A stretch of DNA of 64,000 nt from Xiphophorus maculatus (lineage: Eukaryota; Chordata; Actinopteri; Cyprinodontiformes; Poeciliidae), in NCBI RefSeq assembly GCF_002775205.1, contig NC_036447.1, forward strand, positions 29,324,245 through 29,388,244. The letters run 5' to 3'. Position 1 is the first letter of the stretch. Every line of letters begins with the position of its first letter. Shown here one piece after another: positions 1-64,000 of this stretch. Both the position numbers and the translations under genes were made by a program. Below the pieces are notes generated by a model. It was not told where the DNA came from, did no database searches, and saw only the letters and a list, made by a program, of their open reading frames with translations.

Positions 1-204
1 TTGAAGCTGTGTTGCTGACCTGAAAGGGATAAGAATAAAAATAAAGCTTTTATTTTATGCTTATTTTCTTCTCCAACAGTCTGTTCTAAATTCATATTAT
101 CAATGCACCAAAAATATTATTTTTATTATTTTATTAATTTACTACTAATCTTCTCATCTGAAATCAGAGCACTAATCCAACTGGTTGGACCCAGCTTTAA
201 GCAT

Positions 205-285
205 GCTCAACGTTGTCACTTGTTAAGCATGGTGGTGGTAGCATCATGCTGAGGGTCTGGTTCTTTGACATGTAGGTGTTTCAAA
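205..285 (+). mobile_element. Tc1-like transposon scrap
   Basis: The stretch around 220-265 reads as the phrase, common in fish Tc1-like transposase genes, in which a GGTGGTGGTAGCATCATGCTG core encodes a glycine-rich segment. Only this small piece is visible and no terminal repeat was found. Confidence 0.4.
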
Positions 286-861
286 GAAAGGGAATGAAGT
301 CATAAAAAGACGTTTAGACTGCCTTCAAATGAAATGAAAACACAGATAAAAGCTGACAAACAGTGAACTTCTGAAATGACTCTAATCTTAACGTATCATA
401 ATTTTGTGAGCTGTGCTTAAAATCCAGGTCCAGTCCAGGAATCCAGTCAGTTTAAAGGGCCGGTACCAATTCTAATAGGAAGAGTGGCAACATGTATAGC
501 CAGGGTGTTGCTGTTGGCAACAAAAAAGCCTGAGGTCGAGGTACATCGACCCCTAATGCGTACGGGATCGTTTACGTATGTGGGCCTGTATGCATACTTC
601 TGAGCCTGTAACTTAAGACTGGCTCAGGCTGTGCTTGTATTTAACATGTGGCTGCTTTTTCACTCATGTACCACGTCATGACACGCTGCTCCTTTTTGTC
701 TTAGGCAGCAGTAAAGGTTGCAACCTGAAACCTCTCTTCCCAGCAGACAAAAATGTCTCTACACAACAGGAAAAACTAGATCTATACCTGAAAGTTTCAC
801 TGCTGCCATTTTAAAAGATTAGCAGAGTCTGACTCACTGTTAGAAAATATAAAAGGATGGA

Positions 862-882
862 GGGGGGGGGGGGGGGGGGGGG
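862..882 (+). repeat. Poly-G tract (21 G)
   Basis: An uninterrupted run of 21 G follows GGATGGA. Its length may be affected by assembly or polymerase slippage. Confidence 0.95.
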
Positions 883-1907
883 TGACTCAGTGTTCTTCAG
901 CTGTATTATGTGATTTTATGCAACACCTTTGGATTTGTGACAGTGTGTCACAGAGATGTTAGTAGCTTCTTTCAAATTTGATACAAAAATAATTTATTAA
1001 AGAACAACAAAGTGTCTCCTCAGAGCCATTCAGCAAAGTCTGCTAGATTATTAGCCGACATCAGATGGGGCCTTGACACAGGCAGGTAGACATTATGACG
1101 TCTTTAACCGATAAGGCTTTATTATTTGCACATTTATTACCTTGGAAATGCTGCTGGACCGACTGCCAGAGCGCCCAGGAGCTTTCCTTCCCTGCAAAGA
1201 AGGCAAACGTAACTCTGAGTAATAAACATAAAACAATATTGTTCCTCATAATGTTGCTGGCCCAGACGGAGCTCGACTCACACGGTTCCAGAACGGAAAC
1301 AATCACCATCAGTTCTAAACTACCCAGGCAATCAGTGATGTTTTCTACGGAAGCCGGGAAAGTCATTTTTTCCGTGGCTTATGTTAATTACCCATTTTCT
1401 CGAGATAGCGAGTTGATTTCCCAAATGTTTTTTTCCAGATAAGTTAATTTCCAGATGTTTTTTTCTCCATACAACGAGCTAACTTCCCATTGTCTCAAGA
1501 TAAGTTCATTTTCCTACGGTTTTCTAGATATAGCGAGTTATTTTCCGGTTTTCTGTATGTATCATTTCCTGATAGTTTTCTTGAGATACCGGGTTAACCA
1601 GGTCTAAGTTCCAAATATTCACCTGGATATTTTTTTTTGTTGTTGCTTATTTTAAATTGTACGAAGTTCTTTTAATGTCCTGTGAGTAAATATATTTGCC
1701 CATTTCTCCACAACAACAGGAACTTTTCAATTTACCGTCTACAGTCTAAAACAATCTATTAAAAATTAGGATCAAACTGAAGAAAACGTGCTACTTACAA
1801 CGGCGGGAGTCAAATTACCGTAATAACCCAATATTGGCTGGAAAGCGCAACGTGTCCCCTTTCAGAAACCGTTGGAGTTTTTCAGATTACGTTGGCTTGG
1901 AAAAGCA

Positions 1908-1968
1908 AACACACACACACACACACCAATCAGCAATGGATGAATGGTGTGTGTGTGTGTGTGTGTGT
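1908..1968. repeat. Paired AC and GT microsatellites
   Basis: An (AC)n run at about 1908-1925 is followed, 24 bp later, by a (GT)n run at about 1949-1968. The two can pair as an inverted repeat and form a hairpin. Confidence 0.8.
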
Positions 1969-2039
1969 ATCTATTCTTGCAAGGACTGCTCTAAGTTGCT
2001 TTTTATATTGACAGCATGTTATATTTTATTTTTATTTTG

Positions 2040-2173
2040 TCTACAATTGCTACTCAGTGGTGGATGTTGTGTGTCTTGTCTCTATGTTGCTGTAACTGCG
2101 AAATAATTTCCCTGCTGGGATGAATAAAGTAATTCTATTCTATTCTATTCTATTCTATTCTATTCTATTCTAT
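2040..2173 (+). mobile_element. LINE-type 3' tail ending in (ATTCT)n
   Basis: The segment reads like the 3' tail of fish non-LTR elements: a CTGTAACTGCGAAATAATTTCC-like stretch, GGGATGAATAAAG, then a pentanucleotide ATTCT array at about 2133-2172. No coding remnant is visible upstream. The family assignment is from memory. Confidence 0.5.
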
Positions 2174-3297
2174 GTGTGTGTTAAATGTGATTTCATCCCT
2201 CTGACGTTGTCTCGTGCATTTGAAGGATAACTCGTCATCAGAAAAAAAAAGCGGAGTCGTCTGCTCTCGGCTTCATGCCTGTAAAAATATTAATTTCAAA
2301 CCAGATGACGTAACTCCACCTGATTTTACAACCAAAACAAAGTTTAACCTTTAAAACTAGTTTGATCAGAAAAAATGAAATCAAAATGTGTGACGCATTA
2401 ACACCAGCTTGCAAACAAGATAATCTTATAGTAATTGCTCCCAAAAATGAAAAAGTGGATAAAAAAAACAAACTAATGTTCAACCTGACCGCCTTTTCGC
2501 ACCTCCTGTTTCTGCGGCGTTGCCTGATCCTGCTGTAGTTACAGTTTTAAAATCCAACATCAGAGGTCACAGGTCACATGTCCTCACAATTTCACCGTGA
2601 TCCGCGCTAAAGCCACGAATCCTATTAGCCGTTTTTGTCCAGCTCCAGGGGCACCACGCTGTTCATCAGGGGGTTGCTATTTAAAGGCAACTTAAGGACG
2701 TTTACCCCGAACAGCGATCGCTCAGGCCTTGAACTACACCATCGCCTGATCAGCCGTGGCCTCGGCTCCTCACTGCAGGAGTTAACGGTTCAGGATTTAG
2801 GCGATTACTTTCACAGACTGGGTCTGCTCCGTGCTGGATCAGTAGAAAAATATTTATAGCACTCAGCCACGGAGAAAAGTCAGGACACCCTCTGCTAGTT
2901 GTTTGGTTTTCTTAAACATATCCATTTTCTGGTTTTTAAACGGGTTCAAAAACATATTCCACCCTACTATCATTTATTAAACTCACCTGAAGCCAAAGAA
3001 GACAGGTTTGAGTTTTGATTCAAAATCATTTTTCAGCTCCACTAACAGCAAAAATACATTTATATAAAACATGAATGTAAAGAAACGTTTTCTACAGTTA
3101 TGTTGTCATTTTTAACTCCCAGAGCAGATTAGCTGAACAGAAATCGCAGAGTTTGTGTCCAGAATTTGGAGCGTTGTTTAGAACAGCCAATCAGAGGGCA
3201 TAATGAAGTGAGGTGGAAATCATTGAAAAATGCTGTCTGGATTTGTTCAGGTCATTTTTGAGTGAAATAAAATTTGAGTTAATGATGTGAAACATTT

Positions 3298-3812
3298 AAA
3301 TCTGCAGTAGACAACTTTATATGAAACATATGTGTTTACATATTAATCACCATGCCACAGATAATCTGGAAAAAAAGGGGAAAGAAAGAGGACCTCTACC
3401 TTTTCCCAGACTCCCACTGGGCCTCTGGGCTCTGATTGGAAGCAACCAATCAGAGCTCAGAGGCGGGTCTTAGTGCTGCCAATCATGCCTCCCATCTCCT
3501 TGTTCTCTGCTACGATACAACTTCTTCCTCTCAGCAGTCTGCCATGAATGCTCAAGCTAGTTAGAGTAGCTTGAGCTATGAGTAACAATTTTGTTACAAC
3601 TCCTGTGAAGTTGTTTCTCTGCCATTAACACATTTAGCAGCGTACACAAGTTGATTGACAGCGCCAAGTCCCTCCTCCTGTCTTTGGTGGTTTCATGGCT
3701 ATTTCATCAGACCAATCTTTTCCTGGATAATCTGTCTCATACTGTCCTGACATAGTGATTGTTATTTATGTAAAAAAGAAATAAATAATAAAAGTTAAGT
3801 ACTGCAGTAAAT
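3298..3812. mobile_element. MITE family B copy
   Basis: It is bounded by TTAAATCTGCAGTAGACAAC on the left and an inverted counterpart, AAAGTTAAGTACTGCAGTAA, on the right. It contains the family core (a GATTGACAGCGC-like stretch, then CTCCTCCTG) also present near 7340, 24180, 38520 and 60330. This is a diverged copy with no open frame. Confidence 0.6.
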
Positions 3813-5789
3813 CTAAACAAAAGCCCAGAAGAATTGAGTGACCTGGATTCATGGGTGATGTAGTGATTCTAAAACCACTGTGGGCTTCTGAGAACTTAGA
3901 ACACAGATCAATGAGTCACATCTGCTCAGAAACAAACCACAGTAAACAGGTTACTGCCCCACATATCACCATGTTACACCCACACAGGGCAGTCATGTTG
4001 GCTTTGGAAAAATTCTTGAGGTTTTCTACAGAATGAAAACCAACAAGATCCTGAGGATATGACTAAAAACATTATTGTTGTTTTGCCTTTTGTGGCAGAA
4101 AGAAATATATATTTAGTGGGAAAAAAACTAACGTTAAAAACCCAGACTGCTTTATAAACGACAGGATAAAAGTTGCAGTTTTTTTATGCAAGTGCTTTTC
4201 TAGAACACAAATGCATCTACAATTTACAATAACTTTTCAGAACTTTGATCCAATAAATCAGAGAGAAAAAACTAATAGCAAACTGGTGTTTTGAAAGTTT
4301 CCTATGGTGACGTATATCAATCAGGGAAAATCACTGAAACAAACAGGACACACTCCCTCGCCATGCTCTAAGCTGATCAAAGGATTTTCTGATAGCCAGC
4401 CGCCTTTAAACCATTCGTCCCGTTAGGAGTGAGAGCGAGCGTTGCTGTCAACAGACACCTCCATGTGTCAGAGGTTTGCACTTCTATTGGTTCATCAGTC
4501 AGAGATCAGTTTCCCCTGATGAGTCAGAAGAAAAGTTCACCTGTTTCTCCACTCAACCGCGACTCTAATTTCCAGTTCGGTTCCACGTTGGTGGAAATGT
4601 TCAACGCTTTCATTCACGAAGGTATGAATTGTTGCTGTGGTTTACTGACAGAAGACTGGCAGCCGCTTTCTTCTGCACAACCAACCCACTGATATAGTAA
4701 TGCATATCACAAGATTTACCATATATACACCAATGATACATCATTTGTATTTAATCAGTTACAAATTGGATCAAAACTGAACTTTCCTTCCGGAAGAAAA
4801 GCCGTGATCAAATACTGAGAAGAACTTTGACAAAGTAAAAAGAAGAAAAACTCACTCACTGTAACAGAGAAGTGTTGCAATGTGTTACAAGTTTCCTTTT
4901 TAAAATGTAATATGTTTTTTTGTTTTTTTGCAGCTCTGCTGTTTTTTTGGACACAAAAGTATTAAGATGTTTGCTCATTAGTCAGAATTATCATCCGCAA
5001 GAAAACTGTAGAAAGTTTTGTAACAGCCTGAGACCAGAGCGGCCTCTGAGTGCTAAGATAAAGATCTGCTTCTTGGGGTTTTGTTTCATGATCTGCACCT
5101 TATAGGACAATTATTCTGCCCTTCGAGTTTCAGATCATACTTGTTTGTAAAAAAAAATAACAGAAAATAACTGAGGGGTCTCACACATTTTTTAGCTCAT
5201 ACCTGATGGGTGTGATATCAACATTTTAAAGTTATAGAAGCACCGCAGAGACTGGAGGTTCTCCAGATGCAAAGACTCATCATGTGACCATTGCCCCTCC
5301 CCATCTGTTGCTGGGACTGTCTATTAGCTGGCTCAGAGGAGGAAAATGCACTTTTTTGCTCATCAGAAATCCAACTTCAGCTGTTTGGAAAACATTTGCG
5401 TCTGCCGCAGCCGCCTCGTAAAGCAGACTGTATATCAGAGTGGGATTCTCTGCATAAAAGGAAAAGCGATGTATTCTAATATATGAGCTGCAGTTGCTGG
5501 CTGCCTGAGTGGAGGAGCACAAATGAATAACTGGTTAACATCTTGGTAAACTTTTATTACTCCATCAAAATGTTAGAATATTGTGATATATTCACTTAAA
5601 AGTTACCAAATTTAGTGAGTAATATTTTTTCCCCTTTTGTGTTTAAGATAAAGAAAACAATTCAGAAGATATTAGAATTATTCTAACCGTGGAGGGAAGA
5701 ACTTATTTTTAAATAAAAAGCAGTTAAGTTGTAACTCCTGCAGATCAGAAACATCAAGCTGAATTATTTTCACCAGCACAGGCCTGTCA

Positions 5790-5935
5790 TTGTTTTCTCC
5801 TACTCTGCTGTAATGTCATGTTTTTCTGCTGGTTTACCGTTTTAATGTCCTTCCCATCATGTAAAGCACTTTGAACTGCCTTGCTGCTGAAAATGTGCAA
5901 TACAAATAAAACCGTCTTGCCTTGAAAACTTGGGG
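5790..5935 (+). mobile_element. LINE-type 3' tail
   Basis: The segment ending in a TAAAGCACTTTGAACTGCCT stretch and a short A-rich CTTGCCTTG end matches the widespread 3' tail of teleost L2/CR1-type elements. No reverse transcriptase frame remains. Confidence 0.45.
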
Positions 5936-6104
5936 GAGGGAGGAAATGCTTTTTTACCCCCAATTTCTCTAAGTGCCCAAAGTTTCTTGGTAATAACAAA
6001 CTTCCTTCAAAATAAAAGTTAATCCAAGAAGTAGCATGAAGATAAATATCCACATTTCTACATAAAAGCTCTAAAAACCCCTTCTGCTCGCTTACTCTTA
6101 GCCT

Positions 6105-6310
6105 GTCACCAGAAGTTATTGTGAAAAAAATAATATTGTTGTTTTGAGACCATTTTCAAGTAATATAATGGTAATGGGGATAATAATGCAAGAACACACT
6201 CTCAAAGATCAATAAACTTTAAATTCTAATGAACATTTATCACTGGAACTGGCATTTTAAATATCCAAAATAAACAAAACAACAGAAACAACAAATGAAA
6301 TGAATTATAT
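6105..6310. repeat. Interspersed repeat family D copy
   Basis: The sequence with GTTGTTTTGAGACCATTTTC and CTTTAAATTCTAATGAACAT recurs at 34235-34385 and 43612-43812. I recognise no coding potential. It is a dispersed, diverged repeat of unknown class. Confidence 0.55.
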
Positions 6311-7026
6311 AAACAAAACTGTCCTTCCAAAAAAAAAAAAAAAATAAGTGCTTGTTAAAACCAAAACCCCAGACTGAAAACTTTTGTCATCTACTTTTTA
6401 GTAGAAAAAGAAAAAACCAACAGATCATGTAAATAGAAATAAATTTCTAATGCAATTGATTGATTTATTGAATATTGCAACAGGCCCAGCTTACTCTACA
6501 CATTTCTGCAGTCAATAGATACGTACAGTACTCAAAGCTTCCAGCACTATAGATGCACAATGGAAGTAAACACCAGCAGGCGACCATTACAGAACAATTC
6601 AAGAAAAAAAAAAATCATGTTAAAAAAACTAAACTAAAAACCTCACCACCTCATCTTGTTTGAAAAACCCATTGAAAAACAGAACTGCAGAAGAATAATC
6701 ATTTCAGAGTAGACGTGTTCCTCTTACCCGAGTCTCTGCTCCTCTGAACACTTGAGTGTGAGGCACAGAGAGGAATTTACAGTCTGTGTGTGGACATGTG
6801 CTGGTTAGCGCTGAGGGGGATTAGGTGCTGTGGCGTGGACCGACGGATAAATTCTGGTTCCACCTCCAGCCGCATTTAGATGGGCACCCGGGAAGCCCCG
6901 TTTGTATTTGTGCAGCATGTTTGAATGAGCTTTAGCTTTAAGGAATTATGAATGTTTGGAAAAAGAAGAATCCTTAGCAGTGGAGCTACAATCTGCTGCC
7001 TTTTTAACAGGTGCAGATCTTCATAG

Positions 7027-7536
7027 TTTAAAGTTGCAGTTTGGGGCGTGCCGTGGTGACGGGGACAGCGTGACCCATGTTTGGAGGCCTTAAGTCCTCG
7101 ACGCGACCGTCGCGGGTTCGACTCCCGGACCCGGCGACATTTGCCGCATGTCTTCCCCTCCTTTCCTGTCAGCCTACTTTTAAAAAATAAGGAACACTAG
7201 AGCCCACAAACTTGCCACTGTTAATCCGCTGTCATCGGTGGTCATGCTAACTAGCCTTAACATTGATGGCAGGCTATGTTGTGGTGAACCAGCTGTAGCT
7301 TAGCACAAAGCTAGTGGGAGGGGGTGAGCACAAGGGTGATTGACAGCGCTAAGACTCTCCTTCTGGCTCTGATTGGTTGTTTCTGACTGAGTGGCGTACT
7401 TCTCCAGTTAGTACTGGGAGCACTGGGAGAAAGCAGAGGAGCTGGATCTTTTCACAAATGCCATGAAATAATAATAATTTTAACAAATATGTTTCAAAAA
7501 ACCTATTTTTAAAATAAAAGTTACATATTGCAGGTT
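7027..7536. mobile_element. MITE family B copy carrying a SINE
   Basis: The left end TTTAAAGTTGCAGTTTG is followed at once by a tRNA-type SINE. The right end AAAGTTACATATTGCAGGTTT closes the element. The middle has the family B core, including GATTGACAGCGCTAAGACTC. It reads as an element interrupted near its left end by the SINE. Confidence 0.55.
7044..7190 (+). mobile_element. tRNA-derived SINE
   Basis: The element starts GGGCGTGCCGTGGTGACG and has a clear RNA polymerase III B box (GGTTCGACTCC at 7115-7125), then a tRNA-unrelated body. Three minus-strand relatives occur at 32662-32855, 42264-42449 and 43393-43572. It is not an intact tRNA gene because no cloverleaf with an anticodon loop could be drawn. 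Confidence 0.7.
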
Positions 7537-8254
7537 TTAGTAGAAAGAACCATAAGTCCTAAAAAGTAATATGTAATGTAATAGATATAAATAAAATATA
7601 AATAACACAGTGGCTTCAAGGCTTTTACCATGGCAACTGGAGATACTCTTTGCACAAATAATAGCGCGTAAGCTGATAAAATGAAAACACTCCCAACATT
7701 AAAATCAGGACATGCAAGGGTGAGACCTTTAACATTTCTGAAGTACATGGAAACTTTATAGATTCTGACAAGGCAATCAGAATATGTAATTAACCAAAAT
7801 ATGCACAAGGCTTGATGTACAATATAAATAAACATCATTTAACACAAAGCAATTGAAAAAAAACAAAAGACAGTTTCCATACTGTCCAAACTTTCAATAT
7901 TAGCTGGGCTTTTAATGTTTCACAGATTTAAGTTAGAAGCAGAAAGCCTGTGACTGTTTCAGAATGGCCTGTAGAGAATGATGAAATTATTTTTATATTT
8001 GTAAAACCGAAGTCTATGTATGTGACACATCTAGGCTGGCTGACTGTAATTATTTACAACCAAGATTCACTAAAATATCAACATTTCATAAATGGAGAAT
8101 GAGATTTATACCGACGGGCAACAGATCGGATTGTTCCAGTGTATTGTATTTTCCACCCACATGGCACCTTTTCATAGCAGAGTAACTTTGTTACCTTTAT
8201 TTGTTATAAAAATGATCTATACATCAAATATGGTTTAATAGACATTTTACGTTG

Positions 8255-8710
8255 TAATTTAGTGCCTTGAAATTTGGCCTCTGTCTCTTTAAAAGCTTCT
8301 GCTCCTCCTGAAACTCCCCCTTTAGGAAGACATCGCAACATGGCTGCTCTATTAGCACTGGTAAAAACGTTGTTTTTACCAGTGTTGCTCTGAGAAGTAG
8401 CTCTTAAAAAGAGCTCAGTTCCACCAAATGCTGCTATTTGCTGCTGGCTAGTCTGAAGGAGCTGAGTAGCGGCTCTGAGAGGCAGAAGCTTGGAAAGCGC
8501 AGCTCAGAGGAGAAATTTCATCTCCAAGGCAGCATCAGGTTCCTCCAAGTGTTTTGCACACCTGAATGGTTGCCATAGAGATTAAAAGATTTCTCAAACA
8601 TGCATGAAAGAATCAAGGCAAAACTCCAGGTATGTGTTTGATGAAGGAATAACTTTATAACATGGTGTAAAGCTCAAAATAGTACATTTTAGATAACGCT
8701 GTCCCTTTAA
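8255..8710 (-). mobile_element. MITE family A copy (reverse)
   Basis: Reverse-oriented copy: it contains CATGCATGAAAGAATCAA and the TAGTCTGAAGGAGCTGAGT core and ends in CGCTGTCCCTTTAA, close to the inverse of the family terminus. The left side is degraded. Confidence 0.6.
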
Positions 8711-9973
8711 ATGATGCAGCATAAATGAGATAAAAATGGATAAGAATAATAAGCTAAATATTTTGTCTCAGATGAAATAGAGTAAAAGGTGACTGTGGCC
8801 ATGGGGAGTTAATATTTTTACTAGTTTCTATTATCTTCAGTTTCTTCTTCTAAAAATCATAAATCACCAAAATATTATTCAGTGATCCAATAATCATATG
8901 ACTTTAGCTCATGCTAAGCTATGCCAACTCTCTGTCTGCTCTCATTCATTTGCCTCAGTGTGCTCAGTGCTTGAAGTTGCCGTCATTGGAGGGAGTTTCA
9001 GTTTACTGTGTGATTCAGGTCATAACTGATTGCAGATGTAACAGGATTTCATGTTTTCGTAGAATATGTTTCATTTTTTATTTTCTTGCAAAATATATTT
9101 TCGCTAAAACACAAGAAACAATACAGCAGCAGCTTAAGCAAACCGGACAAACCTAAGCAAGAACTCAGCTGGTGATGTCATTGGTCCACTTTTTCTAACT
9201 CTAAATTGGCAACCAATAGGATCAGCCGCCTGCTGTTGGAGGGAAAGCGAGAGCTAAAACCTGGGAACCAGGACTGGAAGTTATTTTTGGTCTATTGTTG
9301 TCTGCGAATTGTCTTAGCCAGTTTAAAAATACATTTTAATCTTTGACTATTTGACCTGCTTGAACACAAAAGTACACAGAAGTAGGTTGGGATTTGCATC
9401 AGCAGTTATGAAAGCCCTAAATAATTTTTAGCAGTTTTGCTATCCAACAGTCAGACGTACCTTACTTCTGCGCTGTGACATGTGACAAATCATGTTTGTG
9501 ACATGTCAAAGCTGCAGAACGAAAACACATCAAGCCACCCTGCACTCTGATCTTGACACTAATTAACCACATCACCGTGTGTATCAGGAGTGCCATCAGC
9601 AGAGCGTTAAAAACACAAACATTCCAGGAACTCTGTGACCTCAGGTTTCCGCTGTGCTGCCACACAAAATCACTTTGTAGCTTCATGCATTTTTAATGAC
9701 ACGAGGTTTCTTCAAGCAGAGTACTGTGACACTCTGGGACTACTTTGCTTCGAGTTGTGATGGGGCCGCTGCCGTCTTAAGACTGCGAAGGTTTCCATGC
9801 ATCTCCATCACACAAGAGAGTAAAAAGTAGTCAGAAGGAAAAAAAATAAATAAATCAAACATGCTGAACATGTTTTAGATTCCTGCCACCAGGAAGTCCA
9901 GATGACTGAAATGTGAGTGGACCTCAACTGTTTCTGTGAGTTCTGCTGGTGTTGGGGCGGGTCAGGATCTCAC

Positions 9974-10060
9974 CTCGTTCTTTTCTTTGGAGCGAGAGGC
10001 ACTCTTTCCGTTGCCAGCCGTCTCTCTCGCCGGGACCACAGTTATCTGCTGTACCGGCAT
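9974..10060 (-). CDS. marchf1: marchf1 first coding exon (membrane E3 ubiquitin ligase, N-terminus)
   Basis: Reading from the ATG at 10060-10058 gives 29 codons beginning MPVQQITVVPARETAGNGKS and ending KEKNE, followed directly by a consensus donor (GTGAGATCC, phase 0). This resembles the N-terminal leader of MARCH1/MARCH8, which starts with an MP-x-x-QI hydrophobic stretch and then a basic Lys/Arg/Ser segment before the RING-CH domain. MARCHF1 is a membrane-bound E3 ligase that ubiquitinates surface proteins such as MHC class II. The RING-CH and transmembrane exons are not in the window and must lie beyond position 1. As I recall it, MARCH1 is the minus-strand neighbour of SMIM31/APELA in human, which supports the call. 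MARCH8 is the main alternative. Confidence 0.72.
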
Positions 10061-10480
10061 GCTGCTGTTTCCAGGCAACGCTCCGGTGCTACTCCCGCAG
10101 CGTTCCCAGCATTCCCATCACGGATCGCCTCCCCGCTCCTGGACCAGAGGCTGCTGTTTGGAGAAAACCAGACGCCGGCAGCCGGATTGCGCTCCCTTAT
10201 CAGCCCAATCCGGATCATCGGAGGGATGGAGACAAAACGGGATCAGGTCACCGAGGCAACACGGAGACAGTTCTGAGGATGGTGGGGTGTGAGGTCGTCA
10301 TGGCGACTGGGGAACTACTCAACAGTGTGCGCCGTTCGCTCCCCTTCCTCCACAACCCCGTCCACTTCCAGTAAAGTGGTAAACAAGACAGCAGGGATGG
10401 CGTGTGGTGTTGTGGCGCGCGCGTCTGTGAGCAGTCTGTGGCCGTGAGGAGGAGGAGGCGGGGCTAAGGACTCTGTCGTG
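10061..10480 (-). promoter_or_regulatory. CpG-rich 5'UTR/promoter region of marchf1
   Basis: The region upstream of the marchf1 ATG is CpG-rich compared with its AT-rich surroundings, including GGCGCGCGCGTCTG near 10416 and a GGCGGGGC GC-box near 10456. No TATA box was seen. The transcription start is not resolved. Several overlapping plus-strand frames here are composition effects. Confidence 0.5.
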
Positions 10481-10895
10481 CTTCCTGTATAACAGGCATA
10501 AGGTTCACAAGGATTAAGGCTTAGACTAACCCCAATCTGCTCCTCTGACCAGTGGTGGAGGTAATAAGCTTACACAACTTGTTCACATGGACAGCAGTCT
10601 CACACACACACCCTCCCCCCCACACACACAGACTGCTCAGACTCCCTGCGGTGCAGCAATATGCTGACAGACATTAAACACCTTCTCCCTCCTCCAGGTT
10701 AGAGAGAGGAATACAGGCACATCCAACTGGACACAAAGTGAAAAATTAACCCAATCAGAGAGTGCTGCTGAAGTGTGTGAGGATGATGAAGGATGATGAA
10801 GGGTGGATCCATCTTTGCGACTGCCTCAGGTCATGAGGATTGTGACTGACATAATAGGAATGTGGGAGAGTTAAAGGGATGGCTGACACAGCAGT

Positions 10896-11290
10896 GTCAT
10901 GTGGTGCGGTGGTGAGGCAGAGGCAACAGACAACAGACCCAGGTCGAGATGAATAGATAGTTTTTAATGAAAATCAAAATCCAAAAGACCAGGCAGCGAC
11001 AAAGAGTCTCTGGGGCCGCCCGGAGGCGGCGACAACTAGGAGCACTGAGAGGCGGGGGCTCGAGAGGAGCACTAAGAGTCTCGGGAGGAGCACTAAGGGG
11101 CGGAGACTCGGAACTGGCACTAGGGAAACACCCACTAACTGGGGCCGATAACCCACTAACTGGGGATGGGAGCGGAAGTGGTCCGGAGCGGACTGTTGGA
11201 GCCAGCAGCGGAGGAAGTCCAGAGAGGCGCCTGGGAGCCGGCAGCGGAGGAAGGGATAATAAACACACAGAAAAACACGGAACATGACAA
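10896..11290. repeat. GC-rich imperfect minisatellite block
   Basis: Between about 11010 and 11240 a unit containing GGAGGAGCACTAAG and GGAGCCGGCAGCGGAGGAAG recurs in imperfect tandem form, and two CACTAACTGGGG repeats occur near 11130-11165. CATGTGG and ACATGACA flank the block. The long frames here on both strands are low-complexity (P/L/S/G/R-rich) and do not look like a protein. The transposon class is unknown. Confidence 0.55.
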
Positions 11291-11593
11291 GCAGTGGTCC
11301 CGGGGTTGGGAGGCTTTCACTGTCCCAAAAATAAACAGATGTAAACATTTTCACAGTTTGACTTTTACAAATATTACTAGTTCTGAGTAAACCCAGGGTT
11401 CTCAAACTTCATGTTCAAACATCCAAACTGGATATCGAGGAAAAGGTCCAGAACAACTGGTGATGAGCAAATTACTTCTATTATTTTCTTACGACCCGCT
11501 GATCAAATGTATGTTTTTTAATGGTGAGAACTGCTAAGTTTTTGACCTTAAGCTGCTCTAATGTCTGACAGTGAACTGAAATGTAATTGATTA

Positions 11594-12155
11594 AAAGGGG
11601 AAGTATCATGTAAAATTGACTGAGCTTTACATCATATTATAATGATCAAAACAAAAACATATCTGGAGTGTTGGTTTGATTCTTTGACGCATGCTTGAGA
11701 AATCCTTTAAACTCCATGGCAACCGGTCAGCTGTTCAACATGACTGGGTAGCTCCGCCTACGAGGACAAAGCTCCTCCTTAGAGCTGCAGCTTCCAAGCT
11801 TCCCGATCACAGAGCAGCCCCCCCACTCAGATCCTTCAGCCTAGCCAACAGCAATTAGCAAACACCTGCTGTAACTGTGCATACTGAGCTCGTTATAAGT
11901 GTTGCTTCTCAGTGCAAAGCTGGTAAAATGTTGTTATAGGGCTAACTGAGGGCGTTGTGATGACTTCCTGAAAGCGGAGTTTCAGAAAGACTTTAAAAAA
12001 ACGGAGTACCAATTTCAAGGTTTTAAATTATGAAGTCAAATTTCTTATAAGTCATACTTCATATATGTAGCACTTTTATAACAACTGAAGTTAACAGTTA
12101 TGTGATTGTGTTATAAATTGGCACTAGGTGTCTGTGAAACATTGTTCCTTTAAGA
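11594..12155 (+). mobile_element. MITE family A copy (forward)
   Basis: Nearly full-length copy starting TTAAAAGGGGAAGTATCATG and ending in a TGTTCCTTTAA terminus. It contains the shared GAGCTGCAGCTTCCAAGCTT and TAGCAAACACCTGCTG segments. No transposase frame. Confidence 0.7.
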
Positions 12156-13357
12156 CATTTCTGTTTCACCTTGATCAACTTAATCACTTTTTATTCGCTT
12201 ACTGCAAATTCAGAGTAAAAACCACTTGGTGCTTCTGATTTCCTGAACTAAACCATTTCACCTCCATTGAGTCAGACTTTATTGTATCTTAAAGAGGTTT
12301 TAATTATGAGTACTCTGCGCCTAAAGCAAGTCTTGCGGAGTTTTTCTTTTTTTTTCAGTTTTATTTCTCAGTTTCTGTTCTTTTCTTGCAATTGTATTAT
12401 GATGTGTTTCTAAAAATACAAGATAATAATAATAATAATAATCACATGGCGCAAAACAGCATCTGGAACTGATGACTTTAAGACATACGAAGTAAAGAAA
12501 GTTAAAGTTTTTCTGGAATCATCTCATTTGTGCTAAAACTTTACTTTCCCATCTTTTGGCTCTTTTTTTTTTTTTTACAGAAGAAATTGAAACAAATTGT
12601 CTTTGTGACAGGCTGCTGATAATAAAGTACTAAAGATCTTTTTTTTATTATTATTATTTTAACTGGTTTTCTGTGTGTGTGTGTGTATTCTCAACATTAG
12701 TGACTCTCTTCAGACTTGCAACCTTTTTTCTGTCAGTGATCTCCAGGTCAAAAGCCCTCAGACCCTGCAGCGCATGCATACAGACACACGTCGATGTGCA
12801 GAGAGACGCAAAATTACAAAACCCCAGGAAGAGAAAAAGAGAAGTCTGTGTCGACTCACTGTGGTTTAATGCTAAAAAAGCAAACCCGTCAAAACCTGTG
12901 GTCACTGATCGCACAAACGCGCTTTGGTGCAAATCCTCTCACCACATCAGCAGCAGCTTGCAGGGCGACTGGACCTTAAACTTTAAAAGAACAAAAAAAA
13001 ACCCCAAACAAACTGATTTTACTTTTGCTTTAAGATTCTCAAAACTCCCAGCATTGAGTGAGAACTCAGCTTTGAGTTCAATCGTCCGTTTTAACACATC
13101 GTCACAGCGAGTCACAGCTCCCCATAAATAATTAAGAGTTAATACGATGCCACTTAAACTTGACACCTTTTGATGTCAGAGCTCTTCACACCCTTTGCAG
13201 CAGCGTCAGAGAAAGGAGGGGAAAAAGAGGAACGCAAGGCAGAGAGTGCAGCCGCTTTGTGATCGGCTGATTCTCCCCCGTGACACAGCAGGTAAGTGTT
13301 TGACTCTGATTAATGTGATGGTGGGACCTCACCTTTGTGCAGCGCTGCTGATTTCAG

Positions 13358-15043
13358 TGTCGTTACTGTGAACACACAGCCGGGGAGGAGGCGACTCCGG
13401 CTCCATGGCCTCCCTGTTCACCCAACTCGAGGTGTGGACCATCATGTTCTCCATCCTGGTTTTTGCGCTCTTCACACTTGCTGGGATGATCAGCGAGGAA
13501 TGTCCGCACACTGAAGGTGAGGCTGCAGGGAAACACGTTTTTTCCCCAAACCCCCCAAAATATCCATACCCTGGCAGATTTAGATTTAATCTAAATTCAA
13601 CCAAGAATTTAGTTTTTTTTTTATATATATAGGAAATTAGATAAGCAGGTTTAAAAAAATAAATATATAGCAATGTACAGCAGCAATATTGAAAAGAAAC
13701 GTTTTTAAATGTGTCATAATTTCCATATTGTTTAAATAAAAAAAAAAAATCAGATAGAGAAGAATTTATATGGAAACCTGTTTCTTGGCATCAAAGCAGC
13801 CAAACCCTTTTCATGTATCTATTTAATTTATCTTAGCTGATGAATTTTCAGGTCATTTTACATTACATTTAAATTACTTAAGAGAAATGTGAATATATGT
13901 GTTGTTGTGCAACATTTGGTTTGGTTTGACTATAAATTACTAATAAGTGCTGCAGGCCAATAAGAGAATCTACGACGTGTCTGTTTCAAATGGTTAATCT
14001 TTTTGGTCTTTCAGTCAGCAGCAAATGTAGATCAGATGTTCATGGTTTGACACTGGAGCTTATGCTACGTGCAGCACTAAAATGCTGATGCGTTTTATCG
14101 TTTTCTGATGGGATAGTTTGAAAAGTTGAAGATTTGCTGAAAAAAAAAAATCTAACATTTTGAGCTTAATCTCAGAAATGTTCAAGAAAAAATACGGTAA
14201 TTTCTAGGTCTGAAAAGTCTAGAAAAACCTCCAGAACTTTGAATTTGATCTCAAGAATTTATTAGAAAAACTTGGAAATTTCTGAGTTTGAAAACTTGAC
14301 AATTTCCCAGGAAAAAAAAAAATCGAGTTTGAGATTTAAAAAAATAAATTCTAGAAAAAACATGGACATTTGTGAGTACTTTTAAAATAGAATTTTCCAC
14401 AAAAAAAAAAAAAAGTTCTAGAAAATTGTTTTTGGTAGAATTTTCCTTCTGCCATTGTCTACAGTGGCCTAATAATCCGTCGTAGTGAAAAGTTTAGAAT
14501 AAATTACAGCCACAACACTGCGTCTCAATGCTGCAGCTGTACAGAATACAACACACCTGCTGCTGCCGCCGCTGCCCAATAAATGTGCATTTATTCACAT
14601 CTGTTGCAGTGAATAAATGCAATAAATTAGCATTTATTAGCATAAATGTTTCATTGCAGTGAGGGCAATCAAACATTTTTCTCTGCCCATGCCTCATTTA
14701 ATAAATGACAGAAAACAATTACAGCGTTAATTGTTTGACTGCACTCACAAACAACAGAACTGTGAATATGAATATATCCTTGCATTGTTTGAAACCCAGA
14801 TGCAAAATAACATTTAGTCAAACTATTTTAAAATGGATATAAATGAATTTTTATCTTAAAATCCTTAAATTTACTGCGACATAATATATATATATATATA
14901 TATATTTTTTAATTGTTTACATTTTTGATTTTAATTTTTTTGACTTTTCAAGGAGAGCAAACAAGATCAAAAAGGCCTTTTTTCTTATTATTATTTTTGC
15001 AGAAACTACTGATAGATCCCAGAGTCAGGAGATGTCAGTGTGA
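13358..15043 (+). CDS. smim31-like micropeptide gene (upstream tandem copy), two coding exons
   Basis: Predicted 50-residue single-pass membrane protein. The ATG at 13405 sits in a CCATGGC context, 47 nt after an acceptor (ATTTCAG at 13351-13357). Coding exon 1 (13405-13516) gives MASLFTQLEVWTIMFSILVF and then ALFTLAG, a hydrophobic helix at about residues 11-28, and ends in phase 1 at GTGAGG. The best exon 2 starts at 15003 after TTTTTGCAG and reads ETTDRSQSQEMSV to the stop at 15041-15043. An AATAAA at 15259-15264 could end the transcript. Length, phase and the LE..., VF.LFTLA pattern match the downstream copy at 17176. SMIM31 has no settled molecular function. Exon 1 is well supported and exon 2 less so; exon 1 might instead splice to 17359. 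Confidence 0.6.
13405..13516 (+). CDS. smim31-like copy 1, coding exon 1
   Basis: 112 coding nt (37 codons plus one base), ending CACACTGAAG before GTGAGG. It encodes the whole membrane helix. Length and phase are identical to 17176-17287. Confidence 0.7.
15003..15043 (+). CDS. smim31-like copy 1, candidate last coding exon
   Basis: Acceptor TTATTTTTGCAG, then AAACTACTGATAG. Joined in phase 1 it makes GAA and continues for 12 codons to TGA. The AA after the junction equals the AA at the start of the paralogous exon 17359. It is short and poorly conserved in sequence, so it is tentative. Confidence 0.45.
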
Positions 15044-15149
15044 CTCATCTGCTAATGCTCAGCTCGTGAGAAAAACTCAGCCTGTTCCTGGTGTGTGGCC
15101 GTGAATCCTTATCAGTTTATAAAAGCGGGCCTGCAGGCCGACCTATGAA

Positions 15150-15178
15150 CGTGTGTGTGTGCGTGTGTGTGTGTGTGC
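15150..15178 (+). repeat. GT microsatellite
   Basis: A (GT)n tract with one C interruption, immediately before the candidate acceptor at 15189. Confidence 0.85.
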
Positions 15179-15189
15179 TTTGTTTGCAG

Positions 15190-15399
15190 TCCCAGTGTAA
15201 CCTGCTTCTTCCAGGATGAGGCACAAAGGAGTGGCCAAATTGTTCAACTAAAAAATGCAATAAAGAGACACCTGCTGAAACAAAGTGGCTCACAACAGCA
15301 TCACCTGGCCGCTCGCCCTGCAGGATGTCCAGAGACAGCACCGGGAGATTCCTCTGTGAACTTTGAACCTGGAAAACAGACCGTGTGTCTCTCCCATCG
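15190..15399 (+). other. Candidate unassigned exon between the two smim31-like genes
   Basis: A good acceptor (TTTGCAG ending at 15189) and a strong donor (GGTAAGTCC from 15400) bound 210 nt. In phase 1 from exon 13405-13516 it meets a stop after three codons, so if used it would be a 3' noncoding exon of copy 1 or a 5' noncoding exon of copy 2. It contains an AATAAA at 15259. No conserved protein was recognised. Confidence 0.3.
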
Positions 15400-16478
15400 G
15401 TAAGTCCAACAACAACAAACTAACGATTCTTATCTATTTGTGAAAAAACTGGATATGTCTTCGGCTTACGGAGGTTGTAAAACAAATTCATGTCTGTAGC
15501 AAAGGGTGTGCTGGTCGGACCGGTTTGCCGTCATGTTGGACTCGTTCACGTTGGACATTAAAGAGCCGAACCTGTTTGCAAACAGGCTTTAACCTGATTA
15601 TACCTAACAGTTTGAATGAGTTCAGGGATCAAATATTTATGCAGCAGGTACAGTTCCAGTGGCCTCCTTTTTCTTGAAGTTGACTTTGGCTTTTTGTTAA
15701 ATGTTTGAAGCGTGTCACTTGGTCAACTTCCCAGTTCACTACAGACTTCGAAGCAGAGGCGTTGAACTGAAGGTTTAGGCTGCTGAGAAGTTCTGACCTT
15801 GAAATGTGTCACTTAGTGCAGAAAATCTGCTAAAAGTTGACACAAAATGTGTTTTCCTTTTATTAAAGCAGATTATTCCTTCAGTTCTGGCTCGACTCTA
15901 ACACCACAACATTATTCTGTTACTGCACTTTGTCTAACTTTACTACAATGAGGTAATGAGATGTAAATACGCTGTAAATGTTTATGGATAGATGAAGGTT
16001 TTAATGAGCAAGAGAGGTTTTAAAATCTTGCTTTTCAGACCAGGAGTGACTATTTCTGTCAAACAGTGCACACAATACACCGTGTTTCTGAAATTAGACC
16101 TCGATGAACTACAGAGAATTCTTTCAGGCCCTCTGGTGGAGGAAAGTGAGTAGTGCAGTTTGAAAAAGCACCATGTCACGCACAGTAATTGCCAAATGTT
16201 TAACCAAAACTTCATTTTCTCATAGTTCATATTGTTTATTCAAATTAACGTGAAGAGCATCTTTGTAAAAATGTTATTAAAATATCTGATTTATTACAAT
16301 ATGTAATTTTCAAGTCAAGTTTTTTAGTATAAAACATTTTAGCTACATGGCAGTTCAAAGTTCAATACATGATAAAAGCATAAAGATTAACTGCAACCAT
16401 CACCTCATTTCAGCTTCTATCATATCATAAGCACAGCTGGAACTCTATTAGAGTCCAGATAAAATAACTCAATCTGAT

Positions 16479-17037
16479 TTAAAGGGGCATTCTGTAAAAT
16501 CGACTTTTTTAAGCATTACATCATGTTATATTATTCCCACAACAAAAACATACCTGGAGTGTTGCCCTGGTTCTTCCATGCATGTTTGAGAAACCCTTTA
16601 ATCTCCCATGGCAACCACTCAAAACACCTGGTTGGACTTAGATCTGCCTTCCAGACGCAGCTCCTCCTCAGAGCTGCAGTTTCCAAGCTTCCGTTTCACA
16701 GAGCAGCTCTCCCCCGAGACTCACTCAGCTCCTTCAGACTAGCCACCAGCAATTAGCAGATACCTGGTGGAAGTACACATTTGCTGAGCTCATTGCAGGA
16801 GCTACATCTCAGTACAAAGCTGTTAAAAACGTTGCTAAAGGGTTAATAGAGGATCCATGTTGTGATAACTTCCTGATAGTGGAGTTTCAGAAAGAGCGGG
16901 AGTTTTTTTTTAAAGAGACCGAGACCCAATTTACAGGCATTCATTTATGAATTCAATTTTATTTTAACAGTTAGTTCATTGTGCTATAAAATAGCACCAT
17001 GTGTCTGATGAATACTTAATACCGCCCCCTTAAAAGT
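16479..17037 (+). mobile_element. MITE family A copy (forward)
   Basis: Starts TTTAAAGGGGCATTCTGTAA and ends ATACCGCCCCCTTAAAA, giving inverted termini. It lies just upstream of smim31 exon 17164-17287, so the promoter or 5' intron of smim31 contains it. Confidence 0.75.
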
Positions 17038-17163
17038 AGTAAAATCTTCCTGGTTCTCTGAGCAACACTTTATATTATTATTATATCACTTAATATTATT
17101 ATTATTATTAATTCTGTATCTTATTGTGAGCTTTGATTCGGTTTCACCTCATGCTTTGTTTAG

Positions 17164-17447
17164 GCAGCTGTGCAGATGGAAGTGCCATTCTCTGGCTTTG
17201 AGATCACCTTCATCATCTTAGCCTTCGTCATCTTCTCCCTGTTCAGTCTGGCTTCGGTCTGCATCCAGAAAGAGGAAGGCCCAACAGGTAAGCATCGATA
17301 AATACCGCCACAACAAATGTAAACCTGTCTAATGCAAGTTATGACTACCCTCTTTCAGAAGATGCTGCATATGAAGACAAGAAATTACAACAACTAGTGA
17401 AGAAGAAGCAGAGAGAGATCACCAAACAGGCTGGACAGAAGGCTTAA
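17164..17447 (+). CDS. smim31: smim31 (small integral membrane protein), two coding exons
   Basis: Predicted 66-residue single-pass membrane micropeptide. The ATG is at 17176, 12 nt after an acceptor (TTTGTTTAG ending at 17163). Exon 17176-17287 reads MEVPFSGFEITFIILAFVIF then SLFSLASV; the helix covers about residues 10-29. After a 71-nt intron, exon 17359-17447 gives an acidic then Lys/Gln-rich cytosol-type tail (KKLQQLVKKKQREITKQAG) and a stop at 17445-17447. The ME-P-F/Y...LAFVIFSLF.LAS pattern and a charged tail match remembered human SMIM31, which lies between MARCH1 and APELA as here. Function is unknown in the family. The 3'UTR probably runs into a MITE fragment, and AATAAA at 17873-17878 is a possible end. 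Confidence 0.75.
17176..17287 (+). CDS. smim31: smim31 coding exon 1
   Basis: 112 nt, 37 codons plus G, donor GTAAGC at 17288. Encodes the short N-terminus, the transmembrane helix and the start of the tail. Confidence 0.78.
17359..17447 (+). CDS. smim31: smim31 coding exon 2
   Basis: Acceptor CTCTTTCAG ends at 17358. The split codon GAA is followed by 28 sense codons and TAA. Rich in Lys, Gln and Glu, consistent with the charged tail of SMIM31. Confidence 0.75.
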
Positions 17448-17551
17448 AGCTGGAGCTGAACTGGGACTGGAGATCATACTTCCTGCTTCTCTGTGTTTTA
17501 TGGTAAAGTTAGCAATTTGTCTTTGCCCAATGAACTATAAACTCCCCTCAT

Positions 17552-17780
17552 TAAAGGGGCAGTGTTATGTAAAATCAACTTCTTGGAGATTTGCATCATG
17601 TTATTTTCTAATCAAGAACATACCTGGAGCCTTGATTCGTTCATGGATGTTTGAGAAAACCTTTAATCTCCCGTGGCAACCACTGAGCTGGGCAACATGT
17701 CGGTGTGGACCTAGCAACGCCTCCTTGTAGTTGAAGTTTCCAAGGTTCTGCCTCACCCACTCAGCTCCTTCAGACTAGTG
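17552..17780 (+). mobile_element. MITE family A fragment (5' half)
   Basis: Begins TTAAAGGGGCAGTGTTATGT and breaks off near the CCTTCAGACTAGT core. It starts about 105 bp after the smim31 stop codon, so it probably lies in the transcribed 3' region. Confidence 0.7.
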
Positions 17781-19082
17781 GCCCAATGGACAATGCAAGG
17801 CTAAAGGAACACAAATGACCGCAACACAGAAGAAGAATTGTTTATGGAGCCTAATTAAAGTGAATAATGACCAATAAAGAGAACAGATGGGGAAAAAAAT
17901 GGAAATGTATTCATTTTGAGAAGGCAAAAATGCACCCAAAATTATATATAGCTCAATTTATCAGCAATGGAGGGAATAGCAGTTGAAAGCATTTGTCAAA
18001 GAAAATTTTAAATTTGTGAAATAAATCTTCAGAGTACTTGCTACGCAATTAAGAAAATCCAAAATAATAAAATTTCCAAAAATTCTAAATTATAAATGTT
18101 TGACTGTTTTGTACAGTCTATGATTTTAGTTCAAAAAGTCTGTTCACAACTTTGTTTCAGAATGATTTGTGGTTTTATTTGTTTTCAACGTTCCTGCTGG
18201 TTCCCTGTATTTTTTAAAGTTCACATGTGTTTTCCCAGGACAACAGGGAATAAAGAAGAACAGCGTGGCAGTGGTTCAGTTAGGTTTGGCTCAATTTTCA
18301 TTTGAAGGTAGATTTTTAAAAATGCCTGACCCTTAAATGGTCAGAACAATAAACAACACTTCAAATCCAATCTCTAATTTAAATGAACTGACTGGTAAAC
18401 ACTAATAAAATAAAACACACATTTTAAAATAACTAAGCAACCAGTTAAGAAATCATGAGGCTTTCAATGCAGTATTCGTTAGGAAAACTCATTCATTTAA
18501 CTGCGCAGCTACGTTAAAAAATATGCTACTTCCGGTTAGCATATTTATCACAAAATGAGATCAAAAATAAAAACTGAAACCCAAAATCAATTAGGCAAAA
18601 TAGCCGAATAGAAGAGCACATCTTTTCACATTAATCAGTGTGCACAATGTCAAGGTCCAGTGTAAATATAATGGTTAAATTGATCCACTATTATTGAAAT
18701 CTGAAAACAAACCTGTTCAAAACGGAGTGACAGCAGCGCCGCAAGAAAATATTTCAAACAGCTAACCTAAAATAATTAACTAATTAATTAATAACATAAA
18801 TGGGGACGATACAAAGCTAACCGCTTAGTGAAATGTAAAGTTATATGTGGCAATGGATATGAAGAGTAATCAATGTAATGCCAAATCCAGCAGCCACAGC
18901 AGAAGCCAGACGCCAAAGATGCAAACGGCCCTTTATCAGATAACTAAATGTTCTTCCGACAAGCAGTGACAGCCAATCCGAGAAGACATTTCATGTGACA
19001 TTTGGCGGTTTCTTTTTTTTATTTTTTATTTTTTTAAATGTATTTCAGTAATATGGGTTACATACGCATATGTGCAAAAGTG

Positions 19083-19395
19083 TTAATTGAGGAGCCATGA
19101 CTTCCTGAAGGCAGTTTCTTTTTCCTCTTCTTCTTCTTCTTTTTTTTCTTCTTCTTGAGATTCATTCGCGGTTTGTCAAAAACCTCCTTACCGCCACCAA
19201 CCGGTAAGGAGTGTAGACGAAGGAGGAGTTTCAGAAGAGCAGGAGTTTCTTAAAGAGACAAAGTCCCAATTTTCAGGCAATAAATTAAGTCATATTTGAT
19301 ATAACATTTCTATAACACTAGAAGTTAACATAGTAACTTGATTGTGTTATTAATGACACCAAGTGCCTGAAAAACACATTATGCTTCCCCTTTTC
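19083..19395 (+). mobile_element. MITE family A fragment (3' half) with an insertion
   Basis: The segments GAGGAGCCATGACTTCCTGA and GAGTTTCAGAAGAGCAGGAG belong to one family A copy but are separated by about 110 bp of T/C-rich DNA. That insert ends in TTACCGCCACCAACCGGTAA, a LINE-tail-like sequence also found at 44990-45010. Confidence 0.55.
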
Positions 19396-19404
19396 TTCTT
19401 TAGA

Positions 19405-20240
19405 TTTTCATGTTATTAATTCATCAGGATTCCAAAACCATGTTGACAATCCAATACAGCATGACAGCACTACCTTATGTTGTTTGATAAGAAAGACAAA
19501 CGCTGTGCAAAAGTCTTGTGTCACTCTTAATTTGGTTTTATTTACCTTCCAGCCAGTCTGGCCTTCTTGTAATGTTTTGGTTTTGATCAACTGTCTTCCA
19601 GACTTTCTGGAGGGTTTTAGAGGTTCTCTTTAAACTTTAGATGGTTCATGACTCGGTTTCTGTTCAATGCCTTCATGATTTTTACTTGTTTACCACTTAG
19701 CTGGGATCTCGAACTCTTAAGCTAAGAAGACCAGTGTTGTGTGAGCATAAAAATTTGCAAAGAACCAGACTTAAATTTGATATTTGTGCATTTTGTTACC
19801 AACATTCAGTCACAAAAACAGGTAAATCTATAAATACTGCCAAACATCAAAATTTTGATCTCAACAAAGTGATTCTCAAACTGAGAATATTGATCTATTT
19901 GGAGATGATAAAAACTATTTTCTTTAAGTGTTTGCTGGATCTTCTCTCATTTGTTTTTATGCATGGCTTTCAAGTACTTCACATATGCTGGAGACTGTTA
20001 ATGAATCCGGACCAATCTTAATTTTTTATCCAGTTTCCTACTTTTTGCCACATACTGAACAATGGGCTGTCCTGCAAGCTCCCAAAGTCTCCAGAAACCT
20101 TTGAATCGTCAGAAAACCTGGAGAACTTGAGACAACGGTTACAAAAAAAGTATCTCGCTCCTTAGATGTGGAGTATAAAAATGTAAGTCAGTGAGTTTCT
20201 GGAACAGCTTTGATCTGAAACATTCAACACATATTCTGTT
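19405..20240 (-). mobile_element. Degenerate Tc1/mariner-type remnant
   Basis: GCTGTGCAAAAGTCTTGTGT (from 19503) resembles the terminal region of fish Tc1-like elements, and the region further right has phrases typical of their decayed transposase, such as AGTCTCCAGAAACCTTTGAA. No continuous frame and no second terminus were found. Confidence 0.35.
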
Positions 20241-21179
20241 AGCTCATCAAAAATGTCAAAAGTTCTGACTGATTTTGTTGTTCTTCACCTATTCCTTTTT
20301 CTTCTGACGTTTTTTTGACTCTAACCCTCTTCCAGCTGTCCTAACTCCAAAACAACAAAACCTTTTGTTTGTTAGGCTTATGTTTCTATTATTCATAAAC
20401 TGCCAGCACCTCTGATCAGGACTGTGGGTGGTTGGTAGATGAGATAAAGGTTTTATTAGGTGCAAGGTGAACATGTCCATGTGAACGGCTAATGAGATCC
20501 AGAAACAGACTTGGTACATCCAGAGAAGTCAAACGGCTGAGCGACGGTTAAACTAAATACGTGAGTCCGTGTGGGATGGTGTTTGAACGTTGCTCCCTGT
20601 CAAGTTTGCCCTTTGACCTGTGAGCTTTCCGTCTCTCCAGCTGTCTAGAGGAGAGGCTCTGCCACAGAGACGGACGTAATCAGATGGAAGGTCATCCTGT
20701 TGTTTAGAAACTGCAGGGAGAAGAATCTCTGCTTGGGTCCAAACTACCTAATGGTCCAACTGGTTCCTGCGTATTGGGAGCTCGCCGCGGTCCCTGTGTA
20801 TGAAGGTTCATTGCACTGGGCAATCAGAGATAAAGGGTTTTAAGAGTAATTAAGCTGCGGCTGACTGCAGGGCCTCATTAACACTGACGACCTTGTGGCA
20901 TGACAACAGGAGCTGCTATCGCTCTAACGATGCACAACGAGTGGACCCACCAGATCACAATCAACACTTTGCACGCATGGATGGAAGGATGACTCCCGAA
21001 GCATTCAGACATCATGGCACATTTAATCTCACACAGTGATTACACCAGCAGAGCCACTGCTCTGGGCTGTTTGGTCATTCTCTGTGTAAATAAAATGCTT
21101 CAGTAATGACAGTAGCCATGAGTAACTTGTGATCCTGTGTCATCTCTATGAAGCAAGCGTCCTGTTAAATAATGGAGTT

Positions 21180-21746
21180 TTAAAAGGGTCAGTGTTATGT
21201 AAAATAGACTCTTTTTTGAGGATTTTATCACGTTATAATGGTATTCCATCATCAAAAACGTACCTGGAGTGTTGCTTTGATCATTTCATCCGTGTTTGAG
21301 AAATCCTTTAATTTCCCATGGCAACCATTCAGCTGCGCAAAATGCCTGGGTGGACCTAGCCCCGCCTACGAGAACAAAGTTCCACAGAGCTGCAGTTTTC
21401 CAAGCTTTTTACTCCCCCACTCAGCTCCTTTAGACTAGCCATTAGTAATTAGCAAACACCTGCTGGAGCTATGTATAATGAGCTCATTATAGGAGCTACT
21501 TCTTGTTACGTTGTTAAAGGGTTAATGCAGGAGAGACGCTGTGATGACTTCCTCAAGGAGGAGTTTCAGAAAGAGCAGGAGATTTTAAAGAGACAGAGGC
21601 CCAATTTCCAGGCATTAAATTATCAAGTCATATTTCTTTTAAGTCATATTTGATATATGGAGCATTTTTGGAGGTAACATAGTAACTCAATTATGCTATA
21701 AAATGCCACTATGTGCCTGGAAATCAAATGATACTGTCTCTTTACA
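21180..21746 (+). mobile_element. MITE family A copy (forward)
   Basis: Near complete: starts TTTTAAAAGGGTCAGTGTTA and ends GATACTGTCTCTTTA. Shares the core segments with the other A copies. Confidence 0.7.
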
Positions 21747-22258
21747 GTCTGCGGATGATGTGACAAAGTGTAAAAAAAAAAAATCCAAGAGGTGTAAATA
21801 TTCTTTTGCAAAGCTCTGTATAAATGTATTGTGATGTTTGTTGGAGTAGCTTTTCTTCGGAACCTGTTTTATCAGAGAGAAAGCTCCTCATCAGAGGAAC
21901 CTGGTCAGGACGATGGCAGAGGAAGCATGAAGTGAAGTCGTAAAGATCACAGCTTCTATGGAGGCCACGACTGCTGTAACGTTCACACCAAACGGAGCTG
22001 CTGCACGCCAAACCCTTTCCTGTGTTACATCCTCTTTTAAGTGCTGCTAAGACTGCTAAAGAAGAAGAAAATGAGGAAATTCAAACATTTCAGACAGATC
22101 AAATCTGAGAGCTAGAAAGAATATTTGAGTTATTTTTGAGCAATGTATTTACTATTTGCTTCTCAAAAACAAACTTTTTTGTTTAGCTTTCTGTGCTGAT
22201 TTGTGTTAGAAATAAGGAAATGGATGCAGGTCATCAAACTGGTGTACTGATCAATCTT

Positions 22259-22317
22259 AGACTGGTCAAAGTTCCTCAAACTTTGACCAGTCTAATTTTG
22301 AGGAACTTTGACCAGAT
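22259..22317. repeat. Perfect inverted repeat plus a third arm
   Basis: AGACTGGTCAAAGTT (22259-22273) is the exact reverse complement of AACTTTGACCAGTCT (22279-22293), with a 5-nt loop CCTCA. A further copy of GGAACTTTGACCAGA follows at 22303-22317, so either 3' arm can pair with the first. Confidence 0.9.
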
Positions 22318-24059
22318 TGAAAACTTGCATTTTTACACTTCAACTGAGTTTTCTGAGTTCTTTTTAAAGGGTTCTGTAGAATAATGATCAGGAGTCAGTA
22401 TCTTACTTGCAAAAGGATGTCTTTCTGAACAACCTGTGGTTAAATAAACATTAAAAAAAGTTCTGATTAGAGAATCAAGCTAGTGGTTAATGTGTATGAA
22501 TCCATAAAACATGAAAATATCAACAGCATTTTATTCATCTTCCAATTTTTTAATGCTGGTTTATGGGGGTCTAGAGTTGATTCTTTCAACTTTGAACTTT
22601 TTAATTAAATTGGCATAGACAGACATTTCTTTTTAGCACTTTAGGAAACAATTTTCTTCTGCTATCTTTTGGGATTTGTCTTTATGGGCTTCTGTGATTT
22701 AATTTCAGGCTCTCACTGTTTAGCTGAGGAGAGGTTTCTGGACAGGTCCGAATATTTCCCCTTTCTGGGTTCATCAAAAGTCTAGAAAATAGTGACCCAA
22801 CAGCTACATCCCAGGGACTTCAGCGTCCTCTGTAGAAACGATGGTAGTCGAACCAAACTCCCGGCAGAGTTTAATGAAAGGTTACCCTCCCTCTTGTGGG
22901 GTGTTTGGCTAATCCTCGTAAAGACGTATAATCCCCAGGAAGAGCAAATATTACGACCTGCTTTAATCGCTCACACAGAAAACCTGGTGGGGGAATTCGA
23001 TACGATTGTCTCGTTTCTGTTCTGAAGCGCAGACGGGCAGGAGCTAGCTGAGCGGGACTGAAGGGTGAAGAGGAGCTCTGGCAGAAGGACAGCGAATACC
23101 GGGTGGCTCGGAATGACAATTGAGGCCCAAATTAGCATATTCAGGTTGGGGGGGGAATAAAAGTTCTTTAAAAGACAATGGCAACTGATATGCAAAGAGA
23201 GCTGGCCAAAGAAACAAGCTCCATACCTCGGCCGAGTGTTTGCAGCAGGAGGGGTGTGTGTGTGTGGGTACATGGGTGTTTGTCTGACCCAAACCAAGAC
23301 GGTACAAGACGCATTTTTGCAAACATCATAAAGCCATAAAAGGGGACACTATGAAGAGGACAGCAGTCTTTAGAAGGAGGAAGAACTATTTAAAGACAGA
23401 ACAGTCTGTGTTTCGATATCCAGGAGAGTCGACGGTCCACTCGCTTGTTCAAAGTCTCTCTCTGTTATGAGCCATGTGGTCCATTAGTGTCCTGCTGCTT
23501 TTCTAATCCTCATTCACATGTAATGGCCGACATTTCATCTTAATGTGTTAATTCATTAGCCGGCTGCTGAATGGGGAGTTTGAGTCCACAGAGACAGCAG
23601 AATTAAAGCCGACCGAAACGGGTTACAATGGAACAACCCATAGCAATGCTTTGTTTGGGATTTACTCTAAAAAATATCGTAACGCAAATGCTCTTAAAGG
23701 GCTGATTGTGCTGTTAAAATATCAATGAATTCTTAAAATGAAACAATATTATTGACCATCTTTTTTCAGTCCCTCCAGGATTTGGTGTTTGTGGTGCTAA
23801 TTTGGAAATAATTGCAATACTTACTCATGACAGTAAATGTGACTTTTTATTACTTCTGAGTTCTGACATCAATCAAGGCTGAAGCAGCTGTTTAGTACAA
23901 GTAAGAAAGTTTTTGACAATTTTTGAGAAAAATCTTCAATAAGCTCCCAATTGTCAGTGCAAAAATGTGAGGGGATTTGTTAATTTTTACATGAATTTCC
24001 ACAATAATTCTCAAGAAATTAGAGGGACTGATTGATAGAATTTGGCAGTAAACAGCTAA

Positions 24060-25125
24060 AACTCACCATTACAGAAAATCTCCATGCGCCATCATCAGAG
24101 GCTATGCTAACTAGCTTAACTATTTACAACAAGCTATGCTAGTTGCAGTGGAGCAGAAAGCAAGGGAGAGAGAACGAGCAGCACCACACCAGACAGTGAC
24201 TGACAGCACTAAGACCCGCCTCCTGGCTGTGATTGGTTGTTTCTAATTAGCATAGGAGAAGGACGATGAGATCAACTTTTTTTTTTTCTTCAAACTTTAT
24301 TTGGTTTTTAACAGGAATTGCATAGCCATACATTTACAATGTGATACATATAAAACAAACCATACAATTCCCTTAAGTTATAAAAAAAACAAAACAAAAA
24401 AACCACAACAAAACGACCTCCAATCACTCCCAGGCAATAAGAAAAAGTCATAAGAACAAGGACACACGCAAGAAAACAAAATGTTTTGAAATAAATAAAA
24501 ATTAAGATGCATTCTGCCACACCCAAAGAAAGTACAGTTTGTGCCCAGGAAAGTAAATATGGAACCATAAGAAAAGGAAAATCCGAGAAAAAGGACACAG
24601 GATGAGCAGACAAATACATACACGAAGGACTAGACTGGGACAGAATGGAAATTAACTTGACCAACCAATCGTAGCAATGGCTGCCAGATTTCTGCAAATT
24701 TGTCAGAGGAACCCCGTAGTGACATCCTAATTTTTTCAAGTTTAAGAAAATAAACAATATCCCTCAACCAGAGTATGAAAGAAGGAGGTTGTGGTGATTT
24801 CCATTTAAGAAGAATTATCCTCCTTGCAATAATGGTCATAAAGGACAAAGAATTTTCTTGGGAAGAGGACACAGGAGATGGCCCCGAAAACACCCCAAAC
24901 AAAACACTCTGGGGGTTCGGATCAATTTTTCTGCCAACCACGTCTGATATAGTAACAAATATCTCTGTCCAAAAACTCTTCAGCTGGGGGCACAACCAAG
25001 ATGAGATCAACATTTTAACCAATTATCTGTTTCATACCAAACTGTCACGATATACTGACAGTTTCAACAAATATGTAAGTAAAGTTGTTTTTTTAAATAA
25101 ATGTTACATACTGCAGCTTTATGGA
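24060..25125. mobile_element. MITE family B copy interrupted by an L1
   Basis: The left part (to 24276) and right part (from 25012) together make a normal family B element, with GACTGACAGCACTAAGACCC on the left and TGTTACATACTGCAGCTTTA on the right. The outermost left terminus is degraded. Confidence 0.65.
24277..24999 (-). mobile_element. 5'-truncated L1-type retrotransposon
   Basis: A 723-bp insertion flanked by a 12-bp target duplication, GATGAGATCAAC, at 24265-24276 and 25000-25011. Its minus strand ends in an A-rich tail (the T run at 24277-24287). The minus strand encodes the C-terminal end of an L1-like ORF2, including CPQLKSFWTEIF, ARRIILLKWKSPQPPSF and LEKIRMSLRG, with a stop near 24630. 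It lacks endonuclease and reverse transcriptase domains, so it is dead on arrival. Confidence 0.8.
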
Positions 25126-25868
25126 ATTATATTGTATGGAAATGGCAGAAAATTTGAGCGAGTGAACTATCCCCAAATAACTTACTTTTGAATTGTATTT
25201 TGTATGTATTCATGTATATATTTTTAAATATATATTGTAATTCATCATGCTGCCAATGAGAAGTACCAAAGTCCTTATTGCAACAGTGACAACAAAGATG
25301 ATTCTGATTCAGTGTCCAGCCAGCAGACGGTCGGAGACATCAGACAGACAGACAGACGGTAAGTCTTCGTTGGCTAATTGGCTTGTCCAAAAGATCTCTG
25401 AATTTCATTCAGTCAGGCTCCTAAACGTTGGATGCAAAAGGCCAACAGCCCCCTCTAACTGCCCCCCTCGCTCCCCGCCCCGGTCAAAGAGCAACACCCA
25501 ACCCCAGATGTGGTTCCTCATTAATGCGGGGGCAGGGGACGACCGCAGGGATCTGGTTCACGAAAGACCTGCTACTCTCAGCTCCAGCCTCTCAAATGGC
25601 GGCGGTGATAAATCCTCTCTGCCTTCCTCTTCCGCTCTCCTTGAACAAATCAATCAGTCAAGATGCAAAACGCAGCAGCAGCCTGTGTGGACCGAGGGAA
25701 CCGGGGGGGCTTCCTGGCATTGGAATTACTCTCTACATGTGGGGTCAATATGTGCAGCGCCTGAGAGTGTGTGCTGGAGAGGGAGTGTGTGAGTCAAAAG
25801 TAGAGAGAGAGAGAGGAGGGGCTCCAGAGAGGGGGTGTTGTCAGGGTGTACCCCTCCCTCTGAAGGGC

Positions 25869-25876
25869 TATATAAA
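25869..25876 (+). promoter_or_regulatory. TATA box of apela
   Basis: TATATAAA in the context GGGCTATATAAAACAG, about 260 nt upstream of the apela ATG, predicts a start near 25900. It is an inference from position and sequence; no cap site data were available. Confidence 0.6.
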
Positions 25877-25992
25877 ACAGAAAGGGGGGGGAGATGTTAC
25901 CTTGGTCACTTTGAGACAACCTCACACTGGCTGGACCCACAGATCCTACTGGGAGCTGCTGACAAGTTCTAGGAAGGACGGGCTCACAGTTG

Positions 25993-26019
25993 ATGGCTTC
26001 TCTCTGTTTGCTGGACTAG
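25993..26019 (+). promoter_or_regulatory. Upstream ORF in the apela 5'UTR
   Basis: ATG at 25993 opens an eight-codon frame, MASLCLLD, closed by TAG at 26017-26019. That is 114 nt before the apela ATG and downstream of the predicted transcription start. It could dampen apela translation. Confidence 0.45.
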
Positions 26020-26133
26020 AAACAAGTTGGGGGAGGGCAAGAAGACGGAGCATCGTCAGTCCATCCAGCACCAGAACCAAAACCAGAGAAAGTTTCCAAA
26101 CTTTTGGAACATTTTCACAGCAGCAGCTCAGCC

Positions 26134-26209
26134 ATGAAGGTTTTCAACTTGCTGTACTTGTTGGTGCTGCTCACAGCGTTGGTGGCTCCCGTGTTTTCAG
26201 TCAGACCAG
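26134..26209 (+). CDS. apela: apela coding exon 1 (signal peptide)
   Basis: 25 codons plus one base. ATG in GCCATGA context. Encodes the signal peptide and the first mature residues (VRP). Donor GTAAGA. Confidence 0.95.
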
Positions 26210-28730
26210 GTAAGACTCTACACAGCGACCCCTGACCTCACCTAACCCATACCTCACCCTTAAACCTAACCCTAAACTACCCGGCTCACTGTAACATTTA
26301 CTCAATCACTTTGCTAGACCCTCAAAAGCAAACAGTTTGGTTTACCTTAAGTTTAAAGATGTCAAATTTGAAAATGATGTAAGTGTAAAAACTGATTTGA
26401 GAAAACAAATGATTAATAAAGATTGTGCCTTTAGCTAAACATTACTAAACAAAAGCTAAACAAAATGTTGAAACCGCAGCACAGCAACTCAAATAGCAGT
26501 TTTAAGCTTAAAGACCTTAACCAGTGAAAAATACCTAGTTGAATTTTATAATAATATCAATAATAATAATAATACAGTTTCTGAACATATAATTAATAAA
26601 ACATACCGATAGACGTTTAATTTTCTGCCAAAAATTATTATTCCATTTCTGTTAGCGGGAGGCTAAAGTTAGCATGGACTTGGCTGTTCAATAACGGGCT
26701 ACTGCGCCGTTAGCTGGTCCAAACCAAATTAGTTTAAATTCTGTTCCACACTTGGTCAGTCTGCTCTGTAACTTTTGATTTTTTAAAATAGTTTGCGATC
26801 AGTGAAATCTTGAAATCTTTGTTTTTTCTTTTTGAAAAAAACAAAAAGCAGTTTTGTTCTTTTGGAACCCCCCCAAATTAAGACTGTTTTCAGCCTGTTA
26901 ATCCATCTCAGAGGGTCACATATGTTCTACAGGTTTAACAAACTATTTTTGCGAACGCACTAAAAAATAAAATAGGAATTTCTGAATTAATTTGTTTCTG
27001 CGGTAAATTTCAAGGCCACCAGCTCTGGTTGGGCAGTTTAGGGGGTGAGGTGGCGGTCGGAGGTTCATTTGATGATGATGATGATGATGGTGGCGGAAGG
27101 GTGGAGATGGCCGCCGGCGGTCGCACAGCAGCCACGAGGGCGACCCGGTCTGCAGCCTCCGGCGCTGCGGCGGGCTTTTGTTAATCGCCATGCAGATTGT
27201 GCAGCAGGGCCAGGTGTGGAGGCCGGGCTTCAGGCGCTTCTTCTGGAGGGAGGCAGCTGCCGCTGGTGGAGGTGGGGGTCATAAAGTCATCCAGCAGTGG
27301 ACCTCCTTCTTCCTGGGCTCGGCCTCCAGCGGCCTCTGAACCACGGGCCCAGAGAGGATTTATTGGGGACGTTCAGAAATAATCACGTGTTTGGTCTCTT
27401 TCTCTCGCGCGCTGCCCAGCTGCTGCTAAACGACTCGGCGCAGTAAAACAGTCGCAAGTGTTCACGAGGGATCGAGTTTATGGCGTAGTTCCATTTATAA
27501 CCTGACCACAGGAAATCGATAAGTATCCTTGGACATTTGTAAAGAAGTTGTTCCATTAGTTTGGTTGTGTTGATGCAAATTTGTAAGTTTTATTTGACTG
27601 GATTTAGGGCATTTTTGTCGCCCTATAGCATTTTAGTTCCACTGAAAACCATTTAATTTTATTTGTTTAAATTAAAGTAATTTTAGTTTCCATGAAAAAT
27701 CTTGCATTTTGTTAAAATTCCTTCCAGACAGTGGGGTAATATTTGACATAAAGGTTAAGCACTGAGGCATAATTTTGTTTATTTAATTTTTTTATTTTTT
27801 TTTAAAGGGTAAAATGACGTCATTAGCAAAAATGTTCATGCAATTTAAGTACCGGTAAAAGCAACTTTGCAAGAATAATTACAATTAAAACTCACACATT
27901 TTCAACTTCCAAGTTGTTAGAGTAAAGGAACAGGTGAAAAAAAAAATTATTTACAAGAATGTTTGCAGAAAAGAAATAAATAAACAATCAATGTTGCTGC
28001 CAATTCTTGACATACATATGTTCAGAAAATAATCAAACGGATGTTGGGGAAAAACTACTTTGCTTGCTAAAACTGACTTTTAGGGAATAAAAATGGCGAG
28101 GACAGAAATTCAAAATGGCGTTCATTTAACCCTGTTAAGAGACGGGGTCCATTGGGCCCCACAAGCTTTTTATCCTGTGCGCGGTGAGGTGGGGTTAAAC
28201 TTACCCAGTATGCACGTCTGCAATTTTTTATTATTATTTTTGTGTGTGTGTGGTTTTGGGAACTGACGGTCTGATGGAACACACCATAGCACTTGGGAAG
28301 CGCTTCTATAAATATGCTACGTATAGAGTAGCATATGGTGCTATTTATAGAAATTTATTATATTTCTAAAACAAAATTTCATAACCAGGGTAGAAAAGAG
28401 CCGTGCTAAGACTGCTGGAGGGTTAAAATAAAATTGTACTTATAATATTTATAATGAATTTTAAAAGAACTTTTCTTTGCGTCCTTAAAACAGTGGGGTG
28501 TAAAAAAAAAATCATGAAACCCTACTGGACAGCCTCCAGATTATTTGCAGGATTAAATGTCTGAACAGCCATATCCAGCGGCTAACGCTCGTCCATGTCT
28601 CTTGTGTTGGTGTATTTTAAATACAATCTTGTCTGTTTCAGACTTTCTGAACCTGAGGAGAAAATACCACAGACACCATTGTCCACACAGACGCTGCATG
28701 CCTCTTCACTCCAGAGTCCCGTTCCCCTGA
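26134..28730 (+). CDS. apela: apela (ELABELA/Toddler) apelin-receptor ligand precursor
   Basis: A 54-residue secreted peptide precursor in two coding exons (26134-26209 and 28642-28730, phase 1 join G|AC). Residues 1-22 (MKVFNLLYLLVLLTALVAPV plus FS) form a signal peptide. The predicted mature peptide, residues 23-54, contains DFLNLRRKYHRHHC, then PHRRC and the family's invariant tail MPLHSRVPFP. Cys39 and Cys44 are at the same positions as in human. APELA activates the apelin receptor (APJ) and guides mesendoderm migration and heart development in fish. Length equals the human 54 and is shorter than remembered zebrafish 58, because the segment after the signal peptide is reduced to VRP. The donor is GTAAGA at 26210 and the acceptor TTTCAG ends at 28641. 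Identification is close to certain. Confidence 0.96.
26210..28641 (+). other. apela intron 1
   Basis: A 2.4-kb intron. It contains a CpG- and GC-rich stretch at about 27030-27430 with a (GAT)n run near 27071, and a TTAA-flanked piggyBac-like MITE at 28126-28426. No other exon was seen. Confidence 0.8.
28126..28426. mobile_element. piggyBac-like MITE with internal palindrome
   Basis: TTAACCCTGTTAAGAGAC at the left and GCTAAGACTGCTGGAGGGTTAA at the right are imperfect inverted termini with TTAA target sites. Inside, TCTATAAATA...TGCTAC (from 28302) pairs with GTAGCA...TATTTATAGA (to about 28351). No transposase. Confidence 0.6.
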
Positions 28731-28731
28731 G
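28642..28731 (+). CDS. apela: apela coding exon 2 (mature peptide)
   Basis: Encodes D26 to P54 and the TGA at 28728-28730. One base later comes a consensus donor (GGTGAGCC), so the stop lies right at the exon end and a noncoding exon follows. Confidence 0.95.
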
Positions 28732-28834
28732 GTGAGCCGTGTTTCTGTGAAGCAGCTGCGTCATTTTGGTCGAGTTTATGGTGCAAATATCATAAGACAA
28801 AACTGACTGGCGAGGAACTTTTCAGCAATAAATA

Positions 28835-29093
28835 CGAGCTTATTTTAAGTCTGTATTTTCTTAATATTGATGAAGAAAATATTTGTGCCTTTGTCAGATT
28901 CACTTATGTTGTAAGTGAAATAATCTGCCAAAGGAACAAATGCTTTTTCATTAATATTGAGACTTAAAACGAGCTCCTACATCTTGCTGAAAATGTACTT
29001 GTGAGTCAGTTTTGTCTTATTGCAGAGGTGCTAAGAGAGTTGAACTAGAAACTAGATTAAAAATACTTGGTAAGATTTTGTGTTTTTGCAGTG
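28835..29093. mobile_element. MITE family E copy
   Basis: The right end TTTTGTGTTTTTGCAGTG is the inverse of the common fish terminus CACTGCAAAAACACAAAAT, with CTAGAAACTAGATTAAAAA inside. Other copies: 34390-34515, 39687-39898, 56555-56705. It lies in the apela 3'UTR intron. Confidence 0.5.
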
Positions 29094-29318
29094 AAGCTGC
29101 GTGGAGCAAAGCTGGGTTACAGGCCAGGCAGTTAGCAGGGTGGCTGTGATCAGCAGCAGTGGGTTCACGCAGAACAAGGGAGCGTGGAGGAGAAGGTTGA
29201 GGCATAAATCCAGCTAATGATGGAGAGAAATGCTTTAATGCAAGAGAGGCGATTCCTGCTCATTTACTCTGACGTCGTCTCAGCAGGACATTAAAGAAAG
29301 TGTTTTTTTCCATCCCAG

Positions 29319-29780
29319 GCCGAGGAAACTCTTCAGAGGAGCGCGGCTGGATGTGATCCTCGGCAGCGTGGATGGATCAGTCAAGACAGACGGACGCAGG
29401 AGGTGGAGGAGAAAAATCCATGAAACGCCACTCAGAGACGGCCATGATGCACCGCCAAAGGGAGAACTTCAAAGTCAGCCTCTCCAGGAGACTCGAGATG
29501 AAAAACTGTTCATTCAGGACAAACTATAAACCATAAAAGCTGACAGCGGCGCGGCGCTCACAGGTGTGACTTCAGAGACGTGGAGCTTCATCCTGGAGTC
29601 ACATTTCATAACCAGGAGAGAGAAGATTTATCATGAAGAATGTTCAGCGTTTAGCAGAAACGCTGCAGACCAAAGAGACTGAACAAATCTGTTTAGAATG
29701 TATGTATCTATGTATGCACTTCAGCTGCTGACTGAGAAACTTTTCCACCTGTTTAATAAAATGAATGTGCAGTTCTATTG
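29319..29780 (+). other. apela: apela noncoding last exon (3'UTR)
   Basis: The acceptor TTTTTTTCCATCCCAG ends at 29318 and the polyadenylation signal AATAAA is at 29755-29760. The intron from 28732 to 29318 thus lies wholly in the 3'UTR. A stop one base from the exon junction is too close to trigger decay under the usual 50-nt rule. Confidence 0.7.
29755..29760 (+). terminator. apela polyadenylation signal
   Basis: AATAAA followed within 25 nt by a GT/T-rich stretch (TTGTTTTTACTTTG). Confidence 0.65.
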
Positions 29781-30660
29781 TTTTTACTTTGCCCATTATT
29801 CCTTCAAAACAAAGAAATAAAAAAACTCAAGTCAGGTTAGATGGTGAACATCTGGAAAGAACAATTTTCTAGTCTTTCCACGGATTCTCAATTGGAATCA
29901 AGTTTGAACTTTGACTAGGCCATTTCAAGACAATGATAAGGCCTGGTACAGTCCGCTCCATTGCAGTTCTGGCTGTGAGTTTATGTCTGTCAGGAGGCGA
30001 ACCTCTGTCACTGCTGAAGACGAGCATCCCCTCAGCATGATGCTGCCACCACCACCTGTTACAGTTGGACTTGTGGAGTTCGTGATCCACAGTGGACCTG
30101 TGGACAGATCGTCCCGCCTGAGATCTGCGTTAAAATATGGCTGAATCAGTTGGATTGATCACCATGAATCAATTTTTGAAATAATGGTTGACTGGAATAA
30201 AAAAACAACAACCATAAAATACATTTTACATTTCAGATCAAAAAGAAATATGTAAAAGTATTTTACTCAGAAGTCCTTAAGTGGAATATTTTTAGCCTCA
30301 CCAGATTCTAATTCTGTAAAAAATAAAATAAAATTAAAAAAATCTCATGTTCATATTAAAAAATATATTTTTAGCAGGTGCATGCTTTGTTAGAAATGAT
30401 CAAGTACACCAAGGAATGCTGTTATTGCATTTTAGGAAATCAGACTTTTATTTTCTTATTAAAAAACAGAATTGAAATATTTGTAGTTTTTAAGGGGTTA
30501 AGTGAAAAATGTGAAGAATGTGTCCATTACAAATTGCCCGTTTCAGTGGAGATGCAGATAGTGACGGCCTCCCTGTTACCATGGCTTTAAACTGAACATA
30601 TGAAGCACAATAGTCCTGCTGTTGCCGCTGCAGCTGATCTAACGTTCAAGTTAAGACGAA
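29781..30660. other. Convergent intergenic gap apela-tmem192
   Basis: Nearly 900 bp between two convergent 3' ends. It holds the Tc1-like remnant and AT-rich DNA. No exon seen. Confidence 0.6.
29820..30145 (-). mobile_element. Tc1-like transposase remnant
   Basis: On the minus strand the hallmark phrases of a Tc1 transposase are present but broken: a GGGSIMLRG-like stretch near 30050 and a W-P-S-Q-S...L.PIEN-W C-terminal motif near 29880-29930. CAATTGGAATCAAGTTTGAA is the typical fish Tc1 flank. The frame is interrupted. Confidence 0.6.
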
Positions 30661-30683
30661 AGGAAGTAAGAAAAATCAAAGAT

Positions 30684-30689
30684 TTTATT
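30684..30689 (-). terminator. tmem192 polyadenylation signal
   Basis: TTTATT on the plus strand is AATAAA on the minus strand, about 420 nt after the tmem192 stop codon. It sets the 3'UTR at roughly 30665-31105. Confidence 0.6.
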
Positions 30690-31105
30690 GATTCACAGAA
30701 TTAACGACAAAACATGTAAGAAAAGTAATGCGATCGATAAACAGTGCATGTTGACCCAGGTAGATGATAACCTCTCTGTCCTTTGTGCAGATGCTCTTAC
30801 TGCTCTGTTGCTTTCAGAGGAACAGGCTGGTGGTCAGAGGTCAGTGAAGCTTGTAGAGCAGAGATAAAAACCTCCGTCACCTCAGATCTGTGACCCACGA
30901 CTCCATCTCCTCCCTTCACCTTCCATCTTCCTCCTCCTCCTGCGTTATCAGTCCATCTCAGGTGCAGAGGCCTCGGCGGTGGAGCCGGCCGGCTCAGTGT
31001 GTGTGAACAGGTGTGTTTGATCCACTTTATTGCTTCAGATCTCCTCTCAGAGCGGTGGAGCGATCTTCCTCCTGAGAGCTGGAGGCTTTCATCAGCAGGG
31101 TGAGC

Positions 31106-31220
31106 TCAGTGCTGAGCGGTGAGGTTGAGCAGCCTCTTGCTCAGTAACGTGTTGTGCTGTTTCAGGTACTCTATGAGGTCGGCCTGCTTCTCCACCACCT
31201 CCTCCAGACCGGACAAGCCT
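31106..31220 (-). CDS. tmem192: tmem192 coding exon 6 (last)
   Basis: Completes Arg and encodes [20 protein letters not shown] to LTAQH and TGA (31106-31108). This coiled-coil segment is the best conserved part of the family. Confidence 0.94.
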
Positions 31221-34200
31221 CTGAGACACAGGCAGGACATGCAGAGATTCAGTTATCAAAACACCTGCCTGGTTTGTTTTTTTCTTTCTTTGGACTGTAG
31301 CTGCTTTTCTACTCATTTTTCTACTCATAAATGATTTATTTTATGATGGAGCATAACATGATTTAAATCTACATCCACCACCTTCATCCTTCAGTCGATC
31401 TGTAAACCAGGCTTAAGTTTGGTGGGAGTTAGCAGATGCTAAGAACACTTTTTTTCTGTACACACATCTGTCAACTTTAGCATTTTCTTGTTTCCAACTA
31501 AGAACATGGAATTTAGTTGTGTTTGTATGAACTTTTAAATTTAAAGGGGCAGTATTATGTATTTTCTAGGCACATAGAATAATTTTATAGCACAATCAAC
31601 TGTGCTACCTGCAGTTGCTCTACAAAATGCTGAATATATCAAATATAATTTGAAATAAATTTGACTTGGCAATTTAAAGGCTTGAAATTGGGCCTCTGCC
31701 TCTTTAAGAAACTCCTGCTCCTTCTGGAACTCCACCTTCAGGAAGGCATCACAACATGGCTCCTCTATTAACCCTTTAACAAAGTTTTAACTGGTGTTTC
31801 ACTGAGAAGCAGCTCCTATGAAGAGCTCAGCAGATGTGCAGCTTCACCAGGTGTTTGCTAATTGCTGCCGGCTAGTCTGAAGGAGCTGAGTGAGTCGGAA
31901 GCTCAGGAGATTTCAAACTGCAGCTCAGAGGAGGAGCTTTGTCCTCAAAGGCGGAGCTAGGTCCACCTAGGCATTTTGCACAGCTGAATTGTTGCCATGG
32001 GAGATTAAAAGGTTTCTCAAACATGCATGAAAGAATCAAAGCAACACTCCAGGAATGATTTATTTTATGATGGAGCATAACATGATTTAAATCTAAAAAA
32101 AGTTCATTTTACATAACACTGGCCCTGTAAATCTTTGCCATGTTTTATTTGTTATAAAAGTATAAAAGATTTGATGACAAAACAACAGGCCACTAAACCT
32201 AAACCAATGTGACTGTAATGAATGACCGATCCAGTGGATTCCCTCTCTGTGGGGGTCAGCAGGTCAGAAGATGCAATAAATGCTTGTGCAACATATGACA
32301 GTAAAGACGCATCTGGAGGTCGCATTTCTCCTACTGGTCACAGAAATATCATATTTAAGCTCCTTTTGCATAATTCATCTTTTACATTCCCATGTTAAAA
32401 CTTAAGCTTATTTGTATGAATGAATGTATGAATGAAACTGTGATAGATTAAACTAACACTGATGGAGTTGGATTTTCTTACAGGACACAGATTCTCATTA
32501 AGATTTAAAATCCAAATCTTCTTAAGGGAAACTGCAGATGTTCATTTTCTGATCTGAGTGAATGCTTTGGGTTGTTGTCATGGTGAAAGAGGAAGCTTTA
32601 GTGTCAACATGGCACTGCCTCATTCTGAGGAGTTAGCTTATCCTGATCTATCTCTCTCTTTTAAAAAAAAAGGTTTTATTGGCTGTTGTGGCCTTTATGT
32701 GATAGTGAATTGACATAAAAGTGGGTAATGAGAGAAGTGGGAAGACATGTGGCAGAGGTCACCAGTCCGGGAATCGAACCTGCGACAGCTGCATCAAGGC
32801 CTAAGGCCTCCATATGTGGGTTATACTTAACCCCACCGCCACCACAGAACCCCGTCCCCGATGGATCCATCTCTGGAGTTATGCTGCTGCAGGCTAAAGT
32901 GGCTGTAGGACAAACTGACCACTTTTCCCTCAACCCGCTACTTTCTTCTCCTACAACTCTGCAACTTGCATTATTTTCTGTTATTTCAGCTGCTGTCTTT
33001 ATATTAATAAAATGACCCGACCTTGTGGTGTGAGTGTGTTTTGACTTGTCTCATTCATAGAAAGTGCTCCTCGGTCAGTTCTTTTGCTCAGTCTTCTCAA
33101 ACTCCAACCAATTTCAGTTTTAGTTTTTTTTTTGTTATTTAGTTACAACAAAAGCTAAAGCTGAACTTGCTGAATGAAAATCCCCCTCATTTAAATGACC
33201 TGATTTTGTGGTGGGGGTGGGCGTGTGTGTGTGTGTGTGCGTGTGTGTGTGTGTGTGTGTGGTGTACCTGAAGCCGGTCTCGGTCGGCAGGCTTGTGACG
33301 CTGTAGGTGTGTGAATGCTCCTCTTGGCTCACGTCTGGTGCAGCTCGCTGTCTGTTGAACTGCATTACTTTGACTATATAAAAAAACACACACAGCGACA
33401 CATTTAGAGGCTTCAGGTTGTAATCTGAGTAAATGAAGAACATTAATAGCTGTGCTTCCATTGACAACAGAATTGAGAAAACAGAATTCACAAAAGTGCC
33501 ATGGAAACAGTCAGATGATGATGCTACTGGGGAAAAGATGAAGAAGACGACAGGAAGTGGCAGAAGGATGACTGTGTGGAAAGTTTCTTAACTTATTCAC
33601 GTGTGATTTTAATTTTAATCATTGCTTATTTAATAGAAACACCGCAAATGCGTTTCTTTCGACATTAGCGGAACCTAGACAAAGATTTGCACACATTTGT
33701 GATGGAAAGGCGGCTAATGAGAGGCTTCCAGCTGGGTGTGAAACGCCTCCCGTTTGTCTCTTTACTGTTTTTCCATTTTCCAGTCTCACGTGAACCGTTC
33801 CATCCTACGCTCAGGAGTCGTCGTCCTCCGCTCCCAGCCTCCAATTCTGACACCCTGAGAGTCCACCTTAACACTCGCGGCATGGCTCGCGGCGAGGTGC
33901 GGGAACAACCGCAGCACAAACACACGGCGGCGTTGCCGGGAACCGAGATAAGAACACGAAGAGGTGTGGATGATGTGAGGAAGGCCGGCGGGATAAGACT
34001 CCAGAGTGACTAGCCAGAGGAAACAGAACCCTATCTTTACCTGAACAGTTGAGCTTCAGAGCACCCACACAATATAAAGAAATACTCCACATTTCTGCAT
34101 AATGAGGTCCTAAATCTATGTGTGTGTGTGAAGCTGCAGTAAGCAAGACGAGACACCAGCTGAAACCTGTCCATGCTTAGAGAGCATTCCCAACTCCTGC

Positions 34201-37200
34201 CAGTAGGAATGAGAGACTAGTTGTCCCTACACTACTGCCGTTTTGAGATCATTTTCACTTTATTTAGAGGTAAAGGAATAATAATGCTAGAACACATTCT
34301 CAAAGATCACAAAAACCTTAAATTCTAATGAACATTTCATACTTTAACTGGGAGACATTTTAAATATTCAAAATAAACTTTTCAGCAAGATATTGGAGTT
34401 TGTCTTAAGTCAATAATTCCTTAATGTTGATGAAAAAGTACCAGCTCCACTGGCAGATTATTTTACTTGTAAAATGGGAAAAATAAGAATTATTTTCAGC
34501 TCTAAAGTAATTCGAGCTTACCATTTGGAGGTGGGAGCATCACATTGTCCCTTCATGCTTCATAGAAATGGAGAATAAATAGTGAAATTTACTGAAACAG
34601 TCCTGATAAGAATTTGAATGGGTGTGTTTTTTTAAAGTAAGACGACTCCAAAGACACGCAGCCAAGGAACGTCTCGGCTGGTTTAGGAGAAAGAAAACCA
34701 AGCCGCTAAACTGTCCCAGTCAATCCTAAAGGAAAAAGAATGACTGGTGAGGAATTGTGCAGAAGAAGATGTGGAGAAAGAACGTCCTAAAACCTCTCTG
34801 AGCAGCGCGCCGTAGTTCCTCCAGACCGGCGACCGTGGAGCTGAGACGATGAAATAAGGCTTTCTACAAAGCGTATAATTCATCTCAGTAAGCGCGTTCT
34901 CTGTGCAGTTTCATTCATAACACACTGTATGTGTGTGTTAACTGGGTTGGCAGTGACATCTGGTGTGGAAATCATCTCAACAGAAACCGATGACATGTTC
35001 AGTACTGATGTTCCGCGCAGTAAATCAGAGCTAACCACCGTCTGTAGCTGTGTTTCCATCGACCATATGGGTTTGACACCTTGAAAATAAATTTGCTTAA
35101 TGGAAACACAGCAATTTTAAAAAAAACTTATTTTTCGATAAAAACGAAGGATTATTGTTGTTGATTTTTGTGATTGAATCGAAATTGGCTTATTATGCAA
35201 AGCAAAACTGCAATGGAATTTTTTTTTTTTGCATCACACGAATCACATGATCCACAACCAGATGTTGCCACTGGCAAAAACCACAAAGAAGAAGACAACA
35301 GGAAGTGGTTGGAGGATTATGGTACGGAAGGTTTTTAAATGACTGACTGTGTGAACAAACTTTATTAACATGTAATTTAAATTGTGAACGTGTTTTTTTT
35401 TACATTAGCAGAATATCGACAATGTTTTGTGTGCCTTTGTAATGGAAATCCAATTAGTGACTCATAATAAACGTCACAACTGTTTCAATTATTATGGGAG
35501 CTAAACTTCACACCTCCTAGTATCAATCCTGAGCTTTCATTAAAGCTTTCTGCAGCTCGTAGTTGTTGGACATTATTAAACAGAGAACCTTCACAGCGTT
35601 TCAATGCCGCCGCCTTTCCTCTCCTCCAAAATCCAAACAGCCGATTATTTAAAAACTGTGTATTTTTCACAGCTTTCATTTCTACACTAATGCCTTTAGT
35701 AGACTAACAATGCAGTCTATTTATAACATAAACACTGTCACAGTAGATTTAAACCCAGAAAGGCAAACGCAGAGTGACAGGCGGCTAGCTGCAGCAGGCG
35801 GTGTGGAGGAGGTGCCACATTTCACGCCTTCCTGTCAAGAGACTCTCAGGTGGTGAGACGCAGTCAGACTGCTCTCATCTGAAGCCTCTGTCACCCACCT
35901 GGAAGTGCACATTTCCAGGTGATAACAGTGAAGCTGCAGAAGTGCTAACAGCTAACGGCACCACACGAGTTTAAACAGGAGACAAAGGAGTCGGAGTACT
36001 TCCAGTGCTGCTGGGCGGAAATTAACGGGAATCACAGGAGCGTTGTGGTGGAGGAGTGTGGGGTCTGGGATTTTGTTACGGAGAGAATCCCAGTGTGGCC
36101 GTCTGCTTCCAGGTTTGACACGCTGGACATTCAGACGTGGTTTTCTCTCTGAGCCTCTGAGGATATTGAATCAGTTCAGAGTCTAAACTGCCTAAAGTCT
36201 TTGCTTGTTTTCCGATTAATCCACTATTCTCATTTGGAAACCTCAGAAAACCTGCAGATATAATAGATCAACAACAGGTTGGCTGTAACTGAAACGTTAA
36301 AGGAGACATATGATGTAAAATGGACTTTTTGGAGATTTGTATTATGTTATCCCCTCATCAAAACCATACCTGGACTTTTGCTTTGATTCTTTCATGCATG
36401 TTTGAGAAATCTTGTATTTTCCAGCCACGCAGAGCCATTTTATAGCACAATCAAGTAGTTATGAAAGTGCTATACGTATCAAATATGACTTAAAAAAAAT
36501 GCCTTGAAATTGGGCCTCTGTCACTATTAAACTTCCTGTTCTGTCTGAAACTCCACCTCCAGGAAGTCATCACAACATGGCTCCTCTATTGACCCTTTAG
36601 CCAAGTTTTTACCAGCGTCTCATTGGGAAGTAACTCCCAATGAAACACTGGGATCTGCTCGGAAGATGAACAGTTCCACCAGGTGTTTGCTAACTCAGAG
36701 CTGCAGTTTCAGAGCTTTTGCCTCACAGAGCAGCCCTCCCCGTCAACTCCTTCGCTACTCAGCTCCTTCAGACTAGCCAGCAGCAATTAGCAAACACCTG
36801 GTGGAACTGGACGTCTGCTGAGCTCATTATTTGAGCTACTTCTGAGTGAAACGCTGGTAAAAATGTTGTTAAAGGGTTAATAGAGGAGCCATGTTAAGAT
36901 GACTTCCTGAAGGCTTAGTTTTTAAAGAGACAGAGGTCCAATTTCAAGGTGTTACATTACAAAGTCAAATTTCTTTTAAAGTAATATTTAATGTACAGAA
37001 CATTTTTATAACAACTGAGTTTAAAATAGTTACTTGATTGTACCATAAAATGATACTCCGTGTCTAGAAAACACACAATACTGCCCCCTTAAAAAATTAC
37101 CAGAATGTCTTTATGCCAAGAAGAAATGCATCAACTATGTAGGGTTATGCTGCAGGTATCAGCATCCTTGCTGGTGCCATGCGCCCTGCGGGGCTCACAT

Positions 37201-37580
37201 TAACTCCGGCGCTGGCAGAACAGAAGGATGTGTTCTAAGTGGAGTCCTTTGAAGGCTTTGATGTGCGCGCAGCTCTATAGAGCAGAGTGCATTCATGTTA
37301 AAATGAGAGGCAGAAACATACAGAGGAGCTCAAACAATCAGCCCGCATTTCAAAGAGCCGCTGAACGAGGCCTTCCTGTGTGGACTCCACAGCTGCAGGC
37401 GTCCATCTAGGAGCCATCTACTGGCGTCAGCGTGAGCTACCGGGACGCGTTGCATGGTTTGACCATGCTGGACCAGCCTGATCTCAGTTGGAATGTGACT
37501 GTCAAACACAAACACATACCCCAGAGGAACACCAGACTAGATCAGCTGCCCTGTAAACACAGGGACAATACCTGGGTGGG

Positions 37581-37617
<37 letters not shown>

Positions 37618-40600
37618 CGCTCCCCTTTGGCTAAATTAAATCCTCGTGCCTCTTATCTTCCCTCCGTGGCCGGCCGGTATCTCCCCTGGGCATCTGCGCC
37701 CTTCAGCAGCCAAACAAACCTTTAATATGGATTTCCTTTCAATCCAGACTCTTCGATAGCAACATCCTCTGCTCCACCATCTTCAGCAGCAGTTTCCCCA
37801 TTACACGGCCAACAGAAAAGCTGAAAGGTGAGGCGTCACCTGCAAATCCTGAATCGTTCTAATGCTGATCAACCCATCGGACGGGGTTACTTTAAACTTT
37901 ATGTTAAATTAACATAAGATGTTTAAATTTTACTTTAAATATCTCTTGAGACTCTTTTCACGTGACAGCCTCTAACATACACATTTTAATGGCTTTTCAA
38001 CAGGTATTGTAATTGTAATGTTAATTGAAAGTAACACGCAGTGCAGCCATTTCATTAAATTGCAAACGGCTGCATGACATTTCATTTCCATATGAATACA
38101 GCTGTTCCAGGAAGGCCTTAGAGGATATTATGAACAAAGATCAGCAGTATGTAACTTATATAAGAATGCATGTTTTTTTTTTTTTCATGTTATACTTATC
38201 TTATATTTTCACTACGTCGTGAAAGTATGAGACAGATAATCTGTGAATAAAAAAATAAAATAAAATAAAAATTGAGCTTCTCTGCCTTTCCTTAGGGTTC
38301 TGCTGTCATCTGAACAAATAAGTTGCTCAGAAACGACCAATCACAACCTGGAGGAAGGTTTTAGTGTCATCACTCGCCCTTGTGTAAGCGCTGCTCAAAC
38401 CCTGCCCCTGAATGATAAGCCTAGTTAGCATAGTCACAGATTACGACAGATATACAGTTTTTCTGTAATGTTAGTTGTTTCTCCACCATTAGCACACGTA
38501 GCAACGCGTACACAAGGTTGATTAACAGCACTAAGCGCTGTGCAGTGCAGTTAATTTCTTCAGACAGAAAAACACAGGGAGGTGGAGTAGATCGATCTTT
38601 TCACAGATAATCAGTCTCATATTAAACTGTCATAAGATGGTGATCATTTTAACCAATATGGAGAAAACAGGCTTTTGTAAAAGTTACATACTGCAGCTTT
38701 AAACATCCCACAGAGCTCTGATCAATCAAACATGGCTGCCCACATTAGCTAATACGACTAGCACCAATTTTGTCCGTTAGTGCTCGGTTCTACCTGACCT
38801 GACTCAGGTCGTCTACCATTACAAGCACCTCAATATGGGTTTGGTCGTCACGACGAGACGGCCTAAATAACGAGGTGCTGTTGTTTCTCATCGGCCATCA
38901 AGCAGAAAAGTGTCTGGACCTGGTTGCTGAACCACTGAAGTTCAGTGTTGCCACCTTGCTTCAGGCTTGGAATACGCTCAGTCATTTCAGGACGCTTTTA
39001 AAAACGCCTGGTTTGATTCTAGTAACCGTCTCGTGAATCAACTAGTGAACAACAAACAGTGGCAATAAAATTCCCTTTTTTAAGAAAACTAATTAAAAAT
39101 GCTGATGAGTCATAGCAGAGCACTCTGCCTTTCTCTTTTAAATCTCCGGGGAGTGTGTGTGAACGGTGGGCGGGGCCAGGAGCTCACCGAGCTTTCAGGC
39201 TGAGGGGGGATCCATGTCCTCTGCTTCAGAGGCTACACCAACAGACAAAAACGGCTAGAAGCCGTCTGCTAGCAGGCTTAGGGATACCAACTTCCTCTGA
39301 AAGGTTTAATACAAACTTTAAAAAATAAAAATAAATCCAACTTCTAGACCACAGGTATCAAACTCTAGTCCTTGGAGGGCCACTGCCCTGCAACCTTTAG
39401 ATGTGCCTCTGCTGCACCACACCTGAACAGAATAATTAGATCATTAAGGCTCTAGAAAACTGATCTACACAAGAAGGAGGTCATTAAGCCATTTCATTCC
39501 AGTGTTTTGTACCTGTGGCAAATCAAAAGAACTGCAGGACAGCAGCCGTTGAGGACTGGAGTTTGACACCCCTGTTCTAGATGAATAATGAAGAATTTGT
39601 TTTGCAGAAACTTTTCTGTAAATGTTTGTCATTTTAAGTGCTGTAATTCTGCCAGTTCTGATTTGCTGAGGATGCTCCAATGACAGACTGTTTCACTTAT
39701 AACATGGGGAAAATGTCATGTTCTAAGTCAAATATTCTGACAATGGAGCTAGCAGTTTTCATCATATGAAGGAGTTATTAGCTCAAAACAAGCTCCTATA
39801 TCTTACTGAAAAGTTACTTGTAAATGACTTATATCAGGTGTACCATTTGCACTAGAAACTGGACTAAAGTACTGGGTAAGAGTTGTGTTTTTGCAGTGAA
39901 GCTAACTAAACATAACTAACCCATTTTAGATTTCTAGTGGAGACAAAAACAGAAAAGACAACTGGATGGGTTGGGGAATAATCCTGAAAACTTTGCTGGG
40001 TGTTTGCGATAGAAGCAAAGGATGGACCCAGAGCTGAATGGCTGATTGTCATGCTGCTGAGTCTTAGAAAGGCAGGGCAGGTATTGTGATGCAAACATGC
40101 TCAGATAGAGTGGGGGAAGTGTGTGCGAGTGTGTGTGTGTGTGCGTGCGCGTGTGTGTGATTGGGCCTAATGTAATCTGGTTTGTGTGTCTCTGTAAAGG
40201 GAGCTGATCATTTTCTTGGGTTGGTCTTTTCATACGCGACCTCAAGTACAACAAGGAGCCATCTGCGACATGTAAAATGCAGACAAATACCTTAATTTTA
40301 GAATCAATTAACAAAAATAGCAGGTTACAACTTGGAACAGAAACACTGTTATGGTGTAAACTTCATATACAGACGTAATAAGAACCCAAAGCAGCATTTT
40401 TCCAGAATCCAATCATTGTCTGCTGCGAGGAAATGTTTGTAGATGCATTTCCACAAATGTGCGCAAAACTTTGTCTATATTCCGCTAATGTTGAAAGAAC
40501 AACATTTTACATGTGTGGTGTTTCAATTAAATAAGAAACGCAATTAGAATCACATGTGAATAAGTTTGTATCACATGATAAGTCAATGATGAAAATGCTG

Positions 40601-43600
40601 CACCATCATCCTGTCATCTTCTTCGTGGTTTGTGCCTATGACTAATGAGATGTGAAAAAAGTGTTTCCATTGTGTCTTTGCAAGCTAAGCAAAGTTTGAT
40701 ATGGATTAAAAAATAAGAAGAAGAAGAAGAAGAAACATTTCGTCCTAGTGCCAAAACCTATTATGGAAATTGCTGTGTTTCCATTGGGTGAAATTATTTT
40801 CTTAATATCAAATTACCAAATTATATGGTCGATGAAAACACAACTTCTCACTCTTCACCCTCCAATTTACATTAAATATACTTGAGCATTTTTACGATTA
40901 CTTATCTTTCTATGTAGTTATTATTTCTGATGAATCACGATTATAAACTAATGCTACTGTACACAAGTACCATATGGTTGGGTTTATATGAAGAAGCCAA
41001 CCTGTCTCTGAGTGAATCAGTTATTATAACACTCAACAAGACGACATAACAATCATTAGAAGGTACCACTCTATGATAAAGGCTGTGGTATCAAAATTTG
41101 TGGGGTTTTTTGTTGTCGTTTAAAGAATACAGACTTTTTTATTTCCGAAATAAAAAATGTGCAAGAGAAAGCAAAAGTCTTGAGTTAACATTATTTCTTT
41201 GTATTCAAGGAGACATTTTTCATTTATTTGAACTTTCTTTAGAAATTTGGCTTTTGTTTCCCCCTCTTATTTGGAGTTTTTCTCTGATCCATTCAGATCT
41301 GAGAGAACTCCTAAACTCACCAGGAACCAGCACATAAAACCTTAGAACTAACCAGCTTTAAAGTGGATCTTTATCCACAGCCACAAAGACATGATTCCTT
41401 TTACAGAATCGATGGAAACTTAAAGATGCGGTGGAGGGATGCATCTCTCATGTCCTGCTTCAGATGTAAAAACCTTGAGTATATGATTTTCTAATTGGTA
41501 AATTTGCAGTGTTCACCATAGTTTGTCTTCTTGCCAAAAAGCTGAGTTTCAATCTCAACATCAGAGTCCTGTGATCTACATTAAGCATCAGGTAAGCGGT
41601 TAGAGTTTACCTGTGTAGTAAAGGAGGCATGGCACGGCCACCAGAACTTCAACACCCAGAATGCTGAGCATCACAGAGGCGTGGATCGTCTGCGGTAACC
41701 TCAGAGCCAGGAGCAGCAGCAGCAGAACATTACCTGGCACACAAAGAAACACGAGCGCGTTACTGCCATCTTGTGGAGAAATTTACCCTTTACAGAAAAT
41801 TATAAATATTCATATATTGCGATGCACTGGCGACCAGTCCAGGGTGACCCTGCCTCTCGCCCATTGACAGCTGGAGATAGGCACCAGCACCCCCCTAAGA
41901 AAATGGATGGACGGATGGAGTTTAGATTTTAATTATTTATTTTACATCTTGCATCATTTTTATTACACTTCCCAATTTTATGTGACATCGTGTTGGTCTA
42001 GATAACCTAAAATACTAAAATAGAAATATTGCAGTGAAATTTGTGGTTGTATTGTAAAAAAAAAAAAAAAAAAAAAGGAAACGTCTTAATTAGTGTGAAA
42101 GCGGCATCTGCGTTTCCATTAGCCATAAAATTGTGCATCTTGAAATTACAAAAATAAACTCTCTCAATGCAAACACGCAAATTTCAACAACTCAATAAAC
42201 TCAATAAAAAGATTTTGTGCCAGGATGGTTTTCCACCTGTATGGAAAAAGATGTACAGTATTTTTATTTTTTTTACCCCTCCAGGGGGTCTTTTTGTGGG
42301 CTCTAGTGTCCCTTAAATGACAGTAGGCTGACAGGAAACGGGGAAGACATGCGGCAAATATCGTCGGGTCCGGGAGTTGAACCCGCGTCGAGGACTCAAG
42401 GCCTCCAAATATGGGTCGTGCTAACCACTACGCCACCACGGCACGCCCCATGTACAGTATTTGGTACAACTGCAATGGAAACACTTTTTTCACATCACAC
42501 TAGTCAAGTGATGTGAAATTACTATGTGTGATGTTACTATTAGACGTCCCTTCTGATTGGCTGATAGATGATGGGCGCTAGTGCCATGGCCAAGTTATAA
42601 ATATATCTTATTTAGCTGTTTTACATCTCTCACGGTCATGATTTCTCATGACTTATTTCAAGAACAAGCTTATTCACGTGTAATTTTAATTTAGATTCTT
42701 ATTTATCGTAGTCACTGCGATATCAAAATAGTGTTTTTTTCGACATCAGCACATCATAGACAAAGATTTGCTCACATCTGTAATGAAAACGCAGCTGTGT
42801 GCCGTCCCACCTGTTGAATGTATGAGGAGCGGCAGCTGCTTGAGCCTCTGTGTCTGTCTGTAGAAGCTCAGGTATCCCCGGCTGCGGACGCGGCTGTGGT
42901 GGTGGTGCGTCCAGACGGTGAGCAGCAGCATCAGCACCCACAGGAACACCTTCCCGAACACGATGACGCTGTCGCCCTGCACGCTGCCCAAAATACGCGA
43001 GCACTCCTCCTCCTGGCCGAACTTCAGCACGCACAACACGCCCACACACAACGACAGCACCACGTACACAACCTGAGGACACCAAGAGAACAGACGCAGA
43101 AACTGGTTTAAGTTGAGGAATGTAACGGCAACGTAAAACACAAACTATAATAAAAGAAAGGTAATAAAAGTGCGCACAACGTACGTGCATTAGAGACAGG
43201 AACCCAGCAGGACAGGTTGTTGGCACAGACTGAAACTCTCTCCTCATGGCAGACTGGAGGGCATCAGCGGAGATCAGCGGTCCGTCCACCAGAGAGTCCT
43301 CCTCTGTGCTCTGCGTCATGTCTGCTGATGAGCCTGCCTGCTGGAGGAGGAAGCCATCTTGGTCAAGGCAAAAATGCTTTTTTCCTCTTTTTTCAAAGGT
43401 TTTTGGGGGCACTCGTGGGCTTTATTTTTCAGTGTGCACGCAAGAAATGGAGAGTGAAGGAAGAAGTCAAGCAGTCACAAGGTTGGGAATCAAATCCCGG
43501 ACGGCTTTGTTCAAGACTAGTGGCCTCCATACATTTAATTCTAATACCCACTCCACAACTACACCACACCACTAATCGGCTTGTCACAATAACACATTTT

Positions 43601-44901
43601 GCTGGACGATAAATAGGCCCAGAAGTTATTGCGCTAAATGATAATATTGTTGTTCTGAGACCATTTTCAGGTAGAGTAGTGGTAAAGGCATAACAAATGC
43701 AAATACACCCACTCAAAAATCGATATAATTTCAATTCTAATGAACATTATTTTAAAGATCCAAAAGAAACAAATAAAACAACATAAATAACAAATCAAAT
43801 GAATTATGATGGGATGTAATGGGATGATATACTGAAGGTGGAATGTCACAAAGAGCAGGAGTTTCTTAAAAAGACAACAGCCCAATTTCAATGTGCTAAA
43901 TTGCAAAGTCACAATTTATTTTAAGCCATGTTTGATATATGTAGCATTTTTATAACCATTGGAACTAACAGTCACTTGATTGTGCCTACAAAATACCGCT
44001 CCTTTAACTACGGCCTTCAGATTGTCTGCATTGTTGGTTCTGGTGTCTCTGATCTTGCTCCTTATCTACACATCTGTAGACTGAGGCCTGGTGAGTGACC
44101 TGGCCAATCAAACATTGACATCATGGTCATTAAAGCCGGTGTGGGCACTTCTGACTGAGAAAATGGCATGGCTTCCCAACCAACCCCAGAATGTATAAAC
44201 TTCTTTGATTCTGTACATCTTCCTCCAGACTCTGGGATCCTGATTTCAGAGTTATTTTGATCAATCTTTACTTCTGGCCCTGCGCACAGCTCATGTTTTA
44301 TTAATCTCCTCCTGATTCTAGCTTTGCTTCACAATAATGATAAAACTATAGCTTGCATTCATTAATACTAAAGAAGCCCCAATCTCATATTAAGTCCATA
44401 TACTGCTAACTAACAATCTATCCAGTCGACTGACATTTCTGATTTGAACACTTGGATGGACATTTTTCCGAGAAACTGAAGTTGAGGTTTTTGTTAGTTG
44501 AACGATGTAATAATTAGTATTAAAGGGAAATATATCACTGGGTGTCTGAGTAAGACGGAACTTATTCAAACTGATATTGTAGAATCTGATTATAGGCACT
44601 AGTAACATGTAAACTCGACATTAGCCTTAAAAATTACCCGGAAATGACAGATAAACGACAAAGAAAGCGGGTTATATTTATATTTGTGGGTTCTTCCAGA
44701 CTGTCCGTCCTGAAAACATAAAGAGTTAATGAAAACTTACTGCCTAAAGGAGCCTAAAATTCATCCTGTTTACAACTGACAGGTCGAACTAGCTTACGAG
44801 CTCTAAGGATATCTGACTGCAGCTAGCCGTTAACATGGCAACCAGTGACCGTAAAACGACAGGTTACTTACTGCATGAGGAGCAGGTCTCGCTGACTCCA
44901 T
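31106..44901 (-). CDS. tmem192: tmem192 (lysosomal transmembrane protein 192), six exons
   Basis: Complete 263-residue protein (human 271). Coding exons: 44872-44901, 43185-43340, 42811-43072, 41611-41733, 33268-33373, 31106-31220, all with GT-AG ends and matching phases 0,0,1,1,2. The acidic N-terminus (about residues 20-33, [11 protein letters not shown]) corresponds to the human region with lysosomal dileucine signals. Four hydrophobic segments lie at about 54-80, 98-118, 140-160 and 168-191, with [12 protein letters not shown] after the second. The C-terminal tail has SLPTETGFR and the coiled-coil-like [19 protein letters not shown] then LLSKRLL, both family hallmarks. TMEM192 sits in lysosome/late endosome membranes and forms dimers; its exact job is unsettled. 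Adjacent to apela as in human. Confidence 0.95.
31540..32133 (-). mobile_element. MITE family A copy (reverse), in tmem192 intron 5
   Basis: Starts TTTAAAGGGGCAGTATTATG and ends TTACATAACACTGGCCCTGT. It is almost full length and among the least diverged copies. An internal duplication of AATGATTTATTTTATGATGG (32054-32073, also at 31329-31348) is present. Confidence 0.75.
32662..32855 (-). mobile_element. tRNA-derived SINE (reverse)
   Basis: Minus strand begins GGGGTTCTGTGGTGGCGG and has B box GGTTCGATTCCCGG (plus 32767-32780), then the shared body ending in A-rich DNA at 32662. Same family as 7044. Confidence 0.7.
33221..33261 (+). repeat. GT microsatellite in tmem192 intron 5
   Basis: A (GT)n tract with a GC interruption, ending seven bases from the exon 5 donor. 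Confidence 0.9.
33268..33373 (-). CDS. tmem192: tmem192 coding exon 5
   Basis: Phase 1 to 2, 106 nt. Reads [20 protein letters not shown] and then [15 protein letters not shown], matching the cytosolic tail of TMEM192. A GT microsatellite begins seven bases past the donor. Confidence 0.93.
33438..33722. mobile_element. Repeat family C copy
   Basis: Starts with GCTTCCATTGACAACAGAAT and ends with ACATTTGTGATGGAAAGGCG. The same termini and body (GACAGGAAGTGGCAG, CACGTGTGATTTTAATTT) occur at 35045, 40430 and 42108. Probable inverted-repeat element. Confidence 0.6.
34235..34385. repeat. Repeat family D copy
   Basis: Contains GTTTTGAGATCATTTTCACT and CTTAAATTCTAATGAACATT as at 6105 and 43612. Confidence 0.55.
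34390..34515. mobile_element. MITE family E fragment
   Basis: Shares TTGATGAAAAAGTACCAGCT-like DNA with 28860 and 39740. The family terminus is missing. Confidence 0.4.
35045..35458. mobile_element. Repeat family C copy
   Basis: Left end GCTGTGTTTCCATCGACCAT, right end GCCTTTGTAATGGAAATCCA, with CAGGAAGTGGTTGGAGGATT inside. Confidence 0.65.
36298..37094. mobile_element. Rearranged MITE family A composite
   Basis: The first 115 bp run forward (TTAAAGGAGACATATGATGT), then 36415-36690 is the family's right half in reverse, then 36690-37094 runs forward again to CCCCCTTAAAA. This is one element with an inverted internal segment, or two copies recombined. Confidence 0.6.
37583..37614 (+). repeat. 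Poly-G tract (32 G)
   Basis: An uninterrupted run of 32 G following GGGTGGGTT. Potential G-quadruplex on the plus strand; the length is prone to assembly error. Confidence 0.95.
38137..38703. mobile_element. MITE family B copy
   Basis: Left CAGCAGTATGTAACTTATAT and right AAAAGTTACATACTGCAGCT are inverted. The body shares GAGACAGATAATCTGTGA and GATTAACAGCACTAAGCG with the family. Confidence 0.7.
39350..39574. mobile_element. hAT-like nonautonomous element
   Basis: 225 bp with inverted ends CACAGGTATCAAACTCTAGT and ACTGGAGTTTGACACCCCTG, flanked by an 8-bp duplication with one mismatch (TTCTAGAC at 39342-39349, TTCTAGAT at 39575-39582). No coding capacity. Confidence 0.65.
39687..39898. mobile_element. 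MITE family E copy
   Basis: Right terminus GTTGTGTTTTTGCAGTG and internal CACTAGAAACTGGACTAAAG match the copy in the apela 3' intron. Confidence 0.5.
40430..40855. mobile_element. Repeat family C copy (reverse)
   Basis: Reverse copy with ATGCATTTCCACAAATGTGC at one end and TTATATGGTCGATGAAAACA at the other. An AGA-rich microsatellite lies at about 40712-40734. Confidence 0.6.
41611..41733 (-). CDS. tmem192: tmem192 coding exon 4
   Basis: Phase 1 to 1, 123 nt. Encodes [12 protein letters not shown] and membrane segment 4 ([18 protein letters not shown]). Acceptor GTGCCAG, donor GTAAAC. Confidence 0.92.
41815..41922 (+). mobile_element. LINE-type 3' tail
   Basis: CACTGGCGACCAGTCCAGGG, CAGCTGGAGATAGGCACCAG and the terminal GGATGGACGGATGG are typical of fish L2/Rex-type 3' ends. 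A related tail lies at 45215-45355. Confidence 0.6.
42108..42795. mobile_element. Repeat family C copy with a nested SINE
   Basis: Left end TGCGTTTCCATTAGCCATAA, right end CATCTGTAATGAAAACGCAG, split by a SINE at 42264-42449. The right end is only 16 bp from the tmem192 exon 3 donor. Confidence 0.65.
42264..42449 (-). mobile_element. tRNA-derived SINE with 13-bp target duplication
   Basis: Minus-strand SINE starting GGGGCGTGCCGTGGTGGCG, B box at plus 42371-42383, T-rich (A-rich on minus) end at 42264. It is flanked by ATGTACAGTATTT at 42251-42263 and 42450-42462. Confidence 0.8.
42811..43072 (-). CDS. tmem192: tmem192 coding exon 3
   Basis: 87 codons plus one base. Encodes [16 protein letters not shown], the luminal-type loop with EEECSRILG, membrane segment 2 ([19 protein letters not shown]) and [13 protein letters not shown]. 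Confidence 0.93.
43185..43340 (-). CDS. tmem192: tmem192 coding exon 2
   Basis: 52 codons if the first AG of a CAGCAG tandem acceptor is used, 51 if the second is. Encodes [17 protein letters not shown] and the start of membrane segment 1. Donor GTACGT, phase 0. Confidence 0.9.
43393..43572 (-). mobile_element. tRNA-derived SINE (reverse, diverged), tmem192 intron 1
   Basis: Degenerate B box at plus 43485-43498 and the shared GGAGGCC segment. It lies about 50 bp upstream of the exon 2 acceptor. Confidence 0.6.
43612..43812. repeat. Repeat family D copy
   Basis: GTTGTTCTGAGACCATTTTC and TTTCAATTCTAATGAACATT match the copies at 6105 and 34235. Confidence 0.55.
43833..44010 (+). mobile_element. 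MITE family A fragment (3' end)
   Basis: Contains AAAGAGCAGGAGTTTCTTAA and ends AAATACCGCTCCTTTAA. Confidence 0.6.
44872..44901 (-). CDS. tmem192: tmem192 coding exon 1
   Basis: Ten codons, [10 protein letters not shown], with donor GTAAGTAACC in phase 0. The start is chosen because it is the only ATG with a matching in-frame donor upstream of exon 2. Confidence 0.75.
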
Positions 44902-45214
44902 GAACCTAAGATTATGTTAAAGATCATAGAACTGACCAAAAACACACATCTGTGGGTTTTTCCTGATTTTTATTGGCGGCGGGAAGAGTATTACCGCCAC
45001 CAACAGGTAAGGAGTAGGGCTACATGACTCAAAAAAAACAACAAACACTACTAACTACTAACTACATACAGTACATACATATCCTATTAATTGTTTTCTC
45101 TAAAACCTCCTTAGGTGTTAGTGTGTGCGTGTTTAAATAATATTTAAATAATATTTATTTAATAGGAAAACATCATTCAATCCGCCATCTTTAAACCCAA
45201 ACTGAAAAAAAAAC

Positions 45215-45355
45215 ATTTTCAGCAACCGCTGCTGTTTCTTTGTCCTGTCTGTCTCTGTGTTGACCAGTGATGGACTGGCGATCTGTCCAGGGTGTACCCC
45301 GACTCTTGCCTGAAATGTCTCGCTGGACATAGGCACCAGAAACAAGGGTGTAAGA
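45215..45355 (+). mobile_element. LINE-type 3' tail
   Basis: GACTGGCGATCTGTCCAGGG, TGTACCCCGACTCTTGCC and GGACATAGGCACCAG match the tail seen at 41815. Confidence 0.6.
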
Positions 45356-45372
45356 ACACGCACACACACACC

Positions 45373-45504
<132 letters not shown>

Positions 45505-45675
45505 CCCAATTAATTACAACATAGTGGCAGGTTGCCCTCAGTCAGAGGACGTGAAAGCCAACATGAAAGCAAGTGAAAACTTATTTTACTGCATTATTAT
45601 CCTTTTTCACTTCTCTACAAAACTACTGTAAAGTCACCACTTTAGGTCCAATAAAAAGAAGGAAAGTAGACAAAA

Positions 45676-46839
45676 ACACACCAGATTAAACTGTTTTATT
45701 GATAAACATACACTTGTTATAAAAGACAATCAGAGCTTTGCTGCACTGAGGGCCAACATGGCTGTGAGGTGTTTACACCAAGCTGAGACAGAGGAAAGAA
45801 TAAATCTGTGGAGAGGCAGCGCTTGGACAAAATAGAAGAGGTTTCAGGACATTTTGATTCGCCAGGAAATAATTAACTTCATGTCACTAAGTAGAGAGTG
45901 GGTTATTTGGGAAAGTAGTGGTTCTTCAGACATTATTTGCTGGTATATAACTGTACTTCGAATCAAATCACATACACAACACTTCTATATCAGGCATGCA
46001 CCCACTCACACACATTGTGCCTAGACCCAAAGGTCAAACTGAGTGTACAACACCTCACTATTGCATTCATTACGTAAGGCACTGATTCAGATGCAGTCTA
46101 AGAAGAAAGTAAAGCTAAAACATCAAAAACGGGAAAATACTTTGAGTAATTATTCATCAATAACATGCAGAGCCATTTTTGTAAAATGAAACTTGAAGAA
46201 CAGTTTCTGTAAGTTAAAAAGGATTGTAAAACATTAAAATGATTAGAATGGTGTCAAAATAAAATTAAAGGCTCACTGTCCTTCCGAGAAAACACCACAA
46301 TAACTTATATATGTTTTTATCATGCAAAACTGTAAACACAAAACCAAAATCATGTGTTAAAAGTTAGGAGTAAGGCATTACAATCATCAAGCTACTTTAG
46401 GTTATTCAATTTGAATCACCTTGCATCGCATTTGGAAATAATGGAGTCGCATGAGTCCAAAAGCAGGATTTAAGGGGCCAACATTTAATGTTCAGCTTAA
46501 GGGTTTAATGTTCAGCATGTAACGAAGGAAAGTTCAGGCATAGATGTACAAACCCCGAAATGTGTTTGTTTCGCCCCATGAGTACATCAATGCCAGTCAC
46601 ATTACAAACAGGCGTTTACATGTGTACAGTTAAGAAGTACATCAAAAGTACATTGTCAAGAGGTTCAGTCCAGTTTTAAAATAAAACAAAGCAAAAGAGT
46701 CTGTTTGTGCAATTCAGAGTAAAAACAGAATATTCCAGAGCTTCCAGGCTTTTCCCGAACAGCCAGACTCATGGTTACAGAACTGGAGTTTATCCCGTCA
46801 GCGCCTCCAGTGTTGTAGTTCCAGTTAATCACGTGGTTC
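45676..46839 (-). other. limch1: limch1 3'UTR
   Basis: AT-rich minus-strand sequence between the stop codon and the polyadenylation signal. I saw no member of the repeat families listed here in it, which fits a retained UTR. Boundaries are inferred. Confidence 0.55.
45695..45700 (-). terminator. limch1 polyadenylation signal
   Basis: TTTATT on the plus strand (AATAAA on the minus). With the stop at 46840 this gives a 3'UTR of about 1.15 kb. Confidence 0.55.
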
Positions 46840-46865
46840 TTATAGAGGAGTGGGCTGACCTCTGC
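46840..46865 (-). CDS. limch1: limch1 exon s (last coding exon)
   Basis: Acceptor TTTTTTTATGCAG, then 26 nt giving GRGQPTPL and TAA (46840-46842). Human LIMCH1 ends GQPTTL in memory, so this settles the 3' end. Confidence 0.9.
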
Positions 46866-49800
46866 CTGCATAAAAAAAGGGGGAAAAATCAGAAGTTGTG
46901 TTTCTGTAGTGTTGTCTGCAGCAAGAGGATGTAAATTTCAAATCTGAATGGATTGAAAAACATGACATCATGTGTTTCTAGTTGTGCCTCTAGGGGGCGC
47001 ATCTGACAATTCAAGAAGTATTTGATTAAAGGTGGTGTTTCACTGATAGAACAATAAAACCTAAAAAAAAAATAAAAAAAAAAACTTTTAAGAGTTTGCC
47101 AAAAAATCTGAAAGTAGAAATCTATTTCTTTTCAAAACTCAAAGGAGAAAAAAACAAGTTTACAATTCAGCTGCTGTTGAAGCAACAATTTTAATTCCAG
47201 ACTCTTACATTTCATCTAAATATTAGATTTTCAGTTTGTTATCAAACTTATAAGGAGGCTGTCAAATGAGACTGCATTTATTCATTTTAAAGTTAAATTG
47301 TTTGTTTTCTGTGATCTAACCACACATTTTAAATGATTCTTCTCTTATAGTGCGATGGCAACATTTAGTCAAATGATGAAAGCTGAGTGCTGCGTCTTAT
47401 CAAGCACATATACAGCTACTGGATTTTATTATACTTTACTATATTGTTAATACATTTTCAAAGTGATTTTTTTTCCTCCGAGAGCAAAAGTCAAAGTGCT
47501 GAAACCAGTGTGTGTGTGTGTGTGTTTTTTTGATCAATGTGAATGTTTTCCCACCTCGAGATGCGATGTAGCACTCATAACAGCTCAGCAGTCCGTTCCG
47601 AATCCTGACGTCGGTCCCTGCTGTAGCGTCACCCAGTTGCCCTTTGCATACGCCACACTGAAAAATTAGATATTTTTTATTTTTCATCTTCTTTTTAGGA
47701 GTCTTGGATGACCAAGTCAAACATTTTTCCCGTGAGGCTAAATCCCATTTCAGTTCTAGAAGCAAAGCGTCCAGACTGTATCTGTTGACCAGTGTTAAAG
47801 GCTTTCAAGCTCTTCAAAATATAGTTTTTAGGAGCAAATTTAGGCTTTATCCAATCACCCTCTCTATCTCTACCACTGTCCATTTGGACCTGCAGAGAAC
47901 AGTGGTATGAAACAGACCTTAAAACACTGCATGTGGAAAAACAGGCCCAGAGTGTCAATGATCATAGCAGCTCCTCTTCCCAGAGGTTTGGAGCAGCCCG
48001 AACAAAGTCGCTTCCCACTGACACACCTGAAACAAACACAGGAAGAAAACGGCGGGCGTGACCTGCTGACACCTGGACGTCTTCATGCGTCGGTGTGTGA
48101 AGATTATTTACCTGCTGGGAGACGGAGGCTGAGGTGCTGAAGGGGAGACGTCCTGGTTACCTGCTACAGCATCATGTGATTCTGATCTGAATTACATTTG
48201 GGAAGCAGGAAGTTTAGTCACATTCAGTCTTTGATGGCTGCGAACCACCAAGTTCAGTCATCAAATACGAGCTTCTTGTATTTTCTGCGCATGTTTAGGT
48301 CTGAATGTAGTTCATAGATCTTCTTTAAAGATTTCAGGATATCTGCTCTGCTTTTAAGGATAATAAATGAAAGTAATCCATTAACCAGTAACATAATACT
48401 AAGAGTTGTTGCTGCTAAAGAAGGCTCTACAAGATATTAAATCATGGTCTGAACTCAAGTTTTTTTCCAGATAGATTTCTTAGTATGGCTACATGGCAAC
48501 AACAGGGAAACTATTTACATTGTTCAGTACATGCTAATTATTTTAGAACCTGATAAATATTATTATATTCTCATATGTAAAAATACTGTAATAAACTCAG
48601 AGAGGGGTGCACTTAATTTTTACCGTGACTTGAGGCAAACACCATTAAACTCTGCATTTATCATGTTTACGTTCACCTTTTGACATTTTGCATCTGGTTG
48701 GTCTGAGGGCTGCGGTCCAGAGATGACGTCTTCCACATTTCCTGTTTCTGTGGGAGCTGTTCATCACATCCAGGATCTAGCAGAAACACACAGCATAACG
48801 TCTCCCATTCACTGCGGTTCACACAAAAACGTGGACATAGTGCTGAGCACGTGTGCTTTATTCTCACCCTGGAAAAAATGAAGCTTCGATGCGTGCTGAT
48901 CCTCACTTCCTGTGTGGATTTTCTGTCCGTTCTGCTGCAGAGACACGTTTCCTCTGACTACGGCGTTGTTGTTTTCCTCGGCAGAAAAAGGCGCTGTGGC
49001 CATGCGCTCCAGCTGCCTCTGCACTGAGGCTGAGGGACTGAGAGGGGCCACGGTCTCTTCTAAAATTCGTCGTTCCTGGACGAATAACCCGGACGGAGAA
49101 CAGAAAGAGGAAAATCTAGGATAAACCGACCAAGAAGAAAATGATTTTTGCTTCCAGCGTCTCCATCCATGTGCTCCCACCTCTTCATTGTGCTTCCTCT
49201 CCTCCTCCTCCACCTCCAGCTGGGCTTTCTCCCACTCTTTCTTCAGCTTCTCTTGTTCTTTCTGGTATTGTTCCTGATGACAGACACAGTTTATGTTCAA
49301 TGATAATCATTAAAAGGCGAACACTCACTCACACACACACAAACGTATCACACAGACATACAGTTCTGGTCCATTTGTCATGGACATAAACATCATGGTG
49401 AGTTTAAGCTTTCCAATATATAAACAGCTGTTTTTCTAGGATGCAGTAATGATCCAACACACAACATTGATGCATTTTTCAATTAAGAACTGAACTGAAA
49501 AGATTCGATTGGTTTTCTCTAACACGTACAAGGCCCAATAATCTCTCATCTGACACTGACTCACTTATGAAATACAAAAACTACTCCTAAAATAATCACC
49601 TAAGTTATTGACATGGCCATTATTTTAAGAAGTTGGCAATATGAAAGGGACTTTCAATACACAGAAAAGATAAACAGCCAATGATAGTAAAAGTTGCTCC
49701 GTGAATTTGGAATAGAACCACGCAAAGTTAGCTTGAAGCAGAGAGAGGCTGAGGTGTTAACAGCTAATGTTTGCGCAACTGTAGCGACTAACCTCAGATA

Positions 49801-52800
49801 ATACAAAACAAGATATATATGACTAAAAAGAGAGAAAAATAAGTTCAAAAGAACAAGAACCCCGCCCCCCAAAAAACCCAAATAACATTTTCGACAAGAA
49901 GAACCCAAACGATTCAGTGACAAAGTAGCGTTAGCTGAAATTCATATCGAGTGCATGGGAACATTAAAGACGGACAAAAATAGTGATTTGTTTTATGTCG
50001 TGATATATATGTTGTACGATGACGTATTAGAGCCATTGTGGATAGAAAAAAAGAGGAGTAAATTTTGGCCAAAAACCTCAAATTTTCTAGAAAAAGAACT
50101 GTAAATCTTTGAACTCCAAAAGTTGAAATTTTGCGAACAATAACTCAGAAATATTGAGATTAAGCTCATACATTTTCTAGAATGAACAAGGAAATTTCTT
50201 GGCTCTAAAAGTTGAAAATTTGCAAGAAAAAACTAAGAAATTTAGACATTAATCTCAGAAATTTTCTAGAAATAACTTGGAACTTTCTGAGTTTCAAAAA
50301 TTACAATCACTGCACCCTAGAAAAAAGCCCAACTAAAAGTCCAATATGAGTTTTGACAGATCCATCCAGAACATCGTTTCTCTCCAGAGATACAACCTCA
50401 CGCTGCAGTACCTGTAGGAGGCGCTCCTGCTCCTGCTGCCAGCTTTCCAAGCGCTTACGCTCCTCATTGGGGTCCCAGACCCAGTGATTAACACGTTTAG
50501 CCAAGTTCAACATGGGGGTCTCAATCTGACCAGACCCAACCAACAAGCACACCAACACAAAAAAAAACACACATGTATACAAAGCAAAAGGGGCAGAAAG
50601 AGAGGAAAGGTGAGGACACAAGTCTGACTACAGCGACCACTGGAGACGAAAGGTCAGGATGGGGTCAAATCTGAGGATGGAGGAGAAACAGAAAGGAAGA
50701 GACGGAGCTGAAAACGTAGAGATACTTACAGTCACGCTGCTTTCCTCCAGCCCCTCTGTGGAAAGACGAACATGTTAAACATCCTGACTGCTGGAGGAAA
50801 CAGTACAAAGTTTTCAAGATGGCTGACAGAGAAGAGCAGATTTACCGGAGACACTGGGAGAATATTCTGGTAAACTGCTGGGTGATTGGACAGGCTGAGG
50901 ATTCTCTTTCTCTGCTGGAGTCTCAGTGGCTCCATCCTGAGGGTTACATTTAAAATAAATAAGCTATTAAAGCAAAAAGACTGCCTCCAGATATTTGCCT
51001 CTATCAGAAAGTGAAGCAACAACAGTGAAAGACTAGAGAACTATGACAGCGTATTAGGGCCATTGTACATAAAAAAAAGAGTAGATTTCCACCAAAAAAT
51101 TCAGAAATCTCAAACATTTTCTAGAAAAAACAAGGACATTTTTGAGTTTGTCCTACATTTTTCAGTAGAACATTTCTGAGAATAATCTCAAAAGTTTTTC
51201 AACTTTTGAAACTCAAATGTCCTTTTTTTCTCTCCTGAAAATTGTTTGGTATTAATCTAAAAAATGCTGAGTTTTTTGGCAGAAATGTACTCCTCCATTT
51301 TTTCCCCATCTACAATGGCCCGGACACACTGTCATTCTAAAACACTTCCTGACCATTGTGGTGATCTTTTCAATGTGCTGTTCTTGCTGAGGTCGCTGTT
51401 TTCTGTTCATGTAAATGTCTGTTAAAATATCCAAATAGAAACCAGACACCTGCTTTACATGATAAATTCTCCCAGGGAAGAAATTAAAGTGATATAACAA
51501 CAGATCTATGTTCTCTACTGTACAGTTTCTCACATGTTAACATACTGAAGCTAAAAGCTAACTAAGAGGTGGAGGAAACAGCTGAGTCTACAGGAGGCTG
51601 GAAAGTATTACGCCTCCTCTGTATTCCTTCTGTTTTTCTTTCCTTACATCATGGAATTTAAACGTTTTGTTCATTTTGACTGAACTACACATTAAACCAG
51701 CTCAGAGTTCTTTAGTGCCTTGCAGAAACATTTACACCCTCTGAACCTTTAACCTTGTTTTTCTTGCTAGCACAAGCTGATACTGATCCAAACTGACTGA
51801 ACACTTTTCTTTTTTAAATGCAGACATAAACGTACTAAATTACTAACTTATCTGAAAACATCTTCACTAGTACATCACATTTAAATACACCGGTAGCTTC
51901 ATAAGCTTGGTCAAACATATAAAAACAACTTTAATTTGCTCAGTCAATGTAAAATAAATAATAAAAACTGAAACTGACAAAAACAAAAAGTTGACTACCT
52001 TGGTGAAAAATAAACTGCAACAAACTTTCTTCCAAAAGATTCAGAAAGAACAATTAGGAATTTTAAATATAATGTAAGACTAAATAATAAAACACGATGT
52101 CACTCAGAGCTCTAAGTATAGAATAAGACTGAACAGATCTGCCCTCATGGATCAGACACATTATCAGCAATACCCCATCTAGAATTTCTTTCCATACCAG
52201 GACCGATTCAGATATTAATGTCTGATCTCTAATCTAAAGACTTGAACAAATTTCCATCTGGGTTTGGGCTGCACTTAGTCACTCTGTGGGTCATAAGTTC
52301 AGGGGTCATCTGTAGTGTTTGTTTTCAGTCTTGGTTACGTCTGACCAAATCATGTTCTGTACTCAGAATATGACGAGATGAGATATAACTTTCTGGCCCT
52401 CCGGAACAACACGAAGTCACTTGTTGGTTTTATCTCTGTAAAATCAACCACTGACCACAATAATGCTAACTTTGACAATAAATTGTGTTGAAGCTTTGTT
52501 TCTGCTTCCAACTTATTAAAACATATTCAACAATCTACTTTAAATTGTAAAACTGTAGAAAAAGCGTTGTTATGAAACTACCTGAGCGTCGTCCTGGACG
52601 TCCGGGTGGAGCGGCTCCACGTGGGTCTTTGTAAGTTCTGTCACGATGGTGGTGGTGATGATGCAGTTTCGGCCTGCGATCAGGGAGTTGATGGCGGAGC
52701 CTGAAGTCGGGGCTGGCCTTTCGGTCAGTGGAGGCTGCGGCTGCTCTGCGCTGTCCTCTGGGGGATCCACTTCCTGTGTGTGCTGGGAGGAAACGGCTGG

Positions 52801-55800
52801 GTTTTCCTGTAGCGGGTCCAGAAGGGAAGCAAAGTCCTCAGCTGTGTCTCCATTTAGCTGCACCAACCCGTCCAGCTGACAGGAAACAGAACAGCAGTTA
52901 GCATTTACACAGTACATATTTGATGCAAGGTTTTAAATAAGCAGCTAATTTTATGCTAACATTATATTAAAAAAAACATGTTTGTGTTTTAAATATCTGA
53001 AATCTTTCCTGTTTTATCCAGTTTTCATTCCACGTTGTTTTTTACTTTTAAGCAGTTATGATGCACAGTAGCAAAACCTGAAACTGCTGCCGCACAAGTT
53101 ACTCAACAGGTTGTTGAGTGAGTGAGTTAGCTGATGCCTCCAGCCTCGCTTAGCTCATTGTGAGAGGCGGAGCAGCTAAAGCCTTTCTTCTGCCTACATC
53201 TCCCAGATGTATACTGTTATTGATTTAGTGTCCAGCCCTGCTGTAAATCCATCTAAACAAATATTTTCTTGAAATGTTCTATCATTTAGTTGATCTGGAT
53301 GTTTGGTGGGACTTGGTGAAAAATAAAATCTTATCAAAATCAGAAAATTGATGGTCTTCAATCAAACTCCAACGATGCTGAAATCGTTCTCCTAACCAAT
53401 GTGTTTGCTTTTCTACTGAATTGTGCAGAATCAGTCTCACGTTTAGGGTGAAAAAGGTATTAAAGTAATTTACTAGCATCTCATTTTTATGTCAAAAACA
53501 TATTGTCACAGTCCTGAGATTCACAGGATGAGACGACAGAAACGCAGCGCTCCTACCTGTTGGACCTCCACATGTTTGTGTTCAGGAGGAGAACACCTGG
53601 GCGGGCAGTAGGGCTTGGCCGCCAGCAGTGGGAGCGGTCTGGAAGGCGCAAGGGAGGGGAGTTTGTGTTTGGGTTGAGGTGCAGCAGCAGGTTCAGTGGG
53701 GGACTGAGGGGCTTCTGGGTCTGGCTGATTCTTATGCTCATCATGAGGGTCTGTCAGGTGGGAGGGGGGCTCAGGAAGCTGTTCCGACTGGAACTTCTCA
53801 CTGTGTGAGTTTGTGTCTTTGAGTTGGAGGGCAACTGGTGCAGAAGAGCTGCTGAGGTTCACACCAGGCTGATGTTTTTCATGACTGTCCTCTGTCTGTC
53901 CACAGCGTTCCTGTTCGGTGAGACCGTCTGTGTCCTGCTGGTTTGGACGCTCCAGCCTCTCTGAGTCATCGGCGCCTGACGTCTGGCTGTGCTCCTGCTC
54001 TGTCTGGTTCAGGAACTGGTTAGGTTTGTTAGTGCTTCTGGGCAGCTTCAGGCTGTCCAGTGTTGCATCACTGATGGTGAAGCGGAGGGCGTAGCGCTGT
54101 AAAACCAAAGCTGCCTCCTCTGGAGTCGCTGCTTGTCTGTACGCTTCACACAGCTCAGCTTCCCTGCGTTCTCTGAGAAACAGGAACCAAGACAATTTAA
54201 AGGGGAAGTATTATGTGTTTTCCAAGCACATACTGTCATTTTATAGCACAATCATGTTCCTACTTCTTCAGTTGTTATAAAAATGCTGTATATATAATAA
54301 GACTTACAAAGTTTTTGTAATTGTAATTTAAAGCCTTGAAACTAGGTCCCTGTCTCTTTAAGAAACTCCTACTCTTTCTGAGACTCCCCCTTCAGGAAGT
54401 CATCACAACATGGCTCCTCTTTAACAACATTTTTACCAGCTTTGCCCTCAGAAGCAGTTCCTATAATAAGCTGAGCAGATGCTCAGTTCCACCAGCTGTT
54501 TGCTAATTGCTGCTGGCTAGTCTGAAGGAGCTGAATGGGGGAGTATTGCTTGGAAACTGCAGCTCTGAAGAGGAGCTTCATCCTCAAAGGTGGTGCTATA
54601 TCCGCACAGGCATTTTGCACAATTGAATGGTTACCATGGAGATTAAAGAATTTCTCAAATATACATGAATGAATCAAGGCAACACTCCAGCAATGTTTTT
54701 GATGAGTGACTAAGATTAGAACATGAAGTGAAGCTTAAAGAATTTGATTTTACAGAATACTGCCCCTGGGTGGGTAGAGTAAGAAGTACAGTGTAGTAAA
54801 GCTACTCTTCAATGTAATTTTTTTTTCAAAATGTTACTCAAGTAAATGTAACTACCGGTAGTTGCTGCCTAACTCTGGCTGTAAATGTGCTACTCTCATG
54901 TTTAAAGTAAAACTATCTTACACTTACTTCTCCTCCACAATCTCCTTGTAAGTCTTAATGCTCTTCCTCTTATTGCCATCCACTCCGTTCCCCTTCATCC
55001 TTTTTTCCATCCTCTTCCTCTCCTCCTCCTTTTTAATCAGCTCCTGTGACGTGCTGCGGCGGCGGTTCTTCCAGCGGGCCAGGTCCTGAGACAAAAGTTC
55101 ACAGCGTCCGTCAGTTTCATTCTGCTGAACGCTACCTGACGCACGCCGTTTGAGGACAAGAAGAGCCTCACATCCTGCCACTGGTCCTCCTCTTCCACGA
55201 AAGCGTTGCACTGCTGGTGCATGCGTTCGAATCGTGATGGGCTCAGCGAAGGGAAGTGTCCCGCCTCGTCCTCGTTGGCCATGTCTCCCATACTCGCACT
55301 CCTGTAAATGGAAAAAACCCAAAAAAACACTGAGGATTTTGTCTGACAATAATCACATGTGTTGGTTTTTCTTGTGTTGCACACAGTTTGGAGCGATGTG
55401 TAGCGTGCAATGATAAACAATATGCAGTCCATACTTAAAAAGCAGCAGGCAAAACAAAAAATTGTACTGAACAACAGAAACAACTGGCAAAAAACCCTCA
55501 AAATCCCAGCAAGACATATTTGAAGGAATTTACTGATTTAAACCTAATAATCAGAATCACCTTCAGGTTTATAAATGTATAAAACACTGAGTTACAAAAA
55601 TTTTTTTTTGGAAGTTGTCTATGTTTTTTCAACTGAATTAGGACTATTTTCCACAGCTGAATCTGGAAATGACATCTATTTTTCTCAATCAGGTCAGGAT
55701 TTTATTCTAATGTCATTTAGAGAAATCTGATACTCTGACTGAATTGATGACATTTTTGTGACATTATCAATTCACTTCTGTTAATATTTCTCATTCCAAA

Positions 55801-58800
55801 AAAGGCTTTAGGAGAAAAACATAATTTTCTAACAGTGTTTAAAATAAGTGTCACAACATTTATTTTATACACTCTGTTGGATTTCTGTAAATTGAATAAT
55901 AAGGGTAAGTACATGTAAAAAATTCTCCGTCTCTTTTCTGTCCTGATGGAATCTCTCCTCCTGCTCATCACTCATTGATCCAGATTCTCAGGAAACCGAT
56001 CCATAAGTGATAACAAGTCCTGCATTTTGATGCTCATGTTGCTCCATAGTCCAGAAAATTGTCCTGATTGCACAAAACCAATGTGATTTTTTAATTTACC
56101 AATCCACCATGACCCAAAACAGTTGAAAAACCCCAGACTATTTTTTTTATGTTGACCAGTGTGATCCATCCGTCAGACTATCAGTTACAAATTAACGCGT
56201 TACTGAAGTCGCACCACTTTTTTCAGTAATGAGTAATCTAACGTGTTGCTATTTCAAATCCAGTAGTCAGACTACAGTTACTTATCGAAACCACTTTGAG
56301 TTACTGTGGGTTACTATTTTAGTTTTATTTCCTCTACGCGTCTTGATCGCCATTTCTATGTGACAGTTATCAGCAGCAACAGAAATGTAAACAATGGAGA
56401 GAGATGCGCATTTTGTTGAGTTTCGGTCGCCAAGTCCGATTATTATTTAGCGGCTTTGGGCTTGTTTTTTATAAAGTCGTTCAACTGTCTCTACAGAGTT
56501 TCCATTGACCATAAAATTGAGCAAATTGAAATGACATAGTGTTTTTTTTTCATTGGCAGATTATTTCACTTATAAGGAATTACTGACTTAAGACAAGCTT
56601 CTATATCTGAAAAGTTCCTTGCACGTTAGTTTTGTCTTATTTCAAGAGGACCGAGGTATTTGCACAAGAAACTTGAGGAACATTACTACACATCTTGTGT
56701 TTTGAATAAATGAATCAAATGTTGTGGCCCAGCAGTAGCAATGAACAGTCATGAACATGGTTCCAGAACGTTTGGGTGTTGCACACGGTCTTCGCAGTTT
56801 GTTAACCAACACGTTGACATGCAGCCCATGCATATGTCACCATGCAGGACGTCAGTGAGAGCGAGTCGGTGAAACTTACTCGTTGTCTAAGAGAAAAGCA
56901 ACTCGTCGGCTCACCCTATAACAGCAGCAGAGGGGAGAGTTTGAGGATAACAGGAAGGCACGCCTCAAAGAAGAAGGTATGGAAGGTGAAAATGAGACAA
57001 AGTTCAATTGTTTCCATCATTGATATGAAGACATGAAGACGAGCCGAGCAGAGAGAGCAGCTGTGATGTCAGTGCTATTGTCCTGTTGGTCAAATCAGAG
57101 AAAAGATGAAAAATCAAACATTACTCTCACATCATTGGAGGAAGCTCATCCTCCAGCCAGCATGGTTTCTTTTCCCGCCTCATCTTCCCATCCTCGCTTT
57201 TCTCCTCCTCTCTTCCCGCCTCCACCTGCTCCTCCACCCTCCAGGTGTGAGCCGAGGGAGGACTGGGAGGACATATGAGTGAGGAGGAGGAGGAAGAGGA
57301 TGGTCCGATCGCATTGATAACAGCTGCATCAGGGACCTGCCTGCCCGCCAGCCCAGGACACGTCGGGCTGGACGGGGCTTTGAAAGGCGGAGCTTCAAGT
57401 TCCGCTGCCATGGCAACACAGCCGCTGAAACAATGATCCAATGACAGAGCCAGGATTAACAGGAAACACATCGACACTCATCTGAACTGCTACCACAAAA
57501 ACTGCCAGTTGATCGCCTTGTAGGATAAGTTCACTCTGATTTTAAATCATTGTCTTCTGATTTGTTTTGGCAAACTGGACTTTTCTGTGCTTTTAGCAAG
57601 TAAAAACATTTGCTTGTTCCTGACTAAAATACAGCAATGAAAACGATAGGAGATTTGAAAATTAGTTGTTACTAACTAAAATAATGTTCAACTTTACCCT
57701 GTCAATAATTACACAGTTTTAATAAAAGAACAAAAGTTAATTCCAATCAAATCAAATGAAAAAGAAGTTGTCAGCACGTGCATGCTGTGGATAAGAGATT
57801 GCTTCAAAGGCAATGATTCAACAGAATCAGGAGCAAAAATTCAACCCATTCTAACAGCCAAATGTACGGAGGAGGATTAGGGCCACTGAAAAAAATAATC
57901 AGACTTTTCACATAATGCTGAGTTTAATCTCAAAAGCCTGACTTTAATCCTCTGACAACAAAAAAATGTATTATGAGGGAAAAAATCTGAATTCTTAGAT
58001 TACGGTTAAAATTCAGAGGGGAAAAAAGTCAAAATTCTGTTATTTATTTTTTTTAGTGGCCATAATCCTCTTCCATGCTCATTGTCTTCACTGTTTTATA
58101 CTATGATTTGGACTAAATTTCCACTGAATATGCCAGATTGGATATAATTAAATTAAGTTTTTACTGAACTGAACTGAATATTAGTATATTTAGATTATCT
58201 TGATGTAAGAAGTAATTTTTTAAATTCATACAAATACCCAATCAGATAATCACAGACGTGTTAAACCGTATTGTGAGCAGAGTGAACTTATCCTTCATTT
58301 TGATTCAGTTCTGAAACATTAAACCCAGACAGTTTCACACTGAGCTGAAACCCAGCAGCCAGTCATGCCAACCAACGCCAGAGTTAGTGACCCAACAGCT
58401 GAAGAGCAGAACCATGTTAGAACTGAAAAGAGCTCATAGTTTCCATTAAAGCAGCTAATCAGACATCAGCTATCAAACACTCCTGCAGCAAACCAGAACC
58501 AGTCAGTTCATTCAGAAATCACCAGGAAACCTTCTGATGTTTCCCTTCAACACACCACACTTGCTCTGTCAGGTATTCTAGTTTTAACTGCAGCGGGTTA
58601 GAAACACACCGGCCGTGTCTTCATTCCATCTCAGGAAGTACCTTCCTCCGTCCATGTCTGCTCTGAGTTTGGATCTGTTGCCTGACTGCTTCCCTGCAGT
58701 CTCTGAACTGATGTTGCGTCTGACCGACGCAGGGACTGGCAGGAACTGATTGAAGCCCTGATTTCCTCTGAAGGCCGCCACTTTCTGGAATGTCCCGCTC

Positions 58801-61800
58801 CTCTGAGCCACCATGTCGTCTCTGTCCAGATCGAGGATGTTCTTGTCTCTATCGGAGTCATCGGGTTCGCCTTCAGTTTGGGTCGGTGCTCTGATCACTG
58901 CAGGCTTCAGTGAGCAGTGAGGTGTTTCTTCTGGGATTCTGGGCTGCTGGCTGGCCGCTCTAAAGCAGAACAGTCTGAACTGAAGTAACTAAACACCAAT
59001 GATGAAGAAGCAGGCAACACCATTCTGTTTAGCGACTTCAGCATCCTGCTAAGCACGGCAAACATCCGTTTTCAGCCCACCTGGTGCCGATGAGCACTTC
59101 CTTGTTGCTAGGAGGCGCAGCATCAGCAGCAATTTCCCCTCGGCTGCTCCACCCAGACCCGGGCGGAGGCAGGAAACGCCTGAAATCTGCTGAGCCAGCT
59201 GTTTGTTTTAGGAAAGCACCTGTCCTCCTGGCCATCATGTCGTCCTTCTGAAGGTCGGGGATCCGCTCCTCTTCCTCCTCTTCGTCTTCTGCCTGTGCTC
59301 TCTGCTCGTACAGAGCAAATCGAGCGTCTATCTCGGCGGCCGTAGGGGTGGGTTCGGCGGTCCAGGGTCGGTGTTCCGCAGGGGGAGGGGAGGCTGCACA
59401 GCCATCCATGACAACACTATGGCATACAGCAGCAGAGATGGGTGACTGACCCACAAACTGTCGCAACGATTCGCATAACACGCAAAGCAACAGGGTAAGA
59501 GGAGAGCAGGAAACAGAATAAATAATAATAATATGTTCTGCTTTTCCAAATTATGAAAAATTACCTAAAAGTGGAAAAAACCAAAACAAGTCCAAGAAAT
59601 GATACATCTCCTAGAGCTGACTGTAACTCTGATAGGGATTTAAATGATGTTTGAGGTTGATAATTACACATATTCCTTCTGGAAATATCCATGCACACAC
59701 CTTAAAAGCTTGGTATGAGACTGGGAGACAATTAAGATGATTAAATAAGGTAGCATCTATTGCTGTTGCGATTCAGCGGCTTGTTTACACGACACTGGAG
59801 TTTCTTACACGGTGTTACACCACATTCTGTGACCACCGTATTGTGATCATAAAAAGCACTGTAGCATTATGCTACTATGCTACGCCAAAACCAGCCTAAA
59901 ACATGCAGGATGCCAGCCCCAGAGTAGCAGATGAATGAAGTACTGAAGCCTCAATAAAGTTTTGACGCCCCCTGAACATTTACAATCACATCTTTCAAAG
60001 TATTTGGGGTGGGGGGGATTGTGTATTTAAAATGTAAAACTGTTGCATCATTTCAGCCATTTAAATCTGCAGTATGTAACTTCTATAGAAGAACGTCACT
60101 ATATGTGTGAGACAGATAACCTGTAAAAAGATCGACCACCCTGTGCTGCTATTGTCGTCTCCAGAAAACAACCGATCCGCTCATAAACAACCAGTTAGAG
60201 TCAGGTGGAAGGTCTTATTCAATCTCGTGAATGTGCTGCTAAATGTGCTAATGGCAGAGAAACAACTTACTGTTACAGGAAAACCGTTTACCTACTGTCT
60301 GCAGAGAGCAGAGAGTGTTCACTCCGACATGATTGACAGCGCTAAGACTCGCCTCCTGGCTCTGATTGGTTGATTCAATCACATCACTGGGAGAAGGCAG
60401 AGGAGCTTGATTTTTTTCATATTATCTTTCTCATACCCTACTGTCACGACATAGTGACAATTTTAATAAATGCATAAAAATATATGTATATTTTTATAAA
60501 AGTTACATACTGCAGCTTTAATTAAGACCCATCAGATGCCTGATTCTTCTTGTAGTTCTGCATGCATTCGTGCAGCTTTGTTTCCTACTGATACTACAAA
60601 CAGAGCAATTCAGAAGTGCTTTCAAACTACATGAGGTAGCGAAGGGAAATTTGCCATTAGGACCCTGAAACATGACGCAATGAGGGTAAAAAGCAGTGTC
60701 CTGACTACCTACTCCATGAGTAAAGCAACAGAAAGGGGCCAGTGCTGCTCAGAGCGATGCAGGCTGCTCTGGGTTTGGGCCTCGTCATATTTGGCCTCGT
60801 CCGTACCTGCGATCCCCCTCTGAAAGCCGGAAGCCCAGGTCAACGGTAGTCATGGCTACCGTTGCTTTGGACTGGAGTCGTCTAAGCGACTCCAGCTCCT
60901 CCCCTCTCGACATGGCTGCCGCTGTCGGCTGCTCGATCTCAGTCAGACCTCCAAAGGTCACAACCCTGCCATGACCTCGTCCAGCCTTTGCTGATCCGCT
61001 GATTCCGTAAGTTCTCTGCAGACAAGCCTGACACACGGGGGCTGGCCTATCCTCACTGTAGATGCAGTCTCACAAGTTAAGAGAAGGAAACACATGCATA
61101 CACACACCCATACACAGAGGCACAGGAAGCAGACGGGGACAGGGCGGAGGAGAAATCATGGAAAAGAAGATCAGACTTTGAAGACAAAGGCTTGATGAGG
61201 TTGAAATGTTTAGTTAGACAGGAAGCGGTGGATGAACGGAGGAGGACAGAGCGTGGGGTTTTCTGTTTGGATCATTTCAGCACACACTCGAACACACTTC
61301 GCATTTCTATCTCATCCACTATAAGGTAGCCACATTTTCCTCCTCACTGCTGCTCGTCCGGAGCACAAAACACCCCTTTATCCTGTTCCTCATGTCGCAA
61401 TGAGATCAGCACGGAGACAGAAACAAGGCCGGAGCAGTGCTCTCTGTCACACACACACACACCAACACACCCACACCAATTCCCTTCTCCTTTTTATGCC
61501 AGTTGAACAAGAATATAGAGAAGTGAAAATCTCCAATGATAAATAAAATGTAGTTTAGAAAGTTAAAACTTCTGAATGTGTTTCTTTAATGATTACTAAC
61601 ATGTTTACATGTTTGGGGTGTAAACAAGACTCTGCAGTGGTTATCTTGGCATTAATCATTTCTGTTGATTGATAATGACACAGATAAACACATGTACAAT
61701 GCATTGCGATGTTGGTTTGATAGGGTTTTTCTCTGGGGGGGGGAAAGGAAACCGGAAAAAATTGCAATTCTTCATCAACTGGAAGAAACAAACTAAAGGT

Positions 61801-63508
61801 GTGAAAACGTCCTCCGTCTCACCTGACCTAATGTCCAATTACTCTACATGTTTACATTTGTGATGGTAGATGATACAGAGATTGTTTTCTCCTTCCATGT
61901 GATGGTTGTTATGGAAACTTTGCCTCTCAGCATGCCAGTTTTTGCTGCTGTTCTTTGAGATGTGCTCCTCCCTCACTGCCTCCTCTCTGTGCATGGTGGG
62001 AAGATGAATTTGAGTCATCGTAAAGCTCACCCCTCCCTTCCCCACAGGTTCCACTGGTTTTAAACTTTGTTTTTTATTATTAGATGAGTAGCTATTGTCT
62101 TGCTGCCATTTCCTGATTCAGAAAGATGAACGCACATCTATCTTACAATAAAAGTAAAAAACAGCAAATCAATCATCCAACCAATGAAAGACGTTGAGAC
62201 AAACTATTGGTTGGATTTTTCTAAAATGTTCAGTAAGATATTAAAGTTCAATAACAAAAGATTGATCAATTTTAAGGCTTGGCTAAGTGTGGAGAGTCTG
62301 TATCTATATGTAGCTACCAGATACTCTAACTCACATTCAAGACACACTCACACTATTAGAGCTTTTACTTTGCATTCATTTACTGAAGCATTAGCTATTT
62401 TTAAAAATAATTTAACACACACACACACGCCCACACACACTCACACAGATAGATATGATACAGTCATGTGAAAAAAAGAACACCCTACAGCATATTTAAG
62501 ATCACTTTAACTCTGCAAAGTTCAAATTATATGCTAAAAGTAGTCTTAATAAACCTTCAAACATTGTCATAGGATCAACAGCAGTTACCGTCTGGAATAA
62601 TGCTCTTAGGGCAGAAGAGTCTAAATTATTCTGAATTATTTAGATACTAAAGCAGAGAAAATATTGGGTATGAACCAAACAGAGCACTCCAGGAAAAGAA
62701 GCATGGAGGTCAAAGTGTCATGGTTTGGCTGGACCTGGACGGCTCATCATCATACGACCCACCATGAATCCCAGCAGGTATCAGAACAGAGCACCGACTT
62801 ATACCAGGACATCCAGCCAGGACTTCCTGAAAAGTCCTGGACCAATCCAAGGCCACATCTTGATCTCCTTGAGAAACCCTTCAAACATCTCTCAGCTGTA
62901 AGTGAGGAGTGGGTCAGACTTTCCTCAGGCTGACTTTAGAGATGGTGGAAGGCTACTAGAAGTGTCCAACAAGGGGTAAGACTATGTATTAGGGAGATAG
63001 GGTGTCCTACATTATTTCTTATCAAACACATGAAGTGGTATCATGTGTCAGCTGAGTAAAAAATTATAATTTTTACAATGGTTACCTGTGATTAATCACT
63101 TTCTTTAACTGAGACAAAAAAAAGAAGAACTAAATTTTGATGTGTTTGTGAACGTTTCTTTTGAAAAACTGATTTTTTTAGTAGAGTGTCCTAACTTTTT
63201 CACCTGACAGTACATCCCTGACATACAGCACTGAACTACTCTCATACAAGCAGTGTGTTTGGCACCTTGGTTCAGTCATCCTGAGCCTCTCCCACTTCTG
63301 TACATCAGACGGACTCATGGAGGAGGAAACAAAGCTCATTGGTCCGTCCCTCTGAGGGAGGGGCCTGCTTTGGCCCCGCCTACGAGCCAGGTCATCTCTC
63401 TGCTTATTTGGCATCGCCTTATCTTTTCCCTCTTCTCCCTCATCCTCCTCTTCCTTCAGGGAGGGGTTGTCTTTACGGGTTATGATGTCACAGTCCGCTT
63501 CCTTCACG
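46840..63508 (-). CDS. limch1: limch1 (LIM and calponin-homology domains 1), 3' nineteen coding exons, 5' partial
   Basis: About 1193 C-terminal residues are encoded by 19 exons whose phases all agree. Features in order: recurring [KR]DD(L/M)xxR-type motifs ([29 protein letters not shown]); a Ser/Pro-rich exon ending [28 protein letters not shown] then [39 protein letters not shown] and [16 protein letters not shown]; a Pro/Ser/Gln-rich linker; [20 protein letters not shown] and a charged coiled coil; then one LIM domain and a short GRGQPTPL end. This order is that of LIMCH1; LMO7 is the related alternative. LIMCH1 binds and activates non-muscle myosin II and supports stress fibres and focal adhesions. 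The calponin-homology domain and promoter lie beyond 64000, or this is a CH-less isoform. Confidence 0.93.
46866..47554 (-). other. limch1 last intron
   Basis: AT-rich, with a GT tract at 47510-47524. No exon. Confidence 0.8.
47555..47657 (-). CDS. limch1: limch1 exon r (LIM domain, second zinc finger)
   Basis: 103 nt, phase 0 to 1. Reads [20 protein letters not shown] then [14 protein letters not shown], giving the second finger C-x2-C...C-x2-C. Confidence 0.97.
47918..48026 (-). CDS. limch1: limch1 exon q (LIM domain, first zinc finger)
   Basis: 109 nt, phase 2 to 0. Reads [20 protein letters not shown] then [16 protein letters not shown]. The first LIM zinc finger uses C-x2-C-x17-H-x2-C, and all four ligands are present. 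Confidence 0.97.
48112..48186 (-). CDS. limch1: limch1 exon p
   Basis: 75 nt, phase 2 to 2, [20 protein letters not shown] then SPS, like the GPFSPCSPTPPGQSPNR segment just before the LIM domain. The acceptor AATTCAG at 48187-48193 is the only one in phase. Confidence 0.82.
48677..48776 (-). CDS. limch1: limch1 exon o
   Basis: 100 nt, phase 1 to 2. Reads [20 protein letters not shown] then [13 protein letters not shown]. Poorly conserved linker. Confidence 0.82.
48868..49075 (-). CDS. limch1: limch1 exon n
   Basis: 208 nt, phase 0 to 1. Starts [20 protein letters not shown] and runs through a variable Ser/Gln-rich stretch to KLHFFQ. Confidence 0.92.
49181..49273 (-). CDS. limch1: limch1 exon m (coiled coil)
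   Basis: 31 codons, [20 protein letters not shown] then [11 protein letters not shown]. Strong coiled-coil character, the conserved central region of LIMCH1/LMO7. Confidence 0.96.
50022..50315. mobile_element. MITE family F copy (degraded right end)
   Basis: Starts GATGACGTATTAGAGCCATT and contains repeated TTTTCTAGAAA blocks. The same structure is at 51044 and a looser one at 14100-14490. Confidence 0.5.
50412..50525 (-). CDS. limch1: limch1 exon l
   Basis: 38 codons, phase 0 to 0. Contains [20 protein letters not shown] then RLLQ, the conserved W.WDPEEERRRQEKWQQEQE block. Confidence 0.95.
50730..50755 (-). CDS. limch1: limch1 exon k (26-nt microexon)
   Basis: Acceptor CTTTCCACAG and donor GTAAGTATC bound 26 nt. 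With the base from exon j it encodes EGLEESSVT and restores phase 0. Confidence 0.8.
50846..50936 (-). CDS. limch1: limch1 exon j
   Basis: 91 nt, phase 0 to 1. Reads [20 protein letters not shown] then [10 protein letters not shown]. Splice sites CCCTCAG and GTAAAT. Confidence 0.8.
51044..51335. mobile_element. MITE family F copy
   Basis: Left GACAGCGTATTAGGGCCATT and right AATGGCCCGGACACACTGTC are inverted. Inside, short TTTTCTAGAAA/ATTTCTGAG motifs recur. Confidence 0.6.
51336..52581 (-). other. limch1 intron between exons i and j (part)
   Basis: No exon seen. A Tc1-like terminal scrap at 51714-51790 (AGTGCCTTGCAGAAACATTT) is the only recognisable element. Confidence 0.6.
51714..51790 (+). 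mobile_element. Tc1-like terminal repeat scrap
   Basis: TGCCTTGCAGAAACATTTACACCC is a diverged form of the common fish Tc1-like end. No partner end was found. Confidence 0.45.
52582..52875 (-). CDS. limch1: limch1 exon i
   Basis: 98 codons, phase 0 to 0. Starts [20 protein letters not shown], comparable to the VDGKVSVNG segment of human LIMCH1, and ends [17 protein letters not shown]. Confidence 0.9.
53557..54172 (-). CDS. limch1: limch1 exon h (large linker exon)
   Basis: 616 nt, phase 2 to 0. Starts [20 protein letters not shown], then [20 protein letters not shown], followed by a long, poorly conserved Ser/Pro/Gln/Glu-rich stretch ending in [10 protein letters not shown] and HVEVQQ. Predicted disordered. 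Confidence 0.95.
54197..54768 (-). mobile_element. MITE family A copy (reverse), in limch1 intron
   Basis: Starts TTTAAAGGGGAAGTATTATG and ends ACAGAATACTGCCCC, near full length. It begins 25 bp upstream of the exon h acceptor. Confidence 0.75.
54928..55085 (-). CDS. limch1: limch1 exon g
   Basis: 158 nt, phase 0 to 2. Reads [20 protein letters not shown] and [13 protein letters not shown]. Basic and highly conserved in the family. Only an 86-nt intron separates it from exon f. Confidence 0.95.
55172..55301 (-). CDS. limch1: limch1 exon f
   Basis: 130 nt, phase 2 to 0. Reads [20 protein letters not shown] then [20 protein letters not shown] and D, matching the conserved W-R/F-E-R-L/M-H-x-Q-x-N block of LIMCH1. 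Confidence 0.9.
56495..56550. mobile_element. Repeat family C fragment
   Basis: GAGTTTCCATTGACCATAAA and GCAAATTGAAATGACATAGT match family C's left end only. Confidence 0.45.
56555..56705. mobile_element. MITE family E fragment
   Basis: GACTTAAGACAAGCTTCTAT and TTGCACAAGAAACTTGAGGA with a CTTGTGTTTTG end correspond to family E. Confidence 0.4.
57131..57424 (-). CDS. limch1: limch1 exon e (phase 2-2)
   Basis: 294 nt from acceptor TTGTTTCAG to donor GTGAGAG. Reads [15 protein letters not shown], a serine run, and [15 protein letters not shown]. Only these boundaries keep phase with both neighbours. It may be skipped without a frameshift. Confidence 0.7.
57868..58078. mobile_element. Short inverted-repeat MITE (F-like)
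   Basis: GGAGGAGGATTAGGGCCACT at the left and AGTGGCCATAATCCTCTTCC at the right are 20-bp inverted ends with three mismatches. The interior repeats AAAATCTGAATT-like units. Lies between limch1 exons d and e. Confidence 0.7.
58642..58959 (-). CDS. limch1: limch1 exon d (phase 2-2)
   Basis: 318 nt. Contains [30 protein letters not shown] and [13 protein letters not shown]. It is parallel in layout to exon c (acidic stretch, DDM motif, F.xFLP.P) and looks like an ancient exon duplicate. Confidence 0.88.
59081..59416 (-). CDS. limch1: limch1 exon c (phase 2-2)
   Basis: 336 nt. Contains [20 protein letters not shown], then [19 protein letters not shown] and [10 protein letters not shown], ending EVLIGT. 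Donor GTGGGC. Confidence 0.88.
59417..60806 (-). other. limch1 intron between exons b and c
   Basis: Holds the family B element at 60059-60521. No exon seen. Confidence 0.6.
60059..60521. mobile_element. MITE family B copy (best preserved)
   Basis: Left TTTAAATCTGCAGTATGTAA and right AAAAGTTACATACTGCAGCT followed by TTAA form inverted termini. Interior has GATTGACAGCGCTAAGACTC and CTCCTGGCTCTGATTGGTTG. Serves as the reference copy for the family. Confidence 0.8.
60807..61055 (-). CDS. limch1: limch1 exon b (phase 2-2)
   Basis: 249 nt from acceptor CATCTACAG to donor GTACGG. Begins [20 protein letters not shown] and ends [10 protein letters not shown]. The upper boundary was chosen because it alone fits the phase of exon a. 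Confidence 0.75.
61056..63265 (-). other. limch1 intron between exons a and b
   Basis: Contains CA tracts near 61449 and 62417, and a TA-flanked Tc1/mariner element (62461-63210). No exon that fits the phase was found. Confidence 0.6.
62461..63210 (+). mobile_element. Tc1/mariner-type element with TA target duplication
   Basis: 750 bp flanked by TA (62459-62460 and 63211-63212). Ends CAGTCATGTGAAAAAAAGAA and, inverted, CTGTCAGGTGAAAAAGTTAG. The interior retains GGTCAAAGTGTCATGGTTTG and GACATCCAGCCAGGACTTCC, remnants of a transposase gene, but no long frame. Confidence 0.7.
63266..63508 (-). CDS. limch1: limch1 exon a (phase 2-2)
   Basis: 243 nt. Acidic [12 protein letters not shown], then [10 protein letters not shown] and [16 protein letters not shown], a segment typical of LIMCH1/LMO7. 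The acceptor TTTTACAG has a weak pyrimidine tract. Confidence 0.8.
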
Positions 63509-64000
63509 CTGTAAAATCCATAGCCACAGGCGATAAGCGGGGAAACGTTATCCATCAGAGTTAAACATATGTCAACCACCGATATATGTTACTAGATTGG
63601 ACATTACGTGACTAATGTGCCACGGGTGCGCCATTACTATGTATTGAGTCATGAATATCAGTGATCGAGGAAAATAAAACAATAATGCAAAGAATCTGAA
63701 AAAGGGACGCAATGTTTTCCTTTCAATTGTCAACACTGTGACAACTAGATAACCAGGTACAAGGGAATCCCATTTTACAGGTCAAGAAAAGGTTTTAAGT
63801 TTAGAAAAATATGGAGAAGTGGGAAGTAGGTGAGTTATGCTAGTCAAGCTAGTTATGCTAGCTTAATATGAACCTGTGCCGTGCAGTTTGGTGTTGTTTG
63901 GTTCAGTTAACAGAAAAATGAGGTGACCAACACACCTACTCTCTGACAGATAATCAGGAGAAAAGGTGTATAATCCCTTAACTGGCGGCGAAAAAGGCAG
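63509..64000 (-). other. limch1 intron at the window end
   Basis: AT-rich sequence without a supported exon. A short direct repeat TTATGCTAG occurs near 63837 and 63853. Confidence 0.6.

Follow-up and report, generated by a model that had tools for sequence, protein, structure and literature searches.

Gene content of the SMIM31 locus

At the locus of the analysed window, a stretch of 64,000 nucleotides of the Xiphophorus maculatus genome (C5:29324245-29388244), the order is a MARCH-type RING gene, an upstream short reading frame (ORF1), SMIM31, and apela. The RING-CH exon of the first gene (RINGv, PF12906, E 9.7e-15) lies on the minus strand, 17 kb upstream. The closest solved chain to the MARCH-type RING peptide is 2d8s (E 8.8e-31); two other fragments of this gene gave no Pfam family above the cut-off. 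The apela (Toddler/ELABELA) gene is a syntenic landmark on the plus strand, 9 kb downstream of SMIM31, and was recognised by PF22050 (E 3.8e-24, for a peptide with a guessed exon join). It includes a signal-peptide exon at 26134-26212, whose splice end is approximate, and a mature-peptide exon at 28644-28730, of approximate start, which encodes FLNLRRKYHRHHCPHRRCMPLHSRVPFP and the stop codon. Human SMIM31 presumably sits between MARCHF1 and APELA, a neighbourhood matched here by the RING-CH gene and apela.

The downstream reading frame (ORF2, 17176-17447) is SMIM31, as judged from its sequence, its two coding exons, and its place beside apela. This identification, made in the earlier note, is borne out by the first 28 residues, 18 of which are identical to those of human SMIM31 (provisional human sequence). 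The exon with the coding start occupies 17164-17287 on the plus strand, with coding from 17176. Its acceptor at 17164 scores 4.1 and its donor, CAG/GTAAGC, is in the top 0.11% of GTs. The second coding exon (17359-17447, plus strand) has an acceptor in the top 4.0% of AGs and encodes a lysine-rich tail that ends with the stop TAA at 17445-17447. Joined at 17287/17359, ORF2 encodes 66 aa. The hmmscan search against Pfam, which offers no family model to test against, returned no match for ORF1; for ORF2 it gave two hits, both below threshold and to families that are unrelated.

The names in use are LINC01207/SMIM31 for the human gene, Smim31 for the mouse gene, EPR for the long non-coding RNA, and EPRp for the peptide. 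Until recently, annotations listed SMIM31 as a long non-coding RNA, and distinct roles have been ascribed to EPR and to EPRp. The human coding sequence of 71 aa in two coding exons is described as 'conserved to coelacanth' (PMC6886504). By sequence and place, the fish gene described here extends this conservation.

ORF1 comprises the upstream exon at 13405-13516 and a proposed tail. This exon, on the plus strand, consists of 37 codons plus one nucleotide, runs from ATG to GAAG followed by GTGAGG, and encodes MASLFTQLEVWTIMFSILVFALFTLAGMISEECPHTE, with an N-terminus including E9, a hydrophobic helix, and an acidic end. Its donor, AAG/GTGAGG, ranks in the top 0.2% of the GTs in the window. The first coding part of SMIM31 (17176-17287) runs from ATG to ACAG followed by GTAAGC and encodes MEVPFSGFEITFIILAFVIFSLFSLASVCIQKEEGPT; its start lies 3.8 kb downstream. 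Both exons encode a short acidic N-terminus and a single hydrophobic helix. The tandem pair of 112-nt, phase-1 first coding exons reported in the earlier note was located at exactly these coordinates. The accompanying claim of identical exon architecture holds for the length and phase of the first coding exons but not for the second ones, which measure 41 nt in ORF1 (proposed) and 89 nt in ORF2. ORF1 and SMIM31 are each predicted to have a non-coding exon further upstream.

Relatedness of the two first coding exons

An in-register, ungapped comparison of ORF1 with SMIM31 over 28 aa gave a BLOSUM62 score of 45, with 9 identical and 18 positive positions. Among 520 stop-free, ATG-started segments of this length in all six frames, the best other one scored 13; the best of the 34 that also had a GT at +112 scored -2. 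When any first codon was allowed (30,286 segments), the next unrelated one was a hydrophobic segment at 63367, which lacks an ATG and scored 30. The score of 45 was reached in 6 of 100,000 permutations in which ORF1 was shuffled separately within the N-terminus and within the helix. Against human SMIM31 (provisional human sequence), ORF1 scored 54 with 11 of 28 residues identical, a value reached in 2 of 200,000 permutations. The score summed over the fish and the human proteins was reached in 4 of 200,000, and the local score at any offset in 1 of 20,000. BLASTP of ORF1 and ORF2 as a single comparison yielded E = 6e-5 with 11 of 32 residues identical. The pattern common to both proteins is F-[ST]-x-[LF]-E...[LV]-[VI]-F-small-L-F-[ST]-L-A-small. 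The kinship of the two exons suggested earlier therefore gains support from the score of 45 against 13 for the next ATG-started segment and from the permutations. The upstream frame resembles a distant, diverged member of the SMIM31 family rather than a coincidence.

The identity over all first-exon residues of ORF1 and ORF2 is 9/37. A search of the whole genome (704 Mb, 101 contigs) with either ORF did not return the other exon among the matches at E ≤ 10. The similarity is thus weak at that search size, and the case for relatedness needs position and register in addition to the letters. Weak genome matches on C6, C12, C18, and C14 (E 0.2-3.4), considered as further paralogs, were dismissed by eye as chance; one further weak match, on C21 (E 1.7), contains one stop. 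No third tandem copy stands out in the 40 kb upstream or in the window. By summed score, the best ATG-started segment of those 40 kb (24 against SMIM31, 14 against ORF1) lacked a GT at +112. Scans of viral_contigs and genome_contigs, collections not composed of fish genomes, gave no confirmed relatives.

At the nucleotide level, the two exons agree at 55 of 112 positions. Identity amounts to 23 of 37 at second codon positions and to 15 and 16 at the other two (third, 16/37); the two ORFs look saturated. No direct repeat of at least 16 nt linking the two exons was found, and blastn of 13150-15399 revealed no other place in the window matching the ORF1 exon. Since a repeat at the DNA level is lacking between these exons, the duplication is old and the open frame of ORF1 has probably been kept by selection. 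GC at third positions (GC3) was 23 of 33 synonymous codons in the ORF1 exon and 25 of 36 in SMIM31. The ORF1 value compares with an expectation of 16/33 at 50% GC (p about 0.01) and far exceeds that at intron GC; the excess is marginal at 55% GC (p 0.044), the exon with its 5' flank having about 53% GC. The 13-codon tail from 15003 displayed no codon bias (GC3 5/11).

These figures bear on the explanation that the upstream frame is untranslated, whether as the fossil of a former copy or as a hydrophobic ORF that arose by chance next to a well-placed GT. The low identity, the failure of the genome-wide SMIM31 search to list ORF1, the tail without coding signal, and the score of 30 obtained elsewhere by a hydrophobic segment without ATG are all compatible with it. 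They are opposed by the gap between 45 and 13 among ATG-started segments, by the permutation counts, and by the divergence itself: at 55/112 identity, an unselected, untranslated copy would hardly retain its start codon, its open frame, the exon length and phase, and the pattern of the helix, which points indirectly to selection on ORF1. We regard this explanation as quite unlikely.

Predicted transcript structure of the upstream frame

The predicted 5' non-coding exon of ORF1 is placed at 13200-13291 on the plus strand, with an approximate start; its donor, CAG/GTAAGT, is in the top 0.03% of the 3515 GTs in the window, and the GC content of 13150-13291 is 52.8%. At 13380 there is a weak acceptor, in the top 29% of AGs. 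The proposed second coding exon of ORF1 (15003-15043, plus strand) has putative coding status and would encode E(split)TTDRSQSQEMSV up to the stop TGA at 15041-15043. Joined at 13516/15003, ORF1 would encode 50 aa. The pyrimidine-rich acceptor at 15003, TTATTATTATTTTTGCAG/A, is in the top 5.9% of the AGs in the window and, on an approximate weight matrix, ranks 21st of the 256 AGs downstream. GC content drops from 58% (13380-13516) to 32% (13517-13660) and climbs from 20.3% to 48.6% at 15003. The best GC change point is 14998 within 14700-15399 and 15017 within 14000-15399; near the donor it is 13577, about 60 nt beyond 13516. The step at 15003 favours an exon start at this position, and the junction 13516/15003 is plausible on these signals.

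With the 15003 tail, which is not lysine-rich, the residues after position 28 of ORF1 include 1 K/R and 6 D/E, compared to 9 K/R and 7 D/E in ORF2; with 17359, ORF1 would carry the lysine-rich tail of ORF2. In this second arrangement, there would be a single SMIM31 gene whose coding sequence can begin in either of two first exons. Namely, 13405-13516 would be transcribed from an upstream promoter and spliced to 17359, giving a 66-aa isoform with its own N-terminus and helix and the same lysine-rich tail. Duplication of the first exon alone would suffice for such a gene, both donors are of phase 1, and both acceptors, 17359 (score 3.4) and 15003 (2.7), fit the phase of ORF1; the resulting join, MASLF...HTE-EDAAYEDKKLQQLVKKKQREITKQAGQKA, is open to the SMIM31 stop. 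Against this stand the GC step and the pyrimidine-rich acceptor, which indicate an exon at 15003, and the 3.8 kb intron that must bypass both 15003 and 17164, the latter with an acceptor score of 4.1. An alternative first exon is, in our view, rather unlikely. The SMIM31-paralog reading of the earlier note is accordingly upheld in part: the downstream gene is SMIM31, as judged above, and the upstream exon is family-like, but the separate 13-aa tail is less secure, with 15003 ranking 21st of 256 AGs and 17359 being phase-compatible.

The region 15003-15399 has a GC content of 49.9% and ends in a usable donor, TCG/GTAAGT. It may be where the ORF1 transcript ends (AATAAA at 15259) or where that of SMIM31 begins (TATAAAAG at 15118); alternatively, it may be an internal bicistronic exon. 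The candidate poly(A) signal of ORF1, AATAAA at 15259-15264 on the plus strand, is weak, being one of 15 AATAAA/ATTAAA in 13000-18000. The same applies to the candidate SMIM31 TATA box, TATAAA (TATAAAAGCGGG) at 15118-15123 on the plus strand, one of six TATAAA in 12600-17600. The predicted 5' non-coding exon of SMIM31 (15148-15399, plus strand), whose start was set from this TATA box, would use TCG/GTAAGT, in the top 1.0% of GTs.

A bicistronic or read-through transcript would combine 13380-13516, 15003-15399, 17164-17287, and 17359 onward, so that ORF1 would be a paralogous upstream ORF, similar to the arrangement of Sloth1/Sloth2 in Drosophila, and might control the dosage of SMIM31 by nonsense-mediated decay. 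The acceptor at one end of 15003-15399, the donor at the other, and the GC content of 49.9% suit such an exon, and pairs of paralogous single-pass smORFs on one transcript are known (PMC9681215). However, the ORF1 stop would lie 356 nt ahead of the next junction, so that decay of the message would be expected, and between this stop and 15399 there are five ATGs; both features render a bicistronic message less likely. AATAAA at 15259 and TATAAAAG at 15118 also suit two units, and we consider this transcript decidedly improbable.

A proposed old tandem paralog and its counterparts in known systems

We consider it moderately probable that the interval 13405-15043 forms a gene of its own, an old paralog in tandem with SMIM31. 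Its product would be a single-pass membrane micropeptide of 50 aa, read from the 112-nt, phase-1 exon plus a short terminal exon that begins at 15003. A separate 50-aa gene is preferred over an alternative first exon and over a bicistronic transcript. It is suggested by the first-exon score (45 against 13), the permutation counts, the equal length and phase, the strong donors, the SMIM31-like GC3, and the GC steps at the exon edges. The AATAAA at 15259, together with TATAAAAG at 15118, would part the two units, but poly(A) and TATA motifs are frequent by chance and carry little weight as unit boundaries. The 9/37 identity, the rank of 15003 (21st of 256), the unbiased tail, the marginal GC3, the displaced change points, and the weak acceptor at 13380 argue against a separate paralog. 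We infer the expression of ORF1, its 15003 tail, its membrane topology, and its function.

Epithelial expression and a junctional location of SMIM31 are known only from mammals (PMC6488594). In mouse mammary cells, EPRp is reported to reside at epithelial cell junctions and to co-precipitate ZO-1, cingulin, paracingulin, cortactin, and myosin-II, and most effects of EPR on gene expression are attributed there to the RNA itself (PMC6488594; also PMC10250242). By analogy, ORF1 would insert one helix bearing the pattern common to SMIM31. It would share the membrane partner of SMIM31, or pair with SMIM31 via the helix, minus the basic segment. With a tail that is short and acidic, not lysine-rich, it could act as a partner of SMIM31, or compete with it, instead of being a further copy.

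A broader proposal, rather unlikely, is that fish SMIM31 is half of an ancient tandem pair. Its unannotated member, the membrane micropeptide ORF1, would have shed the basic tail and would modulate SMIM31 at epithelial junctions via helix pairing; tetrapods would have lost ORF1 if this gene order is ancestral. The literature consulted, which included few subscription papers, did not mention another copy of SMIM31. If the paralog is real, a differently tailed relative at the SMIM31 locus would offer a natural comparison of the roles of helix and tail. Micropeptide pairs would then also outlast DNA similarity, where routine annotation likely overlooks them.

Compared with SMIM31, ORF1 has the same start, E9 and thus an acidic residue ahead of the helix, the F-small-LF-[ST]-LA-small helix end, and a 112-nt, phase-1 exon as in the fish gene. 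It differs in sharing only 9 of 28 residues with fish and 11 of 28 with human SMIM31 (provisional sequence) and, if spliced to 15003, in having a tail that is short and acidic. The nearest precedent for a tandem micropeptide pair is Sloth1/Sloth2 of Drosophila (PMC9681215). These are likewise adjacent, distantly similar (27% in the Sloth pair) single-pass micropeptides, and they are non-redundant and act in one complex (PMC9681215). The Sloth proteins, however, act in mitochondria, and their ORFs are only 5 nt apart on a common transcript (PMC9681215), whereas separate units are more likely here and the known member of the family is junctional.

Dispersed repeats and a microsatellite

An element of about 450 bp was found in at least eight places within the 64-kb window, some of them holding partial copies, with pairwise identities of 73–85% among the copies in this stretch. 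The places include 8263–8712, 11585–11990, 16470–16960, 17551–17684, 21195–21635, 31685–32133, 36297–36910, and 54315–54758. One copy lies in the predicted leader intron of the micropeptide gene SMIM31, and another is located about 100 nt beyond the stop of this gene. The element is probably a non-autonomous transposon. Also, a long (TA)n microsatellite was recognized from Y-I repeats in translation at about 45380–45505.

Neighboring genes

Exons of a MARCH1/8-type membrane RING-CH ligase were identified on the minus strand of the genome piece upstream of the window (29314269–29320412 of the same contig); the RING exon is 17 kb upstream of ORF1, the SMIM31-like exon. The apela (Toddler/ELABELA) gene occupies window positions 26134–28730 and includes a signal-peptide exon and a mature exon FLNLRRKYHRHHCPHRRCMPLHSRVPFP. 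A minus-strand ORF at 55037–55537, in the neighborhood of apela, matched DUF4757 (PF15949, E 2e-11). Together with neighboring ORFs, it presumably represents a portion of a LIMCH1/LMO7-type gene.
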